A stretch of DNA of 64,000 nt from a virus, in the IMG/VR virus record IMGVR_UViG_3300024333_000005, positions 21,242 through 85,241 of that record; one strand, 5' to 3'. Under the pieces are notes generated by a model that saw nothing but the letters and a program-made list of their open reading frames with translations, was not told the origin of the DNA and did not search any database. This document shows positions 1 through 64,000 of this stretch, piece after piece. Position 1 is the stretch's first letter. The number at the start of each line of letters is the position of its first letter. Position numbers and translations under genes: made by a program.

Positions 1-1146
1 GGGCTGGAGCTGCGCCCGGCGGCAGACGGGACCTACCCCCTGACCGCGAACCTCTGGGGTCGGACCCCGACGCTCAACCCGGAGGCGGTGCGGGCCTGGC
101 GGGGACTCGACCTGGAGTACGCCACGCCGGTCGGCCCGGCCGGGCAGGCGGCGACCTCGGTGCGCCTGCGGCTCTACGACGGGGCGGTCGACCGCTACTG
201 GAACGGGGCGGCCTGGGCGGCGGCCGGGGCGGGCAACTGGAACACCCTGGCCGAGGCCCAGGACCACTTTGCCACCTTCCCCCTGACCAACCGCCGGCTG
301 GCCCTGACCCTGGGGCTGGCGACTACCAACCCGACCCTGACCCCGAGGGTCGCCCGGGCTGCTCTGCTCTACGACGTGGAGCTGGGGAGCGGAGTCGAGG
401 ATGCCGTCCTGCGCACCCTGCTCCGGGCCCTACGGGAACGGCTGCGGCCAGAGGCGGACGTGACCGTCCGCTGGCCCGGGGGCGTGCAGTACAACTTCGG
501 CTCCCTCGACCTGGAGGAACCCCCGGGCAAGGACCGCGCCCCGGTGGCGGCCTACGACCTGACCGCCGATCCCGGGCTCACCACCAACCTGTTCGCCAGC
601 TACGTCGGAGGCATCCTGACCCTGACCGCCGACCCCGGCGCCGGGCACAATGTCCTCCTGCGGGTGGCCTACACCCCCCACGTCGCTCTGGCGACCTCGC
701 CGGACTTCGACGAGGTGGCGGGGCTGCCGGCGATCCTGGGCGAGCGGGTAGCCGAGGTCCTGGTGGGGGAGGGCATTGGCCCGGAGGCCGCGATCCGGCG
801 CTCCGACCACAGCGCCTGGTCCCTGGGCGCCCCCCGCCAGGTCCGCTACGAGGTCGGGTTGCGGGTGGTCGCCTCCCGGCTGCTCGACCTGCTCCGGCTG
901 GGCGAAGCCCTGGAGGCTTCCCTCCGGGCAAGTCCTCTGGTACGCTCTGCGGCGCTCGACGTGCAGTACGCAGTCACCGTCTCCGAACCCCTCTCCCTGG
1001 CGCCCCGCACCGGCGAGGCCCTGGTCCATGAAGGGGGGTTGGCCCTGGCGCTGCGCGGCGTCGAGCTGTGGTACCGGACCCCGGTGGCCGGCGCCGGGGT
1101 CAAGCGCCTGGTGCTCGGCGGAGACCTCGCCGGCGCCATCGAGTAG
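1..1146 (+). CDS. Phage structural protein, unknown role, 5' end outside window
   Basis: The reading frame is open from base 1, so the true start lies upstream and at least 381 residues are encoded here; the first GTG in the window (88) is internal. I do not recognise the family. The protein looks beta-rich and soluble, with no membrane segment or signal peptide. Its stop lies 9 bases before the tail sheath start, and the stop codon contributes to the sheath ribosome site (TAGGAGG). A neck, tail-terminator or accessory head-tail protein would fit the position, since such genes normally precede the sheath. That role is inferred from context only. Confidence 0.7.
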   Translation, partial: GLELRPAADGTYPLTANLWGRTPTLNPEAVRAWRGLDLEYATPVGPAGQAATSVRLRLYDGAVDRYWNGAAWAAAGAGNWNTLAEAQDHFATFPLTNRRLALTLGLATTNPTLTPRVARAALLYDVELGSGVEDAVLRTLLRALRERLRPEADVTVRWPGGVQYNFGSLDLEEPPGKDRAPVAAYDLTADPGLTTNLFASYVGGILTLTADPGAGHNVLLRVAYTPHVALATSPDFDEVAGLPAILGERVAEVLVGEGIGPEAAIRRSDHSAWSLGAPRQVRYEVGLRVVASRLLDLLRLGEALEASLRASPLVRSAALDVQYAVTVSEPLSLAPRTGEALVHEGGLALALRGVELWYRTPVAGAGVKRLVLGGDLAGAIE

Positions 1147-1155
1147 GAGGCCGCG

Positions 1156-3891
1156 ATGGGTGTCACACGGCGGTTCGGTCCGGTTCAGGGCGCAGGCGTG
1201 GCAGTGGTGGAGCGGGAGCCCGAGGAGGGAATCCAGGCGTCCGCCCTGGGCGTGGCGGCCCTGTTCGGCCAGTTCGAGCGGGGGGACGTTTCGACGGTGG
1301 CCTCCCCGAAGCTGAACCGGGTCTCCGGGCTGGCCGGCTTCACCCGCATGCTGGGCGGCCGCATCGCCGCTTCGGTCGCCCCCGACGTGGCGCAGGACTA
1401 CTGGGCCCACGGCGAGGGAGCAGGCGAGCTGGTCTGCGTGCGCCTGACCGACGGGAGCGAGCTGACCGCCGAGCTGACCCTCTTCAACCGGAAGTGGGGC
1501 ACCGACTGGCATGCCCCGGCCTCTGCCAAGGGCAACGAGGCCCAGCTCAAGCGGGCGGTCCTGAAGGTGACCGCCCGCAACGCCGGGGCCTGGGGCGGCA
1601 AGCGGCGGACGCTCTGCGGCGAGTTCGGGGGCGGCGAGCTGACCGAGACCACCCTGGCGACCGGCCAGACCCTCAAGGTGAACGAGCTGGCCGGCGCCAC
1701 CCTGGCCCTGGGTGGCGTCGCCTTCCGCACCTACGAGGTCCTGTCCAATACCGCCGCCGGCGTGGCCACGGTCAAGGCCGGCGCGACCATGGTAACCGAC
1801 CTCGGGCTGTCGGCCGACAAGGAGTGGCGCATCACCCTGGACAACGGCATCGCCGTGGCCGGGGGGCGCAAGGCCCTGGGGGTCAAGGTGGTCGGCGCGG
1901 AGGTCGAGCCCACCCTCAACTTCGGGCTGGAGGTCTACCTCGACGGGGTCCTGACCGACCGCTACCCGACCCTCTCGATGGACCCGGCGAGCCAGTACTA
2001 CGTCGAGAAGGTGCTGGCGGCCGACGACGACGCCCTGATCGCCGTCAACGACCTCTGGAAGCTGACCGGGGAGCCGGTCGAGCCGGACACCCGGCCGGCG
2101 AACTTCCACGGCCGCCTGACCGCGGTGGACGCCACCACGGCCACGGTCGAGTGCGTGCAGGCCATCCAGGTCGACTCGGCCAACGTTCGCCTGGTCGCCG
2201 TGCGCTACCCGGCCGCCCCGGCCCTGGTCCCGCACCGGCTCACCTTCACCTGGGTCCTGGCGGACACGAAGTACACGGTGGCGGCGGCCGCCCTGGCCCG
2301 GCCGGGCGTGATCCTGACCGACCTCCCCGACTTCACCGTGGGGGCCGGCGAACAGCTCGGCAAGGACTACGACCCGGGCTACCCCTTCACCGTGGGGCTG
2401 CGCCTGGACCACGCCGCCTCTCCGGTCAACGGCACGAAGATCATCCTCGACGCGCTGCCCCTGGACGCCGCGGCCATCGCCGGCGGCGAGCTGGTCCCCA
2501 ACGCGGCGAACCCCTACCGCAAGCTGCGCGTCCGGTCCGCCACCCACCGGGTCCTGACCGTCGAGTCCGGGGACCCCTCGGTGCTCGGGACCGGCTCCAC
2601 GGCGGGCGCGGTCACCGGCACCATCGCCGAGCCCTACGCCATCGTGGTCGGGGTCAACGACGCGATGCGCATCGCGGTGGACGGCCGCAAGACCGTCGCC
2701 GTGATCCTGGCGCCCGACGCGGCGAAGACGGCCGCCGCGGTCGCCCTCGACATCAACGCCGCCTTCGACGCCATCTTCCCGGCCGGGACCCTGCACCCGG
2801 CCACGGCGGTCGCCGGCCGGGTGGTCCTGACCTCGCCCGGCGGCTTCTCCGCCGGCGGCCCGGCGTCGACCGTGGAGCTGGTCGACGCGCCCCAGAACGC
2901 CTACGCCACCCTCGGCATGGCGGTGGGGCTGGTCCGGGGCACGGCCGGGTCGGAGGCCGACGTGGGGTGGCTGGACGAGCCGGCGAACGGCTTCGACGGC
3001 GGGACGCCCGCCGACCAGAAGTACCTCGACGCCCTGTCCCTCGCCGACACCCCGCTCCGCCAGCTCGCGGACCAGGGCAAGGGCGTGATCCAGTTCGCCT
3101 GCCCCGGGACCACCGCGACCGCCGTGCAGAAGCAGATGATCGCCCTGGCCGAGGGGATGAACTACTACGCCCACCTGCTGCTCCCGGCCGCCACGACCAC
3201 CGAGCAGGCGGCGGTCGACCTGATCAACACCACCATCGGGCGGAGCGACTTCGCCGCCACCTACTTCCCGAGCTACGGCTACGTCAACGACCCCGACCGG
3301 GACGGGGTGCTCAAGCTGATCCCCCTGGTCGGCATGGTCCTGGGGCGGGACGCCCTCTACGCCCGCCGCTACGGGGGCTACCACCGGCCGGCGGCCGGGA
3401 TCGACGCCACCCTGCCCCGGGTGGTCAAGCTCCCCACCGGGGACACGGTGCTCAACGAGGAGATCCTGAACCCCCAGGGTCTCAATGTGGTCAAGAAGCT
3501 CCGGGGCAACTTCGTGCTCTGGGGCGCCCGGGGCCTGGCGAAGACCTCCGCCTTCCGCTTCCGGGCGCACCGGCTCCAGCTCTCCCACTACGAGTGGGTC
3601 TTCCGCGGGGCCTTCGACTGGGTGATCTTCCTGCTCAACACCGCCGCCCTCTGGGCGCAGCTCGTCTCCGCCTTCAAGGGCTACTTCGCCAGCGAGTTCG
3701 CCAAGGGCGCGGTCTACGGCGTCGACCTGGACGACGCGGTGACGGTCAAGATCGACGCCGAGAACAACCCGCCCGCCAGCATGGCGGCCGGGGACCTGAA
3801 CGCCGAGATCGGGCTGCGGCTGCCCGACGTGGTGGAGCGGTTCGTCGTCACCGTCGGCAAGCGGGGCGTCTACGAGGGCGTCTCCGCCTAG
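1156..3891 (+). CDS. Tail sheath protein (contractile tail)
   Basis: This 911-residue protein forms the outer contractile cylinder of the tail, which shortens to drive the inner tube through the host envelope. The C-terminal third carries the recognisable sheath core: a GVIQFACPG segment, then conserved blocks around residues 650-880 including LRGNFVLWGARG and the closing strand KRGVYEG. It is much longer than T4 gp18 (659 residues), implying inserted surface domains in the middle, roughly residues 200-600. ATG at 1156 follows a good AGGAGG site. The tail tube gene comes next, the universal order for contractile tails. Confidence is high for the family; the insert domains are unassigned. Confidence 0.92.
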   Translation: MGVTRRFGPVQGAGVAVVEREPEEGIQASALGVAALFGQFERGDVSTVASPKLNRVSGLAGFTRMLGGRIAASVAPDVAQDYWAHGEGAGELVCVRLTDGSELTAELTLFNRKWGTDWHAPASAKGNEAQLKRAVLKVTARNAGAWGGKRRTLCGEFGGGELTETTLATGQTLKVNELAGATLALGGVAFRTYEVLSNTAAGVATVKAGATMVTDLGLSADKEWRITLDNGIAVAGGRKALGVKVVGAEVEPTLNFGLEVYLDGVLTDRYPTLSMDPASQYYVEKVLAADDDALIAVNDLWKLTGEPVEPDTRPANFHGRLTAVDATTATVECVQAIQVDSANVRLVAVRYPAAPALVPHRLTFTWVLADTKYTVAAAALARPGVILTDLPDFTVGAGEQLGKDYDPGYPFTVGLRLDHAASPVNGTKIILDALPLDAAAIAGGELVPNAANPYRKLRVRSATHRVLTVESGDPSVLGTGSTAGAVTGTIAEPYAIVVGVNDAMRIAVDGRKTVAVILAPDAAKTAAAVALDINAAFDAIFPAGTLHPATAVAGRVVLTSPGGFSAGGPASTVELVDAPQNAYATLGMAVGLVRGTAGSEADVGWLDEPANGFDGGTPADQKYLDALSLADTPLRQLADQGKGVIQFACPGTTATAVQKQMIALAEGMNYYAHLLLPAATTTEQAAVDLINTTIGRSDFAATYFPSYGYVNDPDRDGVLKLIPLVGMVLGRDALYARRYGGYHRPAAGIDATLPRVVKLPTGDTVLNEEILNPQGLNVVKKLRGNFVLWGARGLAKTSAFRFRAHRLQLSHYEWVFRGAFDWVIFLLNTAALWAQLVSAFKGYFASEFAKGAVYGVDLDDAVTVKIDAENNPPASMAAGDLNAEIGLRLPDVVERFVVTVGKRGVYEGVSA

Positions 3892-3911
3892 CTCGGAGGG
3901 GAGGAAGAAGC

Positions 3912-4355
3912 ATGCCAGCGAAGGGCACCATCAAGCCGGACCACATCCCGGTCAACAAGTTCATGCTGCTCGTCGCCGGGCTCCCGCCCCTGACCATCCT
4001 CAAGGTGGCCGGCATCGAGGAGGAGCTGGAGACCGTCGACCTGCCCGACCGCACCCGGGCCTCCGGCGGGAACACGAAGCCGTCGACCTTCGACGTGACC
4101 ACGCCCCTGCACCATGTCGTCGAGCAGGCAGCCTGGGAGGCGTGGTACAAGGAGGCGCAGGACCCGACCTGGCCGACCGCGAAGAAGGTCGGCACCCTGG
4201 TCCTCCAGAGCATCTCGGGGGCGGTCTTCCGCTCCTTCTCCCTGCTCGGGGTCTTCGTCCACAAGCGGGCGCTCCCCGAGCTGGACATGGCCAACGAGGG
4301 CGAGCTGGCAACCGTGGTCTGGACCCTCTCGGCCGACGACGTGCTGCCGGTCTAG
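3912..4355 (+). CDS. Tail tube protein
   Basis: This 147-residue protein is the inner tube subunit (T4 gp19 family). The size matches the family, and it begins with the usual short lead into a beta-barrel (residues 15-30, NKFMLLVAGLPPLTI), followed by an acidic loop and a C-terminal strand ending in WTLSADDVLPV. It sits directly after the sheath, with an AGGGGAGGAAG ribosome site before ATG 3912. A 55-base gap follows before the chaperone gene. Tube monomers stack as hexamers through which DNA passes. Assignment rests on length, position and overall pattern. Confidence 0.88.
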   Translation: MPAKGTIKPDHIPVNKFMLLVAGLPPLTILKVAGIEEELETVDLPDRTRASGGNTKPSTFDVTTPLHHVVEQAAWEAWYKEAQDPTWPTAKKVGTLVLQSISGAVFRSFSLLGVFVHKRALPELDMANEGELATVVWTLSADDVLPV

Positions 4356-4410
4356 CCGCCGGCGGCCAGCGCTCCACAAGCCCGGCCACCGGGCATCTGG
4401 GAGGCGCCGC

Positions 4411-5387
4411 ATGCCCCACCTCAAGACCCTCGACGACCTGGGACCTTCGCTGCCGGTAGGCATCGAGGGGCCTGCCGGCGACCGGCTGCTCGACTACTCC
4501 TTCCGCCCCTGGCGGACCTCGACCGAGCTGGCGGTCAGCAAGGTGCGGGACCGGGAGCGGACCCTCACCCCGGCGCAGACCGTCTCGGTGGTCCTGGCCC
4601 ACCTCCTGCGGACCTGGGGCGGCCTGGACTTCGACCGGCTCACCGAGGGCGAGCGGCGCCTGGCCTTGGCCCGGGCCTACGCCGCCGACGTATACGTGGC
4701 CTGGGTGCAGCTCCGCCGACAGGTCCTTGGCAACGAGTACGAGCAGCGGGTCACCTGCGGCTTTTGCCGGCACGCCTTCGTCTACGCGGTGGACCTGGGC
4801 TCCCTGGAGGTCCGGGCACTGGACTCGGACGAGGAGGTCTCCCGGCCGGCGCTGCTCCGGGACGGGCTGCTCTACCAGGGGCAGGAGCGGCGAGTTCTGA
4901 CCCTGCGGCCGGTGGCCTGGGCCACCTACGAGGGCATGGCGGCGACCTTCGACGTGGCTCGCCTCAAGCTGGGCGTCCTGGCCGGGGCCATCTGGGGGAT
5001 CGAGGGAGCGGACCGGAACCCGGTCCGCCTGGTCCCCGAGCAGATCGACCTCACCAAGCGGGACCTGGAGGCGCTGGTCCGGGCCATCGACGACGAGGAG
5101 CCCGGCCCCAACCTGGCCCTCGACCTGGCCTGCCCGAGCTGCGGAACGCCCATCCGGCAGGCGCTCTCCTGGGTCTACGACCCTTTCTTCTCGGCCCGGG
5201 CCTCTGGGACTGGCCCGCGGCCGACGCCGTCCGGGAAGAGCTGTTCGTCCTCGCCTACGCGGTTCCCGGAGCCCGACTCGACCTCGATGCCTGCACCCCC
5301 GAGGACCGACGGCACTACCTCCGGCTGCTCGTAGCCCAGAAGGAGCGAGAGGAGAGCGCCTTGCGGAAGGCCAGCGGCAAGCGGTAG
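4411..5387 (+). CDS. Tail assembly chaperone, made with a -1 ribosomal frameshift
   Basis: ATG 4411 opens a zero-frame product of 307 residues ending at the TAG at 5332. A -1 slip on CCCTTTC (5181-5187) gives a 325-residue product ending at 5387. The shifted tail (for example LLVAQKEREESALRKASGKR at its end) reads like real protein, whereas the unshifted tail is low-quality Pro/Ser/Thr sequence. The common part has two CxxC pairs (CGFC near residue 115, CPSC near residue 243), suggesting a zinc ribbon. The gene lies between tail tube and tape measure, exactly where lambda G/GT and P2 E/E+E' frameshifted chaperones lie; these bind the tape measure during tail assembly. There is no ATG or GTG in the shifted frame just after the slip site, which argues against a separate gene. 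Confidence 0.85.
5181..5224 (+). other. -1 programmed frameshift signal
   Basis: The heptamer CCCTTTC at 5181-5187 is in phase as C CCT TTC, the X XXY YYZ form. After three bases comes a stem: TCGGCCCGGGCC (5191-5202), a 9-base loop (5203-5211), then GGCCCG (5212-5217), one bulged C, and GGCCGA (5219-5224). That is 12 base pairs with a single bulge, enough to pause a ribosome over the slip site. Sequence and pairing are seen directly; use in vivo is inferred. Confidence 0.82.
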
Positions 5388-5396
5388 GGTGGGGCG

Positions 5397-7709
5397 ATGG
5401 ACCGGCTCGGCATCGGCGCCATCCTGGAGTTCTCGGCGGGCACGGCAGTCGCCGAGATGCTCGCCGCCGGGCGCCACGTCGAGGCCCTGAAGACCGGGTT
5501 CCGCTCCCTGGGAGCGGGCACCGCCCAGGTTTTCGGCGGCCTGATGCAGGGGCTCATGATGGTTGCTCCGGCCCTGCTCGCGGTCAAGGCGGCCGCAGCC
5601 GGGGCGGTGGTCAAGTTCGCCCTGTTCGAGGAGGGCCTGGCGAAGATCGGGACCCTGCTCCCGGGCGGGACCCGGCAGGCCACCGAGTACGCCGACGCCA
5701 TGAAGGCCCTGGCGATCACCTACGGACAAGGGCTGGCGGTGATCGGCGAGGGGGTCTTCCAAGCGATCTCCGCTTCGGTCAAGGCGGAGGAGTCCACCGC
5801 CTTCATGCACGTCGCGGCCCAGACCGCGGCCGCCGGCTTCACCGACATCAAGACCTCGGTGGATGCCCTGACGAACGTCATCAACGCCTACGGCGCCGCC
5901 CTGGGCACGAACGCCACCGCGGCGGAGAAGGCGACCCGCATCGCGGACGCGATGTTCACCGCCAACCGGGAGGGCAAGACCACCGTCGACGAGCTGTCCC
6001 GCTACCTGGGCCAGGTCGTCTCCACCACGGCGCAGGCGAAGATCCCCTTCGAGGAGCTGACCGCGGCCATCGCCGCCCTGACCAAGACCGGCCTCAACAC
6101 CGCGATGTCGGTCACGTCCATCAACCAGGCCATCCTCGCCTTCGTCTCCCCGAGCAAACAGGCCAAGGAAGCGGCGGCCCGCTTCGGGGTGGACCTGTCC
6201 GCGGCCACCCTGGCAAGCCGGGGGCTCCAGGGGGCGCTCGCCCTGGTCAAGAGCAAGATCGGCGGAAGCATCGAGGCGATGGCGCAGTTCTTCCCCGAGG
6301 TCCGGGCACTGCGCGGCGCCCTGGTCCTGGCCGGCGAGGGGGCGGCCGACTTCGCCAACATCCTGCGCCTTACCCGGGAGGAGAGCGGCATCACCACCCA
6401 GAAGTTCGCCGACGTGGCGCAGGGGATCACCTTCCAGTTCCAGCGGGTCCTCCGGGCTGGCGAGGTGGCGGCGGTGGACGTGGGCGAGGCGATCTTCCGG
6501 GGGCTGGCGATCAAGCCCCAGGAGGCGGGCGACCGCCTGGTCGCTCTCTTCGGCCGGCTGGGGGAGAAGGTCGAGGGCTTCGTGGCCCTGGTCAAGCGCG
6601 GCTTCGCCGAGCTGGGGCTGCCCGAGAAGCTGAAGGCGGCCCGGGAAGGCTTCGAGCGGCTGGGCGCGGCCATCGACGAAGCGTTCGGGAGCGAGGCCGC
6701 AGGGCGAGCCGCGGCCATCGCCGCCGCCCTGGGGACCCTGGCCGCGGTGGCCGCGCCCGCGGCCCTGGCCCTGCTCCCCCTGGGTATGGGGCTCTCCAGC
6801 CTGGTCACCGTCGGGAGCGGCCTCTCCACCATGATCTCCGGGCTGGTCGGGGTGCTGGGTGGCGCCGCCGGCCTGCTCTCGGGGCCGGTGCTGATCGGGA
6901 TCGCCGCGGTGGCGGGGGCCATCGCCGCCTTCGCCCTGAACGCTGGCGGCCTGCGAGACGCCGTGATGGACCTGGTCGGGGCAGTGCTGGAGGCCGCCAA
7001 GCCGGCTTGGGAGGCTCTGCTCGGGGTCTGGACCGCGCTCCGGCCGCACCTGGAGATCCTGGTCGCCGTGCTCGGGTCTGCCCTGACCCCGGTGGTCCAG
7101 CTTCTGACCCCCATCGTTAGCTTCCTGGTCGACACCGTTGCCCGCTGGGCGCGGGCGCTGGGAGCGCTGCTGACCTTCCTTCAGCCCGTGAGCGCCCTGG
7201 TCGGGACCGTGTTGGTGGTCGCCTTCAAGGGGCTGGGCGTAGTCCTTGACGCCACCATCATCCCGGCCTTCGAGGCGCTCCGCTTCTGCCTGGGGTGGGT
7301 CTTCGACAAGCTCATGGGGATCATCGGGGCGATCAACGAGGTCCTCCGCCTGGGCGGCCTGCTCGGCCAGAGCAAGGGGCTCCTGGCGTTGAGCCAGGTG
7401 ACCATCGGCGGGGCCCGCCCCGGCATGCCGGCACCATCGCCGGCCCTGGCCCCGGCCGCGGCGACCGCGGTGGCCGAAGCCAAGGGGTCCGAGGTCAAGG
7501 CGGCCGCGGTGGCGGCGGGCATGGCCGCGGTCGCCCCGCCTCCGGCCCAGGTCACGGTCGAGAACCGGGTGAGCCTCGACGGAAGGGAAGTGGCCGCGGC
7601 GACTTCCCGGGCGCAGCTTGAGATCACCGAGCGAGCCGGGGCCCGGCTCACGCCCTGGCAACGGCGGCAGATCGTCGCCGGGGGCCTGACCCTGGCGGCG
7701 GCGAGGTAG
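5397..7709 (+). CDS. Tail tape measure protein
   Basis: At 770 residues this is the long helical protein that sets tail length and helps DNA exit. The N-terminal half (about residues 60-330) resembles the TP901-type tape measure core, with alternating helices and an AFMHVAAQTAAAGF-like block. Residues about 440-520 are strongly hydrophobic and glycine-rich, the membrane-active segment typical of tape measures. A Pro/Ala-rich linker near residues 680-720 precedes the C-terminus. It follows the frameshifted chaperone, as expected. The upstream stop codon is part of TAGGGT, six bases before the ATG, which could serve as a weak -10 box; no good Shine-Dalgarno is visible apart from GGGG. Confidence 0.9.
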   Translation: MDRLGIGAILEFSAGTAVAEMLAAGRHVEALKTGFRSLGAGTAQVFGGLMQGLMMVAPALLAVKAAAAGAVVKFALFEEGLAKIGTLLPGGTRQATEYADAMKALAITYGQGLAVIGEGVFQAISASVKAEESTAFMHVAAQTAAAGFTDIKTSVDALTNVINAYGAALGTNATAAEKATRIADAMFTANREGKTTVDELSRYLGQVVSTTAQAKIPFEELTAAIAALTKTGLNTAMSVTSINQAILAFVSPSKQAKEAAARFGVDLSAATLASRGLQGALALVKSKIGGSIEAMAQFFPEVRALRGALVLAGEGAADFANILRLTREESGITTQKFADVAQGITFQFQRVLRAGEVAAVDVGEAIFRGLAIKPQEAGDRLVALFGRLGEKVEGFVALVKRGFAELGLPEKLKAAREGFERLGAAIDEAFGSEAAGRAAAIAAALGTLAAVAAPAALALLPLGMGLSSLVTVGSGLSTMISGLVGVLGGAAGLLSGPVLIGIAAVAGAIAAFALNAGGLRDAVMDLVGAVLEAAKPAWEALLGVWTALRPHLEILVAVLGSALTPVVQLLTPIVSFLVDTVARWARALGALLTFLQPVSALVGTVLVVAFKGLGVVLDATIIPAFEALRFCLGWVFDKLMGIIGAINEVLRLGGLLGQSKGLLALSQVTIGGARPGMPAPSPALAPAAATAVAEAKGSEVKAAAVAAGMAAVAPPPAQVTVENRVSLDGREVAAATSRAQLEITERAGARLTPWQRRQIVAGGLTLAAAR

Positions 7710-7712
7710 GCC

Positions 7713-8489
7713 ATGAGCGTCCTCCGGGGCGGCTCGCACAGGATGGCGGTCTGGACCCTGGTCCACTTGGACGGCTTGCGCCGGGGGAGCATCGTCGACG
7801 GGCAGTATGCCTGCGAGGGCTACACCGAGCGGCTGGGCGCGGCCTGGGCCGAGGTTCCTCTGCCGCAGCGGGCGCCGGCCTGGCAGTGGACCCGGGCCGA
7901 GGCCGAGGGGGCAACCTTCATCGCCCGCTTCTGGGCACCGAACGCGACCCTGATCGAGCGGCAGCGCATCCTCGACCGGGTGGCCGCCCTGCGAGAAGCG
8001 GTGCGCTCCGACCCGACCCTCGGCCGGCCGCCCCGGATGCGCTTCACCTGGGGCAGCCTGGGCTACGACTGCGTGGTCGCCGGGGTGGGGGACCTGCGCT
8101 ACGAGGAGCTGTGGTCGGACGGCTCGCCGAAGGCCGTGACCTGCCGGGTAGAGCTGATCCGCTACGCCGACCCGCCGGCCCTGGAGCCGACCGACCTGGC
8201 GGCCCCCGAGCACCTGTCCCGCTACCGGCCCATGCTGGAGGGCGGGACCTACGAGACGATGGCCCTGAAGGAGTGGGACAACCCCTCGCTGGGCGTGCTG
8301 CTCCGCCAGGAGAACGACCTGGCCTTCCCGCCGGCCGGCACCATCGTCCGCTGCCCGGCCGCTGACCACTTCACCGGGAAGGCCCTGCGGCCGGTCGCCT
8401 ACGCCCTGTCCGACGCCGAGCCGGCGGTGGCGGCCCGGAACGCCCTGCTCGACGCCCGGGGCGGGGCGGTCGAGGTCGCCTACCTGTGA
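7713..8489 (+). CDS. Tail/baseplate protein of the contractile-system tube/LysM type
   Basis: This 258-residue protein follows the tape measure. The middle segment (residues about 105-155) has the pattern RPPRMRFTWGSLGYDCVV followed by a D/E-rich turn and VELIRYADPP, characteristic of the contractile injection system tube/LysM-bearing adaptor (T4 gp53/Afp7-like) that links the tube to the hub. The C-terminal part (residues 200-258) could be a LysM-like peptidoglycan-binding module (PPAGTIVRCPAAD), though that is weaker. ATG 7713 is 3 bases after the tape measure stop. The next gene starts by GTGA overlap. Family assignment is by pattern recognition. Confidence 0.65.
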   Translation: MSVLRGGSHRMAVWTLVHLDGLRRGSIVDGQYACEGYTERLGAAWAEVPLPQRAPAWQWTRAEAEGATFIARFWAPNATLIERQRILDRVAALREAVRSDPTLGRPPRMRFTWGSLGYDCVVAGVGDLRYEELWSDGSPKAVTCRVELIRYADPPALEPTDLAAPEHLSRYRPMLEGGTYETMALKEWDNPSLGVLLRQENDLAFPPAGTIVRCPAADHFTGKALRPVAYALSDAEPAVAARNALLDARGGAVEVAYL

Positions 8490-9685
8490 CCGACCTGATG
8501 GCCCCGGCCTTCGCCCTGCGGGTCGAGGGCGGCCGCCTGGGCGAAGACGTGACCCGCCGAGTGCTGGGTGTGCGCTGGGAGCACACCCTGGACCTGGCCG
8601 CGTGCCTGGAGGTCGCGCTCGACGACACCGGGCACACCCTCTCCGATGGCAAGTGGTTCGCCCCCGGCAACGAGCTGGAGCTGTACCTGGGCTACGGCAC
8701 CGAGCTGACCTTCGTCGGCCGGGGCGAGATCATGCGCCACCTGCCGACCTACCCCCGGGACGGGGCCCCGACCCTGCGGGTCCGGGCCTATGACCGGGGC
8801 TTCCGGCTGGGCCTGGCCCAGACCGAGGTGACCGGCGGCCGGAGCGACCGGCCGAAGCGCAAGCCCGGAGCGCAGGCGGGCCGGGTCCACAAGGGAGAGC
8901 TGGGCCGGGTGGTGGGCGAGTTGCTGGACGCCCACGGCATCACCCCGCTGGTCGACCCCGAGCTGGTCGGCGAGCGGGTGACCTACGTGCAGAAGAAGGG
9001 CACCACCGACCTCCAGTTCCTCCGGGCACTGGCCCGGCTCTGGGGAGCCGAGCTGGCGGTCGAGTGGGAGCCGGACTCGACGAGCTGGGTGGGCTACTTC
9101 CTCAAGCCCGGCCGGCGGCCGCAGACCGAGCGCTACACCTTCCGCTGGGGCGACGGCGACCGCACCACCCTGCTCGCGGTGGAGCTGGAGTTCGGCACGC
9201 CGGAAGGGGCGACCGACCTCGAAGCCTACGTCTGGGACCGGGCGGCGGGCGAGTGGCGAGCGCTCCGGGAGGCCAAGTACACCGCCGGCCGCTCGGAGAA
9301 GGCCGAGCCTGGGAGCGTGGCCGAGAGCCCGGCCCTGGGGCGGCATGCCCGAGCCGGGTCCACCGTGGACCCGATCACCTCGGCCACCCGGCTGCTCCTG
9401 GCGGTCCGGGGACAGAGCGTCGAGGTGCTGACCCGACCGTTCCAGAACGCGGCCCAGGCGCAGCGCTTCGCCCTGGACTGGTGGGCGCAGCACCGGGACG
9501 CCTTCGTGTCGGCCCGGGGCCTACTCCCCGGGGTCGAGACCCTGCGAGCTGGTCAGACGCACCGGCTGGAGGGCCTGGGGGTGCGCCACGACGGGGACTA
9601 CTACCTGACCCGAGTCGAGCACCGCTGGGAGCCCGGCTCCGGCTACCTGGTGAGCTTCGATGGCCACAAGGTGCTGACCGAGTGA
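8486..9685 (+). CDS. Baseplate hub protein, phage late control gene D/gp27-like
   Basis: This 399-residue protein has the layout of P2 gpD and T4 gp27: an N-terminal beta domain defining ligand-like geometry (WFAPGNELELYLGYG near residues 53-67), a middle domain with a TTDLQFLRALARLWG helix near residue 180, and a C-terminal barrel. Hub trimers join the tube to the spike. GTG 8486 overlaps the previous TGA, so translation is likely coupled. The next gene is the spike, the expected order. Confidence 0.82.
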   Translation: MTDLMAPAFALRVEGGRLGEDVTRRVLGVRWEHTLDLAACLEVALDDTGHTLSDGKWFAPGNELELYLGYGTELTFVGRGEIMRHLPTYPRDGAPTLRVRAYDRGFRLGLAQTEVTGGRSDRPKRKPGAQAGRVHKGELGRVVGELLDAHGITPLVDPELVGERVTYVQKKGTTDLQFLRALARLWGAELAVEWEPDSTSWVGYFLKPGRRPQTERYTFRWGDGDRTTLLAVELEFGTPEGATDLEAYVWDRAAGEWRALREAKYTAGRSEKAEPGSVAESPALGRHARAGSTVDPITSATRLLLAVRGQSVEVLTRPFQNAAQAQRFALDWWAQHRDAFVSARGLLPGVETLRAGQTHRLEGLGVRHDGDYYLTRVEHRWEPGSGYLVSFDGHKVLTE

Positions 9686-10335
9686 GGCTCGACTACCGGG
9701 ACGTGACCGAGGGCACGGTCACCGACATCGCCGACCCGGAGCGGCGGGGCCGCATCCGGGCGACGGCGCCGGCCCTGCTCGGGGATGGCCTGGAGCTGCC
9801 CGACTGGATCGAGCCGACCTTCCCCTTCGCCGGCCCGGGCTGCGGCCTGTTCCTGGTGCCCCCGGTAGGAGCGGCCGTCGAGCTGGAGCACGTGGTCGGG
9901 GCCGCCGACGACGACGTGCCCGGGACTGCTCCCCTGCTCAACCCGCAGTACCGCTGGCGGGCGGGGCTCTGGCGCAGCACCGCCGATGTGCCCGAGGACT
10001 TCCTGCGGGACTACCCCCGCCGGCTGGGCCTGCGCTCGCCGGGCGGGGCGACGGTGGTGCTCGACGACGCTGGCTCCCGGCTCATCCTCAAGGCCGGCAC
10101 CCTGCGCCTGGGCGCCGACAATGCGGCCGAGCCCCTGGTGCTGGGCGAGGTCTTCCTGGCCTTCATGGGAAGCTTCATCGACTACTTCCTGGGGCACTTC
10201 CATGCCACGTCGGGCGGTCCCTCCGGCCCTCCCGACCCGGCGACGGTCGCCGGCATGCAGGCGCTCAAGGCATCCGACGTGACCGGCCGAGCGCTGGTGT
10301 CGGACGAGAGCTTCGCCCGCAAGGGAGGCCCCTGA
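9682..10335 (+). CDS. Baseplate spike/assembly protein V (gp5 OB-fold type)
   Basis: The 217-residue product starts at GTG 9682 inside the hub stop. Residues 1-90 show the OB-fold typical of P2 gpV and T4 gp5: GTVTDIADPERRGRIRATAP then PFAGPGCGLFLVPPVGAAVELE. A DYPRRLGLRSPGG-like segment and repeated strands (residues 110-150) fit the start of the needle. The spike caps the tail tube and pierces the outer layer of the cell. The C-terminal 60 residues are less regular, and no lysozyme domain is present, unlike T4 gp5. Confidence 0.82.
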   Translation: MRLDYRDVTEGTVTDIADPERRGRIRATAPALLGDGLELPDWIEPTFPFAGPGCGLFLVPPVGAAVELEHVVGAADDDVPGTAPLLNPQYRWRAGLWRSTADVPEDFLRDYPRRLGLRSPGGATVVLDDAGSRLILKAGTLRLGADNAAEPLVLGEVFLAFMGSFIDYFLGHFHATSGGPSGPPDPATVAGMQALKASDVTGRALVSDESFARKGGP

Positions 10336-10709
10336 TGCTCAACCCCGCCAGCCTGGAGGCGGCCCTGGAGGCGGCGCTCCTGGCGTTCTTGACCAACGCC
10401 GAGGCGGTGGCCAAGCTCAAGGTGCTGGAGGCGTTCGAGCACGGCATGACGTTCACCGACCCCGGCTCCGGGGCCCAGGCCCGCGAGGAGGTGGCCGAGC
10501 GCATCGCCGCCAGCTTCACCGCCGACGTGGCGGCCGCAGGCCACGTCGGCACCCTGGCAACCGCCCTGGCCGCCGCCGTGGATGCCTTCGTGCGGCCGGC
10601 CGTGGTGACGGTGCTCCCGCTCGACCTGGGGCTCCAGACCAGCACCCCGCCGGGCTCCCCGACCGCGGGACCCGCGGCGCCGGCAACCATCACCGGGGGC
10701 CTGTCGTGA
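10335..10709 (+). CDS. Small baseplate-region protein, unknown
   Basis: 124 residues, beginning by TGATG overlap with the spike gene. The N-terminal 75 residues are helical and alanine-rich; the C-terminal 25 are proline- and threonine-rich and probably flexible. I do not recognise it. Genes of this size and composition often sit between spike and wedge gp25 in myoviruses and may be structural or assembly factors. There is no membrane segment or signal peptide. Confidence 0.6.
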   Translation: MLNPASLEAALEAALLAFLTNAEAVAKLKVLEAFEHGMTFTDPGSGAQAREEVAERIAASFTADVAAAGHVGTLATALAAAVDAFVRPAVVTVLPLDLGLQTSTPPGSPTAGPAAPATITGGLS

Positions 10710-11065
10710 CCGGCCTGGCCATTCCCGTCCGGGCGGCCCAGGGCCGGGTGGTGCTGGAGTCCGGCGAGCGGCAGCTTGCGAAGATCATCTCCCTCGCCCT
10801 GCTCGACGGCGACAGCGACCACCCCTACGGCGACGACGCCGGCACCGACAGCCCGGTCTTCGGGCTGCGCACCCCGGCGCTGGAGGCCCTCTACCGCCAC
10901 CGCGTCGAGGGCCACTTTGCCCGGCTGGAGGCGGGCCATCGGGCCCGGCTGCTCTCCCTCGACTTCCCCGGGGCGGCCGCGGGCGAGCTGCGGGTGGCGG
11001 TACGCTACGTGAACCTGGAGACCGACCGGGAAGGCGAGGTCGTCCAGACGATTCGGAGGGCCTGA
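10706..11065 (+). CDS. Baseplate wedge protein, gp25/GpW-like
   Basis: 119 residues, GTG start overlapping the previous stop (GTGA). Placement just before the baseplate J gene is the normal position of gp25-like wedge proteins, which nucleate the sheath at the baseplate. The core (residues about 20-105) has mixed alpha/beta character and closes with LRVAVRYVNLETDREGEVVQ, resembling the terminal strands of the gp25 fold. The typical EPR-like signature is not obvious, so this is a moderate call based on position, size and pattern. Confidence 0.6.
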   Translation: MTGLAIPVRAAQGRVVLESGERQLAKIISLALLDGDSDHPYGDDAGTDSPVFGLRTPALEALYRHRVEGHFARLEAGHRARLLSLDFPGAAAGELRVAVRYVNLETDREGEVVQTIRRA

Positions 11066-13221
11066 TGCCGACCGTCTCGCCGCCCGGGCTGCGCTACAGC
11101 GGCCTCTACTACCCCGAGCTGCTCCAGGATCTCCTCGTCTGGCGCCGGGCCAACCTCCCCGAGCTGGACGACGAGGACCCGAACGAGCCGCTGATCCAGC
11201 TTCTCCGGGCCTTCGCCCTGACGGGCCACTACAGCAACGTCCTGATCGACCATGTAGCCCAGGAGTGCCTGCTCCCGACTGCCCGTCTGCGGGAGAGCGT
11301 CCGGGGGCTGCTCGCGCTCATCGGCTACCGCCTGCGGCAGCCGTCTCCGTCCAGCCTCGACCTGCTGCTCAAGCTGGCCGCACCCCTGACCGCGGCTACT
11401 TCCTTCCCGGCCCGGATGCGCTTCGGTACGCAGCCGGCCGGCGATGCCGCGGCGGTGGTCTTCGAGAGCGGGGCCGCGGCCCTGACCGTGGCCCGCACCG
11501 ACCGGCTCACGCAGGCGTGGGAGTACGACGCCAGCGGGCCGACCTGGACCGACCGCACCGCCGCCCTCAACGGGCTGGCCGGGCCCTTCGATCCCTGGGG
11601 CGGAGTGCCGGCCGCCGGCGACTGCCTCTACCTGGGGCACAGCGGGGCGCTCTGGGACGAGGTGGTCCTGACCCTTGCCGCCCTGGGCGACCTGTTCACT
11701 GTGCCTGGCTGGTACGTCTGGGAGTACTACGACGGCCAGCTTGACCGGGCCTACCCGACCGGGGTAGCCGACCTGGGCGGAGGGCAGCTCCGCTTCGACC
11801 TGACTGGCCTGCTCGGCGCCGTCACCCGAGCCGGAGCCCAGGTCCAGGTCCGCTGCCGGGTCACCGGCAAGGCCGCGACCGTCGCCTCTGCCTGGGTGGG
11901 CGGCAAGAACACCGCCACCACCACCTACCTCGGCCAGGGCGCCCCCTCCCTGCTCGCCGCCGACTACCTGGTGGGGGCGGCCTGGCGGGAGCCGGCCGCG
12001 GTCGCCGAGACGGTCGACGGGCTGGCCCGCACCCTGCGCTACGACCTGCCCGAGGGTCTGCTCCGGCGCTGGCAGACCGCCGCGGTCAACGGGACCACCG
12101 CCTACTGGCTGCGGCTGCGGGTGGTGGGGGGCTGCGCCGCTCTGGACTCGCCGCAGCCTTCCCGGGCGCGGATCGAGGGCCGGGGTCAGTGGCTCAAGAT
12201 GCTGGGTACGCAGGGGGAGAGCGCCAGCGATGATCCGGCCGGGACCTCTTCCGGCCTGGCCGACCAGACCTTCACCACCGTCGAAGACGACGTGATCGAG
12301 GGCACCCTCGCAGCCTACGCCGACGAGGGCGCCGGCGACGTGGCCTACGCGGTGGTCGACGACTTCCTGGCCTCCGACTCGGAGGACCGGCACGTGGCCG
12401 TCGCGTTCGACGCCGACGGCCGAGCGACCGTCACCTTCGGGGACGGCACCAGCGGGCGCATCCCGCCGGCGGGCAGCGTGATCCGGCTCGACTACCGCCA
12501 CGGAGCGAGCCCCGACGGCAACGTTGGCGCGGGCGAGGTGACGGTCAACCGGACCGGCGCGGCCTACGTCACCCTCGTCTCCAATCCCCGGCCGGGCGAG
12601 GGGTGGCAGGCGGCCGACGGGGCCGATGCCGCCGACCTGGCCCGGGTCAAGGTGGCCGGGCCGGCCTCCCTGCGCAACCTGGGCCGGGCCCTGACGGTTG
12701 AGGACGTGGACGCCCTGGCGGTCGAGTTCGCCGCGGCCGACGGGACCCGGCCCTGTTCCCGGGCCTACGGCATCGAGGAGGCCCTGGGGCCGAAGACGGT
12801 CAAGGTCCTGGCGGTCGGCACCGGGGGCGACGCGGTGCCCGACGAGTTGCTCGCCGAGATGGACCTCTACTTCAACGGCGACCGGGCCTCCGGCGAGCCG
12901 GGGCTGCTGGTGCTCGGCACCGAGGCCACCTGCGCGAACTACACCCCGCACCCCGTCGACGTGACCGCCACCCTGACCGGGGGCAGCGTGGCCAAGGCGG
13001 TCGCCGCCCTCCAGGCGTTCCTCAACGCTCTGGCGGTCGACGCCGACGGGAACTACGTCCACGCCTTCGGGGGCACGGTCTACCGGGAGCGGCTGGTCGC
13101 CGAGCTGTTCGCCGCCGACCCCCTGGTCCGCAACGTGGTCCTGACCCTGCCGGCCGCCGACGTAGTGCTTGGCGCCGAAGAGCTGCCGGCGGTCGGGACC
13201 CTGACGGTCGTGGTGGCCTAG
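11065..13221 (+). CDS. Baseplate wedge protein J (gp6-like)
   Basis: 718 residues. The N-terminus (YYPELLQDLLVWRRANLPEL) and the HYSNVLIDHVAQECLLPTA helix near residues 53-72 are typical of baseplate J proteins, which form the dimeric wedge ring around the hub. The middle is beta-rich; a RIPPAGSVIRLDYRHG segment near residues 470-485 leads into the conserved GNVGAGEVTVN block, and the C-terminal region has the repeated alpha/beta pattern of the family. It is longer than P2 gpJ (about 300) and closer to T4 gp6 size. It starts by TGATG overlap with the gp25-like gene and is followed by a gpI-like gene. Confidence 0.85.
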   Translation: MPTVSPPGLRYSGLYYPELLQDLLVWRRANLPELDDEDPNEPLIQLLRAFALTGHYSNVLIDHVAQECLLPTARLRESVRGLLALIGYRLRQPSPSSLDLLLKLAAPLTAATSFPARMRFGTQPAGDAAAVVFESGAAALTVARTDRLTQAWEYDASGPTWTDRTAALNGLAGPFDPWGGVPAAGDCLYLGHSGALWDEVVLTLAALGDLFTVPGWYVWEYYDGQLDRAYPTGVADLGGGQLRFDLTGLLGAVTRAGAQVQVRCRVTGKAATVASAWVGGKNTATTTYLGQGAPSLLAADYLVGAAWREPAAVAETVDGLARTLRYDLPEGLLRRWQTAAVNGTTAYWLRLRVVGGCAALDSPQPSRARIEGRGQWLKMLGTQGESASDDPAGTSSGLADQTFTTVEDDVIEGTLAAYADEGAGDVAYAVVDDFLASDSEDRHVAVAFDADGRATVTFGDGTSGRIPPAGSVIRLDYRHGASPDGNVGAGEVTVNRTGAAYVTLVSNPRPGEGWQAADGADAADLARVKVAGPASLRNLGRALTVEDVDALAVEFAAADGTRPCSRAYGIEEALGPKTVKVLAVGTGGDAVPDELLAEMDLYFNGDRASGEPGLLVLGTEATCANYTPHPVDVTATLTGGSVAKAVAALQAFLNALAVDADGNYVHAFGGTVYRERLVAELFAADPLVRNVVLTLPAADVVLGAEELPAVGTLTVVVA

Positions 13222-13222
13222 C

Positions 13223-14494
13223 GTGGACGCCTTCGAGCTGGCGGCCCGGGAGCCCCCCGACGCGACCGCGCCGAGCGAGCGGTTCCTCGGGGTGCCCGAA
13301 CCGACCGACGTGGCGCCCGGCACCCTCTGGCCCTTCCTGCCGGGGGCTCTGCGGGAGCTGGACGACTCGCAGGGCAACGGCTTCCTGCGCCGCTACCTGC
13401 TCCGAGCCGGCGTCCTGTGGTCCCGCTGGCAGCGGAAGACCTGGCGGCTGCCGCTGCTCCAGCGGCCGGCCAACGTCCCGCCCGAGGTTCTTGATCACCT
13501 GCGGGCGCTGGTGGGCTTCGGGCGCGGTTCCGGCCTGCCCGACCGGATCGCCTCCCGGCTGGACGCGGCGACCCTGCGCAAGCTCTGCAAGCTGGCGGTC
13601 CCCTACTGGGCCCGGCGAGGCCGACGAGATGCCCTGGAGGACAGTATCCGCACCCTGACCGGGGTGCGGCCCCTGGTGGTCCCCTGGCACGAGCTGCGCA
13701 ACCTTCTCGACGAGGCGGTGCTGGGCGAAGAAGGCGGCCCGGCCGACCTCTGGATGGTCCACGACCACGTGGCCGAGGTCGGCCCCGGCGACGCCGACGG
13801 CGAGGTCCAAGTCCTTCTCCGGGTGCCCGACCCGGCCGGGACCCTCGACCGCGCCCTGGTGCAGGACCTCGCCGAGCTGGCCCGGCCCCTCTGCGACCGC
13901 TACGAGCTGGCCTTCGTGGACTTCCTCGACTCCTTCTACGACGGCCGGCTGGGGCACTGGGCCACCGGCGCCGGCGACCCGGCGCCCTGGGCGCCAGGCG
14001 AACCCGGCGACCCCGCGCTCTACCCGGGCCTGCTCCTGGGGCCCGGCTGCCTGGAGGCCGCGGTCACGCCCCTGTCCGCCGGCTGGACCGACTACATCTG
14101 GCAGGCCCTCGTCCGGCTGGAGGGGAACGCGGCGGTCGGGGAGCTGCGCTTCTACGTGCAGGCCAACCCGTTCAACCACTACTTCGTCGAGGTTGCCCTG
14201 GGTATCCTGCGCCTCTGGCGCTCCGGCCCGGGGCCGGGGCCGGCGCTGCTCGACTCGGCGGCGGTCGCCACGTACCCGGGCGTTTACGCCGCCCGCATCG
14301 ACGTTGCCCCGCTGGGTGGCGGCGGCAACCTGCTCCGGGTCTGGTGGGACGGCGTGCTCGTCCTGGAGCACGCCGGCGACGCGAACTACTCGCAGGGCGG
14401 GGTGGCGGTAGCCAACGCGGGCACCGACGCCCTGCGCCTGATGCGCACCGAGCTGTACCAGCGGCCGCTTGCGACCGTGACCCTGGCCCCGTAG
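13223..14494 (+). CDS. Tail protein I-like with a C-terminal lectin-like domain
   Basis: 423 residues from GTG 13223, one base after the J stop. Residues about 30-130 match the P2 gpI pattern: a helical region with RYLLRAGVLWSRW, then LCKLAVPYWARRGRRDALED, which connects baseplate to fibres. From about residue 240 the protein changes to a beta sandwich-like segment with FYVQANPFNHYFVEVAL and LLRVWWDGVLVLEHAGD, similar to concanavalin/LamG-type carbohydrate-binding folds. The fusion would place a sugar-binding module at the baseplate edge. That function is inferred. Confidence 0.72.
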   Translation: MDAFELAAREPPDATAPSERFLGVPEPTDVAPGTLWPFLPGALRELDDSQGNGFLRRYLLRAGVLWSRWQRKTWRLPLLQRPANVPPEVLDHLRALVGFGRGSGLPDRIASRLDAATLRKLCKLAVPYWARRGRRDALEDSIRTLTGVRPLVVPWHELRNLLDEAVLGEEGGPADLWMVHDHVAEVGPGDADGEVQVLLRVPDPAGTLDRALVQDLAELARPLCDRYELAFVDFLDSFYDGRLGHWATGAGDPAPWAPGEPGDPALYPGLLLGPGCLEAAVTPLSAGWTDYIWQALVRLEGNAAVGELRFYVQANPFNHYFVEVALGILRLWRSGPGPGPALLDSAAVATYPGVYAARIDVAPLGGGGNLLRVWWDGVLVLEHAGDANYSQGGVAVANAGTDALRLMRTELYQRPLATVTLAP

Positions 14495-14503
14495 GAGGTC
14501 CCC

Positions 14504-17173
14504 GTGCCGACCGGCTCCCGCTACGCCAACTTCGTCGCCAAGCGCCTCCTCGGGGTCCCGCAGCTCAAGGACCACTTCCTCGACTACCTGACCGCCCGGG
14601 TGGCCGAGGCGTTGCAGCGGCTCTACCCGACCAGCGGACTCGACCGGGCGGTCTCCTTCGGGCTGGGCGCCGCCGACGTTTTCTCCCTGGCCCCGCTCGG
14701 GCTCTCCGCCTTCGACAACGCCGGCAACGTGGTCGCCCCGCCGAACGCCCTGGTGCAGGCCGTGCCCTTCGAGAACGCGGCCACGATCAACTACCAGGTC
14801 GGCGTCGAGTACGCCCGGCGCCCCTACGAGGCGGAGACCAACCCCCGGACCGGCGCTGCCCTCTACACCGCCTGGGAGGACAGCCTGGGCCGGGACGGGG
14901 CGCCCTCGTCGGTGGCATGGGACCCGGGGCTCGGCAAGCTGACCTTCGGGCTGAACTCGGTCTGCGAGGCCGGCGTAAGCCACGCCGGCCGGACCGCGGT
15001 GGTGTGGCTGAACACCCCGGCCTCCCCGGTCGCCGCCACGGCCATCGTCTCCGGCCTGGTCACCTGGGCCGGCGGCGAGAACCGGCTGGTGGTCACCGGC
15101 AAGCTGGGGCAGAGCGGGTCGCCGTCGGTCAACCCCGCCCACTACACGGTCCTCCTGCTCGGGCTCACCGTCCGCCGCAACGAGGACCTGACCCTGCTCC
15201 CCAACGTCGCCTACGTCGGCAAGGTCGTCGGCGGCGGCCCCGGCAACCCGCCGGCGGGCCAGGACCTCACCGGGCAGTTCGTCTACTTCCTGGGCGCGGC
15301 CGGGCTCAATGAGGTCCTGGAGTTCGACGGCGCCGGGCACGTCAAGGTCCGGGTGAAGCGGTGGGCGGGCGAGGCCGGCGACGCCCGGCAGATCAGCGTG
15401 ATCGACGAGGCCGGCAATGTCCTCTTCCGGGTCGAGGCCGACGGCGACCTGCGGGCGGGACACGCCGGCCTGGCCGCGAGCCCGAAGCTCCGCCTGGTCG
15501 AACAGCACGGCGAGGGCACCCTTGGGACCGACGCCAACGTCCTGATCCTCCGCAACGCCATCGTCGGGGGTGGCATCCAGCTCACCACCCAGAAACAGGA
15601 GAGCGCCGGCTTCCGGGGCCTGGTCCTGCTCGGCGGCTACGAGGAGACCGTGGTGTCCTCGCCCGATGCCGAGATGCTGCTCGGCGACACCCACACGCCG
15701 CTCCTGGTGCCCCTCTCCGGGGCCCCGGCCAACGAGAGCCAGCTCAAGGGGGCGAGCCCGGGCAACCTGCTCGGCGCCCTCAACTGCGTGCCTACCGGAG
15801 TCGAGAACGCCCAGGGGTCGGTCCTGGTCGAGGGCGCCAGCGGGGCCGGCTCCGGCGCCGGGAAGTTCACCGTCTCCCAGGGCGGGTTCGTGATCGACGG
15901 CTGCTACCGCTGGATGGAGGAGTACCAGTTCACCGGCATCCCGGCCGGGGCCACCCGCTACGTCGGGCTGGACGTGAGCGGGGTCGCCTACGCCATCGGC
16001 GCCAACATCTCCAGCTTCCAGGCCGAGGACGTGCTGCTCTGGCGCTTCCAGACCGACGGCGCCGGAAACCCGATCAACCTGGTGGACCTGCGCCGGCCGC
16101 TCTACCGGGACGGGAAGCGGGTGACCTTGACCGTCGGTCCCTCCGGCACCCCGACCATGTTCCGCACCATCGGCAAGGCGGTCGCCTGCATCGGCGAGCT
16201 GCGCTCCCCCCTGGCGGGGACCGGCGACACCCGGGGCTTCGAGGTGCTGGTGGTGGGGCCGACCGACGAGGGCACAAGCCCGGTGGTCCTGCCCTGCTCC
16301 GGCATCACCATCCGGGGCCTGTCCAAGGAGCGGGCCCGGATCACCTTCACCGCCCTCAACGGCGGCCTCTTCAACCTCAACGGCAAGGACGACCTGGCCT
16401 TCCGGGATCTGACGCTGGTGGCGGACGGAGGCGCCCCCGGCGCGGCGGACCCTCCCAAGGTAGGCTTCTACCACACCGGGGCCGGCACCTACTGCGACCG
16501 GGTCTGCATCGAGAACGTGGACCTGGTGCAGGACGGGGGAGGCGACTACTGGAACGGCGTCCTCTGGAGCGACTCCGGCGGCCTGCGGGACTGCCTCCTC
16601 GACGGGGTGCGGAGCAGCGTCGTCCGGGACTTCGGGGTGGTGGTCGCCGAAGCCTCCCGCTGCACCCTGCGGGGCTGCTACTTCGCGGCCGCCAGCACGC
16701 CGTTGCGGGCGGCGGGCGAGCTGGATGGCGTACTCATCAAGGGCGGGGGGTACTGCCAGATCGAGGGCTGCCGCCTGACCCTCTTCGCCGAGCACGCCGT
16801 CTCCCTGGAGGGTGCTTCCCAGGCGTGCTGTGTCCAGGGCTGCTACAGCAGCGAGACCGGCACGCCGGCCTACGAGGCCACGACCGCGACCCTGCGCCAT
16901 CGCTTCATCGGCAACGTCGCCGGGCAGGTTGGCCCGGCCGCGGGGACGGTCCCCTGCATCACCGTGGATGGGCAGCGCTGCGTGGTCCTGGGCAACGTCC
17001 TCCAGCCGAACGCCGGGGCCGCCATCAAGGTCGGGGTGCGCTTCGAGGTCAACTCGGTAGGTTGCACCGCCCTGGGCAACACCACCGATGCTGCGCCTTC
17101 GGTGCCCGTCTCCGACGGCGGCGCCGGCAACCTCTGGCAGACCGCCACCGACGGGGACCCGCTCAATGCCTAG
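14504..17173 (+). CDS. Tail fibre or tailspike with beta-helix region
   Basis: 889 residues, GTG start after an AGGAGG site. It sits last in the tail operon, the usual place of the receptor-binding protein. Residues 1-140 probably attach to the baseplate. From about residue 530 to 870 there are short repeated strands rich in Gly, Asn and Cys (DGVLIKGGGYCQIEGC, RGCYFAAAS), the signature of a right-handed parallel beta-helix as in tailspikes and pectate-lyase folds. A glycan-degrading activity is possible, but no catalytic residues can be named from sequence alone. Host-range determinant by context. Confidence 0.8.
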   Translation: MPTGSRYANFVAKRLLGVPQLKDHFLDYLTARVAEALQRLYPTSGLDRAVSFGLGAADVFSLAPLGLSAFDNAGNVVAPPNALVQAVPFENAATINYQVGVEYARRPYEAETNPRTGAALYTAWEDSLGRDGAPSSVAWDPGLGKLTFGLNSVCEAGVSHAGRTAVVWLNTPASPVAATAIVSGLVTWAGGENRLVVTGKLGQSGSPSVNPAHYTVLLLGLTVRRNEDLTLLPNVAYVGKVVGGGPGNPPAGQDLTGQFVYFLGAAGLNEVLEFDGAGHVKVRVKRWAGEAGDARQISVIDEAGNVLFRVEADGDLRAGHAGLAASPKLRLVEQHGEGTLGTDANVLILRNAIVGGGIQLTTQKQESAGFRGLVLLGGYEETVVSSPDAEMLLGDTHTPLLVPLSGAPANESQLKGASPGNLLGALNCVPTGVENAQGSVLVEGASGAGSGAGKFTVSQGGFVIDGCYRWMEEYQFTGIPAGATRYVGLDVSGVAYAIGANISSFQAEDVLLWRFQTDGAGNPINLVDLRRPLYRDGKRVTLTVGPSGTPTMFRTIGKAVACIGELRSPLAGTGDTRGFEVLVVGPTDEGTSPVVLPCSGITIRGLSKERARITFTALNGGLFNLNGKDDLAFRDLTLVADGGAPGAADPPKVGFYHTGAGTYCDRVCIENVDLVQDGGGDYWNGVLWSDSGGLRDCLLDGVRSSVVRDFGVVVAEASRCTLRGCYFAAASTPLRAAGELDGVLIKGGGYCQIEGCRLTLFAEHAVSLEGASQACCVQGCYSSETGTPAYEATTATLRHRFIGNVAGQVGPAAGTVPCITVDGQRCVVLGNVLQPNAGAAIKVGVRFEVNSVGCTALGNTTDAAPSVPVSDGGAGNLWQTATDGDPLNA

Positions 17174-17882
17174 CCCTCCGCCCGACCTCTGGAGTCCGAA
17201 GGCCACCAGCTTCTCCCGGAGTCTGCGGAAGCTCGGCGCCCGGGGAACGATGCCGCAGGCGGTGGTGGTCCACACCACCGGCTCCGGCATCCTGGTCGCC
17301 GCCCTCAAGGAAGGGCGGGACCCGCTGGCCTACGCCGCGGCCTACTACGCTCGGCCCGACAGCTTCACCTCGGGCTACCTGGTGGGCCACGAGGGGGAAG
17401 TGGTGGGGCTGGTGCCCGACAACCTCATCGCCTGCCACGCCGGGGTGGGGCAGGGCCGGGCGGCGCTCTACGCCCGGGGCCAGGCTCACTGGACCCGGCT
17501 CGCCGGCGGGGCCGACGGCGCCTGGAGCGAGGACCCGAAGCACGAGGGACGGTACCGGGACTGGGTGGCCCGCTGGCCGGGCCTGACCTCCCCCCGGGCC
17601 CTGCTCGACGGCTACGACCTGGGGGTCAACGCCCGCACCCTCTCCCTCGACCTGCTCGCCCCGGTGCCCGGCGAAGCGCACCCCGAGGCGCAGCTCCGGG
17701 CGGCCGCCGACCTGGCCTTCGACCTGCTCCTCCGACACCGCCACGAGCCCCCGACGAAGCGGACGGTGCTTCGGCACTCCGACCTCGACCCTTTGGTCCG
17801 CTCGACCGCGGCCGGCGGATGGGACCCGCCCCGGGCCGCCTTCGTCCGGCTCTGTGACCTGCTCGGATTCGCGGCATGGTAG
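17166..17882 (+). CDS. Endolysin, N-acetylmuramoyl-L-alanine amidase (amidase_2 type)
   Basis: 238 residues from ATG 17166, overlapping the fibre stop by 8 bases. Zinc amidase features are visible: VVVHTTGSG with the first His near residue 36, CHAGVGQGRAALYARG near residues 89-104, and LRHSDLDP with a His near residue 204. These match the HxTxG...H...HxDLxP layout of enzymes that cut the amide bond between muramic acid and the stem peptide. There is no signal peptide, so release would need the holin. A second, different peptidoglycan hydrolase gene follows directly. Confidence 0.85.
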   Translation: MPSPPPDLWSPKATSFSRSLRKLGARGTMPQAVVVHTTGSGILVAALKEGRDPLAYAAAYYARPDSFTSGYLVGHEGEVVGLVPDNLIACHAGVGQGRAALYARGQAHWTRLAGGADGAWSEDPKHEGRYRDWVARWPGLTSPRALLDGYDLGVNARTLSLDLLAPVPGEAHPEAQLRAAADLAFDLLLRHRHEPPTKRTVLRHSDLDPLVRSTAAGGWDPPRAAFVRLCDLLGFAAW

Positions 17883-18427
17883 AGCGGCGCCGGAGCCGGG
17901 TGCTGCCGCTGGGCCTGCTCCTGGCCTACGCCGTGGTCGACCAGGGCGGCCCGCGACTGGTCGAAGCGGCCTGCGCCCCGCCGCGCCCGCTGCTGCCCCG
18001 GCGGCCGCCTGCCCGGGCGCCGGCCCTGCCCCGGCCGGAGCCGGCCATCGACGCCCTGGCCGGCATGATCTGCAACGAGTGCCTGGTCTGCTCGCCGGCC
18101 GAGCGGCTGGCGGTTGGACAGGTTGCTCTGACCCGGGCCTCTCGGCCGGGGTGGTGGGGTCGGAACCTGGCCGAAGTCCTGGCCGCGCCGGGGCAGTTCG
18201 CCGCGCCTCACCCGGACTGCGCGACCCTGCCCGACCAGACCCGGGAAACCCTGCGCTGCGAGGCCCGGCTGCTCCTGGAGGGGCGATACCAAGGACCGGC
18301 GAGGGGGGCGGTGTTCTTTCATGCTCGGCGCCTTGCTCCGTCTCCCTGGCCCGACTTGGCCGCGGGCGAGGCCGAGGTGCCCCCGGAGTGGTACCACCGC
18401 TTCTACCGCCTGGAGCCACGACGATGA
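17876..18427 (+). CDS. SleB-type cell wall hydrolase, probable second lysis enzyme
   Basis: 183 residues, ATG 17876 overlapping the amidase stop by 7 bases. The core (residues about 60-160) has the Hydrolase_2/SleB pattern: NEC with a candidate catalytic Glu near residue 66, ERLAVGQVALTRA, LAEVLAAPGQFAAP, and GPARGAVFFHA. SleB family members are lytic transglycosylases. The N-terminus is basic followed by a short hydrophobic stretch (VLPLGLLLAYAVV), which could be a signal or a signal-anchor-release segment; that would allow holin-independent export. Family recognition is good, the export mode is inferred. Confidence 0.68.
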   Translation: MVERRRSRVLPLGLLLAYAVVDQGGPRLVEAACAPPRPLLPRRPPARAPALPRPEPAIDALAGMICNECLVCSPAERLAVGQVALTRASRPGWWGRNLAEVLAAPGQFAAPHPDCATLPDQTRETLRCEARLLLEGRYQGPARGAVFFHARRLAPSPWPDLAAGEAEVPPEWYHRFYRLEPRR

Positions 18428-18924
18428 GCGCGTCCGAGGACCGCATCCGCACCGAGGTAGAGCCCCGCTTCCGCCGGCGCCCCTGGGCGAGGATCATCGC
18501 CCTGTCGGTCGGGGCTGCGGCTCTGGTCACCCTGCTCGACGCCACCACCGATCTGCTCGGCTACTCCCGGCGGGTCCTGGGCGCCCTGACTGCCGACTCG
18601 GCCGAGGCGGTCGCCGTCCGAGTCGCCGAGTCGGCCGTGGCCCCGGTGCGGCTCCAGGCGGCCGAGGCGAAGACGGTGGCGGTCGAAGCCAAGGGCGCGG
18701 CGAGCACCGCCCTGGACCTGGCCCGGGACACCCGGCTCGCCCAGGGGGTCGGGCTCTGTGCCCAAGCGGGCGGCGTGCCGGACCTGGCCTTCGAGGTCAA
18801 GTGCGAGTGGGACGATGGCGGCGGGAGCGAGCCACTGGACGACGTGCGGGCCTTGGCCAAGCGCGTCGGCGCCAAGCTCCGCCGAGATGCCGACCGGCGC
18901 CGGCGGGGAAGGAGAACCCCATGA
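18424..18924 (+). CDS. Single-pass membrane protein in the lysis cassette
   Basis: 166 residues, starting by ATGA overlap. Residues 1-22 are basic, a transmembrane segment spans about 23-46 (IIALSVGAAALVTLLDATTD), and the rest is an alanine-rich helical domain likely to form a coiled coil, ending in a very basic tail (RRDADRRRRGRR). An N-in, C-out single-pass helical protein would fit an inner-membrane spanin or antiholin. Neither can be confirmed because no family is recognised. Confidence 0.55.
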   Translation: MSASEDRIRTEVEPRFRRRPWARIIALSVGAAALVTLLDATTDLLGYSRRVLGALTADSAEAVAVRVAESAVAPVRLQAAEAKTVAVEAKGAASTALDLARDTRLAQGVGLCAQAGGVPDLAFEVKCEWDDGGGSEPLDDVRALAKRVGAKLRRDADRRRRGRRTP

Positions 18925-19262
18925 GCAAGTCCGCGTTGCCCCCGCCCTCCCCGGACCTCGCGCCGGGGACCGGCCTTCCGCCCCCGAAGCCCGGCTGGAA
19001 GACCACCGAGCTGTGGATCACCCTGGCCGTCCAGGTGGTCGCCGTGCTGCTCGACTCGGGCGTGCTCGGCGAGGGCCGCCTGGCCCTGGCGGCCGGGGCC
19101 CTGCTCCACGTCGCCGGCCTGTTCGGCTACGTGGCGGCCCGGACGGTGGCCAAGAAGGCCCACGAGGCGGCCCGGGCCGCGGTCCGGGTCGAGACCCTGC
19201 GGACCCTGGAAGACATGAGCCCGGAGGAGAAGGCGGCGTGGCTGGAGCGGCTCGCCGCCTGA
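18921..19262 (+). CDS. Putative holin
   Basis: 113 residues, ATGA overlap with the previous gene and a GGAGAA ribosome site. The N-terminal 20 residues are proline-rich. Two transmembrane segments are visible at about 30-50 (ELWITLAVQVVAVLLDSGVL) and 53-75 (ALAAGALLHVAGLFGYVAA), with a short polar turn. The C-terminus is charged and helical (EEKAAWLERLAA). Size, two membrane spans, charged tail and position beside two endolysin genes fit a class II holin that permeabilises the membrane at lysis. Confidence 0.65.
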   Translation: MSKSALPPPSPDLAPGTGLPPPKPGWKTTELWITLAVQVVAVLLDSGVLGEGRLALAAGALLHVAGLFGYVAARTVAKKAHEAARAAVRVETLRTLEDMSPEEKAAWLERLAA

Positions 19263-19804
19263 TCCTGCTCGGCGCCCTGCTCGGGCCTGCCCCAGCGGCG
19301 GCCGAGCCGGCCGACTGCCACCGGGCCAGCACCGACGCCTGCCTCTGCATCTCGGAGGGGGCGGCGGCCCGGCTGGGCTGGCCCGCGGAGCCCGGCTGCG
19401 GGGTCCCCCCGCCAGGTTGCCGTTGCCGGCCCCAGGATGCCCCAGGACGCACGGAAGCCTCGCCCCCCTGCCTGGACCCCTCCGCCCCCTCTCCCTATGC
19501 CCCTGAAGGCGCTGGCGGCCCCCAATCGGCCACCTACGTCGGGGAGTGCGTCTGCGCCGCAGCCGAGGCGGTCGGCCGCCTGGAGGCGCGCCTGGGCCTG
19601 ACCGTGGACCGGCGGCACGAGTGCAATGCCTCCCCGCCGCCGGGCGAGGTCTGCCTGCCCGAGTCGGTTGCCGACCTGGTCCTCGCGGCCGCCGAGGCCG
19701 ACCGGCAAGTGCCCGACTTGAAGGCCGGCTGGACGGGGCTGATCGCCGGCGCCGTTCTGGTTGCCGCCATCCTGCTCAACTGGCTCTTGTGGGCCAAGGG
19801 CTAG
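19238..19804 (+). CDS. Exported cysteine-rich protein with C-terminal membrane anchor
   Basis: 188 residues if translation begins at GTG 19238, inside the holin gene. The N-terminus is a signal-peptide-like stretch (RRLILLGALLGPAPAAAEPA, probable cleavage after AAA). The middle has about ten cysteines. A transmembrane helix lies at about 161-185 (LIAGAVLVAAILLNWLLW). A signal sequence plus a C-terminal anchor is the topology of a unimolecular spanin, but the lipobox needed for outer membrane attachment is not clear (PADC). A copy of the 32-bp dispersed repeat (19426-19457) is embedded in the coding region around residues 63-74. No homologous family is recognised. Confidence 0.5.
   Translation: MAGAARRLILLGALLGPAPAAAEPADCHRASTDACLCISEGAAARLGWPAEPGCGVPPPGCRCRPQDAPGRTEASPPCLDPSAPSPYAPEGAGGPQSATYVGECVCAAAEAVGRLEARLGLTVDRRHECNASPPPGEVCLPESVADLVLAAAEADRQVPDLKAGWTGLIAGAVLVAAILLNWLLWAKG
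19426..19457 (+). repeat. Dispersed 32-bp repeat, copy A
   Basis: Begins CCGGCCCCAGGATGCCCCAG and continues through GACGCACGGAAG. It differs from copy B (37811-37842) at one base and from copy C (44941-44972) at four. Here it lies inside the lysis-cassette gene, read in a different frame from the other copies. Confidence 0.8.
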
Positions 19805-19832
19805 CTCGCGGCGCGGGTAGGGCTCGGCGGAG

Positions 19833-21092
19833 GTGCCGAGCGTGGGCCAGTGCAGACAGGGGTTCCAGAAGCGCCTGGAGCTGGCACTCCTGGGCGCACC
19901 CCGAGGCGGGGGCGTAGTCCTGGAGGCCACGGCCGAAGGCGGCCGCGCCTTCACCTGCAACGTCGTCGACTGGATGGTCGACCTGGAGGTCGGCCCCTGG
20001 CCCGAGGGCCAGGCCGTGCTCTACCGGGCGGACTACGCCAAGCTCAAGGCTCTGGGGTGGCAGGGGGGAGCCAAGGTGATCGGCGAGCACTGGGTCGCCA
20101 TCGGCCCCGACGGAGCCGACCTGGCGGTGCTGCCGACGGCGATGGTGAAGCCTCGCCTCGCCGACCCGCCTCTCACCTGGGTCGCCGCCGGCCCGCGGGC
20201 CTCCACGCTGGCTGCGACCCTGCGGCACGCGGCCCGCTACGCCAGCGCTGCCAACCTGGATCGTTCTGCGCTGGCGGCCGTGCGGATTCGGGAGCACGAG
20301 GATCACCTGTGGGCCGAGGCCACCGACGGCCGCCGGCTCTACCGCTCCCCGGAGATCCCCCACCTGGAGGCCGCGCCCGAGCTGCCCTTCTACCTCCACT
20401 GGAGCGCTGCCCGGCTCGTCGCGGCGGCGGTCGCGGCCTTCCGCGACGCCCCGGTCGGGCTGGCCACCGACGGCCACCAGACCAGCCTCCGGGTCGGGCC
20501 GGCCAGGCTGACGTACTGCCCCCCATCGGGCTTCCCCGACCTCGCCTTCGTCTACAGCCTGGCGGCCCCCGACGACCGGCCCCGAGCGAAGGTCAAGGGG
20601 CCCCGCCTGCGGGAGCTGGTCGCGGCCGCTCGGGCCCAGGGGGGCGAGTGGGGGCCGGCGAAGTTCATCGTCCTGCGCTTCGGGCCCGGGGGCCTGACGG
20701 CCACCTGGGAGGGAGGCGAGGGCCTGGTGGCCGGAAGCGTCCGGGGGCAGGGAGAGGCCCAGCTCGATGCGGGCTTCCTGGCCGACGCCCTGGACCTGTC
20801 GGCCGACGATCCCGAGGCGCTGATCGACTCCGCCCTCTTCGAGACCATCGGCCGGCGGCGGCTGTGGATGCTCTGGTTCCTCACCGCGGCCGGCGACCTG
20901 GCGGTTCTCCCGCAGCGGACCGAGGCGGACGTGGCCGAAGGGCGGCGAGCGCAGGGGCCACACCGGCTCGACTGCGGGAGCTGCGGCGCCCGCGGCGCCC
21001 CGTACTACGAGGACTGCGCCGGCTCCGCCCCCGGGGAGGTCTGCCCCACCCGGAACGTCGAGCACAACGCGGCAGCCGCGGCCCCCTATTGA
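19833..21092 (+). CDS. Sliding-clamp-like protein (DNA polymerase III beta type)
   Basis: 419 residues from GTG 19833 with GGCGGAGG upstream. Several clamp features appear in order: LAATLRHAARYASAANLDRS then HLWAEATDGRRLYRS (residues 127-172), resembling the domain 2 strand with ATDGHRLA of bacterial beta clamps; FPDLAFVYSL near residue 236, where beta clamps have FPDYxRVIP; and a late LDAGFLADALDL helix like NxxYLxxAL. The clamp ring holds the polymerase on DNA. Residues about 375-419 add a tail with five cysteines (CGSCGARGAPYYEDC), unusual for clamps. It opens the replication gene block, supporting the call. Similarity is remote. Confidence 0.6.
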   Translation: MPSVGQCRQGFQKRLELALLGAPRGGGVVLEATAEGGRAFTCNVVDWMVDLEVGPWPEGQAVLYRADYAKLKALGWQGGAKVIGEHWVAIGPDGADLAVLPTAMVKPRLADPPLTWVAAGPRASTLAATLRHAARYASAANLDRSALAAVRIREHEDHLWAEATDGRRLYRSPEIPHLEAAPELPFYLHWSAARLVAAAVAAFRDAPVGLATDGHQTSLRVGPARLTYCPPSGFPDLAFVYSLAAPDDRPRAKVKGPRLRELVAAARAQGGEWGPAKFIVLRFGPGGLTATWEGGEGLVAGSVRGQGEAQLDAGFLADALDLSADDPEALIDSALFETIGRRRLWMLWFLTAAGDLAVLPQRTEADVAEGRRAQGPHRLDCGSCGARGAPYYEDCAGSAPGEVCPTRNVEHNAAAAAPY

Positions 21093-22510
21093 GGCTTGTC
21101 CGCACCGGGACCTGGTGCCAGCTCACCGACCTGGGCGACCGGGAAGCGGTCGCCCGGCTGCTCGACCGGCGCTTCTCCTATCCCGTCGAGGGCCACGTCT
21201 TCGCCCCGGCCTACCGGGCCGGGACCTGGGATGGCCGGGCGCGGCTGGTGCGCCGGCTGCGGGGCGGGGGGCTGGCCTATCCGGCCGGCCTGCACCCGGA
21301 GGTCCTGCGGCTGCTCGCCGCACAGGGCCTGGCCCCCGAGGTCGTCGAGGACTTCCCGCCGGCCGAGCCGGTCGGGCCCTGGGCCTGGGCTGGCCCCGAG
21401 CTGCGGCCCTACCAGGTTGAGGCGGTCGACGCGGTCGTGGCCTACGGCGGCGGCCTGGTCCGGCTCCCGGTGCGCACTGGCAAGACCGCCCTCGCCGCCG
21501 AGCTGATCCGGCGCCTGGGCGTCCGGGCGCTGGTCCTGGTGTCGTCCGACCTGCTCCGGCGGCAGACCATCGCGGTCCTGCGGGAAGCGCTGCCGGGAGC
21601 CCGGGTCGGGGCGGTGGGCGAGGGCGCCTGGGAGGCGGACGGGGACCTGTGCGTCGCCACCCTCCAGAGCCTCTGCCCCCGGCTGCGCACCCGGGACTTC
21701 CGGGCCTTCGCCCGGCGCTGGCCCCTGGTGGTGCTCGACGAGGTCCACCACCTCCAGAGCGAGGGCGACGCCTGGCGCAACGTGGCCCTGGCCCTGGACG
21801 CCCGCTACAAAGTGGGGCTCTCCGCCACCGTCGAGGTCGGGCGCAAGCGGCAGAACGAGACGGGGGCAATCTGGCTGCGCGGGCTCTGCGGCCCGGTGGT
21901 CTACTCCCGGACCCTGTCGGAGATGATCGAGGCCGGCTACCTGGTCCGGCCGACCATCCGCTTCGTCCGTCACGGCGCCCCTCCCCTGGCCGCCCGGCGC
22001 TGGTCGCCGGCGGTCTACCGGGACGGGATCACCGACTGCGCCGAGCGCAACGCCCGCATCGTCGCCGAGGCGGTCGCCTACGCCCGGGAGGGGCGGCGGG
22101 TCCTGGTCGACGTGAGCCGGGTGGGGCACGCCCGCCGGCTGCTGTCCCTCTTGCAGCGAGGCTACGAGGGGACCGTGGCGCTGCTCCTGGGCGCCTCCCC
22201 GGCCGAGGAACGGGCCCGGGTCCTGCGGGCCTGGGCCGCCGGCCGCATTGGGATCGTGGTGGGCACGATCCTGGGCGAGGGCGTCGACGTGCCCGCGTTG
22301 GAGGTCGTGGTCAACGCCGAGGGCGGCAAGGCCCGGACGAGCACCATCCAGCGGCTCCGCAACCTGACCGTTGCCCCGGGGAAACGCGGGGCCGTAGTGG
22401 TCGAGCTGGTCGACGACCATCAGGCGCAGCTCCGGGCCTGGACCCTGGAGCGCCTGCGCATCTACCGGAGCGAGCCGGCCTTCTGCCTCCGGGTGGAGGG
22501 CCGGAGTTGA
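21089..22510 (+). CDS. SF2 DNA helicase, UvsW-like
   Basis: 473 residues from a TTG start (21089) overlapping the clamp stop; no ATG or GTG is available nearby in frame. Helicase motifs are clear: Q-like ELRPYQVEAVDAV, Walker A VRTGKTALAAE near residue 129, DEVHH (motif II) near 216, GLSATV (motif III) near 249, and a C-terminal RecA domain with GEGVDVPALEVVVNAEGGK and QRLRN. The first 100 residues (VEGHVFAPAYRAGTWDGR) resemble the T4 UvsW N-terminal domain. UvsW-type helicases unwind R-loops and branch-migrate recombination intermediates, shifting replication to the recombination mode. Confidence 0.82.
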   Translation: MRLVRTGTWCQLTDLGDREAVARLLDRRFSYPVEGHVFAPAYRAGTWDGRARLVRRLRGGGLAYPAGLHPEVLRLLAAQGLAPEVVEDFPPAEPVGPWAWAGPELRPYQVEAVDAVVAYGGGLVRLPVRTGKTALAAELIRRLGVRALVLVSSDLLRRQTIAVLREALPGARVGAVGEGAWEADGDLCVATLQSLCPRLRTRDFRAFARRWPLVVLDEVHHLQSEGDAWRNVALALDARYKVGLSATVEVGRKRQNETGAIWLRGLCGPVVYSRTLSEMIEAGYLVRPTIRFVRHGAPPLAARRWSPAVYRDGITDCAERNARIVAEAVAYAREGRRVLVDVSRVGHARRLLSLLQRGYEGTVALLLGASPAEERARVLRAWAAGRIGIVVGTILGEGVDVPALEVVVNAEGGKARTSTIQRLRNLTVAPGKRGAVVVELVDDHQAQLRAWTLERLRIYRSEPAFCLRVEGRS

Positions 22511-22541
22511 ACCGCCAGCCGAGGGAGGGTAGGCTGGCATC

Positions 22542-22683
22542 GACAGCGGCGTCTGCCTCCACCCAGGGCAGGCGCCGTCGGTTCGCCGGGTCGGGCGGCT
22601 GGGGTCCCGGGTCGCTGTCGGGGCGCCATGCCCTCCTTCTCCCCCGGGGTCGCCCCTGGGTGGCCGCCCGACCCGGCGAACCG
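22542..22683 (+). promoter_or_regulatory. Intergenic structured element with two strong inverted repeats
   Basis: The 181-base gap after the helicase gene contains a hairpin with a 12-bp stem (22546-22557 with 22567-22578; two G-U pairs) and a 9-base loop, then a perfect 21-bp inverted repeat (22579-22599 with 22663-22683). The distal arm ends two bases before the ribosome site of the next gene (CCGGAG, 22685-22690). The short motif CCACCCAGGG (22559-22568) in the first hairpin also complements CCCTGGGTGG (22655-22664), giving an alternative pairing. No T-run follows, so a simple terminator is not supported; translational or transcriptional control of the initiator gene is plausible. Confidence 0.6.
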
Positions 22684-22691
22684 AACCGGAG

Positions 22692-23654
22692 ATGGCCATG
22701 CCCCGACCGTTCCGCCTGACGCGGCGCCAGCTTGATGCCCTCGCGGTCCTGGCCGCGCTTGATCCCGCAGACCTCCGGCTCCACCCGGTAGGGAGCCTGG
22801 CCGGGGCCCTGGGAGTCAGTTGCCGACAAGCCTCCTGGCTGCTCTCCGGCCTGGTTCGCCGGGGTCTGGTAGCCCGGACGGGACCGGGAAGCAGGGGTGC
22901 GCAAACGTCGGACATTGTAGGAGATGTCCTTACAAAAGTGGCGTGCACGCCACTTTTGTCGGCACCCCTTGATTTACCTAGCGATTTTCAACTCACTAGC
23001 TTAGCTCTCCCGGAGGGAGAGCTTAGTGCGCGATCCGGGCCCTCCTGCCCTCTTCCCTTCCGGGCTCCCGCGGAGGTCCGGGAGGCGGCCTGCTACGCCG
23101 CCTCCCCGGGCGAGCTGGTGGGAGCCCTCAAGAAGCTCGCCGCCCGGTCGAACTGCCACGTCTCTCCCCGGCAGAACCGGAGGCAGGCCGGAGACCTGGA
23201 CTACCTGGGGGAGCTGTACACCTCCCGGCGGCGCCGGTTGGAGCCGGAGTACAATCCTCCCCCCGGCCTGCGGCGAGACCTGGCAAAGCTCCTGGCCGGC
23301 CTGACGCGGGTCCGCCTGGGGCGGAAGCACTGGCCCCTCTACCTGGACTTCTGCTTCAAGGCGTTCCCCCGGTTCGCGCCCCTGGCCTTCCCTCCGGCGA
23401 GGGCCGTGGCCGGCGAAGCGCTGCTCGACTCCTACCTGGCTTCCCTGGGTCGGCGGAAGCTCGACCTCCGCCGGGCGGCGGCCATGCTGGCCGCCGCCGG
23501 TTACGGCGACCTGCCGGCCTGGGTGGTGGCCGACATGGCCCGGAGCGAGGCGGCCTCCCCCGGGGCCCTGGCCGGCATCGAGGACCGCCGCTTCGCCGAG
23601 GCGGCAGCCTGGCTGCGGGAGCGGCTGGACGAGGTGGGGTACGCCGATGAGTAG
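22692..23654 (+). CDS. Replication initiator-like protein with winged helix, carrying an origin-like patch
   Basis: 320 residues from ATG 22692 (a second ATG lies at 22698). Residues 8-62 form a winged-helix/MarR-like DNA-binding domain (LTRRQLDALAVLAAL, then ALGVSCRQASWLLSGLVRRGLV). Residues 66-115 are a low-complexity linker coded by the AT-richer patch. The C-terminal half is helical and unrecognised; it ends in a small domain that could recruit the helicase. dnaB follows with an 8-base overlap. N-terminal DNA binding, linker, C-terminal helicase interaction and an internal origin copy the layout of lambda O. The initiator role is inferred from this layout. Confidence 0.6.
   Translation: MAMPRPFRLTRRQLDALAVLAALDPADLRLHPVGSLAGALGVSCRQASWLLSGLVRRGLVARTGPGSRGAQTSDIVGDVLTKVACTPLLSAPLDLPSDFQLTSLALPEGELSARSGPSCPLPFRAPAEVREAACYAASPGELVGALKKLAARSNCHVSPRQNRRQAGDLDYLGELYTSRRRRLEPEYNPPPGLRRDLAKLLAGLTRVRLGRKHWPLYLDFCFKAFPRFAPLAFPPARAVAGEALLDSYLASLGRRKLDLRRAAAMLAAAGYGDLPAWVVADMARSEAASPGALAGIEDRRFAEAAAWLRERLDEVGYADE
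22898..23027 (+). other. Candidate origin of replication inside the initiator gene
   Basis: This stretch is visibly richer in A and T than its surroundings. It contains GGACAT/ATGTCC (22910-22915 and 22924-22929), a perfect 28-bp palindrome at 22932-22959 centred on GTGCAC with arms starting ACAAAAGTGG, an AT-rich run (GATTTACCTAGCGATTTTCA, 22971-22990), and a hairpin with arms 23000-23011 and 23015-23026 (one mismatch). Binding sites plus an easily melted segment upstream of dnaB are what a lambda-type origin looks like. No function is proven. Confidence 0.55.
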
Positions 23655-25002
23655 CGGCAGCTTCGACGTGGAGCTGGAGCGGGACGTGCTCGCCCAGTGC
23701 CTCCGGGACGCGGCCTACCTGCGGCGGGCGGTGCCGGTCCTGCGGCGGCACGACTTCGCCTCCCCGGCCCTGCGCTGGCTGTGGGGGGTCCTGGCCGACG
23801 TATACTCGACCACCCGGGAGCTGCCCTCCCCGCACGTCTGGGGACTGCGGCTCGACCGGGACTTCGCCGAGGACGAGCAGCGGGCCTACCACGAGGAAGT
23901 CCTGCTCGGGCTCTGGCGGCGCCGCTCGACCTCGCCCCGGGCGGCGCTTGAAGAGGTCCGCCGCTTCGTCCAGATGGCGGCGGTGAGGGCTTCGGCGGCC
24001 GAGGCCCTGGGTGCCATCGACGACGGCGAAGTCGACGAGGCGGCCCGGATGATCGCCGAGGGGGCCAAGGCGGCCCGGACGGCCGGTGCCCTGGACGAGC
24101 CCGAGTCCTGGGCGACCTCGGGGGAGGCCCGCCTGGCCGGCTACCGGGCCGCTCCGGTGGGGCTGCGAGTCGCGACCCCGTTCCTGGCGCTCGACCGCGC
24201 TCTGGGTGGCGGCCTGCGGCCCGGTTGCCTGGGGCTGGTGGTGGCGACCACCAACATCGGCAAGTCAGCGCTCGCCGTGGACCTGGGCTTCACCGCCCTG
24301 ACCCGGGCCAAGGCGGCGGTGGCGCACGTCACCACCGAAGAGACCAAGGCCGAGGCCCTGGCCCGCTACGACGCCCGCTACACCGGCATCCCCCGGGACC
24401 GGCTCATGGCCTCCCGCCTGCTCCCCGGCGAGGGCGAGCTGATCGAAGCGAAGTTCCGCAAGGCGGCTCGCTGGGGCCGGCGGCTTCAGGTCCAGGAGAT
24501 CCCTCCCCGGAGCCCGGTGTCGGCGGTGGCGGCCTTCGTCGAGTCGGTCCGGGCCGAGTTCCCGGACGACCTGCTGGTGGTGGTGGTCGACAGCCCCGAC
24601 CACCTGGAGCCCGACCGCAAGGCGGAGAACTACCGCCTGGGCGCCTCGGCGGTCTACTGGGCCCTCAAGGGGCTGGCGCTCGACCCGACCCTGGGGCCGG
24701 CGGCGGTCTGGGCGACCGTCCAGGCGCCGGCGAAGTTCGCCGGGAAGCGGTTGACCTCGGAGGCGGTCTCCGAGTCCTACGACAAGGCCCGGGTCGCGGA
24801 CGCGATGGCCGGGCTCATGGAGAGCGAAGGCGACGAGGGGGAGGAAACCGAGGCGGCCGAGCGCAACCTCCAGCTCGTGCTCGTCAAGAACCGCCTGGGC
24901 GGAATCAAGCGGCTCACCGTCTACTGCGTGGCCAACCTGGGGACCTGCTCGTTCCGGGAAGTCGCCGCCCGTCGACCGGCGCCGGCGGAGGAAGGGGCAT
25001 GA
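23647..25002 (+). CDS. Replicative DNA helicase, DnaB-like
   Basis: 451 residues, overlapping the initiator gene by 8 bases. Residues 1-110 match the DnaB N-terminal helical domain (LERDVLAQCLRDAAYL, HDFASPALRWLWGVLADVY). The RecA-type ATPase core starts at about 170, with Walker A variant ATTNIGKSAL near 201-210, THVTTEET-type motif near 225-230 (AHVTTEETKAEALARYDARY), and a Walker B region LLVVVVDSPDHLEP near 305-318. The arginine finger region of the C-terminus is less clear. It would form the hexamer that unwinds DNA ahead of the fork, loaded by the upstream protein. Primase lies two genes on. Confidence 0.85.
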   Translation: MSSGSFDVELERDVLAQCLRDAAYLRRAVPVLRRHDFASPALRWLWGVLADVYSTTRELPSPHVWGLRLDRDFAEDEQRAYHEEVLLGLWRRRSTSPRAALEEVRRFVQMAAVRASAAEALGAIDDGEVDEAARMIAEGAKAARTAGALDEPESWATSGEARLAGYRAAPVGLRVATPFLALDRALGGGLRPGCLGLVVATTNIGKSALAVDLGFTALTRAKAAVAHVTTEETKAEALARYDARYTGIPRDRLMASRLLPGEGELIEAKFRKAARWGRRLQVQEIPPRSPVSAVAAFVESVRAEFPDDLLVVVVDSPDHLEPDRKAENYRLGASAVYWALKGLALDPTLGPAAVWATVQAPAKFAGKRLTSEAVSESYDKARVADAMAGLMESEGDEGEETEAAERNLQLVLVKNRLGGIKRLTVYCVANLGTCSFREVAARRPAPAEEGA

Positions 25003-25283
25003 GCGGCTACTGCCCCGGCGACGACCTGCTCGCCCGGTTGCCTGCCCCTCTGGGGCCGGCGGTTGATGCGCTGGTCCCCCTGGCCGCGGCCGAGCTGGCG
25101 ACCCTGGACCGGGTGGCCCTGGGCCGGGTAGTCGAGCGGGAGCGACGGCGGGTCCTGGAGGGCCTGGCCGCGTGCGAGTGGCTGGTCGCCCCTGGCGGCG
25201 GCCGAGAGCCCAAGGCCCCCCTCGTCGCCCCGCTGGCGAAGCTGATTGCCGCTCTGCGGCTGCTCGGGAGATCGGCCGGATGA
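24999..25283 (+). CDS. Small helical protein between helicase and primase, unknown
   Basis: 94 residues, ATGA overlap at both ends (24999 and 25280). The sequence is alanine- and leucine-rich and helical, without cysteine pairs beyond two single Cys and without a membrane span. Position between dnaB and dnaG suggests a role in replication, for example as a loader or adaptor, but no family is recognised and its length is well short of known helicase loaders. Confidence 0.6.
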   Translation: MSGYCPGDDLLARLPAPLGPAVDALVPLAAAELATLDRVALGRVVERERRRVLEGLAACEWLVAPGGGREPKAPLVAPLAKLIAALRLLGRSAG

Positions 25284-26278
25284 GGCTGGACCTGCCCGGC
25301 TACCTGGGCGCTCGGACCACCGTGCACCACGAGGCGGCCGGGGAGCACGGCCCCGAGCTGGTCTGCGACTGCCCGCGGTGCGGGCGGGTCGGCAAGCTCT
25401 GGGTGAACGCTGCCAGCGGCCGGTGGGTCTGCTACTTCTGCGGGCAGGGGGGCGGCCTGCTCCGCCTGGTGGGTTGGCTGGACGGGCTCTCCCCGGCCGA
25501 GGCCCGGCGCACCCTGCGGGGCCTGGGCCGTCTGGCGGCGCCGGCCCTGCCGGCCGCCGACGAGCTGGCCCGGCGCCGGTCGACCGAACCGGACGACCGC
25601 CCGGCCCCCGGGGGTCTCCCCTCCGGCTACGTCCCGGTCTACGACCCGGCCTCCGGGCGCTGGACCGTGCCCGAGTACCTGCGGCGCCGGGGCGTGCCTC
25701 TGCGGCTGGCGGCCCGCTATGGGCTGGGGGTGGTGCTGGACCCGGCCTGCGCGGACCCCGAGTGCGCCGGCCGGCCTGGCGGCTGCCGCTACGCCGGGCG
25801 CTTGATCCTCCCGGTCCGGGAGCGGGGCCGGGTCCTGACCTACCAGGCCCGCCTCATGGGCCCGGGCGAGCCGAAGTACCTGGGGCCGCCCCTGGCGAAG
25901 AAGGGCCTGCTGTTCGGGCTCGACGAAGCGGCCGGGGCGGCCGAGGCGGTAGTGGTCGAGGGAACCTTCGACGCCCTGGGGGTGGCCCGCCTGGGCCTGG
26001 CCGCGGTGGCCCTGCTCGGCAAGGTGGCTTCGCCGGCGCAGGCGCTCCGCCTGGCCCGAGCCGGTTTCGTCCGGGCCACGATCCTGCTCGACGCCGACGC
26101 CCCGGCCGCGGCGCAGGAGGCGGCCCTGGTCCTGGGCGAGCTGCTGCCGGTGCGGGTGGCGACCCTGGCCGCGGGCGACCCTGGCGGCGCGCCGCCGGAG
26201 GCAATCCGGGCCGCTCTGGCCGCGGCCCGACCCCCGAGCCTTCGGGGCCGCGGGTCGGCAAAACCCTTGGCCTTGTAG
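25280..26278 (+). CDS. DNA primase, DnaG-like
   Basis: 332 residues. An N-terminal zinc finger is visible: CPRCGRVGKLWVN then WVCYFCGQGG (cysteines near 34, 37, 54, 57), followed by a helix GLLRLVGWLDGLSP as in CHC2-type primases. A linker leads to the catalytic part, with QARLMGPGEPKYLGP near 185-200 and a Toprim core: VVVEGTFDALGVARLG (Glu near 228) and TILLDADAP (Asp pair near 270-272). It makes RNA primers for the fork and is shorter than bacterial DnaG because the helicase-binding C-terminus is absent. Last gene before a strong promoter. Confidence 0.85.
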   Translation: MRLDLPGYLGARTTVHHEAAGEHGPELVCDCPRCGRVGKLWVNAASGRWVCYFCGQGGGLLRLVGWLDGLSPAEARRTLRGLGRLAAPALPAADELARRRSTEPDDRPAPGGLPSGYVPVYDPASGRWTVPEYLRRRGVPLRLAARYGLGVVLDPACADPECAGRPGGCRYAGRLILPVRERGRVLTYQARLMGPGEPKYLGPPLAKKGLLFGLDEAAGAAEAVVVEGTFDALGVARLGLAAVALLGKVASPAQALRLARAGFVRATILLDADAPAAAQEAALVLGELLPVRVATLAAGDPGGAPPEAIRAALAAARPPSLRGRGSAKPLAL

Positions 26279-26306
26279 GGAAAGTGAGTTGCCCTCTCTT
26301 TTCCTG

Positions 26307-26335
26307 TTGACTTCCCGCAACCCCGCTGCTATGCT
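26307..26335 (+). promoter_or_regulatory. Strong sigma70-type promoter
   Basis: TTGACT (26307-26312), a 17-base spacer, TATGCT (26330-26335), in the 79-base gap between primase and the MoxR-like gene. AGGAGGT (26347-26353) then ATG 26358 follow. The sequence around both hexamers is shared with the minus-strand promoter at 58657-58685 (TTGAYTTCCCGC and TATGCTTGYTGATG). Confidence 0.8.
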
Positions 26336-26357
26336 TGCTGATGGATAGGAGGTCGCG

Positions 26358-27281
26358 ATGGCAGAGCGGTTGCGGTTCGGGCGGTTGGAGCTGGCGGTCC
26401 GGGAGGACCTGACCCCGGCGGACGAGTTCCGGGTGCCGGCCTTCGACGAGCAGTACTACCTCGACCCCGTCCGCCTGGAGGACCTGGCGGCTGCGGTGCA
26501 GGTCCGCATCCCCGCCTTCCTCTGCGGGCCGCCCGGCTCCGGCAAGACCAGCGTGGTCCTCCAGCTCGCGGCCCTGCTCAACCAGCCCGCGGTCCGGGTC
26601 AACCTGGGCGGACAGCCCCACGTGGCGGACCTGCTCGGCGAGAAGGCCCTGACCGTCGAGCCGGCCTCCGGGCAGGCGGTCACCGAGTGGCGGGACGGCC
26701 CGGTCACCGAGGCCGTCCGCCGGGGCTGGTGGTTGATCCTGGACGAGTACACCGCCATGCCGCCGAGCGTGACCCTGCGGCTCCAGGGGCTCCTGGAGGT
26801 CGGGGGCTCGCTGGTGCTGGCGGAGAACGGGGGCGAGGTAGTCGAGCCCCACCCGAGCTTCCGCCTGTTCGCCACCGACAACACCACTGGCCGGGGCGAC
26901 GACACCGGCCTCTATCAGGGGACCCAGGCGCAGAACGACGCCAACCTGGACCGCTTCGTGGTCTTCGCCTGCGACTACCCGCCCCCGGCCGAAGAGGCGG
27001 CGATCCTGGTCCGCAAGACGGGCATCCCCGCCAAGGTGGCGAGGATGATGGTGGAGGTTGCGACCCTGGTGCGGTCCGGCATGCAGAAGTCGGAGACCTT
27101 CTGCACCCTCGGGACCCGGCGGCTCCTGGCCTGGGCCAGCTTCGCCGCGGCCTACGCGAACGGCCACGCCTACACCGCCCCCGCGGCCCGGGCCTACCGG
27201 GTCGCGGTCCGGTCGAAGCTCGGGGCGGAGGACGCGGCCTACGTCGACGGGGTGGCGAAGCGGGTGGGGTTCGACCTGTGA
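26358..27281 (+). CDS. MoxR/CobS-like AAA+ ATPase
   Basis: 307 residues. Walker A GPPGSGKTS at about 57-65, RVNLGGQPHVADLLGE near 82-97, Walker B LILDEYTAMPPSV near 128-140, and sensor 1 FRLFATDNTTGRGD near 170-183 place it with CobS/MoxR ATPases. These act as remodelling motors with a von Willebrand A partner, which is exactly what the next gene encodes. CobS proper works in cobalt insertion into cobalamin precursors, but no large CobN subunit is present, so that reaction is unlikely here. The gene has its own strong promoter and an AGGAGGT ribosome site. Confidence 0.82.
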   Translation: MAERLRFGRLELAVREDLTPADEFRVPAFDEQYYLDPVRLEDLAAAVQVRIPAFLCGPPGSGKTSVVLQLAALLNQPAVRVNLGGQPHVADLLGEKALTVEPASGQAVTEWRDGPVTEAVRRGWWLILDEYTAMPPSVTLRLQGLLEVGGSLVLAENGGEVVEPHPSFRLFATDNTTGRGDDTGLYQGTQAQNDANLDRFVVFACDYPPPAEEAAILVRKTGIPAKVARMMVEVATLVRSGMQKSETFCTLGTRRLLAWASFAAAYANGHAYTAPAARAYRVAVRSKLGAEDAAYVDGVAKRVGFDL

Positions 27282-29566
27282 CCCGCCCCGCTCCCACCTC
27301 TGCCGGCCTGGGCCTGCACGGCGGCTACTTCGCCCGTATCGCCCGCACCTTCGCTCGGGACTGGGGGGTGCAGGTTCGGGTCGGGTCCTGCGCCCGGGCG
27401 CTCCTGACGCGAGGCGTCGTCGAGCTGCCGGGCGCGGTCGAGTTCCTGGAGGGCGAGGGCCGGGCGGCCCTGGAGGGGCTGCTCGACCACGAGGCGGCCG
27501 GCCACCTGCTCCAGGAGAAGGAGTGGCCCGAGGGCCAGCGCCCGTCGGACGTGCTGATGCGAGTGCTGGAGCGGCCCGACGCGGCCCGCGTGAAGCGGCT
27601 GCTCAACGTCGCCGAGGACGTGCGGGTGGAGCGGGCGGCGGCGGCCCGCTGGCCGGGGATCGCCGCAAACCTGCTCGCCGCTCATCGCTTCATGGCCGGC
27701 CGCCTGCGGCGCACTCACGAGACGGACCCCCTGCCAGCGGTCGAGCAGGCGTTGCTCCTGGTGCTCGCCCGAGCCCGGGGCTACGCTGACCACTACGCGT
27801 GGCTCCCACCCGAGGCGCACGCGCTGGTGGACCGCCTGGGGCCCGAGGTCGAGCGGGTCCGCTCCGCCGTCACGCCGGAGGACGCCTACGAGGCGGCCCT
27901 GGCGCTCCAGGCGGGCCTGGAGCGGCTGGCGGCTCCCCCGCCGCCCCCGCCGCCCTCCCCCGCCGCCGCCCCTGCCGGGAGCGGCGAGGACGAGGACGAG
28001 ACCCCCCAGACCCCCGAGGACCCCGAGAGCGCCGGCGCCAGCGAGGGCGGGGACGACGAGGACGAGGGGGATGGCGGGGACGACGAGGACGAGGACGAGG
28101 ACGGCGGCGGCGAGGGCGAGCTGGGCCCCGAGGGGGAGGACGGGCTGGGAGGGGAAGGCGAGGCTCTGCCTCCGCCCGAGCTGGACGAGGCGGACGACTC
28201 GGAGCCCGGCGAGGACGACGGCGAGGGCGGCGAGGGCGGCGAGGGGGCCGAAGGCGACGGCTGTGGAAGCGAGGACGAGGGCGAGGACGAGGGCGAGGAT
28301 GGGGAGGACGACGGCGGCCGCGGGAGCGACGAGGACGGCGACGAGAGGGCGGAGGGCGACGGCTGCGGAAGCGAGGGCGATGACGAGGGGCCTGGCGACG
28401 CCGAGGGTGCCGAGGGGCAGGAGTCTGGCGAGGACGAGGGCGGGGACGAGCAGGACGGGGCGGCCGGCGAGGGCACCGACGACAGGAGCGGCGAGGGCGC
28501 CGGGGAGGGCGGGGCGGCCGGCGCCGGGTCGGGGCCTCCCGACGAGGACCCGGACCCGGCCGACAAGGGCGAAGTCGCCGGCGAGGCGCTGGCGGTCCTG
28601 ACGGGCTTGGAGGACCTGGACCCGACCGCCTCCTTCCGCGAGGGCGCTCTGAATGAGCTGGTGCGGGAAGCGGAAGCGGCGGCCCGGGAGGCTCCCTGGC
28701 GGGACCTTCCCCATCCGGCTGCCGCGGCCAGGGACCGCTTCGCCAACACCTGCCCGTCTGCCCGGTCCCAAGCGACCTACTCGGCGGCCTGGGCGGCCGC
28801 GCAGAAGGTGATCGGCGGCCTCTCGGCCCGGCTGGCCGCGCTGCTGCGGACGACCCGGGAGCAGCGGCTTGCCGACCGGCGCACCGGCCGGGTGGACCCG
28901 ACCGCCCTGCACCGGGTCCGGGCTGGCCGGACCGACGTTTTCGAGCAGGACCTCCGGCTGCCGGGGCTGGACACGGCGGTCGCCATCCTGCTCGACGAGT
29001 CGGGCTCCATGAGCGGCGGGCGGGCGGGCGCGGCCCGGGAGCTGGTCCTGGCCCTGGGCGAAGCGCTGCACCGGGCTGCCGTTCCCTTCGAGGTGCTCGG
29101 CTGGTGGGAGGAACCTGCCCGGGGGGCGGGGAGCGAGGGTGGCCTCTACACCCGCATCGAGGCTCGGGTGGTCCACGAGTTCAAGACCTATGGCGAGTCC
29201 TGGCCGAGGGTGCGGGGGCGGCTTGGTCACTCGGGCGGCTACGGCAACAACGACGACGCCGGGGCGACCCTCTACGTTGCCCGCCGGCTGGCGGCCCGGC
29301 CGGAGCGGCGCAAGGTGCTCTTCGTCGTCTCCGACGGCGCCCCCTGCCACGCCGGCCGCAGCACGCCGGAGGCCCGGGAGGACCTCAAGGGCGCCCTGGG
29401 CCTGGTCGAGCGGGCCGGAATCGAGACCGCGGGCATCGGCATCGCCTCCCCCCACGGGCAGGACTTGTACGGGCGGTGGGAGACGGTTGCCTCCCTGGCC
29501 GACCTGCCCGGGGCCGCGGTCCGGCTGCTCCAGAAGCTCCTGGTCCCCTGTAGGAGGGCCGCCTGA
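27278..29566 (+). CDS. CobT-like VWA-domain protein with long acidic region
   Basis: 762 residues from GTG 27278 (GTGA overlap). The N-terminal region has DHEAAGHLL near 76-84, a HExxxH-like motif, and a helical LNVAEDVRVERAAAARWP as in CobT. Residues about 235-430 are almost entirely Asp, Glu, Gly and Ser, an extreme acidic tract from repetitive GAG/GAC codons. The C-terminal VWA domain (about 565-750) has a complete metal site: AILLDESGSMSGG (DxSxS near 574), GNNDDAGATL near 660, and FVVSDGAP near 690. It should pair with the upstream ATPase. Function in a phage is unknown. Confidence 0.82.
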   Translation: MTRPAPTSAGLGLHGGYFARIARTFARDWGVQVRVGSCARALLTRGVVELPGAVEFLEGEGRAALEGLLDHEAAGHLLQEKEWPEGQRPSDVLMRVLERPDAARVKRLLNVAEDVRVERAAAARWPGIAANLLAAHRFMAGRLRRTHETDPLPAVEQALLLVLARARGYADHYAWLPPEAHALVDRLGPEVERVRSAVTPEDAYEAALALQAGLERLAAPPPPPPPSPAAAPAGSGEDEDETPQTPEDPESAGASEGGDDEDEGDGGDDEDEDEDGGGEGELGPEGEDGLGGEGEALPPPELDEADDSEPGEDDGEGGEGGEGAEGDGCGSEDEGEDEGEDGEDDGGRGSDEDGDERAEGDGCGSEGDDEGPGDAEGAEGQESGEDEGGDEQDGAAGEGTDDRSGEGAGEGGAAGAGSGPPDEDPDPADKGEVAGEALAVLTGLEDLDPTASFREGALNELVREAEAAAREAPWRDLPHPAAAARDRFANTCPSARSQATYSAAWAAAQKVIGGLSARLAALLRTTREQRLADRRTGRVDPTALHRVRAGRTDVFEQDLRLPGLDTAVAILLDESGSMSGGRAGAARELVLALGEALHRAAVPFEVLGWWEEPARGAGSEGGLYTRIEARVVHEFKTYGESWPRVRGRLGHSGGYGNNDDAGATLYVARRLAARPERRKVLFVVSDGAPCHAGRSTPEAREDLKGALGLVERAGIETAGIGIASPHGQDLYGRWETVASLADLPGAAVRLLQKLLVPCRRAA

Positions 29567-29940
29567 TGCCGACCTTGGACGAAGTTCGACGCCGCTTCTC
29601 GGCGGCATCGGCGCCTCCCGAGCCGGCCCCGGTTGACGCCCCGGACGGAGCGTCCGGGGTGGACCAGAGCAAGGTGCGGGCCCGGCGCAACCGGACGGCC
29701 GCGGCCCTGCACCGCAGTCCGGCCCCGGCGCCGTTCGCGCCCGGTGGCGCACCGCGCCTGACGAGCCGGCACTACGAGCTCCTGGACGGCGGGACCGACG
29801 CCTTGCTGCGCTTCGGCAAGCATGCGGGGAGCAAGGTGTCGGCCCTCGCGGCCCGGGGCGACGGACGCCACTACTTGTTGTGGCTCCTGGAGCAGGGGTT
29901 CCCCGAGGACCTGAAGGCGGTGGTGCGACGATGCCTCTGA
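29566..29940 (+). CDS. Small protein with ExoX C-terminal/DUF3820-like domain
   Basis: 124 residues, TGATG overlap with the VWA gene. The N-terminal 70 residues are Pro/Ala-rich. The C-terminal 50 contain FGKHAGSKVSALAARGDGRH then YLLWLLEQGFPEDLKAVV, the pattern (FGKYKGKxlxxLP..YLxWL) found at the end of exonuclease X-type nucleases and in the stand-alone DUF3820 family. No nuclease domain is present, so a DNA-binding or protein-docking role is more likely. Confidence 0.65.
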   Translation: MPTLDEVRRRFSAASAPPEPAPVDAPDGASGVDQSKVRARRNRTAAALHRSPAPAPFAPGGAPRLTSRHYELLDGGTDALLRFGKHAGSKVSALAARGDGRHYLLWLLEQGFPEDLKAVVRRCL

Positions 29941-30479
29941 AGCCCGAGGACGTGCTGGACATCGCCCGGCAGGAGGTGGCCTCCCTGCGCCTCTGCCGGG
30001 TGCCTCCCGCGGACCGGGAGGACCTGGTGCAGGCGGGAGCGGAGCGGGCCCTGCGGGCCTGGGGCCGGCTCTCGCCAGACCGCACCGAGCGGGAGCAGCG
30101 GGCCTACCTGGGGGTGTGCGCCCGGTCGGGGATCTACGACGCCCTGTCGGCCCGGGGCCGGGCCCTCGCCGAGGTCCCCTGCGGGGCGGTCGAGGTCGAC
30201 GACCTGGCGAACCCGGAGGACCTGCTGATCGCCCGGGAGGTCGGGCTGGCCCTGGCGGAGGTGCTGACCGAAGCCCTGGCCCGCATGGGGCCTCACACCC
30301 GGGCGGTAGCGCTCGCTCACCTGGGCGCCGAGCCCCTCCCGCAGTCCCTCCGGGCCGAGCTGCGGCCCGGGACCTTCTGGTGGCACGCCCACCGTGCCCG
30401 GGCCGTGGTCCGGGCCGTCGAACAGGAGAGAGGATGGGACGCCGCTTCCGGCACGGCGAGTGCCTTGTTGAGCGGCTAG
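29931..30479 (+). CDS. Sigma70-family-like protein
   Basis: 182 residues from ATG 29931, overlapping the previous gene by 10 bases. Residues 25-80 resemble sigma region 2: REDLVQAGAERALRAW, then an aromatic-containing helix EQRAYLGVCARSGIYDALSA. The C-terminal part (about 115-170) could be a weak region 4 (helix, turn, helix with HAHRARAVVRAVEQER). If functional it would direct RNA polymerase to phage promoters, perhaps late ones. The region 2 match is reasonable, region 4 is doubtful. Confidence 0.55.
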   Translation: MPLKPEDVLDIARQEVASLRLCRVPPADREDLVQAGAERALRAWGRLSPDRTEREQRAYLGVCARSGIYDALSARGRALAEVPCGAVEVDDLANPEDLLIAREVGLALAEVLTEALARMGPHTRAVALAHLGAEPLPQSLRAELRPGTFWWHAHRARAVVRAVEQERGWDAASGTASALLSG

Positions 30480-31168
30480 GCTCGCTCCCCGGGTGCCTCG
30501 GCCACTACGCGGCCGGGGACCCCGAGTGCGACCGACCGCCGCCCTGCACCTGGGCGGTCTACTGCCGGGCCTACCGGGACTCGTGCGCCCGGCGGGGGGT
30601 GGACCCGGCGAAGGAGCGGGCCGAGCTGCCCCCGAAGCTGCTCGCCGAGCTGGTCGACACCGCCCTCTGCCGCCCGCCCAGGGGGAAGGGCGGGCACCGG
30701 CACCAGCGGCAGCTTGCGGCCTGGGAGATGTTCGCCGAGGCGTTCCGCCAGGCGAGCGGGGTTCGGGTGGCGCAGGTAGGGGCGGCCGAGCCGGGAGAGG
30801 TCGTCTACCACGAGTGGCGGTCGCCGAGTGCCTTGTTCCGGGCCCGGGCCGCCAAGGTCGTCCTCGCCGACGGGACCCTCGCTCCCGGGGCCCTCTGGCG
30901 CTACTGGCCGACCCGGCGTCGGGTCGTGCAACCGACCATCGAGTACGCCTGCCCCCTGCGGGACCTGCTCGCCGCGTTTCCCGAGGCGGCTCGCCTCGGG
31001 GAACGGTGGCAACGGCAGGGGCCCGAGGGCCGGGGAGGGCTGGGCGCGGCGGTGCTCGGACTGCGGCCGGAGCGCATCGGAGACGCCGGCCGACTGGCGG
31101 CTCGGCTCCTGGAGAGGGGCCTACTCGCCGGCGCCCGAGTGGTTTCTGGCGGGTGGGTCCGGCTGTGA
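30434..31168 (+). CDS. Hypothetical protein with N-terminal cysteine cluster
   Basis: 244 residues from ATG 30434, which follows AGGAGAG and overlaps the sigma-like gene by 46 bases. Six cysteines lie in residues 10-51 (CLVERLGSLPGC, DPECDRPPPC, YCRAYRDSC), a possible zinc or Fe-S site. The rest is mixed and basic, with a segment HEWRSPSALFRARAAKVVLADG near 125-146. I do not recognise the family. It precedes the DNA polymerase gene with GTGA overlap, so a replication or regulatory role is possible. Confidence 0.6.
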   Translation: MGRRFRHGECLVERLGSLPGCLGHYAAGDPECDRPPPCTWAVYCRAYRDSCARRGVDPAKERAELPPKLLAELVDTALCRPPRGKGGHRHQRQLAAWEMFAEAFRQASGVRVAQVGAAEPGEVVYHEWRSPSALFRARAAKVVLADGTLAPGALWRYWPTRRRVVQPTIEYACPLRDLLAAFPEAARLGERWQRQGPEGRGGLGAAVLGLRPERIGDAGRLAARLLERGLLAGARVVSGGWVRL

Positions 31169-34100
31169 GCTTCGCCCACCTGCACACCCACAGCCATGCT
31201 TCCGCCTTCGATGGCTTGGGCCGCCACGTCGAGTTCGCCCGGCGGGCGGCGGCCCTGGGGCAGCCGGCCATCGCCTTCACCGAGCACGGGTCGGTACGAG
31301 GGCTCTACGAGGCGCACCTGGCCTGCGCCGAGGTGGGCCTGCGCCTGGTCCCCGGCGTCGAGGCGTACCTGGTCGAGGACGCCGAGCGCCGGGGGCTCGC
31401 CGAAGCGGAGAGGGCGGCGCTGAAGGACCGACCCGAGGCCCTGAAGCGGGCCGAGCAGGAGCGGCGGGAGCGAAGCCACCTGACCCTCTGGGCGCTCGAC
31501 GACGAGGGCCTGCGCAACCTCTACCGGCTCACCACCTGGTCATGGGCCCAGGGCTTCTACTACAAGCCGCGGGTGGACCTGGCCCGGCTCCGGCTCTACG
31601 GCGCCGGGCTGGCGGCCTCTACCGGCTGCGCGGGCGACGGCCACGTGGTCGTCCCCCTGGCCCGAGGCGACTACCGGGAGGCGCTCGACCGGCTGGAGGA
31701 CCTGCTCGCCCTGTTCCCCGGGCGCCTCTACGTCGAGGTGATGCCGCACGTCCCGGCCGGCCGGGAGGCGGTGCTGCCGGCCCTGCTCCGGCTGGCCGAG
31801 CGGTTCGACCTGCCCCTGCTCGCCACCCAGGACGCCCACTATCCCGAGGCGGCCGACGCCTACGCCCACGAGGTCCTGCTGTGCATCCAGACCCGGGGCA
31901 AGATGGCCGACCCCGACCGCTTCCGGTTCGACGGGCGGGAGTACTGGCTCCGCTCCCGGGAAGAGATGGCGGCGGCCTTCCGGGCCCGGGGGCTGCCGGG
32001 ACCTGCCGTCGAGCGGGCGCTCGACGAGACCCTGGCCTTGGCCGACCGCTGCGCGGCCCGGGTGCAGACGGCGGAGGCCGGGCGCTACCTGATCGCGCCC
32101 GAGCTGCCGGCGGGGATTCCGACCTACGATGCCTGGCTGCTCCGGCTCTGCCACGAGGGGATGCGGGTCCGGGGCCTGACCGGCGCCGGGGCGGCCTACC
32201 TCGACCGGCTGGCGCACGAGCTGGAGGTCCTGTGGGAGCACCGCTTCGCCCCCTACTTCCTGGCGGTCTGGGACGTGGTGCGGTGGGCCCGGGAGCAGGA
32301 CATACGGGTTGGCCCTGGCCGGGGGTCCGCGGCCGGCTCCCTGGTCGCCTACCTGCTCGGGATCACCCAGCTTGACCCGCTGCGGCACGACCTGATGTTC
32401 GAGCGGTTCATCGCTCCCGGGAGGCGGGACCTGCCCGACATCGACCTCGACTTCCAAGCCGACCGCCGGGAGGAAGTGCTGGAGTACCTGCGCCGGCGCT
32501 ACGGCGAGGACCGGGTCGCGGCGATCAGCACGCAGATCACCTTCGGCGGGCGGCGGGCCCTGCGGGACCTGGGCCGGGTCTTCGCCGTGCCGGACCGGGA
32601 GCTGACCCCTGCCGCCTCTCTGCTCCCCCTGGTGCCCGACCCCGGCGACGAGCGCACCTTGGCGGAGGTCCTGGGCGAGTCGGCAGTGGGCGCGGCCTTC
32701 GTGGCCGCGCACCCGGAGGTGGCCGAGGTGGCCGGCCGCCTGGAGGGGCAGATCCGGGACGTGGGCCTGCACGCCGCCGGGGTGGTCCTGTCCTCGGTCC
32801 CGGTCGCCGAAGTGGTGCCCCTGGAGTCCCGGCCCCGCCGAGGCGGAGCCCGAGTGCCGGCGGTGGCCTACGACATGCGGGCGGCCGAGGCCGCGGGCCT
32901 GGTCAAGATCGACGTGCTCGGGCTGCGGACCCTGGTGGTCCTCGCCGAGGCGGCCCGGGCGGCGGGCGTAGACCCGGACCGGATCGACTGCGACGACCCT
33001 GCGGCCCTGGGAATCTTCGCCGGGGGCCGGCTGGCGGGCATCTTCCAGTTCGACACCCCGACCGCCCGGCGTCTCTGCCGGGCCGCGGCGAGCCGGATCA
33101 GCTTCGAGGTCCTGGTGGCCCTGAACGCCCTCAACCGGCCCGGCCCCCTGGCCGCGGGCCTGGCCGACGCGTACGTCCGCCGGCTGGTCGAGGGCGATGC
33201 CCCACCGGCCCTGCATCCTGTCTACGACCGGATCATGGCGGCGACCCTGGGCGTGCCGGTCTACCAGGAGCAGGTAGTGGCCCTGGCCCGGGACCTGGCC
33301 GGCTACTCCCCGGAGGACGCCGACGGGCTGCGCAAGATGATCGCGAAGAAGCTCCCGGGTCTGGCGGCCGAGGCCCCGCGGTTCGTGGCCGGGGCGACGG
33401 CCGCGGGTCTGGCCGAGGACGAGGCGGCCGACCTGTTCCGGCGACTGGTGGGGTTCGGGCGCTACGCCTTCAACCGCTCCCATGCCGCTGCCTACGCCTA
33501 CCTCGCGGTCCAGCTTGCCTTCCTCAAGGCCCACCACCCGGTCGCCTTCTACGCTGCGGCCCTGGCGGCCGAGCCCGACGACCGGGTGCAGATGCGACTT
33601 GCCGGCGAGGCCCGGGCGGCCGGGACCCGGGTGTCGCCTCCCGACGTGAACCGCTCCCGGGAGCGGGGCTTCGGCGGTGGCGAGGGCGAGATCGTCGGTG
33701 CCCTCTCGGCCCTCAAGGGGATCGGCCCGGCGGCTGCCGCAGCCGTGGTGGCCGCGGCCCCCTTCCGGGACCTGCTCGACTTCTACCGGCGCACGGCCGG
33801 AGCCGGCTGCCGGGCGGTGACGGCCCGGACCTTCGGGGTGCTCGCCCAGGCGACGGCCCTGCGTTCCCTCTGCCCGACTGGCGGCCCTTTCCTGGCGGCG
33901 AACGCGGCGGCGGTGTGGGCGCGGCTGCGAGCTGGCGAGCAACCCGAGCTGCGGCCCGAGGCGGCGCCGGCCTGGCGGGAGGGCGAGCAGGCGGCGACGG
34001 TGTCCGCGGTCTGGCCGCTGTTCGTCGACCTCGCCGGTCAAGGCGCCTTGGAGGGCGCGGCTGCTCGCCTGCGCTGCCTCTGGGGGCCGACGCACGACCC

Positions 34101-34746
34101 GGCCGACCCGGCGCTCGTCGAGGCGGGCACCTACCTGGTCGCGGGCTACCTGGCGGCCTGTAAGCGCTTCGATGCCGACGGCTCGGCCCGGCTGGCGCTG
34201 GCGGCGACTACCGGCGAAGAGCTGTCCCTGCGGGCCGACGCCGACGTGGCCGAGCGGGCTGGCGGTGCCCTGGACAAGGTCGGCGGGGTGGTCCTGGCCC
34301 TGGTCCACCGGACCGAGCGAGGTGCCCTGTCGGCCGAGGCACTGTGGGCGGAGGCGGCCTGCAAGAGCGACCTGCTCTTCCGGTTCTTCCGCGAGCCCTG
34401 GCGGACCCGCCCGCTCGACCCGGCTGCCGCTCTGCGGCGAGCTGGCGAGGGCCAAGCCTTCGGGGTCGAGGGGGTACTGGTCCGGGTGCGCCAGCACACC
34501 GACCGCTCCGGGGCCGCAATGCGCACCCTGGGCATCGCCGGTGCCCGGGGCTACCTGCGGGTTCTGGCCTTCGCTTCCCGGATGGGTGCGGACGTTCGCG
34601 CCCTGCGGGCGGGCGACCTGGTGAGCCTGCGGCTGCGCCGGCTTGACGGCGGGGCGGCCGCGTTGACCGATGCTCCGGCCCGCAAAGGGCCCGGGGCCTT
34701 CAAGGGTAGGGCAGTAGGAGGCCACGATGGCGCGTACGAGCGATAG
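31165..34746 (+). CDS. dnaE: DNA polymerase III alpha subunit (C-family, DnaE type)
   Basis: 1193 residues from GTG 31165. Domains in order: PHP (HLHTHSHAS at the start, AFTEHGSVRGLY near 37, ATQDAHYPEAADAY near 222) with metal ligands apparently kept; polymerase palm with GPGRGSAAGSLVAYLLGI near 382-399 and the catalytic aspartates in PDIDLDF near 424; GQIRDVGLHAAGVVLS near 530; fingers with FQFDTPTARRLC near 630 and NRPGPLAAGLAD near 655; YQEQVVALARDLAGYSPEDAD near 700; a helix-hairpin-helix (GALSALKGIGPAAAAAV near 845); and an OB domain near 1100-1180. Full-length bacterial-type replicase in a phage. It copies the phage genome, presumably with the clamp-like protein. Confidence 0.93.
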   Translation: MSFAHLHTHSHASAFDGLGRHVEFARRAAALGQPAIAFTEHGSVRGLYEAHLACAEVGLRLVPGVEAYLVEDAERRGLAEAERAALKDRPEALKRAEQERRERSHLTLWALDDEGLRNLYRLTTWSWAQGFYYKPRVDLARLRLYGAGLAASTGCAGDGHVVVPLARGDYREALDRLEDLLALFPGRLYVEVMPHVPAGREAVLPALLRLAERFDLPLLATQDAHYPEAADAYAHEVLLCIQTRGKMADPDRFRFDGREYWLRSREEMAAAFRARGLPGPAVERALDETLALADRCAARVQTAEAGRYLIAPELPAGIPTYDAWLLRLCHEGMRVRGLTGAGAAYLDRLAHELEVLWEHRFAPYFLAVWDVVRWAREQDIRVGPGRGSAAGSLVAYLLGITQLDPLRHDLMFERFIAPGRRDLPDIDLDFQADRREEVLEYLRRRYGEDRVAAISTQITFGGRRALRDLGRVFAVPDRELTPAASLLPLVPDPGDERTLAEVLGESAVGAAFVAAHPEVAEVAGRLEGQIRDVGLHAAGVVLSSVPVAEVVPLESRPRRGGARVPAVAYDMRAAEAAGLVKIDVLGLRTLVVLAEAARAAGVDPDRIDCDDPAALGIFAGGRLAGIFQFDTPTARRLCRAAASRISFEVLVALNALNRPGPLAAGLADAYVRRLVEGDAPPALHPVYDRIMAATLGVPVYQEQVVALARDLAGYSPEDADGLRKMIAKKLPGLAAEAPRFVAGATAAGLAEDEAADLFRRLVGFGRYAFNRSHAAAYAYLAVQLAFLKAHHPVAFYAAALAAEPDDRVQMRLAGEARAAGTRVSPPDVNRSRERGFGGGEGEIVGALSALKGIGPAAAAAVVAAAPFRDLLDFYRRTAGAGCRAVTARTFGVLAQATALRSLCPTGGPFLAANAAAVWARLRAGEQPELRPEAAPAWREGEQAATVSAVWPLFVDLAGQGALEGAAARLRCLWGPTHDPADPALVEAGTYLVAGYLAACKRFDADGSARLALAATTGEELSLRADADVAERAGGALDKVGGVVLALVHRTERGALSAEALWAEAACKSDLLFRFFREPWRTRPLDPAAALRRAGEGQAFGVEGVLVRVRQHTDRSGAAMRTLGIAGARGYLRVLAFASRMGADVRALRAGDLVSLRLRRLDGGAAALTDAPARKGPGAFKGRAVGGHDGAYER

Positions 34747-35005
34747 GGAGCGGCGGGCGACGGCGAGCGACATCGCCCGCCGGGCCGGGGTCGACCTGGC
34801 GGTGGTCCAGGAGGTCTTCTTGGCCATCCTGGCCGAGCTGCACCTGGGCCGGGAGGTGCGGATCGCCGGGTTCGGGTTCTTCCGGCGGCACTGGTCCCCG
34901 CCCCGGAAGCTCCGCACCCCGGTCGTGCCGGGGGGCATCGCCGAAGTCCCCGGGAGCTGGTGTGTCCGCTTCCGGCGGGCGCCGACGAGCCGGGAGAAGC
35001 TGTGA
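34727..35005 (+). CDS. HU/IHF-like DNA-binding protein
   Basis: 92 residues, ATG 34727 with AGGAGGCC upstream, overlapping the polymerase end by 20 bases. Residues 14-50 show the HU fold: DIARRAGVDLAVVQEVFLAI, then REVRIAGFGFFRRHW. The second arm and C-terminal helices are shorter and less typical, with a CVRFRRAPTSREKL end. HU-type proteins bend DNA and often help at origins, recombination sites or in phage DNA packaging. Confidence 0.72.
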   Translation: MARTSDRERRATASDIARRAGVDLAVVQEVFLAILAELHLGREVRIAGFGFFRRHWSPPRKLRTPVVPGGIAEVPGSWCVRFRRAPTSREKL

Positions 35006-35499
35006 GGGCCGACCCGAGCCCGGGCCTGGTGCTGACCGGGGACCTGGCCACGGATTCGGCCGAGGCCCTCCGCGGCCTGGCCAGCTCGGTCCGCGGCCTG
35101 GGCGAGGCGACGCTGGAGATCGAGCAGGCGGATGCCCAATACCGGGCCTGGCGGGCAACCGCGACCGTCGAGCAGCTTGCCGACGGGGCAAGCGCCGAGT
35201 GGAAGGTCAAGGCCCAGGTGGAGGCGCTTCCTGCCTTCCTGGTCCACAAGCGCCGGCTGGCCGAAGCCGAGGCGGCCTTGGCCCGGGCCCGGGCCCTGCA
35301 TGATGCCCTCCGGGCCCAGGTCAACCTCATCCGGGACCGGGTCACCTTGGCAACGGCTGGTCTGGCCGCGGCCGAGGGCGACGCCCTGGACCCGCCGACC
35401 CGCTACCACGCTGCGCCCCCGGCCCCTCCGGCCGAGGCGCGGGAATCCCGAGCGGCCCGGGTGCGGGCCGCAATGCTGCGAGGAAAGGAGGCTCCCTGA
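35002..35499 (+). CDS. Helical protein upstream of the ssDNA-binding gene, unknown
   Basis: 165 residues, GTGA overlap. Mostly alpha-helical with heptad-like stretches (about residues 25-130), for example KVKAQVEALPAFLVHKRRLA and RALHDALRAQVNLIRDRV. Small helical proteins of this pattern are common in phage recombination/replication modules but have no assigned activity that I can name. The C-terminal 35 residues are Pro/Ala-rich. It is translationally coupled to the gp32-like gene. Confidence 0.6.
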   Translation: MRADPSPGLVLTGDLATDSAEALRGLASSVRGLGEATLEIEQADAQYRAWRATATVEQLADGASAEWKVKAQVEALPAFLVHKRRLAEAEAALARARALHDALRAQVNLIRDRVTLATAGLAAAEGDALDPPTRYHAAPPAPPAEARESRAARVRAAMLRGKEAP

Positions 35500-36713
35500 T
35501 GGCGATGGACATGGACCGCTTCCAGGCCCGCCGGGACGCCGGCAAGCGCCGGGGCGAGGGCTTCTTCCGCTTCCCCGAGGGGCACACCCTGGTCTACCTG
35601 GCGCCCCCGACCGAGGCAATGGACGGGGTGCCATTCGTCGAGCTGGCCGTCCACTACGGAGTCGGGCCGGCGAACAAGATGGCGGTCTGCCTCGACGCCT
35701 CCAACGAGGTCCTGCGCCACCCGGCGGTGGTCAAGGCGCTCGCCGCCCGCAAGGTCAGCGTCGAGGGCGGCTGCCCGGTCTGCGCGGTGGTGGACGGGAT
35801 CGACCCGCTCCCCGGCGGCGGCGACTCCAAGCGCGTCGACCGGATGGCGATCAAGACGCAGTACGCCTTCGTCGTCGTTCCGTGGGCGACCCTGGAGCGG
35901 CGGGAGCGCCGCGACCTCCCGGAGGGGGAGCGGGTGCCCCGCCTCCTGCTCGCCGGCTACTCGATCTGGGACGGCATCTGCGCCGTGATCGAGACCGAGG
36001 GCGACATCACCGACCCGGCCAAGGCGACCCTGCTCCGGGTGTCCCGCACCGGCGCCGGCCTGGCGACCGAGTACCGGGTGGCGGCCGACTCCGACACCGT
36101 CCGGGAGCCGCTGCGCCTCCCCAAGGCGCAGCGGGCCCTCCTGCGCAAGGCGCAGGACGCCGGCGGGGACTGCGACCTCCACCGGCTGGTCGCCAACCTG
36201 GTGAAGGACCGGGAGGCGGTCGTGGCCCTGCTGCGGGGCGACGCGGTGGAGCGGCGGGAGGCGGCCCCGCCCGACAAGCCCTACTGCTTCGGGCTGGACT
36301 ACGACGCCGACGACGGCGAGTGCAAGGCGTGCGGCTCGGTGACCGAGTGCGCGGCCGCGACCGGCGCCTCGGCGCCCGCCGCCGCCCCGAAGCCGACCGC
36401 CAGCGCCCCGAAGCCGGCCGCCAAGCCCGCCGCCCCCGCCGCCCCCGCCGCCCCGGCCAAGCCGGCCGCCGCCCCGAAGCCCCCGGTCGCGGCCAAGCCG
36501 AAGCCGGCGGCCCCGCCGCCGCCCCCGCCGCCCGAGCCCGACGAGGACGAGCCGGAGGACGAGCCGGAGGATGAGCCGGAGCCGGAGGACGAGGCCCCGC
36601 CGGAGGCGGCCGCCTCGGCCCCCGCGCCCGCCGACGGCGCCGGCGACTCGGCCAGCGAGCTGGACGAGTTCGAGCGGGAGCTGTTGGCCCGCCGCAAGGC
36701 CCGCGCCAAGTGA
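35499..36713 (+). CDS. gp32-like single-stranded DNA-binding protein
   Basis: 404 residues, TGATG overlap. The N-terminal half has the phage SSB pattern FRFPEGHTLVYLAPPT near 24-39, an HYGVGPANKMAVCLDAS stretch near 52-69, and CPVCAVVDG near 91, the zinc-stabilised OB core of T4 gp32-type proteins; a late CKACGSVTEC may add metal ligands. Residues about 285-345 are Ala/Pro/Lys repeats, followed by an acidic run of Glu/Asp/Pro (near 346-370), then a short helical end. A disordered linker and acidic tail are how such proteins recruit partners. It would coat ssDNA during replication and recombination. Metal ligands and DNA binding are inferred. Confidence 0.62.
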   Translation: MAMDMDRFQARRDAGKRRGEGFFRFPEGHTLVYLAPPTEAMDGVPFVELAVHYGVGPANKMAVCLDASNEVLRHPAVVKALAARKVSVEGGCPVCAVVDGIDPLPGGGDSKRVDRMAIKTQYAFVVVPWATLERRERRDLPEGERVPRLLLAGYSIWDGICAVIETEGDITDPAKATLLRVSRTGAGLATEYRVAADSDTVREPLRLPKAQRALLRKAQDAGGDCDLHRLVANLVKDREAVVALLRGDAVERREAAPPDKPYCFGLDYDADDGECKACGSVTECAAATGASAPAAAPKPTASAPKPAAKPAAPAAPAAPAKPAAAPKPPVAAKPKPAAPPPPPPPEPDEDEPEDEPEDEPEPEDEAPPEAAASAPAPADGAGDSASELDEFERELLARRKARAK

Positions 36714-37801
36714 GCGTTCCCTCGCACGCTCGGGCCCGGCGCCTGGGTGCCGCCCTGGCCCGGGGGGTAGCCGGCTGCGATGCCCATATCGCGGCGGCTG
36801 CTCCCCGGGCCCGGGGCGTCCTCCCCTCCGGCTGCGACGCGCTCGACGCGGCGCTGGGAGTCGGGGGCTACCCGGAGGGCCGCCTGACGGTCCTGCATGG
36901 CCCGGAAGCCTGCGGCAAGTCCACCCTCGCCCTGCACGCGGCGGCCGAGTGCCAGCGGGCCGGCGGGGTGGTCCTCTACCTCGACTTCGAGCACAAGCTC
37001 GACGAGCCCTACGCGGCCGCCCTGGGCGTTGACCTGGGGGCCCTGGTGGTCGCGACGCCGCCCCATATCGAGCGGGCCTTCGCTCTCCTGGAGCAGGCGT
37101 GCGCCAAGCTGGCGGAGGGCGACGGCGAGCCAACGCCGGTGCTCCTGGTCTGGGACTCGCTCCACGCGGCCGTGGGCCGCCGGACCTTCGAGGCGGACTG
37201 GGAGAAGGAGCACTTCTCCCCGGAGGCCCGGGCCTACTCCCTGGGCCTGGCCCGCTTCGTCCCCACCCTTTCCCGGACTCGGGCAGTTCTGCTCGCCATC
37301 TCCCAGGTCCGCATGAAGCTCGACGGCTACATGCCGGCCGAGAAGGTCGGGGTCGGCCGGGCGCCCCTGTTCTACGCTTCGGTGATCGTGAAGCTGCGGG
37401 CCAAGCGGGCCCGGGGCACGGTGCGCCGGGAGGGCGAGCTGGTCGAGGCGGTGGTGGTCAAGAACCAGGTCGCGCCGCCCTACCGGGTGGTGAACTTCCC
37501 GATGGTCTACGGCCGGGGCGTCGACGGCCCCGGCGCGGTCCTGGAGGCGGCTCGTCTGACCGGGCTGGCCGTGCCGGCCAAGGCGGCCGGCTGGTGGGAC
37601 CTGGCCTTCGACGGTGAGTCGGTCAGGGTCCAGGGCGCCGGCGGCGTGGGCCGGATGGCCGAGCGGGAGCCCGAGTCCTACGCCCGGCTGCGGGCGGCGA
37701 TCCGGGCCGCCAGCTTGGGGCCGACGCTGCCGGCTCCCGCCGAGCCCTCCCCCGCCGGGGGAGAGGGCGACGCCGACGACGCGGGCGGCGCCGATGGCTG
37801 A
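36710..37801 (+). CDS. RecA/UvsX-like recombinase
   Basis: 363 residues, GTGA overlap with the SSB-like gene. LPSGCDALDAALGVGGYPEG near 38-57 leads into Walker A GPEACGKST (64-72), Walker B LLVWDSLHAAV near 144-154, and loop region SQVRMKLDGYMPAEKVGVGR near 198-217. The motif YLDFEHKLDE near 88-97 matches RecA FIDAEHALD. It forms filaments on ssDNA and drives strand exchange, working with the UvsW-like helicase, SSB-like proteins and SbcCD. The C-terminal 30 residues are acidic and Pro/Gly-rich. Confidence 0.85.
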   Translation: MSVPSHARARRLGAALARGVAGCDAHIAAAAPRARGVLPSGCDALDAALGVGGYPEGRLTVLHGPEACGKSTLALHAAAECQRAGGVVLYLDFEHKLDEPYAAALGVDLGALVVATPPHIERAFALLEQACAKLAEGDGEPTPVLLVWDSLHAAVGRRTFEADWEKEHFSPEARAYSLGLARFVPTLSRTRAVLLAISQVRMKLDGYMPAEKVGVGRAPLFYASVIVKLRAKRARGTVRREGELVEAVVVKNQVAPPYRVVNFPMVYGRGVDGPGAVLEAARLTGLAVPAKAAGWWDLAFDGESVRVQGAGGVGRMAEREPESYARLRAAIRAASLGPTLPAPAEPSPAGGEGDADDAGGADG

Positions 37802-38606
37802 CCCTGCCCGCCGGCCCCAGGCTGCCCCAGGACGCACGGAAGGAGGCCCCCCCTCCCCCGGGGGCGGCCTCTGCCCTCCCGTGCCCCCTGGTGGCGTCCA
37901 GGGGCCGTTTCGGGCCGTCGGGTGGGACCAGAGCCCGACCCATGCCGGGGTGGTGTGCCTGACCCACGAGGGCCGCCTGGCGGCCCTGTATGCCGCCTGC
38001 TCGGAGGTCCGCCACGCCAAGGCCGCTGGCCTGGCCGGCGCCGAGGCGCTGCCCCTGGCGGTCCGCGGCTGCCGGTACGCCCCCCTGCGGGAGGCCCGGC
38101 GGCTAGCCTGGTGGCGGGACTGGATCGACGGCCGGCTGGCGGACCTGGCTGACCCTCCCGCGGGCGGCCCGGTCTTCGTCGCTGTGGAGGACTACGCCTA
38201 CCGCCAGGGGCTCTACGCCCACCAGATCGGCGAGGTCGCGGGACTGCTCCGCCGTCTGCTCTGGGAGCGGGCGGTGCCGTTCCGGGCCATCGACCCGATG
38301 GCGCTCAAGCTAGCCAGCGGGGCGGCGGCCGGGGCGGTGGCCGAGAAGGTCGAGGTGGTGGCCGGGGTGGCGGCGACCTGGGGCGTGGACTTCGCCCGGT
38401 ATGGGGAGCAGGCGGCGGCCGACCTGGCCGACGCCTACGTGCTCGCCCGCCTGGCCCTGGCCGAGCAGCTTGTCGCTCGGGGCCTGGTTGGGCTCGATGC
38501 GCTCTCCGCCGGGGAGCGGCGGGTCTTCCTGCGCACCACTCGGGCCCGGCCCCTGAACCTCCTGTCGACGCCCCTGCTCTGCCCCTCCGCGGAGGACCCG
38601 CGGTGA
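37794..38606 (+). CDS. RuvC-like Holliday junction resolvase
   Basis: 270 residues if starting at ATG 37794, overlapping the RecA-like gene. The RNase H fold is seen from about residue 40: VGWDQSPTHAGVVCL (catalytic Asp), VAVEDYAYRQG near 128 (catalytic Glu), and AADLADAYVLARLA near 205 (Asp pair). The first 38 residues (Pro/Gly-rich) are coded by a GC-rich repeat element (copy B) and look like non-conserved sequence, so GTG 37881 could be the real start. It would resolve branched DNA before packaging. Confidence 0.75.
   Translation: MADPARRPQAAPGRTEGGPPSPGGGLCPPVPPGGVQGPFRAVGWDQSPTHAGVVCLTHEGRLAALYAACSEVRHAKAAGLAGAEALPLAVRGCRYAPLREARRLAWWRDWIDGRLADLADPPAGGPVFVAVEDYAYRQGLYAHQIGEVAGLLRRLLWERAVPFRAIDPMALKLASGAAAGAVAEKVEVVAGVAATWGVDFARYGEQAAADLADAYVLARLALAEQLVARGLVGLDALSAGERRVFLRTTRARPLNLLSTPLLCPSAEDPR
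37811..37907 (+). repeat. Dispersed repeat copy B with large hairpin
   Basis: Starts with the 32-bp repeat (37811-37842) and ends with a 23-bp segment (37885-37907) that is the exact reverse complement of 55595-55617. The two ends can pair (CCCCAGGACGC with GCGTCCAGGGG, one mismatch), as can ACGGAAGG and CCTCCCGT, with a CCCCCGGGGG core, giving a roughly 80-base stem-loop. It lies at the start of the RuvC-like gene. Confidence 0.7.
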
Positions 38607-39283
38607 GCCTCGCCGCCCTGCGGGCCGACTGGTCCGCCTGCACCCGCTGCCGGCTGGCCGAGGGCCGGCGCTCGGTGGTCTACGGCGAGCCCTACCAGGC
38701 GGCGCCGGGAGAGGGCGACCCGCTGGTCCTGGTGATCGGCGAGGCCCCCGGCGAGCGGGAGGACCAGTCCGGGCGCCCCTTCGTCGGCCCGGCCGGCGAG
38801 GTCTTGCGGGGGTTGCTCCGGGAAGCCGGCTGCCGGTTCGCCTTCATCACCAACCTGCTCGCCTGCCGGCCGCCGGGCAACCGGGACCCCCGGGCCGACG
38901 AGATTGAAGCCTGCCGCCCCCGGCTGCTCGCCCTGATCGAGGCCCTGGCTCCGGCCGGTGTGCTCCTGGTCGGCCGAGTAGCCGAGGGCCAGCGGGAGGC
39001 CCTGGCCCTGGGTGCTCGGCCGGTGGCCGCGGTGGTCCACCCGGCCTGGCTTCTGCGCAAGGGCTACCCCGGGAAGGCCACCGAGGCGACCTGGCGCCTC
39101 CAGGTTGGGCGTCTGCGGCGCCTCCTGGCGCAGGCGGGGGCCCCGGAGGTCCCGCCCCCCTCCGACGCCGCCGCCTGTCGGCATCGCTACGTCGAGGCGG
39201 GAGCCTGGGTAGGCGAGCGAGGTCGACGGCCGCTGCGGCTCTGTGCCGAGTGCGGCCTGTTGGAGGCGGCATGCGCGAGATGA
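38603..39283 (+). CDS. Uracil-DNA glycosylase, family 4
   Basis: 226 residues, GTGA overlap. Family 4/5 features: CTRCRLAEGR near 13 (Fe-S cysteines), VLVIGEAPGEREDQSGRPF near 43-61 (active-site motif GEAPG), NLLACRPPGNRDPR near 86-99 (third cysteine), CRPRLLALIEAL, and VVHPAWLLR near 138 (motif HPA/S). These enzymes remove uracil from DNA in a thermostable Fe-S-dependent fold. The extra C-terminus (about 180-226) has C/H residues (CRHRY, CAECGLLEAAC). It may protect GC-rich phage DNA from cytosine deamination. Confidence 0.82.
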   Translation: MSLAALRADWSACTRCRLAEGRRSVVYGEPYQAAPGEGDPLVLVIGEAPGEREDQSGRPFVGPAGEVLRGLLREAGCRFAFITNLLACRPPGNRDPRADEIEACRPRLLALIEALAPAGVLLVGRVAEGQREALALGARPVAAVVHPAWLLRKGYPGKATEATWRLQVGRLRRLLAQAGAPEVPPPSDAAACRHRYVEAGAWVGERGRRPLRLCAECGLLEAACAR

Positions 39284-40416
39284 CCGTGGCGGCCCTGGGC
39301 GACCTGCACCTGTGCGAGGACCGGCTCGCCGAGCAAGCGCCAGTCCTGGCCTGGATCGCCAAGGGCATCGAGGCGGCCCGGCCGGACCTGATCTTCGTGG
39401 CCGGCGACCTGTCGGGACGCACCGTCCCGCACCGGGCGACTCCCGCCGAGCGCAACGCCCTGGTGAGCTTCCTGGTCGGGCTGCCGGCGGTTCCGCGGAT
39501 AGTGGTCCGGGGCAACCACGACACCCCTGGCGACTGGGAGTTCCTGAACCGGCTCCCCGATTGCTACTACGCCGAGTCGCCGGTCTACCTCCCCTTCGCC
39601 TCGACCGTCGCCCTGCCCTGGGTGGACCGGGTTCGGGGCGAGGACCACGCCGACCTGGTGCAGCATCGCTACACCGCGGCGCTCGACGAGGCGCTGGCGG
39701 TCTCGGCTTGGAAGGCCCGCCCCCTGGTCCTGGGCCACGCGGCCCTGGTCGGGGCGAAGGTCTCCGCGTCCTGGTCGGGGCCGACCGCCGACCCAATGAT
39801 CCCCGTGGGCCTGCTCCCGACCTGCATCGCCGCCTTCGGGCACTACCACCTGCCGCAGCGGCTTCCGGCCTCGCGGTCCGGCTCCCAGGCGTTTTACGTC
39901 GGGAGCCCCTTCGTCTGGCACTACGGCGAGCCCTGCACCGGCCGGGGATGGCTGCTCCTGCACCGGCGGGCCGACGGGGAGTGGACCGGCGCGATGATGG
40001 GCGCCCCAGTGGACCTGTGGGTGCCCCGGGTGCTGCTCCGGGTGCGGGGCGGCAAGGTGGTGGCGTCGGCGGGGACGCCGGCCGGGCTTGACCTGATCGG
40101 CGACGACCCTGGCCGCCTGCCCCCGGGGCTGGGCCACGTGCGACTGGTGGTGGAAGCCGAGGACGAGGCGGCCGCCGAGCGGGCGGCCGCCCTCTGGCGC
40201 CCGGCCCTGGCCGAGGTGGCCCGCACGGTCCAGGTCGTCGCCAAGGTGCCCCGGGCGGCGACGGTACGGGCAGGGGCGGAGGCGGTGGCCGCGGCGCCCT
40301 CCCTGGGCGAGAAGATGAGCCGCTTCTGGGACGGACTGGACCCCCCGCCGTCCCGCAAGAACCGCGAGCGGGCGACCGACCTGCTCGCCGAGCTGGCGAA
40401 GGAGGCAGAGGCATGA
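39271..40416 (+). CDS. sbcD: SbcD/Mre11-like nuclease subunit (gp47 type)
   Basis: 381 residues from ATG 39271, chosen for GGAGG just upstream; ATG 39280 is also possible. Metallophosphoesterase motifs are complete: LGDLHL near 9, VAGDLSGR near 43, RGNHDTPGDWEFL near 80, GHAAL near 155, and FGHYHLPQRL near 189. With the SbcC-like protein two genes on, it forms the complex that trims DNA ends and opens hairpins, needed for recombination-dependent replication (T4 gp46/gp47). Confidence 0.85.
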   Translation: MREMTVAALGDLHLCEDRLAEQAPVLAWIAKGIEAARPDLIFVAGDLSGRTVPHRATPAERNALVSFLVGLPAVPRIVVRGNHDTPGDWEFLNRLPDCYYAESPVYLPFASTVALPWVDRVRGEDHADLVQHRYTAALDEALAVSAWKARPLVLGHAALVGAKVSASWSGPTADPMIPVGLLPTCIAAFGHYHLPQRLPASRSGSQAFYVGSPFVWHYGEPCTGRGWLLLHRRADGEWTGAMMGAPVDLWVPRVLLRVRGGKVVASAGTPAGLDLIGDDPGRLPPGLGHVRLVVEAEDEAAAERAAALWRPALAEVARTVQVVAKVPRAATVRAGAEAVAAAPSLGEKMSRFWDGLDPPPSRKNRERATDLLAELAKEAEA

Positions 40417-40802
40417 GCACGACCGCAAGCGGAACCATCACCAAGGCCGGGAAGAGGGGCCGGGCCGACTACTCGGAGAAGCCCTCCGAGTCGGTGCCGG
40501 TGGCGACGCCCGCCGCCGCGGCGCCGGGGCCGACCACGGCCGCCCTGGCCCGGGTCCGGTACGCCCAGGGCGTGACCCTGAACCTGGGGAACTACGAGTC
40601 GCAGCGCATCGACGTGGAGCTGGCGGTCCCCTGCCGCCCCGGCATCGACGCCATCGAGGCGGCCTACGCCTTCGCCCAGGAGTGGGTCGACGGCAAGCTG
40701 GCCGAGGAAGTCGAGGCGGCCCGGGGCGGCGGGAAGGAGAAGGCGACCGAGAAGGACGGGGCCGACAAGGGCGGCAAGGACGACGAGGACATCCCCTTCT
40801 GA
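40413..40802 (+). CDS. Small protein with an SSB-type acidic tip
   Basis: 129 residues, ATGA overlap at the start, and its last base overlaps SbcC. Residues about 48-95 form a conserved-looking core (VTLNLGNYESQRIDVELAVP, then AIEAAYAFAQEWVDGKLAEE). It ends in a charged linker and DDEDIPF, essentially the C-terminal tip (DDDIPF) of bacterial SSB that recruits repair and replication enzymes. The OB fold itself is not evident, so it could be an SSB variant or a decoy/adaptor. It sits between SbcD and SbcC genes. Confidence 0.6.
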   Translation: MSTTASGTITKAGKRGRADYSEKPSESVPVATPAAAAPGPTTAALARVRYAQGVTLNLGNYESQRIDVELAVPCRPGIDAIEAAYAFAQEWVDGKLAEEVEAARGGGKEKATEKDGADKGGKDDEDIPF

Positions 40803-42838
40803 TGCGCCTCGAACGCTTGCGGCTGGCGGGCCTGACCCGGTACCGGAAGCCGGTGGAGCTGGACCTGGGCTCCCTCGGCCCGGGCCTGGTCGCTTTTGCC
40901 GGCCCGAACGGGGCCGGCAAGACCACCCTCCTGGAGTGCTGTGGTCCGGGGTGGCTGTACCGGGAGCTTCCCACCCGGGACCCGCCCCTGCTCCAGCACT
41001 GGGCGGGCCCCGGCGGGGCCCGCCTGGAGGTCGAGGCTCTGGTCGGAGGGGCGATCTGGAAGGCCGAGGTCCTGGTCGACCGGCCCGGAGCCTCGCCGAC
41101 TGCGGCCCTGGAGGTCGCGGGCCGGACCGTGGCCAGCAAGGCCAAGGAGTACGACGCCTACGTGCGGGAGCGGCTGGGGCCGCTCCCGGCCTTCCTGGCC
41201 TCGTCCTTCGCTGCCCAGGGCGGCCGCGGGCGCTTCGCCGCGCTCTCGGTGGCCGACCGCAAGAGCCTCTTCCGCTACTACCTGGACCTGGGCCGGCTCG
41301 ACGGTCTGCTCGCCCGGGTGCGGGGGCGAGCGGCCGAGTGCGACCGGGCGGGGAAGGAGGCGGCGGATCTGCGGGAGGCCCTGGTCGACACCTGGCGCCG
41401 GGAGCGGCCGGCCGCTCACGATGCCCTCCGAGCGGCCGAGGCCGCGGCGGAGGCGGCCCGCCCGGCCCTGGCCGCGGCCTCTGCCCGCCACGACCGAGTA
41501 CGAGAGCTGGTCGCCCTGCGGGAGCTGGCCGGGGCCTACGAGCGAGCCCTGAACGAGGCGGCCGCGGCCGCGGACCGGCTGGCCGAGCTGGAGGAAGCCC
41601 CGCTCGCTCCGTACCCGGAGGAACCGTGCCCGGACGTGGGCGCGGCCCGCCGAGCGCTAGACGAGGCCCGGGCTGCGGCCGAGCGGCTGGCCGCGGCGAA
41701 CGCGGCCGCGAACGAGGCGCGCATCCGGGCCCGCCACACCGCCGACATGGTCGCCGCAGCCAGGGAGGTAGCGAAGCTCCTGGGGGAAGTTCCCTGCGAG
41801 GGCGAGGGGGTCGGGGCCGACTGCCGGCTGCTCGGCAACGCCCGGACCTCGGCCGCCGCTCTGCCGGGCTTCCGGGAGGAGGCCGCGGCGGCGGGGGAAG
41901 CCCTGCGCCGCGCCCGGGCGGCCCAGGGGGCCGCGGCCGAAGCCTGCCCGGACGACCGGGTCGCCGCCGCGCAAGCGGCCCTGCGGGCGGTCGAGGCGGC
42001 TGCCGCCGAGTGGAGTAAGGCAGTGAGCCGGGCCGACCTGTCCAAGGCGGCCCTGGGGCACGCCCGGACCCGGGCCGCAGAGGCCGCGGCCCGAGCCCGG
42101 GAGCTGCGGGCCCGGCTGCCGGCGAAGCTGCCGGAAGACCTCCCGACCGGGGAGGACGCCCGCCATGCCGCCGAGGCCGAGAAGGCGGCCCGGGCGGCCG
42201 TGGAACGGACGACCCGGGAGGTGGCCGAGGCGGCCGGCCACTGGCGGGCTCTGGAGGACCGCTTGGCCGACCTGAAGCGCAAGCTGCGGGCGGCCCGCTC
42301 TACCTCGCGGGACTGGCCGGCCCTGAAGCTCCTGGAGCAAGCGCTCGGCCCCGGCGGGGTGCAGGCGCTCGAAGTGGCCGCGGCTGGCCCTTGCCTCTCC
42401 GCCACCGCCACCGACCTGCTCTCGGTCTGCACCGGCGACCGCTTCGCCGTGGAGGTCCGCACCACCCGGGAGCTGCGCTCGCGTGAGGGGCTGGCCGAGG
42501 ACTTCGAGGTGGTCGCCTACGACACGGTGCGGGGCGGCTGCCGCCCGACCGCCGCCCTCTCCGGCGGCGAGCAAGTCCTGGTCGACGAGGCGGTCCGGCT
42601 GGCCCTGGGCCTGCTCGCCGCCGAGCGAACCCGAGTGCCCTGCGAGACCCTGTTCCGGGACGAGACGGTGGGCGCCCTGGACGCCGATTACGCGGCGGCC
42701 TACGTGGCGATGCTCCGGCGAGCCCGAGAGCGGGGCGGCTACCATCAAGTCCTGTTCGTGACCCACGACGAGCGGGTGGCCGGCCTGGCCGACGCCCTGG
42801 TCCGGGTGGACGAGGACGGGAGCGTGCGAGTCGCATGA
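40802..42838 (+). CDS. sbcC: SbcC/Rad50-like ATPase (gp46 type)
   Basis: 678 residues, overlapping the preceding stop (TGATG). Walker A GPNGAGKTTLLE near 34-45, Q-loop region SSFAAQGGRGRFAALS near 133, alanine-rich coiled coils about 180-330 and 380-500, a hook-like C-x8-C (PCEGEGVGADC near 335-346), ABC signature LSGGEQVLVDEAVRLAL near 586-602, Walker B with RDETVGALDADY near 618, and VTHDERV near 652. It is shorter than bacterial SbcC (about 1050), typical of phage versions. Partner of the SbcD-like protein. Confidence 0.87.
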   Translation: MRLERLRLAGLTRYRKPVELDLGSLGPGLVAFAGPNGAGKTTLLECCGPGWLYRELPTRDPPLLQHWAGPGGARLEVEALVGGAIWKAEVLVDRPGASPTAALEVAGRTVASKAKEYDAYVRERLGPLPAFLASSFAAQGGRGRFAALSVADRKSLFRYYLDLGRLDGLLARVRGRAAECDRAGKEAADLREALVDTWRRERPAAHDALRAAEAAAEAARPALAAASARHDRVRELVALRELAGAYERALNEAAAAADRLAELEEAPLAPYPEEPCPDVGAARRALDEARAAAERLAAANAAANEARIRARHTADMVAAAREVAKLLGEVPCEGEGVGADCRLLGNARTSAAALPGFREEAAAAGEALRRARAAQGAAAEACPDDRVAAAQAALRAVEAAAAEWSKAVSRADLSKAALGHARTRAAEAAARARELRARLPAKLPEDLPTGEDARHAAEAEKAARAAVERTTREVAEAAGHWRALEDRLADLKRKLRAARSTSRDWPALKLLEQALGPGGVQALEVAAAGPCLSATATDLLSVCTGDRFAVEVRTTRELRSREGLAEDFEVVAYDTVRGGCRPTAALSGGEQVLVDEAVRLALGLLAAERTRVPCETLFRDETVGALDADYAAAYVAMLRRARERGGYHQVLFVTHDERVAGLADALVRVDEDGSVRVA

Positions 42839-43737
42839 GCCGGGCCGAGCCCGAGCGGCCCTTCGGCTCGGCCGAAGACCTGCGCCGCTTCCAGCGGCAG
42901 CACTTCCTTCTGCCCTCCGGCCGTATGGACCGGGCCACCGTCCGGGCGCTGGAGGAGCTGGCCGAGGGGGGCCGGATGGCCTCCGCCGACCGGCCGATAT
43001 ATTGGGCCCGCGCCCACCTGGGCACGCCTCGGCCCGCGCCTACCCAGGCGGAGATCGCCCGTCTCGCCCCCTTCCGGGGGCGCCTGCTCTGCCTGCCGCG
43101 CCCGCCCGCCGGCGACCGGCTGGCCGCGGCCCTGGAGGCCCTGGCGCCGGAGGCGGTCGCCCTGCCCGACCCCGCGGCGCTGCCACCGGGCCCAACCCCC
43201 CTGCTCCTGGGCTCCCTGCCGCTGGAGCGGCCCTGGGAGGAAGCCCGGCGGCTGGCTGACCGGCTGGCGAACGCTCGGGGGCTGGTCCTGCGAACGCCTC
43301 CCGAGGCGTGGTCCCGGCTGGTCGCCGAGCCCGATCTGCTCCGGGACTTCGCCGCGGCCCTGGCGGCCCGGATCTCGCTGCCCTGGGCGCCGCTGGCTCT
43401 GGCCTCCCGCCGCCGATTCTCCGTGGCGGCTCGCCAAGCGTGGCCGGCCTGGGCGGGCTGCGAGGCGGTCCTGCCTCTCGTCCCCGGGCTCTACCCCATC
43501 GCCCCGGAGGCGTCGACCGGCCGGGCCGTTGCCGAGTGGACTACCGCGACGAAGCTCCGGTGCTGGCGGATAGCGCCGGTCTGGGATGAGCCCCGGCCGG
43601 CCCTGATCCGCCGCTACCGGCGCTGGATGCACTCCCGGGGCTACCCGGGCTGGGGCTGGTACGGAGAGCCAACCCCCGAAGTGGTGGCGGCCTTCGCCGC
43701 CCCCCTGGACGACGCGCCCATCCTCGACTTCGACTAG
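42835..43737 (+). CDS. Hypothetical protein, 300 residues
   Basis: ATGA overlap with sbcC. The first 45 residues (EDLRRFQRQHFLLPSGRMDR, ATVRALEEL) loosely resemble a peptidoglycan-binding-1 helix repeat, though that would be odd in this location. Middle residues are Leu/Pro/Ala-rich with LLCLPRPPAG and LLLGSLPLE. The C-terminus has WMHSRGYPGWGWYGEPTPE. I cannot assign a family. No membrane span or signal peptide. Last gene of the recombination block. Confidence 0.6.
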   Translation: MSRAEPERPFGSAEDLRRFQRQHFLLPSGRMDRATVRALEELAEGGRMASADRPIYWARAHLGTPRPAPTQAEIARLAPFRGRLLCLPRPPAGDRLAAALEALAPEAVALPDPAALPPGPTPLLLGSLPLERPWEEARRLADRLANARGLVLRTPPEAWSRLVAEPDLLRDFAAALAARISLPWAPLALASRRRFSVAARQAWPAWAGCEAVLPLVPGLYPIAPEASTGRAVAEWTTATKLRCWRIAPVWDEPRPALIRRYRRWMHSRGYPGWGWYGEPTPEVVAAFAAPLDDAPILDFD

Positions 43738-43746
43738 GAGATCCCC

Positions 43747-43974
43747 ATGTCCGAGCAACGCGACCCCTTCCGCCGCCTGGCCGAGCTGCGCCGCTGCAAG
43801 GTCCACCTGGAGACGCTCGACGGCGTCGTTCGGCGGGGCGTGCTGACCCGCATCCTGGTCCGGCCGATCAGCATCGCCGGCGCCGACTGCGAGTGGCCGG
43901 TGGGCCTGGTCCTGGGGCAGGAGGAGTCGGACGCGGTGCCGCTCGACCGGGTGGCCCGGATTCAGCGGGTCTAG
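43747..43974 (+). CDS. Small Sm-like (LSm/Hfq-fold) candidate
   Basis: 75 residues with TAGGAGAT before ATG 43747. The pattern CKVHLETLDGVVRRGVLTRI, then GLVLGQEES and VPLDRVARIQRV, fits five short strands with a dG and a final I-x-x-V-x-x-I, similar to Sm-like folds (VxLxxGxxxxGxL... IPxxxIxxI). Such proteins bind RNA or act as small ring scaffolds. The match is by pattern only. Confidence 0.5.
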   Translation: MSEQRDPFRRLAELRRCKVHLETLDGVVRRGVLTRILVRPISIAGADCEWPVGLVLGQEESDAVPLDRVARIQRV

Positions 43975-43975
43975 C

Positions 43976-44413
43976 GTGCCGAGCCGGCCCCTGGGCGACC
44001 TCCCGGGGCAGACGTTCACGATCACGATCCCCGGCGCGCCTACAGCTTCGGCTACCTGCCCGGCCTGCCGGCACGCCTTCGAGACGCCAAGCCGGCCGGC
44101 CCGGGTGAACGTCACCATCAACCGCGGCCTGAACGGGACCCTGCAAGAGACCTTCGTCGAAGGTGCTTCGCCGGCCGCCTGCGGTACCGTCAACGCCCTC
44201 TGCCGGGTGCTCTCCTGCGCCCTCCAAGCGGGGGTCCCGGTCGAGGATCTGGCCCGGATGATGCGCGGCCAGGCTGACGGCGGGTCCCCGGTGCCCTGGC
44301 CGGGCGGGGGCCTGGTGGTGTCCTTGCCCGATGCCCTGGCGCGGCTCCTGGAGGCTACCGCCAAGGCAGACCCGGACAAGCCGGTAGGACTGGGAGATGC
44401 CTCGCAGCCCTAA
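43976..44413 (+). CDS. Stand-alone TSCPD-domain protein
   Basis: 145 residues, GTG start one base after the previous stop. CPACRHAFETP near 27-37 then VNVTINRGLNGTLQETFVEG, and ALCRVLSCALQAGVPVEDLARMM, reproduce the TSCPD domain pattern found at the C-terminus of adenosylcobalamin-dependent (class II) ribonucleotide reductases: strand-rich Gly-Glu-x-Phe-(V/I) and a helix LxxGVPLxxLxxxxxG. No catalytic reductase is seen in this window. Function of free TSCPD proteins is unknown; regulation or nucleic acid binding is possible. Confidence 0.65.
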   Translation: MPSRPLGDLPGQTFTITIPGAPTASATCPACRHAFETPSRPARVNVTINRGLNGTLQETFVEGASPAACGTVNALCRVLSCALQAGVPVEDLARMMRGQADGGSPVPWPGGGLVVSLPDALARLLEATAKADPDKPVGLGDASQP

Positions 44414-44723
44414 CGACCGTTCTGCCGATCTGCGCCGCCGGCGCATCGCGGCCGGGCTCTGCCCCCGGTGTGGCGCCGAGCCGGTGCCTGGCCGGCGCCA
44501 GTGCGCCCGCTGCCTGGCCGACGCCTCCCGGCGCTCGGCCGTTTCGGCCCGCCGGATCAGGGCCGACCGGCGGGCTCGCGGGGTCTGCTACGACTGCGGC
44601 CGGGCGGCGGCCGAGTGCCAGGCGGGGAACCTGCGCTGCGAAGCCTGCCGCGCCCGCCTGCGCCCCATCAACCGCGCCCGACAGGCCCACCGGCGGGAGC
44701 AGGCTCGGGAGGCCGGCCAGTGA
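44397..44723 (+). CDS. Zinc-ribbon protein with repeated CxxC pairs
   Basis: 108 residues, ATG 44397 preceded by GGGAGA and overlapping the TSCPD gene by 17 bases. Four CxxC motifs in order: CPRC (22), CARC (36), CYDC (65), CEAC (81), i.e. two zinc ribbons with basic linkers (RRSAVSARRIRADRRARG). The protein is about 25 percent arginine by eye. This suggests a nucleic-acid-binding zinc protein. The family is not recognised. Confidence 0.6.
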   Translation: MPRSPNDRSADLRRRRIAAGLCPRCGAEPVPGRRQCARCLADASRRSAVSARRIRADRRARGVCYDCGRAAAECQAGNLRCEACRARLRPINRARQAHRREQAREAGQ

Positions 44724-44929
44724 CCCTCGGCGGCATCAACCCGCCCTCGTCCCTGTACGTGGTGGCCTGCCCGGACGGGGTGACGAGCCCCTATGCCTAC
44801 CTGGAGGCCGGGCCGGCCCTGGCCGAGGCGGACCGCCGGAACGGGCCGGGCGTCTGCCCCGGCTGCCGGGGGCCGCATCGGGTGGTCCGCTACCGGCCCG
44901 AGGTCCTGGTCCCGAAGGCCGGCGCCTGA
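44720..44929 (+). CDS. Small protein with one CxxC, unknown
   Basis: 69 residues, GTGA overlap. A single CPGCRGPH near 46-53 and an earlier Cys. Possibly another metal-binding small protein of the same cluster. Nothing further can be said. Confidence 0.5.
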   Translation: MTLGGINPPSSLYVVACPDGVTSPYAYLEAGPALAEADRRNGPGVCPGCRGPHRVVRYRPEVLVPKAGA

Positions 44930-44930
44930 C

Positions 44931-45731
44931 GTGCCCGCCGCCGGCCCCAGGCTGCCCCAGGACCGAGGGAAGGCCGCGGCCGGCCCTCCCGCCCCTCCTC
45001 TGGGGCCCCCGAGCCCTGGCGGGTCGTCCCGGCCTGGCAACGGCAGTCCTCGCCCTCATCCCTCGCCCTGGAGCCCGCGCCTGATCCCCGAGCTGCGCCT
45101 GCTCCTGCCGCGGGGCCTGGTGGTGGACCCCTTCGGTGGCGTGGGCCGCCTGGGCTTGCTTGGCGCCGCCTGGCGGGTCCTGGCTGGCGACCTGGAGCCG
45201 GAGTGGGCAGCGCAGGCGCCGCGCCACGGGGCTCGCGGCTTCGTCTGGGACGCCCGAGCCCTCCCCTTCGCCGACGCCTCTCTCCCCTGCATCGCCACCT
45301 CCCCCGCCTTCGGCAACCGGCTCGCCGACGCCTATCTGCCGCCCGACTACGGCCGGGGCGACGAGCGCCGCTCCCACGCGTCCCGGCGGACCTACTCCCT
45401 GGCCCTGGGCCGGCCGCTCACCCTTGGCTCCGGCGCCGGCCTCCCCTGGGGCGAGCCCTACCGGCAGCTCCACTGGGAAGCCCTGCACGAGTTCTGCCGG
45501 GTCCTGCGCCCGGGCGGCCTGCTGGTGGTCAACGTGAAGGACCACGTCCGGGCAGGGCGCCGCCGGAAGGTCTGCGCCTGGTGGGCGAAGGCCATTGCCG
45601 CGGCCGGCTTCGAGGTCGTGGAACGGCGCCGCCTCCCCGCCCGGGGCGACCAGAACCTCGCTCGGGCCCGGGCCCAGGGCCGGGAGGTGGTCGAGGACGA
45701 GGAGCTGATCGTGGCTCGGAGGAAGGGATGA
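44931..45731 (+). CDS. DNA methyltransferase
   Basis: 266 residues from GTG 44931, one base after the previous stop. SAM-binding motif VVDPFGGVGRLGLLG near 65-79; catalytic-type segment CIATSPAFGNRLADAYLPPD near 121-140 (a SPPYGNRxAD variant); and LRPGGLLVVNVKDHVRAG near 190-207. This matches the phage DNA methylase group with N4/N6 amino-methylation chemistry, though the usual SPPY is SPAF here. The first 45 residues are Pro/Gly-rich and come from dispersed repeat copy C, so a downstream start is possible. It could protect phage DNA from restriction. Confidence 0.72.
   Translation: MPAAGPRLPQDRGKAAAGPPAPPLGPPSPGGSSRPGNGSPRPHPSPWSPRLIPELRLLLPRGLVVDPFGGVGRLGLLGAAWRVLAGDLEPEWAAQAPRHGARGFVWDARALPFADASLPCIATSPAFGNRLADAYLPPDYGRGDERRSHASRRTYSLALGRPLTLGSGAGLPWGEPYRQLHWEALHEFCRVLRPGGLLVVNVKDHVRAGRRRKVCAWWAKAIAAAGFEVVERRRLPARGDQNLARARAQGREVVEDEELIVARRKG
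44941..44972 (+). repeat. Dispersed 32-bp repeat, copy C
   Basis: Starts CCGGCCCCAGGCTGCCCCAG and ends GACCGAGGGAAG, matching copy B with three changes. It lies immediately after the GTG of the methyltransferase gene, as copy B does for the RuvC-like gene, but in another reading frame. Confidence 0.8.
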
Positions 45732-45943
45732 ACCTGTACTGGGTGGCCCAGGCGGACGCGATCCGCAAGCGCCACTGGGACCTCACCACGGCCACCCTGC
45801 ATGGCCCCCCGCCGGGCGACTGGTGGACCCGCTGGGTGGAGGACGTGGGCGTCCTGCTCGTGCTCCTGGACGCGGAGCAAGCCCGCAGTGCCAGCGTGCG
45901 CCTCCGGCTGGAAGAGCTGGCGGCCGCCCTGCGGGGCCCGTGA
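45728..45943 (+). CDS. Small hypothetical protein
   Basis: 71 residues, ATGA overlap with the methyltransferase gene and GGAAGG upstream. Amphipathic helices with four tryptophans (YWVAQADAIRKRHWD, GDWWTRWVEDVGVLLVLLDA). No cysteine, no clear membrane span. Unrecognised. Confidence 0.5.
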   Translation: MNLYWVAQADAIRKRHWDLTTATLHGPPPGDWWTRWVEDVGVLLVLLDAEQARSASVRLRLEELAAALRGP

Positions 45944-46491
45944 GCCGCGCCTGCCGGGGCCGGCTTCGCTGCGACGGCTGCTGGCGGGCCTGCTCCTACG
46001 CCCGCTTCCGGGGCCGCGTCCCGGTCCCCGGAGGCCCCCGAGATGGCCGACGCCCCCTCCCGCCCTGGCCGCTCTTTGCGGACGAGGGCCGGGCCCAGCA
46101 GCTTCGGCTCACCGAAGCCATAGCCGAGGGCCGAGGGAAGGGCGCCACGCGCCGCACCATCCTGGGGGCCCTGCGCCGGGCCAAGCTCGATGCCTGGGAA
46201 CGGGCCCTGGCGGCCTGCCCCCGGCGCGGCGAGGCCCTCCCGCGCACCACCGAGGAAGCCCTGGAGCTGGCCTTCGCCCTCCCCGCGGTCGAGTTCCGCC
46301 AGCGCTTCCTTGGCTGGACCCCGGCCCGGGCCCGGGCCCGGCGCCAGGCGCTCTCCCTGGCCGAGTTCGCAACCTGGTGGCGGAAGGCTGGGGCCCAACC
46401 CGAGCTTCCCTTCCGGCCCCCCGACCCCGACCTCGACCCCGACGAGAGCCCCTGGAAGTACCTGCTCGACCGGGAGGAGGGCCTGGCATGA
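45940..46491 (+). CDS. Hypothetical protein with N-terminal cysteines
   Basis: 183 residues, GTGA overlap. Four cysteines near residues 5-18 (CRGRLRCDGCWRAC) suggest metal binding. A helical middle (EAIAEGRGKGATRRTILGAL) and a C-terminal segment WTPARARARRQALSLAEFA lead to an acidic proline-rich end (PPDPDLDPDESP). I do not recognise it. Possibly DNA-binding given the basic helices. Confidence 0.5.
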   Translation: MSRACRGRLRCDGCWRACSYARFRGRVPVPGGPRDGRRPLPPWPLFADEGRAQQLRLTEAIAEGRGKGATRRTILGALRRAKLDAWERALAACPRRGEALPRTTEEALELAFALPAVEFRQRFLGWTPARARARRQALSLAEFATWWRKAGAQPELPFRPPDPDLDPDESPWKYLLDREEGLA

Positions 46492-47111
46492 ATGCCCGCT
46501 CGCCCATCCCGGGCCTGGAGGCCCTGCTCGTCCCGGCCGTCACCACCCTGGTCCTGGGCCCCCTCCCCACCAACCCTCGCCCGGTCCCGCTGATCAGGGT
46601 CTCCCCGGACGCCTTCCCGCACCCCGGCCTGCGGGCCCTCCCGCATCGCCTCCCCTTCCGCGCCGCTGCCTTCCGCCAGGCCATCCTCTTCCCGCCCCGA
46701 AGCCCCCGGCCCGGGAGGAACGACTACGACGAGGCCCTGCCGCCCTCCGAGCTGGCCCGGGCCCCGGCCTCCGACCCTCATCCCCTCGACCTGGCGGCCT
46801 ACCCCCCGGGACCGACGTACTGGCGCCTGGCGGCGTACCTCGCCGACGAAGTACGCCGGGTGCTGGCCGCGGGCAAAGGAAGCTCGCACGGCCGCCTGGT
46901 GCTGGTGGTCAAGGACTTCATCGACCAGGGTGTCCCGGTGCCGATGGTGGCCACCTGGTACGACCTCTTCCTGGCCCGGCGCTTCGCCGTCGAGGGCCAC
47001 TGGCGGGAGATGACCCCCGCTTCCTGGGAGCGGCGCCGAGCAGCCCTTCCCTGGGCCCACCACCCGACCGTCGATCACTGGAACCTCCTGATGCTCCGCA
47101 AACTGGCCTGA
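46488..47111 (+). CDS. Methyltransferase-like protein, degenerate
   Basis: 207 residues, ATGA overlap. The C-terminal half resembles the second half of phage DNA methylases: YWRLAAYLADEVRRVLAAG near 115-133, GRLVLVVKDFIDQGVPVPMV near 138-157, and HWNLLMLRKL at the end. In place of a SPPY/DPPY motif there is AILFPPRSPRPGRNDYDEAL near 64-83, and no FxGxG SAM-binding loop is visible in this short N-terminus. It may be inactive, or a partner of the methyltransferase three genes upstream. Last gene before the non-coding repeat block. Confidence 0.5.
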   Translation: MNARSPIPGLEALLVPAVTTLVLGPLPTNPRPVPLIRVSPDAFPHPGLRALPHRLPFRAAAFRQAILFPPRSPRPGRNDYDEALPPSELARAPASDPHPLDLAAYPPGPTYWRLAAYLADEVRRVLAAGKGSSHGRLVLVVKDFIDQGVPVPMVATWYDLFLARRFAVEGHWREMTPASWERRRAALPWAHHPTVDHWNLLMLRKLA

Positions 47112-47458
47112 CAGGCCGACCTGCGGCCCGCGCCCTGCCATCCAAACCGCTGGCCCGAACCCCGGGAAGGGGCGCAGACCCGCACCATTGGCCGAGATGC
47201 GAGGATGGGCCGCGGAACCCTTTTTCTCGCCATCCCCTCTCTTTGGCCGGCAAGCCTCGGATCTTCCTCGGTTTTCAGGCGGCTCGGCGGCCCCGGTTCG
47301 GGGGTGAGCAAACAGGGGCGAACCCCCTACCTTGTCCTCCATTACCCACACCAAGGTTCGCGCCCCCGCCGCGCCTTCCCCCTCCCCTGCACCCCTCCCT
47401 CTACCGAGGGCACCCCTCTCCCCCTATAGTCCCCCTCTCCCCGGTCCCGGGGAGCCGG

Positions 47459-47478
47459 CCGAACGCCCGTTCGGTTTT
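47459..47478 (+). terminator. Intrinsic terminator
   Basis: CCGAAC (47459-47464), GCCC loop, GTTCGG (47469-47474), then TTTT. It would end transcripts coming from the long plus-strand operon. The T-run is also the first four bases of the 20-bp repeat copy 1. Confidence 0.65.
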
Positions 47479-47494
47479 GAGCGAAGCGTATCAG
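47475..47494 (+). repeat. 20-bp repeat, copy 1
   Basis: TTTTGAGCGAAGCGTATCAG. Identical to copy 2 (47529-47548) and to the reverse complement of copy 3 (47672-47691). Copies 1 and 3 share three more bases (GCG) beyond the unit. Copies 1 and 2 both follow a GC-rich hairpin. Confidence 0.85.
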
Positions 47495-47528
47495 GCGGAG
47501 GACCCGCCCGGAGGCCCGGCGGGCCGCT

Positions 47529-47548
47529 TTTTGAGCGAAGCGTATCAG
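47529..47548 (+). repeat. 20-bp repeat, copy 2
   Basis: Same 20 bases as copy 1, 54 bases downstream. It follows the hairpin GGCCCGGCGGGCC and a run of five T, again terminator-like. Confidence 0.85.
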
Positions 47549-47671
47549 CGAGACCGGCCGGACGCCCCGAAAGGGTCCCCCTGCAAGGTCAAAAAAGACG
47601 AAGAACAAGGGAAGATCAGCGGCTTGCAGAACAGGGTTCGCGGCTGGCCAGGGCCGGCGAGCGCCCCGCGC

Positions 47672-47691
47672 CTGATACGCTTCGCTCAAAA
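47672..47691 (-). repeat. 20-bp repeat, copy 3 (inverted)
   Basis: Exact reverse complement of copy 1. The inverted arrangement places the three copies around a 120-base segment (47549-47671) with no obvious gene. Confidence 0.85.
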
Positions 47692-48223
47692 TGCCCCTGG
47701 CGGCCCTTCCTGCCCCCTTTCCGCCTGCTCCCTGCCCGCTGCCCCGGATGCGGCTCGCCCCCGCTCTACAGGCCCGCCTGCGCCCCCTCCCCGCCCTCCC
47801 CCGGCCCCAGGCCCTAGCAGCCCTCCCCTGCACGGGCGAGCAGCCTATCTCCCGAATGCTCGTGCTCCCGGCGCGGGGGTCGGTCCCGGAGGACCTTCCC
47901 CGCGGCCACCCGTGCGGCCGGGAACCGGATTGACCGATTCGCGGGCCTGCGGCCAAAACTGGCACTGGACAACCGAGCAGACCTGGCCGGCGGGCTCCTG
48001 CCATATGCGCGCCCGCGCTGGAGGTCGGGCAATGTCCTCCCTGGTCGCACCTCTGCGCACCCCTGCCTGCCCCCCTGCCACCTCCCCCGGCGGCCGGCGG
48101 CGAGGGGGACGCGGACAGGGAAGGAGACGAGGGCGACGGGAGGGCGATGTCCTCCATGTCGTACCCCCCCCGGACTGGCTTGCGGATCGGGGGCGGATCG
48201 GGTGATCGCGGAGGCTGCCAGAC

Positions 48224-48367
48224 CCTCTCTGCGTTCGCGAGGCCGGCGGAGGGGTCTGGTCTCCAGGGCCACGCCTCTCTGCGTTCGCGAGGGAGGGGGA
48301 GGGGGAGGGGTCTGGTCCGCCAGGGGTGCCCGCTCTGCGTTCGCAAAGAAGGGGGAGGGGTCTGGTC
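48224..48367 (+). repeat. Three tandem iterons of 50-56 bp
   Basis: Each unit has CTCTGCGTTCGCRARG (starting about 48227, 48277 and 48333) followed 20-26 bases later by GGGGTCTGGTC (48251, 48307 and 48357). Units 1 and 2 share a 19-base perfect block (48224-48242 and 48274-48292). The block ends 65 bases before the ATG of the next gene, so it could be an origin, an operator array or a leader for that gene. Confidence 0.75.
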
Positions 48368-48432
48368 GGGGTGGCCGGGGGCGGCGCCGACGGCGCGCCA
48401 AGCCTCCCCCGGCGCCCGGGGTAGGGAGGGGC

Positions 48433-48756
48433 ATGCACCGGATCACCGACCGGGAAGCCCTGGCCCTGACTCGGAAGCGGCTCGCCCTTTGGAAGGCCAA
48501 GCGGGCCAAGGAGCAAGCTCTGCTCAACTACGAGCGAACCGAGGAAGCCCTGGCCGCCCAGCTCCGGGCCATCATTGCCCGGATGGAGGCCCACTGGGAG
48601 ACGCAGCCCGAGCGCTGGCAGGAGGGGGTGGAGGGGCGGCTCTTCCGGGCATGGTGGCGGCACTGGGAGAGGCAACTGGTAGCTCGTCCTCTCGACCCGG
48701 TCCTCGTGGCCGAGCTGGCCTGGGGCTGGGGCGCCGAGCTTCCCCGGGAGAAGTGA
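48433..48756 (+). CDS. Small helical hypothetical protein
   Basis: 107 residues, ATG 48433 with GGGAGGGG upstream. Basic helices early (REALALTRKRLALWKAKRAK) and tryptophan-rich helices later (ARMEAHWETQPERWQEGVEG, AWWRHWERQL). No family recognised. First gene after the iteron array, so it may be regulated by it or bind it. Confidence 0.55.
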   Translation: MHRITDREALALTRKRLALWKAKRAKEQALLNYERTEEALAAQLRAIIARMEAHWETQPERWQEGVEGRLFRAWWRHWERQLVARPLDPVLVAELAWGWGAELPREK

Positions 48757-49547
48757 TGCCTCGTCAGCTCAAGCCATACTCGGTCGGGGAGGTCGTGGAC
48801 TCGGAGAGCGGGGTCAGGGTCCCGCTGTTCCTCGACCGGAACGCCTCGCCCAAGGTGTTCTTCGGGGAGGTCTTCGGGGAGCGGCTGGCGGCGGCCACCG
48901 AGGTCGAGGTCAAGCGCCTGGTCCTGGCCCGGCTCCGGGAGGGCGTGACCTACGAGTGGGAGCGGATTGTCGTGGTCCACACCCAGGGGAGCTTCGGGGA
49001 CCGCGGGTTGATCGTGGAGTTCGGCGAGCGCGAGATTGCCCGCCGTCCGGCCGGGGGCGACCCTTGCCGCCCCTGGGTGGAGCGGAGGGTCCGTCCGGTG
49101 CGCGACCGCGTCGAGGCGACCATCAGCTCCTACTCGGGGCCGACCGAGAGCCGGCCCGAGGACGGGGTCTTCGTCTTGCCCTGGAGCGAGGCGACGATGC
49201 TCGGGCTGCGGGACATCAAGGCCCGGCTGGACCTGCTCCGGGCGCGGCTGCGGGAGGTCCTGGGAGCGCCCGAGGCGCCCGTGCTGCTCGCCCGGCTGGT
49301 GAAGGCGCTACCTGCGCCGGCCGAGGCGCCGGCCGAGGCCCCTGCCCCGCCCGGCGAGCCGGCCGAGCCGGAGGCAAGCGGGACGGTGGAGCTGGAGGCC
49401 CACTTCCAGCTTGGCCCGGACGCGGCGCCGTGGTGCCAGGCGTGCGGGTCCTACCACGTCGCCCCGGCGGACGCCGCCCACCACCAGGCGCTCCGGTGTC
49501 GGGCCCCGTGGCCGCCGGCCGGGGCTCCGGCGGAGGGGTCGAGGTGA
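48756..49547 (+). CDS. Hypothetical protein with C-terminal CxxC
   Basis: 263 residues, TGATG overlap. The N-terminal 130 residues are mixed alpha/beta (EWERIVVVHTQGSFGDRGLI). A helical segment near 148-175 (LGLRDIKARLDLLRARLREV) and a Pro/Ala-Glu linker follow. The end has WCQACGSYHVAPADAAHHQA with a CxxC and several His, a likely zinc site. Unrecognised; soluble. Confidence 0.55.
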   Translation: MPRQLKPYSVGEVVDSESGVRVPLFLDRNASPKVFFGEVFGERLAAATEVEVKRLVLARLREGVTYEWERIVVVHTQGSFGDRGLIVEFGEREIARRPAGGDPCRPWVERRVRPVRDRVEATISSYSGPTESRPEDGVFVLPWSEATMLGLRDIKARLDLLRARLREVLGAPEAPVLLARLVKALPAPAEAPAEAPAPPGEPAEPEASGTVELEAHFQLGPDAAPWCQACGSYHVAPADAAHHQALRCRAPWPPAGAPAEGSR

Positions 49548-49984
49548 CCGACGCTGACCGCGCTCTCGCTCGCCGCGCTGCCGCCTGCGAGCACTGGAAG
49601 TGGCGGGCCGGCATGCGGGTCGTGATCTCCTATGCCGAAGCTACAGCCAGCGCCCGCATCGTGAGCGCCCGCCTGGACGGGATCGCGTGCGCGGACGAGC
49701 GCGGACTCCGCTACGGGTGGCACCACCTGGGGGCTGGCCCTGCACAAGAGCGGTGCCTGCCCGACCTCGCGGACGCGGCCACGATGGGTTGCCTCCTTGC
49801 CCTCGTGCGGGAGGCGTGGCCGGGGTGGCGCGTCACCGTCGAGTGGGGCGGGGAGCCCTCGGACCCGGAGTACGGGTGGGTCGCCGTCTGCTACGACGAC
49901 CGCACCGGCGAGGTGCGGACGCTCGGCCCCGACGGAGGCACCGAAACCGACGCCCTCGTTGCGGCGCTGGAAGCGGCGCCGTGA
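49544..49984 (+). CDS. Hypothetical protein, 146 residues
   Basis: GTGA overlap. Strand-helix pattern: GMRVVISYAEATASARIVSA near 23-42, a cysteine-containing middle, GWRVTVEWGGEPSDPEYGWV near 95-114 and VCYDDRTGEVRTLGPDG near 116. Reads like a small alpha/beta protein. No family recognised. From here to 51828 codon choice looks different from the rest of the window (more CGC and GCG, fewer CGG and GGG), suggesting a separate origin. Confidence 0.55.
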   Translation: MTDADRALARRAAACEHWKWRAGMRVVISYAEATASARIVSARLDGIACADERGLRYGWHHLGAGPAQERCLPDLADAATMGCLLALVREAWPGWRVTVEWGGEPSDPEYGWVAVCYDDRTGEVRTLGPDGGTETDALVAALEAAP

Positions 49985-50076
49985 CCTGGGCCGCACCGCT
50001 CCTGTCCGCCGCCTGCGGGGGCGGGCGACCGCTCCCCGGGCCGGACGCAGGGCGGGCGGCCGCGGAGGCCCCGTGA
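49981..50076 (+). CDS. Possible 31-residue microprotein
   Basis: A GTG at 49981 overlaps the previous stop (GTGA) and the short frame ends in TGA that overlaps the next GTG (50073). Such perfect coupling at both ends suggests translation, or simply a short gap bridging two genes. The peptide is Ala/Gly/Pro-rich and has no recognisable feature. Confidence 0.25.
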   Translation: MTWAAPLLSAACGGGRPLPGPDAGRAAAEAP

Positions 50077-50954
50077 CCGACGCAGAGCGAGTGGCCGAGC
50101 TGCTGGCGCGGTGCGCCCGCACCGAGCATCTGCTGCGCCGCGAGCGCGAGCGGATCGCCGTGCTCTACGACGTGCTGGAGGAACGCTACCTCCAGGACTT
50201 CCGGTGGGAAGACCAGAGCCATCTCCCGGACGGCACCGGGGACGAGGCTGCCCGGGCGCAAGCTTGCGTGGCCAAGGCGGCGTGCCAACGGGCTGCGGAT
50301 GCCGGCCGGGTGACCTGGCGCCACGTCCTCGCCGAGGAAGTCGCCGAAGCCTTGGCCGAAGCCGAGCCGGCGAAGCTGCGCCGTGAGCTGGTCCAGGTCG
50401 CGGCCGTTGCGGCAGCATGGGTCGAGGCCCTTGACCGCAGATCCAGGGGAGTCGCCGCGGTGGTCGCCCGCGGGGACGCGGGAGGCGCGGCCGACGCCGC
50501 GGACGAAGGAGGCGCCCCCATGACCGCTTCTGCCTCTCCGGCCGAGGGCCGCAAGCGCCCGCCGGCGACGCTGACCCACGACGAGGGAGCCGTAGCCCGC
50601 TGCTCGTTCTGCGGACGATACACGCTCGATCCCGCGGCCCTCGGTCCCGCGGCGAGGCAACCGGACTGCGAATGCGGCCGGCGGGACGGCTGGTGCGGGT
50701 CCTTCGTGCCTCCCGGCGATGACGCGCAGTGGTCGCGCAAGGCGCCGCCACGCGTCGTCGCGGTACCAGACACCCTGGAGGCGCTGGCGGCCCGGATTGC
50801 CCGGGCCGAGCCGGGGGCGGCCGACGACCTCGCCGCCGCGCTGACCGGCCTGCGGACAGACGTGGGTGTGCTGGACCTGCGGGTGCGGGCGCGGCTGGAG
50901 CGGATCGAGGCGTACGTCGCCGCGCTGGCCAAGGCGAGGGACGTGAAGCCGTGA
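50073..50954 (+). CDS. MazG-like protein fused to a zinc-binding segment
   Basis: 293 residues, GTGA overlap. Residues 1-125 match a MazG-like family common in high-GC actinobacteria and their phages: DFRWEDQSHLPDGTGDEA, then TWRHVLAEEVAEALAEAEPA with the EExxEA metal-type motif, and LRRELVQVAAVAAAWVEALD. MazG enzymes hydrolyse nucleoside triphosphates or (p)ppGpp-like alarmones. The second half (from Met near 150, ATG 50520) has CSFCGRY and CECGRRDGWC, a zinc site, and a helical end. An internal start at 50520 could make the second part alone. Similarity is by pattern. Confidence 0.6.
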   Translation: MTDAERVAELLARCARTEHLLRRERERIAVLYDVLEERYLQDFRWEDQSHLPDGTGDEAARAQACVAKAACQRAADAGRVTWRHVLAEEVAEALAEAEPAKLRRELVQVAAVAAAWVEALDRRSRGVAAVVARGDAGGAADAADEGGAPMTASASPAEGRKRPPATLTHDEGAVARCSFCGRYTLDPAALGPAARQPDCECGRRDGWCGSFVPPGDDAQWSRKAPPRVVAVPDTLEALAARIARAEPGAADDLAAALTGLRTDVGVLDLRVRARLERIEAYVAALAKARDVKP

Positions 50955-51385
50955 GTGGGGATGCGCCCCGCTGTCCCCGTTGCGACTGCGAGGACTGCCC
51001 GGCGGCCGCAGTCACCTGGCGGGAGGTCGCGGCGCTCGCCGACGGGTGGGCGCCGGCGGGAGATGCCGAGGACGACCCCCGCGTCCTCGACGACTCGGAG
51101 CGCCACGGGTGCCACGGCGAGCCCGTGGACTGGCGGGCGCGAGCGCTGGAGGCGGAAAGCGAGCGCGGCGCCCTCCTGGCCCGCTGCCTCGCCGCGGTCG
51201 AGGCGATGCCGGACTTCGCGGGGCCATGTTCGTTGTGCCACGGCACCCGCTCGGACGAGTACGGGGCGGAGTGCTCGGAGTGCGATGGCCGCGGCCATCG
51301 GGGGCTGGAGGGCCTGCTGCGCTCCGACGTGCTCGCCGCCCTGCTGCGGGCGGGGGGAGTAGACGGACGACGGAGGCACCCGTGA
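50951..51385 (+). CDS. Cysteine-rich hypothetical protein (zinc-finger like)
   Basis: 144 residues, GTGA overlap. CPRCDCEDC near 8-16 and CSLCHGTRSDEYGAECSECD then GRGH (near 93-116), the latter close to the CxxCxGxG repeat of DnaJ-type zinc fingers. A middle segment is acidic. Possibly a metal-binding regulator or adaptor. Family not assigned. Same divergent codon use as its neighbours. Confidence 0.55.
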   Translation: MSGDAPRCPRCDCEDCPAAAVTWREVAALADGWAPAGDAEDDPRVLDDSERHGCHGEPVDWRARALEAESERGALLARCLAAVEAMPDFAGPCSLCHGTRSDEYGAECSECDGRGHRGLEGLLRSDVLAALLRAGGVDGRRRHP

Positions 51386-51828
51386 TCGACGAGCTGCGGG
51401 CGGGCCTGGACCGGCTCAACCAAGCGATGTATGGCGAGGCGAAGGGCCAGAGCTGGCCGGACGCGGAAGCGGCCAAGCTCCTTCGCTACGCGGCCGACCG
51501 AATCGACATGCTGACTGCGGACGGGGATCGGGCCTGGCAGGAAGCCAAGCGGCTGCGCGACGCCCTGTGCCGGCTCACGCAAGAGGTGTCTTCCCTGAAC
51601 GTCGGGGGGCGGGGGCGGGAGTCCTGCTCGACCCTGCTCCGGGAGGCGGGACAGGCCGCGGCGGTGGCGGCGAAGGCCCTGGAGCCGGGCGATGCGCTTC
51701 TGCCAGCATCGCCGGAACTGCCCCGAACCTGCGCCGCGCACTTCCGGGCGACGGTCCAGTGGTGGGACGAACGGCAGACCGAGTGCCCTTTCTGTGCCGC
51801 GCTGAAGGCGCAGTGCCCGGGGGGCTAG
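51382..51828 (+). CDS. Helical hypothetical protein ending in CxxC
   Basis: 148 residues, GTGA overlap. Long helices (RLNQAMYGEAKGQSW, EAAKLLRYAADRIDMLTADG, QEAKRLRDALCRLTQEVSSL) and a C-terminal ECPFCAALKAQC. Its TAG stop overlaps the stop of the converging minus-strand gene. Unrecognised. Confidence 0.55.
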   Translation: MIDELRAGLDRLNQAMYGEAKGQSWPDAEAAKLLRYAADRIDMLTADGDRAWQEAKRLRDALCRLTQEVSSLNVGGRGRESCSTLLREAGQAAAVAAKALEPGDALLPASPELPRTCAAHFRATVQWWDERQTECPFCAALKAQCPGG

Positions 51829-52184
51829 GGCAGGTTCAACCCGATCACGTCCCGCTCCCGGCGCTCGTCGTGGCGGGAGCGCAGGAGGGCCCGCGCCGCC
51901 TGGAGGTGGGAGAGGGCCTGGGCGTTCGCCTCGCAGGGGAAGGGGCCGGCCTGGAAGGCTTCGAGCCGGTCGGCGAGGATGGCGAACAGGTGCTCGTCGA
52001 GCGCTCCCTGGCGGGAGCCCGGCTCCCGGCGCGGGCCATGCTGAAACTCGACCAGAGCCAGGACCAGGTTGTCGGGGTCCTGGACCTCGTAGTAGTGGCT
52101 GGCCCCGCCGGCGTTCGGGTCCCGGTCGTCGGCGAGGACCCGGCCCCACTCGTACTCCGCGACCTGGTGAAGCTCGCTAGGCAT
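51825..52184 (-). CDS. Lone minus-strand gene, FQxGP-type phage protein (possible Acb2/Tad1 relative)
   Basis: 119 residues, ATG at 52184 with CAGGGAGG before it, converging with the plus-strand gene so that both stop codons overlap. The pattern VEFQHGPRREPGS, then DEHLFAILADRLEAFQAGPF, C.EN-like PCEANAQALSHLQAARALL and a basic RHDERRERDVIG resembles a widespread small phage family (FQxGPxKE...FxCxENxxAL). I believe some members are annotated as Acb2/Tad1-like, which sequester cyclic nucleotide signals of CBASS and Thoeris defence; that link is from memory and unproven here. Own promoter and reversed orientation mark it as an accessory gene. Confidence 0.6.
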   Translation of the reverse strand: MPSELHQVAEYEWGRVLADDRDPNAGGASHYYEVQDPDNLVLALVEFQHGPRREPGSRQGALDEHLFAILADRLEAFQAGPFPCEANAQALSHLQAARALLRSRHDERRERDVIGLNLP

Positions 52185-52203
52185 GGCGCCTCCCTGGGGC
52201 GGC

Positions 52204-52232
52204 AGGGTAGCAGACCCGGGAGGCGGGGCCAA
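52204..52232 (-). promoter_or_regulatory. Promoter candidate for the lone minus-strand gene
   Basis: On the minus strand TTGGCC (52232-52227), 17 bases, then TACCCT (52209-52204), with TG two bases before the -10 (TGCTACCCT). It ends 19 bases before the ATG. The spacing and TA...T pattern fit sigma70; the -35 is imperfect. Confidence 0.45.
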
Positions 52233-52325
52233 GGGGACGCTCTGGGCTGGCGTAGGGGGGGGGAGTAAGGGCCGGCGCCTGGCGCCAGTTCCAGAAGCCG
52301 GTCGAACTCGCCGCGGAGGAGGACG

Positions 52326-52532
52326 ATGCCCAACCTGAACCTCGCCTGCCTCGTGGTCTGCAACGCGTGCAAGGCCCCCCTCCCGGCTCGGGCCGAGGTC
52401 CACCAGGGAGGGGGCTACACGTTCCTGGTCGAGCCCTGCAAGGGCTGCCTGACTGTGGCCGAGGACCTCGGCTACGAGCGCGGCTACGAGGGCCGGGACC
52501 GGCCCCGGGAGCCGGGTCGTGAGCGAAGCTGA
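52326..52532 (+). CDS. Small zinc-ribbon protein
   Basis: 68 residues, GGAGGAGG before ATG 52326. CNACK near 12-16 and CKGCL near 38-42 give two pairs for a zinc ribbon; the end is basic and charged (RGYEGRDRPREPGRERS). First plus-strand gene after the lone minus-strand gene. Unrecognised. Confidence 0.55.
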   Translation: MPNLNLACLVVCNACKAPLPARAEVHQGGGYTFLVEPCKGCLTVAEDLGYERGYEGRDRPREPGRERS

Positions 52533-52788
52533 CGAGGTGGCCGCGGCCCTGGCCCTGCTCTGGGGCCGGGCCTGGCCGGGGCCGGGCGTGGCGCCCGAAG
52601 CCCTAGCCCGGCACCTGGGGTGGTGGCGGCGGCCGGGCCCGCCGGCCGACCCGCGGGACCTGGTGCTCGACGCCGGCCGGGCCTACGTAGCGCTGGTGGG
52701 GCTGGAGCGGCGGGATCTCGCTCGGTGCTGTCGGGTGCCCGGGGCGACCTTCTACTGGCGGCCGACGGGGAGAAGGAGCGAGGGATGA
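52519..52788 (+). CDS. Small hypothetical protein
   Basis: 89 residues, GTG 52519 overlapping the previous gene by 14 bases. Tryptophan-rich helix LLWGRAWPGPGVAPEALARH, then LVLDAGRAYVALVGLERRDL, and a basic end. It may contain a helix-turn-helix (LERRDLARCCRVPGATFYWR) but that is weak. It precedes the ComM-like gene with ATGA overlap. Confidence 0.5.
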   Translation: MSEADEVAAALALLWGRAWPGPGVAPEALARHLGWWRRPGPPADPRDLVLDAGRAYVALVGLERRDLARCCRVPGATFYWRPTGRRSEG

Positions 52789-54020
52789 AGCCAAGGATGC
52801 GAGTGGCCGAGCGGACAATCCGCTCGGCATGGCTCGACGGGGTGGAGGCGGTGGCCTGCCAGGTGACCGCGACCCGGACGGCCGGCCCGCTCCGGTTCGT
52901 CGACCGGGACGACCGGGAACAGGCGGTCCGGGTGGGGGGCGCCCTGGCCGCGGCCGGCCTTCCGGTCGACGCCGAGGTCCGGTTCCATCCGGCGCCGCCC
53001 TTCCCGGCTTCCGAGCTGGATCTGCCCGCGGCCCTGGCGGTCGCCGGGCTGGCCGGCGGCGAGGCGGACCACTTCGACCTGGCCGAGCTGTTGGCGGTCG
53101 GGGAGCTGACCCTCGACGGGCGCCTGCGGTTGGTGCGGGGGGTGGCGCGGATGGTCGCCTCCCCCACCCTGCGCCGGGTGATCGTGCCGGCAGCGAACCG
53201 GACCGAGGCGGTCCTGGCCTCCCGGCCTGGCAACGAGGTGGTGGCCGCGGGCGACCTGGCCGAGGCCCGGCGAGGCGAAGGGTTGCCGGGAGTGCCGGTG
53301 GACCTTCTGCCGGAGCCGAGGCCCCTGCCGCCCCTGCCGCTCTCCCGGGAAGCTCTGGGGCTTCTGTCCTCCGCCCTGGCCTCTCGGCGCCCTCTGCTCC
53401 TGGAGGGGCCGCCGGGGTGCGGGAAGACCGCCCTCGCCCGCCGGCTGCCGGCAGCCCTGCCGCCGCCCTCCCTGTGCGAACGCGAGGAGGTGGTCGCGGC
53501 CCGCTCGGCCGCGGGCCTGCTCGACGTGAACGATCTCGCCTACCTGGGGTACCGCCCCTTCCGGGCTCCGCACCACACCTGCTCGACGGCCGCCTTCGGC
53601 GGCGCCGGGCCGGCCGGGGCGCGGGCCCGGCCAGGAGAGGCCGCTCTGGCCCACCGCGGCGTCCTCCTGCTCGACGACCTCGGCGAGTGGTCCCGGGCGA
53701 CCCTGGAGGTGGTCGCGGCCGCCTTCCGACTCGGAAGCGTGCAGCACCCGCGGGGCGCCCGGATGCCGGCCGTCTTCTGGCCGGTGCTCGCCTCCCCCCT
53801 CTGCCCCTGCGGCCTGCCTCCCCGGTGCGTCTGCCGGCCGGAGACGCTGCGGGCCTGGGAGGCGCGCCGGGCCGGAGTTCTGGCGCTGTTCCCTGGCTGC
53901 GTTCGGCTGCGGGTCGACGAGCTGGCCGGCGGGGCCGAGGCGGCCGGCACGACCGCCGACCTGGCAGACCTGGTGAAGCAAGCCCTCGGAGGAAGCGATG
54001 TCCGCCCCCATGCCGGGTGA
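52785..54020 (+). CDS. ComM/YifB-like Mg-chelatase-family ATPase
   Basis: 411 residues, ATGA overlap. The first 165 residues match the LonC/S5-like N-terminal domain of ComM (AWLDGVEAVACQVTATRTAG, PPFPASELDLPAALAVAGLA, LAVGELTLDGRLRLVRGVAR). Then Walker A LEGPPGCGKTALARRLP near 206-222, the family signature RPFRAPHHTCSTAAFGGAGP near 254, and Walker B ALAHRGVLLLDDLGEW near 284-300. It is about 90 residues shorter than bacterial ComM. ComM is a hexameric branch-migration motor that integrates incoming ssDNA in natural transformation. Its presence in a phage beside RecA- and UvsW-like genes is notable. Confidence 0.82.
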   Translation: MKPRMRVAERTIRSAWLDGVEAVACQVTATRTAGPLRFVDRDDREQAVRVGGALAAAGLPVDAEVRFHPAPPFPASELDLPAALAVAGLAGGEADHFDLAELLAVGELTLDGRLRLVRGVARMVASPTLRRVIVPAANRTEAVLASRPGNEVVAAGDLAEARRGEGLPGVPVDLLPEPRPLPPLPLSREALGLLSSALASRRPLLLEGPPGCGKTALARRLPAALPPPSLCEREEVVAARSAAGLLDVNDLAYLGYRPFRAPHHTCSTAAFGGAGPAGARARPGEAALAHRGVLLLDDLGEWSRATLEVVAAAFRLGSVQHPRGARMPAVFWPVLASPLCPCGLPPRCVCRPETLRAWEARRAGVLALFPGCVRLRVDELAGGAEAAGTTADLADLVKQALGGSDVRPHAG

Positions 54021-54960
54021 CCTGTCGGCCCAGCTCTCCCGCTACCTGCGGGAGCGGCACGACGCGCTCTCCCCGGAGGCAAGGCTGGTCTGGTCCACCA
54101 GTAGCGACCTGGTCGCCATCCTGCGACTGACCTGGGAGAAGCTGTGGTGGGAGGAGCGGGCCCGGGAGTTCCTGGCCCGGCTCGACGGGGTGGAGGCAGC
54201 CGCGGCCGAGGCGGCCCGGGAGCGCACCGCCCTGGATCGCGGGGCGGCCCGGGTCCTGGAGCGGGTCGAGTGGGGTGGCCCCTGGGGGCGGGGCTACTGC
54301 CCCGACTGCCTGGAGAGCCGGGGGGTGGGGCACACCCCGCGCTGCGGGATTGCCTGGGCGCTCGGGCGTCCCGGGGCGGAGCCCTGGCCCGGCGGCGAGT
54401 CCTCGCCGGCCGAACCCCGGAGCCTGCCCCCGGTGTCCGCGAACGAGATCCGGGTCCTGGCGGCCCAGGCTTTCGAGGCGCTGCGCCGGGTCGCCGGCGA
54501 GTTGTGGGAGAGCCCGCGGCTCCGGGCCTCCGGCCACGACTGCCGGGAGGACTCCCGGGGCGCTCCCTGCCCCTGCTCCCGCGATGGCCGGAGTGCCCCC
54601 GAAGAAGAGTGCGATTGCGGGGCCGCCGAAGACCTCCTGATGGCCAGGAGAGCCTACGCCATCGTCGAGTCGGCCCTGGTCGATGTCCCGGTGCTGCGCT
54701 TGCCCGACCCGCGGCTGACCGAGCCGGCGGTGGTGCGGGGCAAGCGCGGGGTGCCGGTTCCCGGGCTGCCGCCCTGCCCGCCCGGGGGGTGGGTCGAAAT
54801 CGTCCTCCCTACCCCCGGCCCGGCCGCCTGGAACCAGCCGCGGCAATGGGCGGTTCGCGATTCCGAGGGGCGGCTGCTCGGAGAAGCGACTTGCCTGCTC
54901 GACCCGGCGCCCGGGGTGCTGCTCCCGACTGCGGAATGGGACGAGCGGTGCAAGTCGTAG
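53998..54960 (+). CDS. Hypothetical protein, 320 residues
   Basis: ATG 53998 after GGAGGAAG, overlapping the ComM-like gene by 23 bases. Helical N-terminus (ILRLTWEKLWWEERAREFLA), CPDCLESRG near 100-108, and several later cysteines and histidines (GHDCREDSRGAPCPC, ECDCGAAE). The C-terminal 100 residues are beta-like and Pro-rich. Looks like a multi-cysteine metal-binding protein. No family recognised. Confidence 0.5.
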   Translation: MSAPMPGDLSAQLSRYLRERHDALSPEARLVWSTSSDLVAILRLTWEKLWWEERAREFLARLDGVEAAAAEAARERTALDRGAARVLERVEWGGPWGRGYCPDCLESRGVGHTPRCGIAWALGRPGAEPWPGGESSPAEPRSLPPVSANEIRVLAAQAFEALRRVAGELWESPRLRASGHDCREDSRGAPCPCSRDGRSAPEEECDCGAAEDLLMARRAYAIVESALVDVPVLRLPDPRLTEPAVVRGKRGVPVPGLPPCPPGGWVEIVLPTPGPAAWNQPRQWAVRDSEGRLLGEATCLLDPAPGVLLPTAEWDERCKS

Positions 54961-55142
54961 ACGGCCGCCCTCGCCTCTTCCCGGCCGACCCCTGGCCGGC
55001 GGACCCGCAGCGGGAGGGAGAGCACCCCTGCTCCCGGTGCCCGGAGCCCTCACCCACTCCCGACGACTGCCGGCGCTGCGAGGCCAAGTGGGAGCGGGCC
55101 TACGACGACCTGGCCGAGGCGGCTGCCCCGGAGGCGCGGTGA
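54936..55142 (+). CDS. Small protein with two CxxC, unknown
   Basis: 68 residues from ATG 54936; GTG 54948 is also possible and no strong ribosome site favours either. CSRCPEP and CRRCEAKWE near the middle give a compact zinc site, and the end is acidic and helical (YDDLAEAAAPEAR). One of several very small cysteine-pair proteins in this part of the genome. Confidence 0.42.
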   Translation: MGRAVQVVDGRPRLFPADPWPADPQREGEHPCSRCPEPSPTPDDCRRCEAKWERAYDDLAEAAAPEAR

Positions 55143-55390
55143 GCCGGTTGCTCTGGTGGGAGCGGACCCGAGAGGGCTTCTCCCTGCGCCTCCCCTGGCG
55201 GCGGCTCCTGTACGCCGGCCGGGACCGCCACGGCGCCAGGTTCGTTGCCCTGGCCCGCTACGAGGTCCTTGGCGGCTTCATCGTCCTCTTTGGCTCCCGG
55301 GAGCTGCGAGTGACCTGGGGCGGGTGGCGGTGCTGGCAGTGGCCGAATCGGGACGGTGCGGCTCTCGGACGCCTCTGGCTGGAGTGGTGA
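55139..55390 (+). CDS. Small basic beta-rich hypothetical protein
   Basis: 83 residues, GTGA overlap. Alternating aromatic and basic residues (RLLWWERTREGFSLRLPWRR, FIVLFGSRELRVTWGGWRCW) suggest a small beta barrel. Unrecognised; no membrane span. Confidence 0.5.
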   Translation: MSRLLWWERTREGFSLRLPWRRLLYAGRDRHGARFVALARYEVLGGFIVLFGSRELRVTWGGWRCWQWPNRDGAALGRLWLEW

Positions 55391-55391
55391 C

Positions 55392-55700
55392 ATGGCGAAC
55401 CCGAAGGGCTGGGTGAGCAACACCTTCAACCCCGACGAGGTGGCCGCGCTCTGTGCCCTCTTCGCCGCCCTCGACCGGCGAGACCTGGGAGAAGCCCGGG
55501 ACCTGGCGGCGGGCCCGGTCGGCCGCCACCTGCTCGCCCGCTTCCTGCGGATGCGGGAGCGGACCCGGGCCGGGTGTGCCAAGGCCGGCCGTCCCGGCCC
55601 CTGGACGCCACCAGGGGCTCGGCAAGCCCCCGGGGCGGCCCGGAGGCCGGCCCCCCTTCCCTGTCGAGCCCCTGGTGCCCCCTGGGAGGCCCCCCCATGA
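55392..55700 (+). CDS. Small protein whose 3' half is a repeat element
   Basis: 102 residues from ATG 55392. The first 60 residues look like a normal small helical protein (SNTFNPDEVAALCALFAALD, HLLARFLRMRERTRAGCAKA). The last 40 are Pro/Ala/Gly-rich and coded by a repeat/hairpin element (55595-55689), so the ancestral gene may have ended earlier or gained this tail by insertion. Confidence 0.5.
   Translation: MANPKGWVSNTFNPDEVAALCALFAALDRRDLGEARDLAAGPVGRHLLARFLRMRERTRAGCAKAGRPGPWTPPGARQAPGAARRPAPLPCRAPGAPWEAPP
55595..55690 (+). repeat. Dispersed repeat relative, copy D (inverted) with hairpin
   Basis: 55595-55617 (CGGCCCCTGGACGCCACCAG plus GGG) is the exact reverse complement of 37885-37907. 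Arms CACCAGGGGCTCG (55610-55622) and CGAGCCCCTGGTG (about 55665-55677) can pair as a 13-bp stem. The element lies in the 3' half of a small gene and reaches the start of the next. Confidence 0.65.
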
Positions 55701-56038
55701 ACCGGACGGACGAGTACCTGGTCAAGAGCATCCGCCGGATCGCCCGGATGGCCGGCCGGCTGGACGACCCCTCGGTTGTGGCCTTCGCCGCGCTGTGGGA
55801 GGGGGAGGCCCGCCTGATCCTCGTCCTGGTCGCCGGCTCCAGGCCGCGGGCCTGGGCCGCCCTCACCTGGCGGTGGGTGGCCGAGGCGGTGCGGCGCCTG
55901 GCGAGCAGGCTCTACTGGCGCTGGTCGGACCTGCGGGGCCGGACCTGGGTGGACGCCGATGGCCTGCGGCACTCGGCCGCCTGCCCGGGCGCCTGCGACG
56001 CGGAACCCTGTCTCCTGCCTGGGGAGGAAGCGCAGTGA
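55697..56038 (+). CDS. Hypothetical protein, 113 residues
   Basis: ATGA overlap. A helical N-terminal half (DEYLVKSIRRIARMAGRLDD, FAALWEGEARLILVLVAGSR) and a tryptophan-rich second half (LYWRWSDLRGRTWVDADGLR) ending in cysteines (CPGACDAEPCLLPG). Possible peripheral membrane association from the LILVLVAG stretch, but too short for a confident span. Confidence 0.5.
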   Translation: MNRTDEYLVKSIRRIARMAGRLDDPSVVAFAALWEGEARLILVLVAGSRPRAWAALTWRWVAEAVRRLASRLYWRWSDLRGRTWVDADGLRHSAACPGACDAEPCLLPGEEAQ

Positions 56039-56322
56039 CCGGGTGGACGGCGGTGGCCCTGGCGGCCCTCCTGGTCGGCGCCACCCTCGGCTACCTGGCA
56101 GGATGGGTGGCGGGCCACCAAGCGGCCCGACGAGCTGCCCGCCGGGCGGGAGCCGCGGCGCTGCTCCCTGCCCCCGACGCCCACCTGGGGCACCTGTTCC
56201 TCGACCTGGATGCCGCCTCCTACCGGCTGCGGCGGCACCTGCGGGCCTGCCGCCGCTGCCGGGAGGCCCTGCCGGCGGTGCTGGCGGCTCGCCAGCGGGC
56301 GGGGCGCAGCGGGCTCAACTAG
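56035..56322 (+). CDS. Small membrane protein with a zinc anti-sigma-like motif
   Basis: 95 residues, GTGA overlap. A transmembrane helix spans about residues 5-27 (AVALAALLVGATLGYLAGWV), followed by basic residues (HQAARRAARRAG). The C-terminal part HLFLDLDAASYRLRRHLRAC then RRCREALP has the H...HxxxCxxC spacing of zinc anti-sigma (ZAS, zf-HC2) domains. Membrane-tethered ZAS proteins usually hold a sigma factor inactive; order here is inverted (membrane span first). Last gene of the plus-strand run. Confidence 0.5.
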   Translation: MTGWTAVALAALLVGATLGYLAGWVAGHQAARRAARRAGAAALLPAPDAHLGHLFLDLDAASYRLRRHLRACRRCREALPAVLAARQRAGRSGLN

Positions 56323-56669
56323 CGCAAGTGCCTGGGGTTTCCGGCCGCGGCACTACTTCGCCTCTCCTGCGCAGCGAGGGGCGCGGCTGCCGCTGGCGCT
56401 GTCGTCCGCTTGACGCCGGGGGGAGGGGGCAATAGGATCGGCCCTGCGTGGAGCGGTGACCCTTGCGGGGTTGCCCCTTCCGGTGGCTCTCCCCCTCCCG
56501 CCGTGGCTGCGGAGGGAGGGGGGCTGCCGTCGCGAGCGAGACCTTGCCCGGGCGAAGCCTATGCGGGAATGGCGCTCGGGTGGGGTCTGGGAGATCCTAC
56601 TAGGTCCCCGACGCGGCGAAGGCCAGGCAGAGCGCCTGGCCTTCGCCTGCCGGCCCGGTGGGCCTGCGG
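56323..56669 (+). other. Non-coding gap between converging operons
   Basis: About 350 bases between the end of the plus operon (56322) and the end of the minus operon (56670). It contains a strong hairpin (56615-56647). Apart from that I see GC-rich sequence with no gene, tRNA or repeat. Confidence 0.6.
56615..56647 (-). terminator. Probable terminator hairpin between convergent operons
   Basis: Perfect 14-bp arms GGCGAAGGCCAGGC (56615-56628) and GCCTGGCCTTCGCC (56634-56647) with a 5-base loop. No T-run follows on either strand, so it may act as a bidirectional or Rho-assisted terminator. Placement between two operon ends supports this role. Confidence 0.5.
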
Positions 56670-57512
56670 CTACGCCGCCGCCGCCGCCTCCGCCGCCGCC
56701 TCCAAGCTCCCCTGCCCGGCGAGCAGGTACCACCCGGCCGGCACCGACCCGGTCGCCCCGACCTCGACCACCGTCCGCTTCCCGCCCGGGGTGCGGATCG
56801 TGCCCTCGCTGATCACCGGCTGGACCGCGTCGCTGGCGGTGATCTCCCGGGCCGCGGTGATCGTCCGCTTCTCGCTCACCTTCCGCCGGAGGGCCTTCGG
56901 GCCGGTCCCCTTGCCGAGGCGCAGGGTGATGGTGTGCCAGTCGGGCCACGGCTGGGCGGTGCGGGCGTGCGGGCTCTCGCACCAGACCTGCCCGACCTGG
57001 GCGGACGCCTCGCCCCCGGCCCGCTCCCGGGCCAGCTTGCAGAGGGCCCGGCGGCAGTCGCTCCCCTTGGGCTGCTCGACGCCCTCCGCCCGGGCCGCCA
57101 GCCGCGACGCCTCGGTCTTGAGCCGGTTGATCGACTCCAGCTTCGCCTTGAGGGCCGCCGCCGGGTCCGCCGGCTTGCGGACCAGGGTGGCCTTCGGGGC
57201 CGGCGCCGACTCGGGCTCGGTCGCCCCGGCCGCCAGGGCCGCCCGGGCCTCCGCCAGCGGCTCGCTCGGCTTGGCCTCCGGCTCGGTGGCCGGGGCCGGG
57301 GGCTCGGCCGCGGGCGCCGGGGCGGCGGGCGCCGCGAGCGCCTTGCGGGCCGCCTTCACCGCCTTGGCCTTCTCGGCCGGGGCCGGCGCCGCCGGCTCGG
57401 CCGCGGGCGCCGCCTCCGGCGCCGCCTCGGGCTCCTTGGCCGCGAACGTCTTGCGGGCCTTCTCGGCCCCCTTCCCGCCCTGCTCCGGCTTCCGGTTGAT
57501 CTTCAGTGCCAT
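56670..57512 (-). CDS. Ala/Pro-rich protein, last gene of the minus operon
   Basis: 280 residues, ATG at 57512 after GGAGAACG. Residues about 20-115 are Ala/Pro/Glu/Lys repeats (disordered). A helical segment KLESINRLKTEASRLAARAE near 126-145 precedes CRRALCKLARERAGGEASAQ and a beta-rich C-terminal half (TITLRLGKGTGPKALRRK, KRTVVEVGATGSVPAGWYLL), ending in alanines. No family recognised. Repetitive Lys/Ala/Pro sequence suggests nucleic-acid or partner binding. Confidence 0.55.
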   Translation of the reverse strand: MALKINRKPEQGGKGAEKARKTFAAKEPEAAPEAAPAAEPAAPAPAEKAKAVKAARKALAAPAAPAPAAEPPAPATEPEAKPSEPLAEARAALAAGATEPESAPAPKATLVRKPADPAAALKAKLESINRLKTEASRLAARAEGVEQPKGSDCRRALCKLARERAGGEASAQVGQVWCESPHARTAQPWPDWHTITLRLGKGTGPKALRRKVSEKRTITAAREITASDAVQPVISEGTIRTPGGKRTVVEVGATGSVPAGWYLLAGQGSLEAAAEAAAAA

Positions 57513-57534
57513 CGTCGTTCTCCTTCCTCGGGCT

Positions 57535-58092
57535 CTAGGCCCGGCTGCTCCAGCGCTCGATCATCTCGGGGGTCCGCATATCCAGGGTGCAGACCTCCCC
57601 GCTCTCGGCCGCCTCCCGCATGCCCCGGGCGGTGTCCTCGTCCAGGCCGATCAGGCCCCGGCTGTGCGCCCCCTCGAAGGTCCAGGGGACCGGCAGCTCG
57701 ACGTAGGGCGACTCGCCCGGCTTCCGGCGGGTCGCCAGGTAGGCCCCGCCGAGCCGGCGCTTGCCGCACCCCCGGGGCAGCTCCAGGGCGGCGTCGACGA
57801 TCACCTGGAGCTTCAGGCCCTCGATCACCGGGGCCTCCAGGGTGGCGGCGCCGCTCTCGCCGGCGATGAACTCGACGTACAGGGGGTCGAAGTACCCGGC
57901 GATGATGCCCGGGTGGTAGGCCCCGCCGGCCGCCGCCGCGCCGAAGACGCACCAGACCCGGCTCTTGCCGGGCTCCAGGCCCTTCGGCAGGGGCAGCCGG
58001 ACCCGCCGGCTCACGCCCTGCTCCCGGGCCTCCGCGGCGAAGCTCTCGGGGGTGTAGTGCGAGCCCCCGACGTGGATCAGGTAGTCGCTCAT
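57535..58092 (-). CDS. Hypothetical protein, minus operon
   Basis: 185 residues, ATG 58092 with AAGGAGG upstream. N-terminus YLIHVGGSHYTPESFAAEAR, then EQGVSRRVRLPLPKGLEPG and VWCVFGAAAAGGAYHPG; later LLxLP-type LELPRGCGKRRLGGAYLATR. This looks like a folded, conserved phage protein family but I cannot name it. The GSHYTPESF motif is a useful query. It overlaps its upstream neighbour by 4 bases. Confidence 0.6.
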   Translation of the reverse strand: MSDYLIHVGGSHYTPESFAAEAREQGVSRRVRLPLPKGLEPGKSRVWCVFGAAAAGGAYHPGIIAGYFDPLYVEFIAGESGAATLEAPVIEGLKLQVIVDAALELPRGCGKRRLGGAYLATRRKPGESPYVELPVPWTFEGAHSRGLIGLDEDTARGMREAAESGEVCTLDMRTPEMIERWSSRA

Positions 58093-58295
58093 CGGGTCCT
58101 CCTTGCCGCGCCCGCCTGCCCGTGGTCCACCTCGTCCGTCACGTCCTCCGGGCCGTCGGGCGTCTCCCGGTAGGCCCGGGCCTGGAGGCCCTGGGCCCGG
58201 GCTTGCCGCAAGCTGCGGGCCGCGGCCGTCTTGGTCCTGAGCCCCTCTTCCCAGGCCGTGTGCCCGGGTGCCCGAACGGTGTAGGTGATCCTCAT
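58089..58295 (-). CDS. Small basic protein, minus operon
   Basis: 68 residues from ATG 58295, chosen for AAGGAGGG just upstream; an in-frame GTG at 58403 (overlapping the previous stop) would add 36 residues with CRSC. Basic helix TKTAAARSLRQARAQGLQAR in the middle and an acidic turn (GPEDVTDEVD). Could be a DNA-binding or toxin-antitoxin-like small protein; nothing specific is recognised. Confidence 0.5.
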   Translation of the reverse strand: MRITYTVRAPGHTAWEEGLRTKTAAARSLRQARAQGLQARAYRETPDGPEDVTDEVDHGQAGAARRTR

Positions 58296-58402
58296 CTCGC
58301 CCTCCTTGCCGCGCCCACCTGCCGGCCTATCCGGCAGGGCCACCGACTCGACGGTGGTGCCCGGGCCCTCGCCCGGGCCGCACGACCGGCACCCGCTCGC
58401 CA

Positions 58403-58633
58403 CTACAGCCCCGCCTCCGCCGCGAGCAGGGCCAGGTCCTCCAGGGGCAGGACCCACCGGGCCTCGTCCCGGACGGCCGCCGGGGCGCAGGCGAACGACA
58501 GCTCGTCCAGCTCCACTTCGCACGCCTCGCAGACGACCCGGCAGCGCCGCGCCTCCCCCGGGCGGTAGGCGACCCGCCCCAGGATCTCGCCACATCGCTC
58601 ACACCGGACCAGCTCGCTCGTCTTGTTTGCCAT
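58403..58633 (-). CDS. Small zinc-finger protein, first gene of the minus operon
   Basis: 76 residues, ATG 58633 with AGGAGGAAG upstream and a strong promoter before it. CERCGEILGRVAYRPGEA near 11-28 and CEACEVELDELSF near 35-47 make a treble-clef or ribbon zinc site. The C-terminus is a helix (LEDLALLAAEAGL). As first gene under a strong promoter it may be an early regulator. Confidence 0.58.
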   Translation of the reverse strand: MANKTSELVRCERCGEILGRVAYRPGEARRCRVVCEACEVELDELSFACAPAAVRDEARWVLPLEDLALLAAEAGL

Positions 58634-58656
58634 CGCTCTTCCTCCTTACATCAACA

Positions 58657-58685
58657 AGCATAGGCGTGGCGAAGCGGGAAATCAA
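58657..58685 (-). promoter_or_regulatory. Strong sigma70-type promoter of the minus operon
   Basis: On the minus strand TTGATT (58685-58680), a 17-base spacer, TATGCT (58662-58657). Bases next to both hexamers match the promoter at 26307 (TTGAYTTCCCGC and TATGCTTGYTGATG). Confidence 0.78.
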
Positions 58686-58744
58686 CGAAAAAAGAGAAGC
58701 CGAGGGGCGCCTCGTTCACTTTTCCTGCAACGCCTTGACTGTGC

Positions 58745-58750
58745 TAGGGT
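58745..58750 (+). promoter_or_regulatory. Extended -10 box for a possibly leaderless terminase transcript
   Basis: TGCTAGGGT (58742-58750) has the extended -10 form TGnTAnnnT and ends seven bases before ATG 58758. No Shine-Dalgarno is visible. Transcription would begin at or next to the ATG. A similar TAGAGT lies six bases before the portal GTG. Confidence 0.45.
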
Positions 58751-58757
58751 TCTGGGA

Positions 58758-59399
58758 ATGCCCCTGATTGCCCGCGGTCCTACCCCCTCCAAGCCGGCCC
58801 CCCGACCTGCCTCCGCCGAGCTGCTAGCCCGGGCCCGGGCGGCTCTGGCTGGCGGCCTGGACCCGGACGAGACCGCGGCCCTTCTGGGCGTCGCCCCCGA
58901 GCGGGCGGACGAGCTGGTGGCCGAGGCCCGGGCCGGAGAGGAAGTGCGCCTGGTCGGCCGCCGCCCGGAGGCGGTCTACGTCGACTACGTCCTGCGCTCC
59001 GGCCACCACCTGCGGGAGCTGGACGAGCTGAAGGAGTGGCTGCGCAGCACCAAGCAAGGGGCGGCCGCGGTCGGGGCGGTGAAGGCCAAGCAGGACATCC
59101 TCGACCGGATCATCAAGCTCGGCCAGGACCTCGGGTTCGTCCGCCGGGAGCCCACCCAGCACTCGGTGGTGGTGGCCCGCCTGGACGACGCCGGCCTGCG
59201 GGAGCTGCTCGCCCGCGAGCTGACTGGCCTTACCCGGCTCATGGACCGGGCCGGGGACACCCCGCTCCTGGAGCTGTCCCCGGCGGCGATGGCCGCCGCC
59301 TCCCGGGGGCTTGACCCGGTGCCGCCCCGACTGGCAGAATCCCCCTCGTCGCCGGTGGTGCGCCGCAAGGTGCGCTCCCTGCCGGCAGGAGGTGCCTGA
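58758..59399 (+). CDS. Putative terminase small subunit
   Basis: 213 residues from ATG 58758. Residues 18-65 include a helix-turn-helix-like region (DPDETAALLGVAPERADELV), typical of the DNA-recognition domain of small terminases. A helical middle (LRELDELKEWLRSTKQGAAA, DILDRIIKLGQDLGFVRREP) fits the oligomerisation core. It lies two genes before TerL and is the first gene of the packaging operon. Small terminases vary greatly, so position carries much of the weight. Confidence 0.55.
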   Translation: MPLIARGPTPSKPAPRPASAELLARARAALAGGLDPDETAALLGVAPERADELVAEARAGEEVRLVGRRPEAVYVDYVLRSGHHLRELDELKEWLRSTKQGAAAVGAVKAKQDILDRIIKLGQDLGFVRREPTQHSVVVARLDDAGLRELLARELTGLTRLMDRAGDTPLLELSPAAMAAASRGLDPVPPRLAESPSSPVVRRKVRSLPAGGA

Positions 59400-59707
59400 T
59401 GGCCCAGAGCTTCGTCACCGGCGTCGTGATCGGGACCGGGGCGGCGATGAACGTGCAGGGCGACAAGGTGGGCTTCCGCCCGAGCGTCGTCCGCGTCCAC
59501 AACCGGACCCGCAACAGCTTCGCGATCTGGACCGACCGGATGCCGGCCGCGTCCATGCAGAAGGTGGTCGACTCCGGCGCCGGCACGACCGATGTCTCGT
59601 TCGTCACCGCGAACGGGGTCACCCAGCTCTGCGGCGGCTTCACCCTGGGCGCCGACGCCAACCTCAACGGCGCGGGCGACGAGATCCACTTCGAGTGCTG
59701 GGGGTAG
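59399..59707 (+). CDS. Small beta-rich protein between terminase genes
   Basis: 102 residues, TGATG overlap. Beta-strand pattern throughout: MAQSFVTGVVIGTGAAMNVQ, RNSFAIWTDRMPAASM, and GGFTLGADANLNGAGDEIHF. It resembles small virion surface or decoration proteins with a receptor-like sandwich, but this is a resemblance only. The frame stays open beyond its TAG stop into TerL. No membrane span. Confidence 0.55.
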   Translation: MAQSFVTGVVIGTGAAMNVQGDKVGFRPSVVRVHNRTRNSFAIWTDRMPAASMQKVVDSGAGTTDVSFVTANGVTQLCGGFTLGADANLNGAGDEIHFECWG

Positions 59708-59791
59708 TCCCTGGCCCTCGTCCTCGCCCGCCACCCCGCCCCTAGCCCTCGACTGCCGCCGGCCCTGGGCGCCCCTGCCCGCGGCCGGCGG

Positions 59792-61216
59792 TTGTCCCCC
59801 CGCCCCCGCCCGTCCCCGGCCGCTCGGGCCGACCTGCTCCGCCGCCTGGAGGAGGCGAAGGCCCTGCGCCGAGAGTGGCTGCGCCGGCAGATTCTGGAGC
59901 GGGACCGAATCGACCTGCTCGCCAGCGAAGTCCTCGGCTACGAGGTCCGCCCGCACCACCTGGACCTGCTCCAGCATCAGCACCGCTTCCCGGACCGCAA
60001 CCTCGCCCTGGCCTGGCGGGGAGCCGGCAAGACCACCGTCCGCACCGTCTGCCGGGCGATCTTCCTCCTGCTCAAGAACCCGAACGCCCGCATCCTCCTG
60101 GCTTCCAAGTCGAGCCTGAACGCCGCGGCCATGCTGGCCGAGATCAAGGGCCGCCTGACCTCGCCGGCCTTCGAGGAGGTCTTCGGGGTCTGGCAGGGGC
60201 CGAAGTGGGACGACATCGCCATCCAGGTCCGGCCCCGGACCTCCGGCGCCAAGGAACCGAGCGTCGGAGTGGTGGGCGCCGAGTCCAGCATCGTCTCCCT
60301 GCACTGGGACGCCCTGCTGGTGGACGACCTGGTGGACGAGGAGAACGCCCGCACCCCGACCCTGCGCAACCGGCTCCAGACGCTCTTCTACAAGGCCCTG
60401 CTCCCGACCCTGGTACCGGGCGGTGAGCTGTCCCTCTGCGGGACCCGCTACCACCACCTCGACCTCTACGGCCACCTGGCCGAGAACGAGATGGCGGGCC
60501 CCCGGACCCTGGTGGTCCCCGGCCTGCGGGGGAGCGACGAGCAGGGCTGGGAGGCGGTCTGGCCGGAGCGCTTCTCGGTGGAGCACCTGCTCGCCCTGCG
60601 CAGAAGCATGGGGAGCATCCTCTGGGACTCGCAGTACCTCTGCTCGACTCGCAAGATGGCCGGCGGCGGCTTCGTCGACTTCGAGTGGTGCCAGCGGGTC
60701 GCGGCCACCGAGGTGCCCGCCGACGCGCCCCGCTTCCTGGGCGCCGACCTGGCGATCAGCATGGCGCCCGGGGCCGACCGCTTCGCCGTTGTCGTCGAAG
60801 CATGGGACTCGACCTCCGACCGGCGCTGGGTGGTCGACGGCTACGCCGGCCGCCGGCCGCCGCACGAGCAGCGGCGGATCATCGCCGACCACTACCGGCG
60901 GCACCGCTGCGTGCGGGGGTGCATCGAGAGCAACGCCTACCAGGCGGCGCTCATCTCCGACCTGCGCCGGGAACAGCCCGACCTGGTCCTGGTCCCCTCC
61001 CACACCGGCGCCGCCAAGGAGGCGCGGATGCTCGCCCTGGCCGCGGCCCACGAGGACCTGCGGGTCTTCTACGCCGAGGGGCTGGACTGGCTCGTCGAGG
61101 AAATGGTGCTCTTCCCGACCGGCGCTCACGACGACGGGTTCGACGCCCTGGACCTGGCCCACCGGGCGACCCGCTACCGGCAGCGGAAGGCCCGCCGGGA
61201 AGTCGGCTTGCTCTAG
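59792..61216 (+). CDS. terL: Terminase large subunit
   Basis: 474 residues from TTG 59792; no ATG or GTG occurs earlier in this frame after the upstream stop at 59707, only CTG codons, so the start is uncertain. ATPase: Walker A LAWRGAGKTTVRT near 73-85, motif LLASKS near 102, Walker B DALLVDDLVDEEN near 171-183, and LCGTRY (motif III) near 215. Nuclease: LGADLAISMAPGADR near 316-330, CIESNAYQ near 373, and HDDGFDALDLAHRA near 448. It cuts concatemers and pumps DNA into the head. Followed by portal. Confidence 0.9.
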   Translation: MSPRPRPSPAARADLLRRLEEAKALRREWLRRQILERDRIDLLASEVLGYEVRPHHLDLLQHQHRFPDRNLALAWRGAGKTTVRTVCRAIFLLLKNPNARILLASKSSLNAAAMLAEIKGRLTSPAFEEVFGVWQGPKWDDIAIQVRPRTSGAKEPSVGVVGAESSIVSLHWDALLVDDLVDEENARTPTLRNRLQTLFYKALLPTLVPGGELSLCGTRYHHLDLYGHLAENEMAGPRTLVVPGLRGSDEQGWEAVWPERFSVEHLLALRRSMGSILWDSQYLCSTRKMAGGGFVDFEWCQRVAATEVPADAPRFLGADLAISMAPGADRFAVVVEAWDSTSDRRWVVDGYAGRRPPHEQRRIIADHYRRHRCVRGCIESNAYQAALISDLRREQPDLVLVPSHTGAAKEARMLALAAAHEDLRVFYAEGLDWLVEEMVLFPTGAHDDGFDALDLAHRATRYRQRKARREVGLL

Positions 61217-61231
61217 GGCCAGGGCGGGCGG

Positions 61232-61237
61232 TAGAGT
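61232..61237 (+). promoter_or_regulatory. -10-like box immediately before the portal gene
   Basis: TAGAGT lies six bases before GTG 61244, with no clear Shine-Dalgarno. The TAnnnT pattern at this distance resembles leaderless starts. No -35 is obvious (GC-rich upstream). Confidence 0.3.
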
Positions 61238-61243
61238 CGGCCC

Positions 61244-62971
61244 GTGGACCTGCGTGACGAGGTCGGTGGAACCGAGCGCCGCCGGCGGCAACAGGTGCGG
61301 GCCCTGGTCTTCGGCGAGGGGGGCCGGCTGCACAAGGCCGGCGACGGCGCGGCCCCGCCCGAGGCAAGCAAGAGCCTGTCCGAGCCCGACCTCTGGGGCT
61401 CGGGCATTGCCGACCAGATCGTCGATCCGCCCCTTGACCCCCTGGGCCTGGCCTCCCTGGTCGAGCAGAGCGCCGCCCTCGGCCCCCTGGTCGAGGCAAT
61501 GGAGGCGAACATCGAGGGCTTCGGGTGGCGCCTGGTGCCTCTGCTTGGCTACGATGCCACGCCGGCCCGCAAGGAGGAGGCGGCCGCCGAGCGCCGCCGC
61601 CTGGACAACTTCTTCCGCTACGCCACCACCGAGGAGAGCTTCACCAGCCTGCGCCGGCGCACGCGCCGCGACCTGGAGGTGACCGGGAACGCGTACTGGG
61701 AGGTGGTCCGCAGCCTGCGGGGCGAGATCGTCGGGCTCAAGCTGCTCCCCTCCTACCAGGTCCGGCTCTGCTACGAGGACCGGGACTACACCGCCGCCGA
61801 GGCCCCGGTCCTGGAAGTGCAGCCGGACGGCACCTACATCCTGGAGAAGCGGCGGGTCTACCGCCGCTTCCGGCGTTTCGTGCAGGGCGCCCTGGTGGCG
61901 ATGGGACAGCGGGCCACGGCGCAGTATCGCTACTTCAAGAGCTTCCGGGACCCCCGGGTGGTGGACAACCAGACCGGCGAAGTGGTGCCGGCCGAGAGGG
62001 TGGAGCGGTGGGACCGGGAGGGCGGGTCCATGCCCGAGGCCCGGCGGGCCAACGAGGTGATCCACTGGCGGATCGGCTCGCCCCGGACCCCCTATGGCCT
62101 GCCCCGGTGGCTCGGCAACCTGCTCGGCGCCCTGGGCGCCCGCTCGGCCGAGGAGATCAACTACGGCACCTTCCGCAACCAGTGCGTGCCGTCCATGCTT
62201 CTCCTGGTCTCCAACGGCCAGCTCACCGAGGCCACGATCAAGCGCATCGAGACCTTCGTCGAGAGCCACCTGAAGGGCGGCGACAACTACAGCCGCTTCC
62301 TGCTCCTGGAGGGCGAAGGGGCCTACGAGGGCGAGGACAGCGGGCACGTCAAGATCGACGCCAAGCCGCTCACCCAGGCGCAGCACACCGACGCCCTTTT
62401 CACGAACTACATTGGCATGTGCCACGGCAACCTGCGCCAGGCGTTTCGGCTGCCGGGCCTCTTCGTCGGCAAGGACGACGGCTACAACCGGGCGACTGCC
62501 GAGGTGGCCCGACGCCTGGCGGATGAGCAGGTTTTCGCCCCGGAGCGGGCCGAGGTGGACTGGGCCATCAACGCCCTGGTCCTCGCCGACCTGGGCGCCC
62601 GCTACTACCGCTTCGAGACCCGGACCCCGAACGTCACCGACAACGCCGAGCTGGTGTCCATGCTGACCGCCGCCGAGCGGACCGGGGCCATCACTCCGCG
62701 CCTGGCCCGGGCCATCGTCGAGGATGTCTTCCCGGGAGCCTCCGAGGCCCCGCCCTTGGACCCCCGGGTCAACCCCGACCTGCCCTTCTCGCTGACAATG
62801 GCGGAGGCGGTCAAGAACCAGGCGCAGACCACCGAGGTCAACCAACAGGTCGCGCCCGTCCAGGCGAGCGGAGTGGTGAAGGCGATCCGGGACGACCTCA
62901 TCGCCGACCTGCTCGCCACCGGCGACCGGGCCGCCACCGAGCTGCGCCGCCTGCTCCGCCGCGACGAGTAG
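61244..62971 (+). CDS. Portal protein
   Basis: 575 residues, GTG start 27 bases after terL. Family pattern: DPPLDPLGLASLVEQSAALG near 60-80, VTGNAYWEVVRSLRGEIVGL near 146-165, EVIHWRIGSPRTPYGLPRWL near 273, and a C-terminal helical crown, with LADEQVFAPERAEVDWAINA near 422-441 characteristic of PBSX-type portals. Twelve copies form the channel for DNA and the docking site for terminase and neck. The N-terminal 50 residues are charged and variable. Confidence 0.88.
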   Translation: MDLRDEVGGTERRRRQQVRALVFGEGGRLHKAGDGAAPPEASKSLSEPDLWGSGIADQIVDPPLDPLGLASLVEQSAALGPLVEAMEANIEGFGWRLVPLLGYDATPARKEEAAAERRRLDNFFRYATTEESFTSLRRRTRRDLEVTGNAYWEVVRSLRGEIVGLKLLPSYQVRLCYEDRDYTAAEAPVLEVQPDGTYILEKRRVYRRFRRFVQGALVAMGQRATAQYRYFKSFRDPRVVDNQTGEVVPAERVERWDREGGSMPEARRANEVIHWRIGSPRTPYGLPRWLGNLLGALGARSAEEINYGTFRNQCVPSMLLLVSNGQLTEATIKRIETFVESHLKGGDNYSRFLLLEGEGAYEGEDSGHVKIDAKPLTQAQHTDALFTNYIGMCHGNLRQAFRLPGLFVGKDDGYNRATAEVARRLADEQVFAPERAEVDWAINALVLADLGARYYRFETRTPNVTDNAELVSMLTAAERTGAITPRLARAIVEDVFPGASEAPPLDPRVNPDLPFSLTMAEAVKNQAQTTEVNQQVAPVQASGVVKAIRDDLIADLLATGDRAATELRRLLRRDE

Positions 62972-62972
62972 C

Positions 62973-64000
62973 ATGCACGAGGCCGGGGCCACCTGCTGCG
63001 CCGGGGTCCTGGCCGCATCCCGGTTGGCAGTCCTGAAGGCCCTGGGGGTCCCCGAGCTGGCCGAGCTGGCCCGGGAGGAAGTCGCCTACGCCCGGGGCCT
63101 GCGCCTGGCCTACCAGCGCAGCCTCCGCGCCGCCTGGGAGGCGGCCCTTCCCGGCCCCCGGTCGCCGGGCGGCGAGGCCGGCGTCAAGCGCTTCGTCGAG
63201 GCGGTCGGCGAGCACTACGCCCCGGCCTTCGAGCGGGAGGTCAAGGCTCTGGCCCCGGGCAAGGTGGAGCGGTTCTACCGGCTCGGCAAGGTCTCCGCCT
63301 GGCGCAAGGCCCTGGGCTACACCTCGGCGGTCCTGCGCATGCCGCCGGCCGCGCCCCTGGAGAAGGCCGCGGGCGGTTCCCGGGCCGAGCTGAAGGCGAG
63401 CTTTGATCTGGTCGACGACGACGCGGTCAGTGCCCTGCTCGGCCACCAGCTCTTTTGGGCCGGCGGGCACTACGAGGCGGTGGTCAACGAGGGCATCGCT
63501 TTCGTGGCCCGGGACATCATGGTCGAGCAGGGGCTCTCGGGCGCCGAGGCCGGGAAGGAGCTGGCCGCGGCCATCGGGGACACGGTCGGCACCCCGCACG
63601 GCTGGCAGCCGGACCAGTACTTCCGCGTGGTGGCGAGCAACGCCGCCACCGTCGGCCGGGTGATGGGCGCGGTAAAGGCGTTCGAGGACCTGGGCGTCAC
63701 CCGGCTGGTGGTGGTCAACCCCCGGGACGAGGTGACCTGCGAGCGCTGTCGCCTGCTCGATGGACAGGTCTTCGACCTGTCCGTCGCCTCGGCCCAGAAG
63801 GCGAAGCTCCTGGCGGTGAAGCACCCGAGCGCAATCAAGGGGGCGGTCGCCCCCTGGTTCGACGAGTCGGAGTTCCGGCACCGCTACGAGCAGGCCGAGG
63901 CCAAGGCCGAAGCGGACGCCAAGGCGGCCGGCAAGGCCAAGCCCGACCTCGGACCCTACCTGGCGGCGCAGCGGATCTGCCTGCCTCCATACCACGGGTC
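62973..64000 (+). CDS. Minor head / head morphogenesis protein, 3' end outside window
   Basis: ATG 62973 lies one base after the portal stop; the frame is open to the window end (342 codons seen). Residues 1-240 are helical. Residues about 250-275 give VVVNPRDEVTCERCRLLDGQ then VFDL, the conserved zinc-like motif (D..T...C..C...dG..f) of SPP1 gp7/Mu F-like minor head proteins. A basic, lysine-alanine-rich helical segment follows near 310-330. Such proteins bind DNA at the portal and assist DNA entry and capsid assembly. The prohead protease and capsid genes should come next outside the window. Confidence 0.82.
   Translation, partial: MHEAGATCCAGVLAASRLAVLKALGVPELAELAREEVAYARGLRLAYQRSLRAAWEAALPGPRSPGGEAGVKRFVEAVGEHYAPAFEREVKALAPGKVERFYRLGKVSAWRKALGYTSAVLRMPPAAPLEKAAGGSRAELKASFDLVDDDAVSALLGHQLFWAGGHYEAVVNEGIAFVARDIMVEQGLSGAEAGKELAAAIGDTVGTPHGWQPDQYFRVVASNAATVGRVMGAVKAFEDLGVTRLVVVNPRDEVTCERCRLLDGQVFDLSVASAQKAKLLAVKHPSAIKGAVAPWFDESEFRHRYEQAEAKAEADAKAAGKAKPDLGPYLAAQRICLPPYHG

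Follow-up and report, generated by a model that had tools for sequence, protein, structure and literature searches.

A triplicated 20-bp repeat, putatively a protein-binding site, in the largest intergenic block of a GC-rich phage genome

What is the function of a 20-base unit, TTTTGAGCGAAGCGTATCAG, that occurs in three exact copies in a non-coding part of a phage genome? The locus was analyzed in a window of 64,000 nt (the whole stretch of DNA under study, whose numbering is used throughout unless the record is named), which is part of an 85,241-base record. A first-pass annotation had reported two direct copies and one inverted copy within 217 bases, and exact matching confirmed this arrangement: copies 1 and 2 lie on the + strand at 47475–47494 and 47529–47548, respectively, and copy 3 lies on the − strand at 47672–47691. 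Between copies 1 and 3 the match is longer, giving a perfect inverted repeat of 23 bp that bounds a 217-bp segment. The unit itself is without a convincing internal dyad.

The 20-mer was also searched for in the rest of the genome, as proposed in that annotation. There are no further sites with up to three mismatches elsewhere in the 64,000-nt window. Over all 85,241 bases of the record there is no exact copy beyond the three, and the closest other site in the genome has six mismatches. No match was obtained in 100 shuffles of the window, and the number of copies expected by chance from base composition is about 4e-9 for the genome and 6e-11 for the gene-free block. When the 40 bases flanking each copy are compared, only 9–15 of 40 positions are equal. 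With flanks that are otherwise unrelated, the triplet does not look like a longer segment that was duplicated recently.

The genome carrying the repeat has 74% GC overall (72–78% per 2-kb stretch) and belongs to a contractile-tail phage (myovirus), as judged by family matches to tail sheath, baseplate wedge, terminase and portal proteins. It encodes its own replication set, composed of UvsW-like and DnaB-like helicases, a primase, UvsX/RecA, RuvC, an SbcC-like protein and a DNA polymerase III alpha subunit. QueC and GTP cyclohydrolase are encoded as well; their genes are found directly upstream of the gene for a predicted protein of 2,226 aa (6408–13088 in the numbering of locus L116, upstream of the window), whose first half matches DNA methyltransferases and whose end matches head maturation proteases. 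One other contig, IMGVR_UViG_3300045117_000395, is identical to the record at every 60-mer sampled. It bridges the record ends with one extra base, indicating that the 85.2-kb genome is circular or circularly permuted. The same contig is missing record positions 57.7–78.5 kb, which include the repeat region, and therefore has no TTTTGAGCGAAGCGTATCAG. In other relatives, no more than about 46% of residues are shared in TerL, or 42% in the polymerase; the phage is previously unseen and has no close relative.

The description of the surroundings as gene-free was upheld by independent gene calls, made over the whole record with a purpose-made hexamer-model caller rather than a standard gene finder. 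In these calls, the repeats fall in a block of 1,321 bp (47112–48432) with a run of + strand genes on either side; no other intergenic gap of the densely coding genome is as large. A sliding scan located an AT-rich island between copies 2 and 3 (47582–47631; 54% A+T versus 26% for the genome), which is the third highest A+T 50-mer of the genome and one of its four most AT-rich spots. The two best sigma-70-like promoters of the genome lie in or next to two of the three other such spots (around 26.3 and 58.7 kb), and a sigma-70 promoter scan of block 47112–48432 itself found none. Those two promoters, TTGAYTTCCCGC...TATGCT at 26307 (+) and 58685 (−), are located in 58-bp regions that are 78% alike. 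Further downstream in the block, a repeat search and a comparison of shared 12-mers revealed a second family of three units of about 39 bp on the + strand (48223–48367; boxes CTCTGCGTTCGC and AGGGGTCTGGTC; unit spacing 50 and 56). A perfect G-quadruplex motif, GGGAGGGGGAGGGGGAGGGG, of which there are few in the genome, is found inside this family at 48291–48309. The proteins flanking the block have no family match, to a Pfam or PHROG initiator or otherwise, and a search for relatives with the proteins of the flanking genes 46488–47111 and 48756–49547 found none. The block is probably the main control region of the phage.

The first-pass annotation had additionally described copies 1 and 2 as fused to terminator hairpins, with the T-run of the repeat doubling as the terminator tail. 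GC-rich stems do precede both copies on the + strand. Hairpin B, CCGAACGCCCGTTCGG (47459–47474; stem scan and fold), has a perfect 7-bp stem immediately ahead of the T-run in copy 1, and hairpin C, GGCCCGGCGGGCC (47513–47525; terminator scan and stem scan), has one of 5 bp that ends two bases ahead of the T-run in copy 2. In an RNA fold of 47425–47500, a further hairpin A, consisting of CTCCCCGGTCCCGGGGAG and its neighbours, is found upstream of hairpin B at approximately 47435–47454 (+). The description does not extend to copy 3, where a stem scan on its own strand found no hairpin, even though the T-run is present. All three copies have the T-run, which thus belongs to the repeat and does not come from the hairpins. 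At random positions in the block, a stem of at least 7 bp occurs in 0.5% of cases and one of at least 5 bp in 5%, so the hairpin pair is unlikely to be due to chance (joint probability about 3e-4, as the product of the two rates). A strict terminator scan yielded a single site in the region, a number not exceeding that obtained with shuffled sequence.

The hairpins at copies 1 and 2 probably form a tandem pair of intrinsic terminators for the operon upstream on the + strand. As in known tandem terminators, a gene run is followed by two GC hairpins, each with 4–5 T after it on the coding strand; unlike in those, 16 more bases are common to the copies after the T-run and a third copy is without a hairpin. 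It is likely, then, that the hairpins were placed next to a repeat having a separate reason to exist. Elsewhere in the window, a 28-bp perfect palindrome, ACAAAAGTGGCGTGCACGCCACTTTTGT (22932–22959), is likely a bidirectional terminator.

As to that separate reason, we consider TTTTGAGCGAAGCGTATCAG to be a putative asymmetric site for a sequence-specific DNA-binding protein, of either the operator or the origin-iteron type, and assign this reading a probability of roughly 0.45. It is based on identity that is exact and then ends abruptly, on the occurrence of the unit in both orientations, on its intergenic position and on the AT-rich spacer. Sequence-specific binding had been put forward in the first-pass annotation and is the most economical reading of a putative site whose identity stops sharply at 20–23 bases between unrelated flanks. 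The location in the largest gap, at an AT-rich spot and in the same block as a second three-copy family also argues for a binding site. A protein encoded by the phage or by its host would recognize two direct sites and one inverted site around the AT-rich spacer in the main non-coding control region, and binding on either side of this spacer may control the start of transcription or replication there. The direct copies would thereby sit immediately behind the hairpins proposed to terminate the upstream operon.

No iteron initiator or repressor was recognized in the phage. DNA-related candidates among its proteins are a sigma-70 region 2 protein (29931–30479) and a weak HU-like match (34727–35005), suggesting that the phage carries its own transcription factor. 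The proposed sites resemble phage repressor operators and the stoperators of mycobacteriophages in being short, asymmetric and identical sites in intergenic DNA. However, stoperators are dispersed genome-wide, whereas all copies lie within 217 bp here, and no repressor was recognized in this phage. The parts of the literature consulted offer general precedents only for clustered repeats of this kind, among them mentions of mycobacteriophage stoperators (PMC3029335, PMC5712189) and, in halovirus HF2, intergenic repeats carrying promoters (PMC8707807). Clusters of short repeats are common in phage intergenic regions, and the exact triplication of TTTTGAGCGAAGCGTATCAG in a phage gap is a common kind of arrangement, yet one without a known relative. 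The unit also constitutes a specific 20-bp bait for finding the cognate binding protein.

Alternatively, the repeat may act as RNA, with the direct copies being the tails of tandem terminators or the 3' ends of small RNAs, and with readthrough RNA pairing copy 1 or 2 with copy 3 into an extended double-stranded stem, serving as an RNase III site or an alternative-pairing switch. Besides the hairpins ahead of copies 1 and 2, this is supported by copies 1 and 3 being perfectly complementary over 23 bp (−42.6 kcal/mol), by a 23-nt pairing in which copy 2 would compete for copy 3 (−36.3 kcal/mol) and by a 281-nt region that folds better as RNA than shuffles do (z = −3.8). The excess folding energy, however, stems from the inverted repeat itself, and oppositely oriented DNA sites yield the same pairing for free; local windows on the + strand do not fold unusually. 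Moreover, terminators can do without a common tail of 16 bases, and the genome's other palindromic terminator (22932–22959) has none. A search of Rfam found no family at gathering score, with one match at chance level. We give an RNA-level function of this type, be it the processed small RNA suggested in the first-pass annotation or an RNA-pairing element, a rather low but not negligible probability. Binding and termination could also be combined: the terminator-linked copies 1 and 2 might compete to pair or loop with the inverted copy 3 across the AT spacer, coupling termination of one operon to the next initiation, whether of transcription or of replication. Such coupling via the 20-mer would be an unusual regulatory layout, and we deem it improbable. 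A phage replication origin, with the three 20-mers as iterons and the neighbouring AT-rich DNA as the unwinding element, seems unlikely. Iteron origins such as lambda ori and those of iteron plasmids likewise have non-coding repeats of about 20 bp beside an AT-rich stretch, and the largest gap, the iteron-sized repeats and the AT island at 47582–47631 (54% A+T) would all fit. So does the GC3 skew of the genes, which is mostly around −0.2 to the left (44.5–47.1 kb) and +0.13 to +0.17 to the right (48.4–49.5 kb). This positive skew does not last past 49.5 kb, though, and the cumulative GC skew has only a local minimum here, its global minimum being near 17–19 kb of the window, about 29 kb away. 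In addition, iterons usually number more than three and have a single orientation, whereas there are three copies here with one inverted, and no iteron-type initiator was recognized, the flanking proteins matching no Pfam or PHROG initiator.

The 217-bp segment could also be viewed as derived from a small transposon, or as invertible, with the 23-bp inverted repeat marking its ends. The perfect terminal inverted repeats around this segment are a feature shared with invertible switches and miniature inverted-repeat elements. Set against this, a target-site duplication is absent (flanks CGTTCGG and TGCCCCT), no match to a tyrosine recombinase or resolvase (PF00589, PF00239) was found in the record, the element has no second copy in the phage and no match in phages or plasmids, and the third, internal direct copy is left unexplained, which renders the mobile-element reading rather improbable. 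Origin from, or recognition like, an intergenic host repeat was considered in view of a dispersed acidobacterial family, GTTGGAGCGAAGCGTATCAGGCCTTTGAA. Scanning 84,980 genomes of bacteria and archaea for exact 19-mer matches gave three, compared with an estimated two or so expected by chance, and one of these falls in the acidobacterial MAG G004. This MAG has 28 sites within three mismatches, and the reversed control has none; at one of the 28, the match to the phage unit covers 22 bases. Nevertheless, the exact 16-mer occurs in G004 only among 396 genomes of the phylum, 40 members of its family have only scattered single matches, and a sampled G004 contig has 52% GC as opposed to 74% for the phage. 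The likeness is probably a coincidence, and a host-derived repeat very improbable. An assembly or duplication artefact, finally, is the least credible of these readings and can be given hardly any weight: each of the three copies has different unique flanks and the 20-base unit is shorter than usual assembly k-mers, even if the sole near-identical second contig ends before the repeat region. Overall, an invertible switch, an attachment site, a recent duplication and an assembly artefact are all disfavoured relative to a protein-binding site.

Several more specific identities were considered for the repeat and rejected. An attachment site finds no integrase family match in the genome. A CRISPR-like array is not compatible with only three 20-base units at unequal spacing, one of them inverted, nor with a 34-base interval between copies 1 and 2 that holds a hairpin. 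For an N4-type hairpin promoter, the GCGAAGC mini-hairpin has a stem of only 2 bp, and the heptamer occurs 48 times in the genome. A general phage promoter or late motif was discarded because TTTTGAGCGAAGCGTATCAG is found nowhere else and the best sigma-70-like promoters look different, and an IHF-like site because, as read from the sequence, the TATCAG half is without the second half of the consensus. Of the further functions that the first-pass annotation had entertained, a packaging signal is unsupported, the terminase genes being about 12 kb away, as is a partition site, no scanned protein resembling ParA or ParB; nothing was found in favour of a replication terminator.

Scans of IMG/VR for the exact 20-mer or 16-mer returned nothing comparable, and single 16-mer matches in four viral contigs were set aside as lying in AT-richer, unrelated DNA. 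The block had no homologous match in phages and plasmids, and a repeat census in TerL and PolIII relatives revealed other clustered repeats, none with TTTTGAGCGAAGCGTATCAG. The GTTGGAGCGAAGCGTATCAGGCCTTTGAA family of G004 is itself dispersed and intergenic, is often followed by a GC-rich stretch (CCGCTCCCTCGCGGTCACGGCTC) and is apparently confined to one species. Two other repeats were observed in the phage. One is a dispersed GC-rich repeat, approximately CCCCAGGCTGCCCCAGGACGCACGGAAG, which is intergenic at 19425, 37810 and 44940 of the window and has a fourth occurrence at about −12306, where it falls within a gene predicted upstream of the window. The other is a perfect 23-bp inverted pair, CCCCTGGTGGCGTCCAGGGGCCG, located at 37885–37907 and 55595–55617 in two intergenic regions 18 kb apart; CCCCTGGTGGCGTCCAGGGGCCG itself can form a hairpin.
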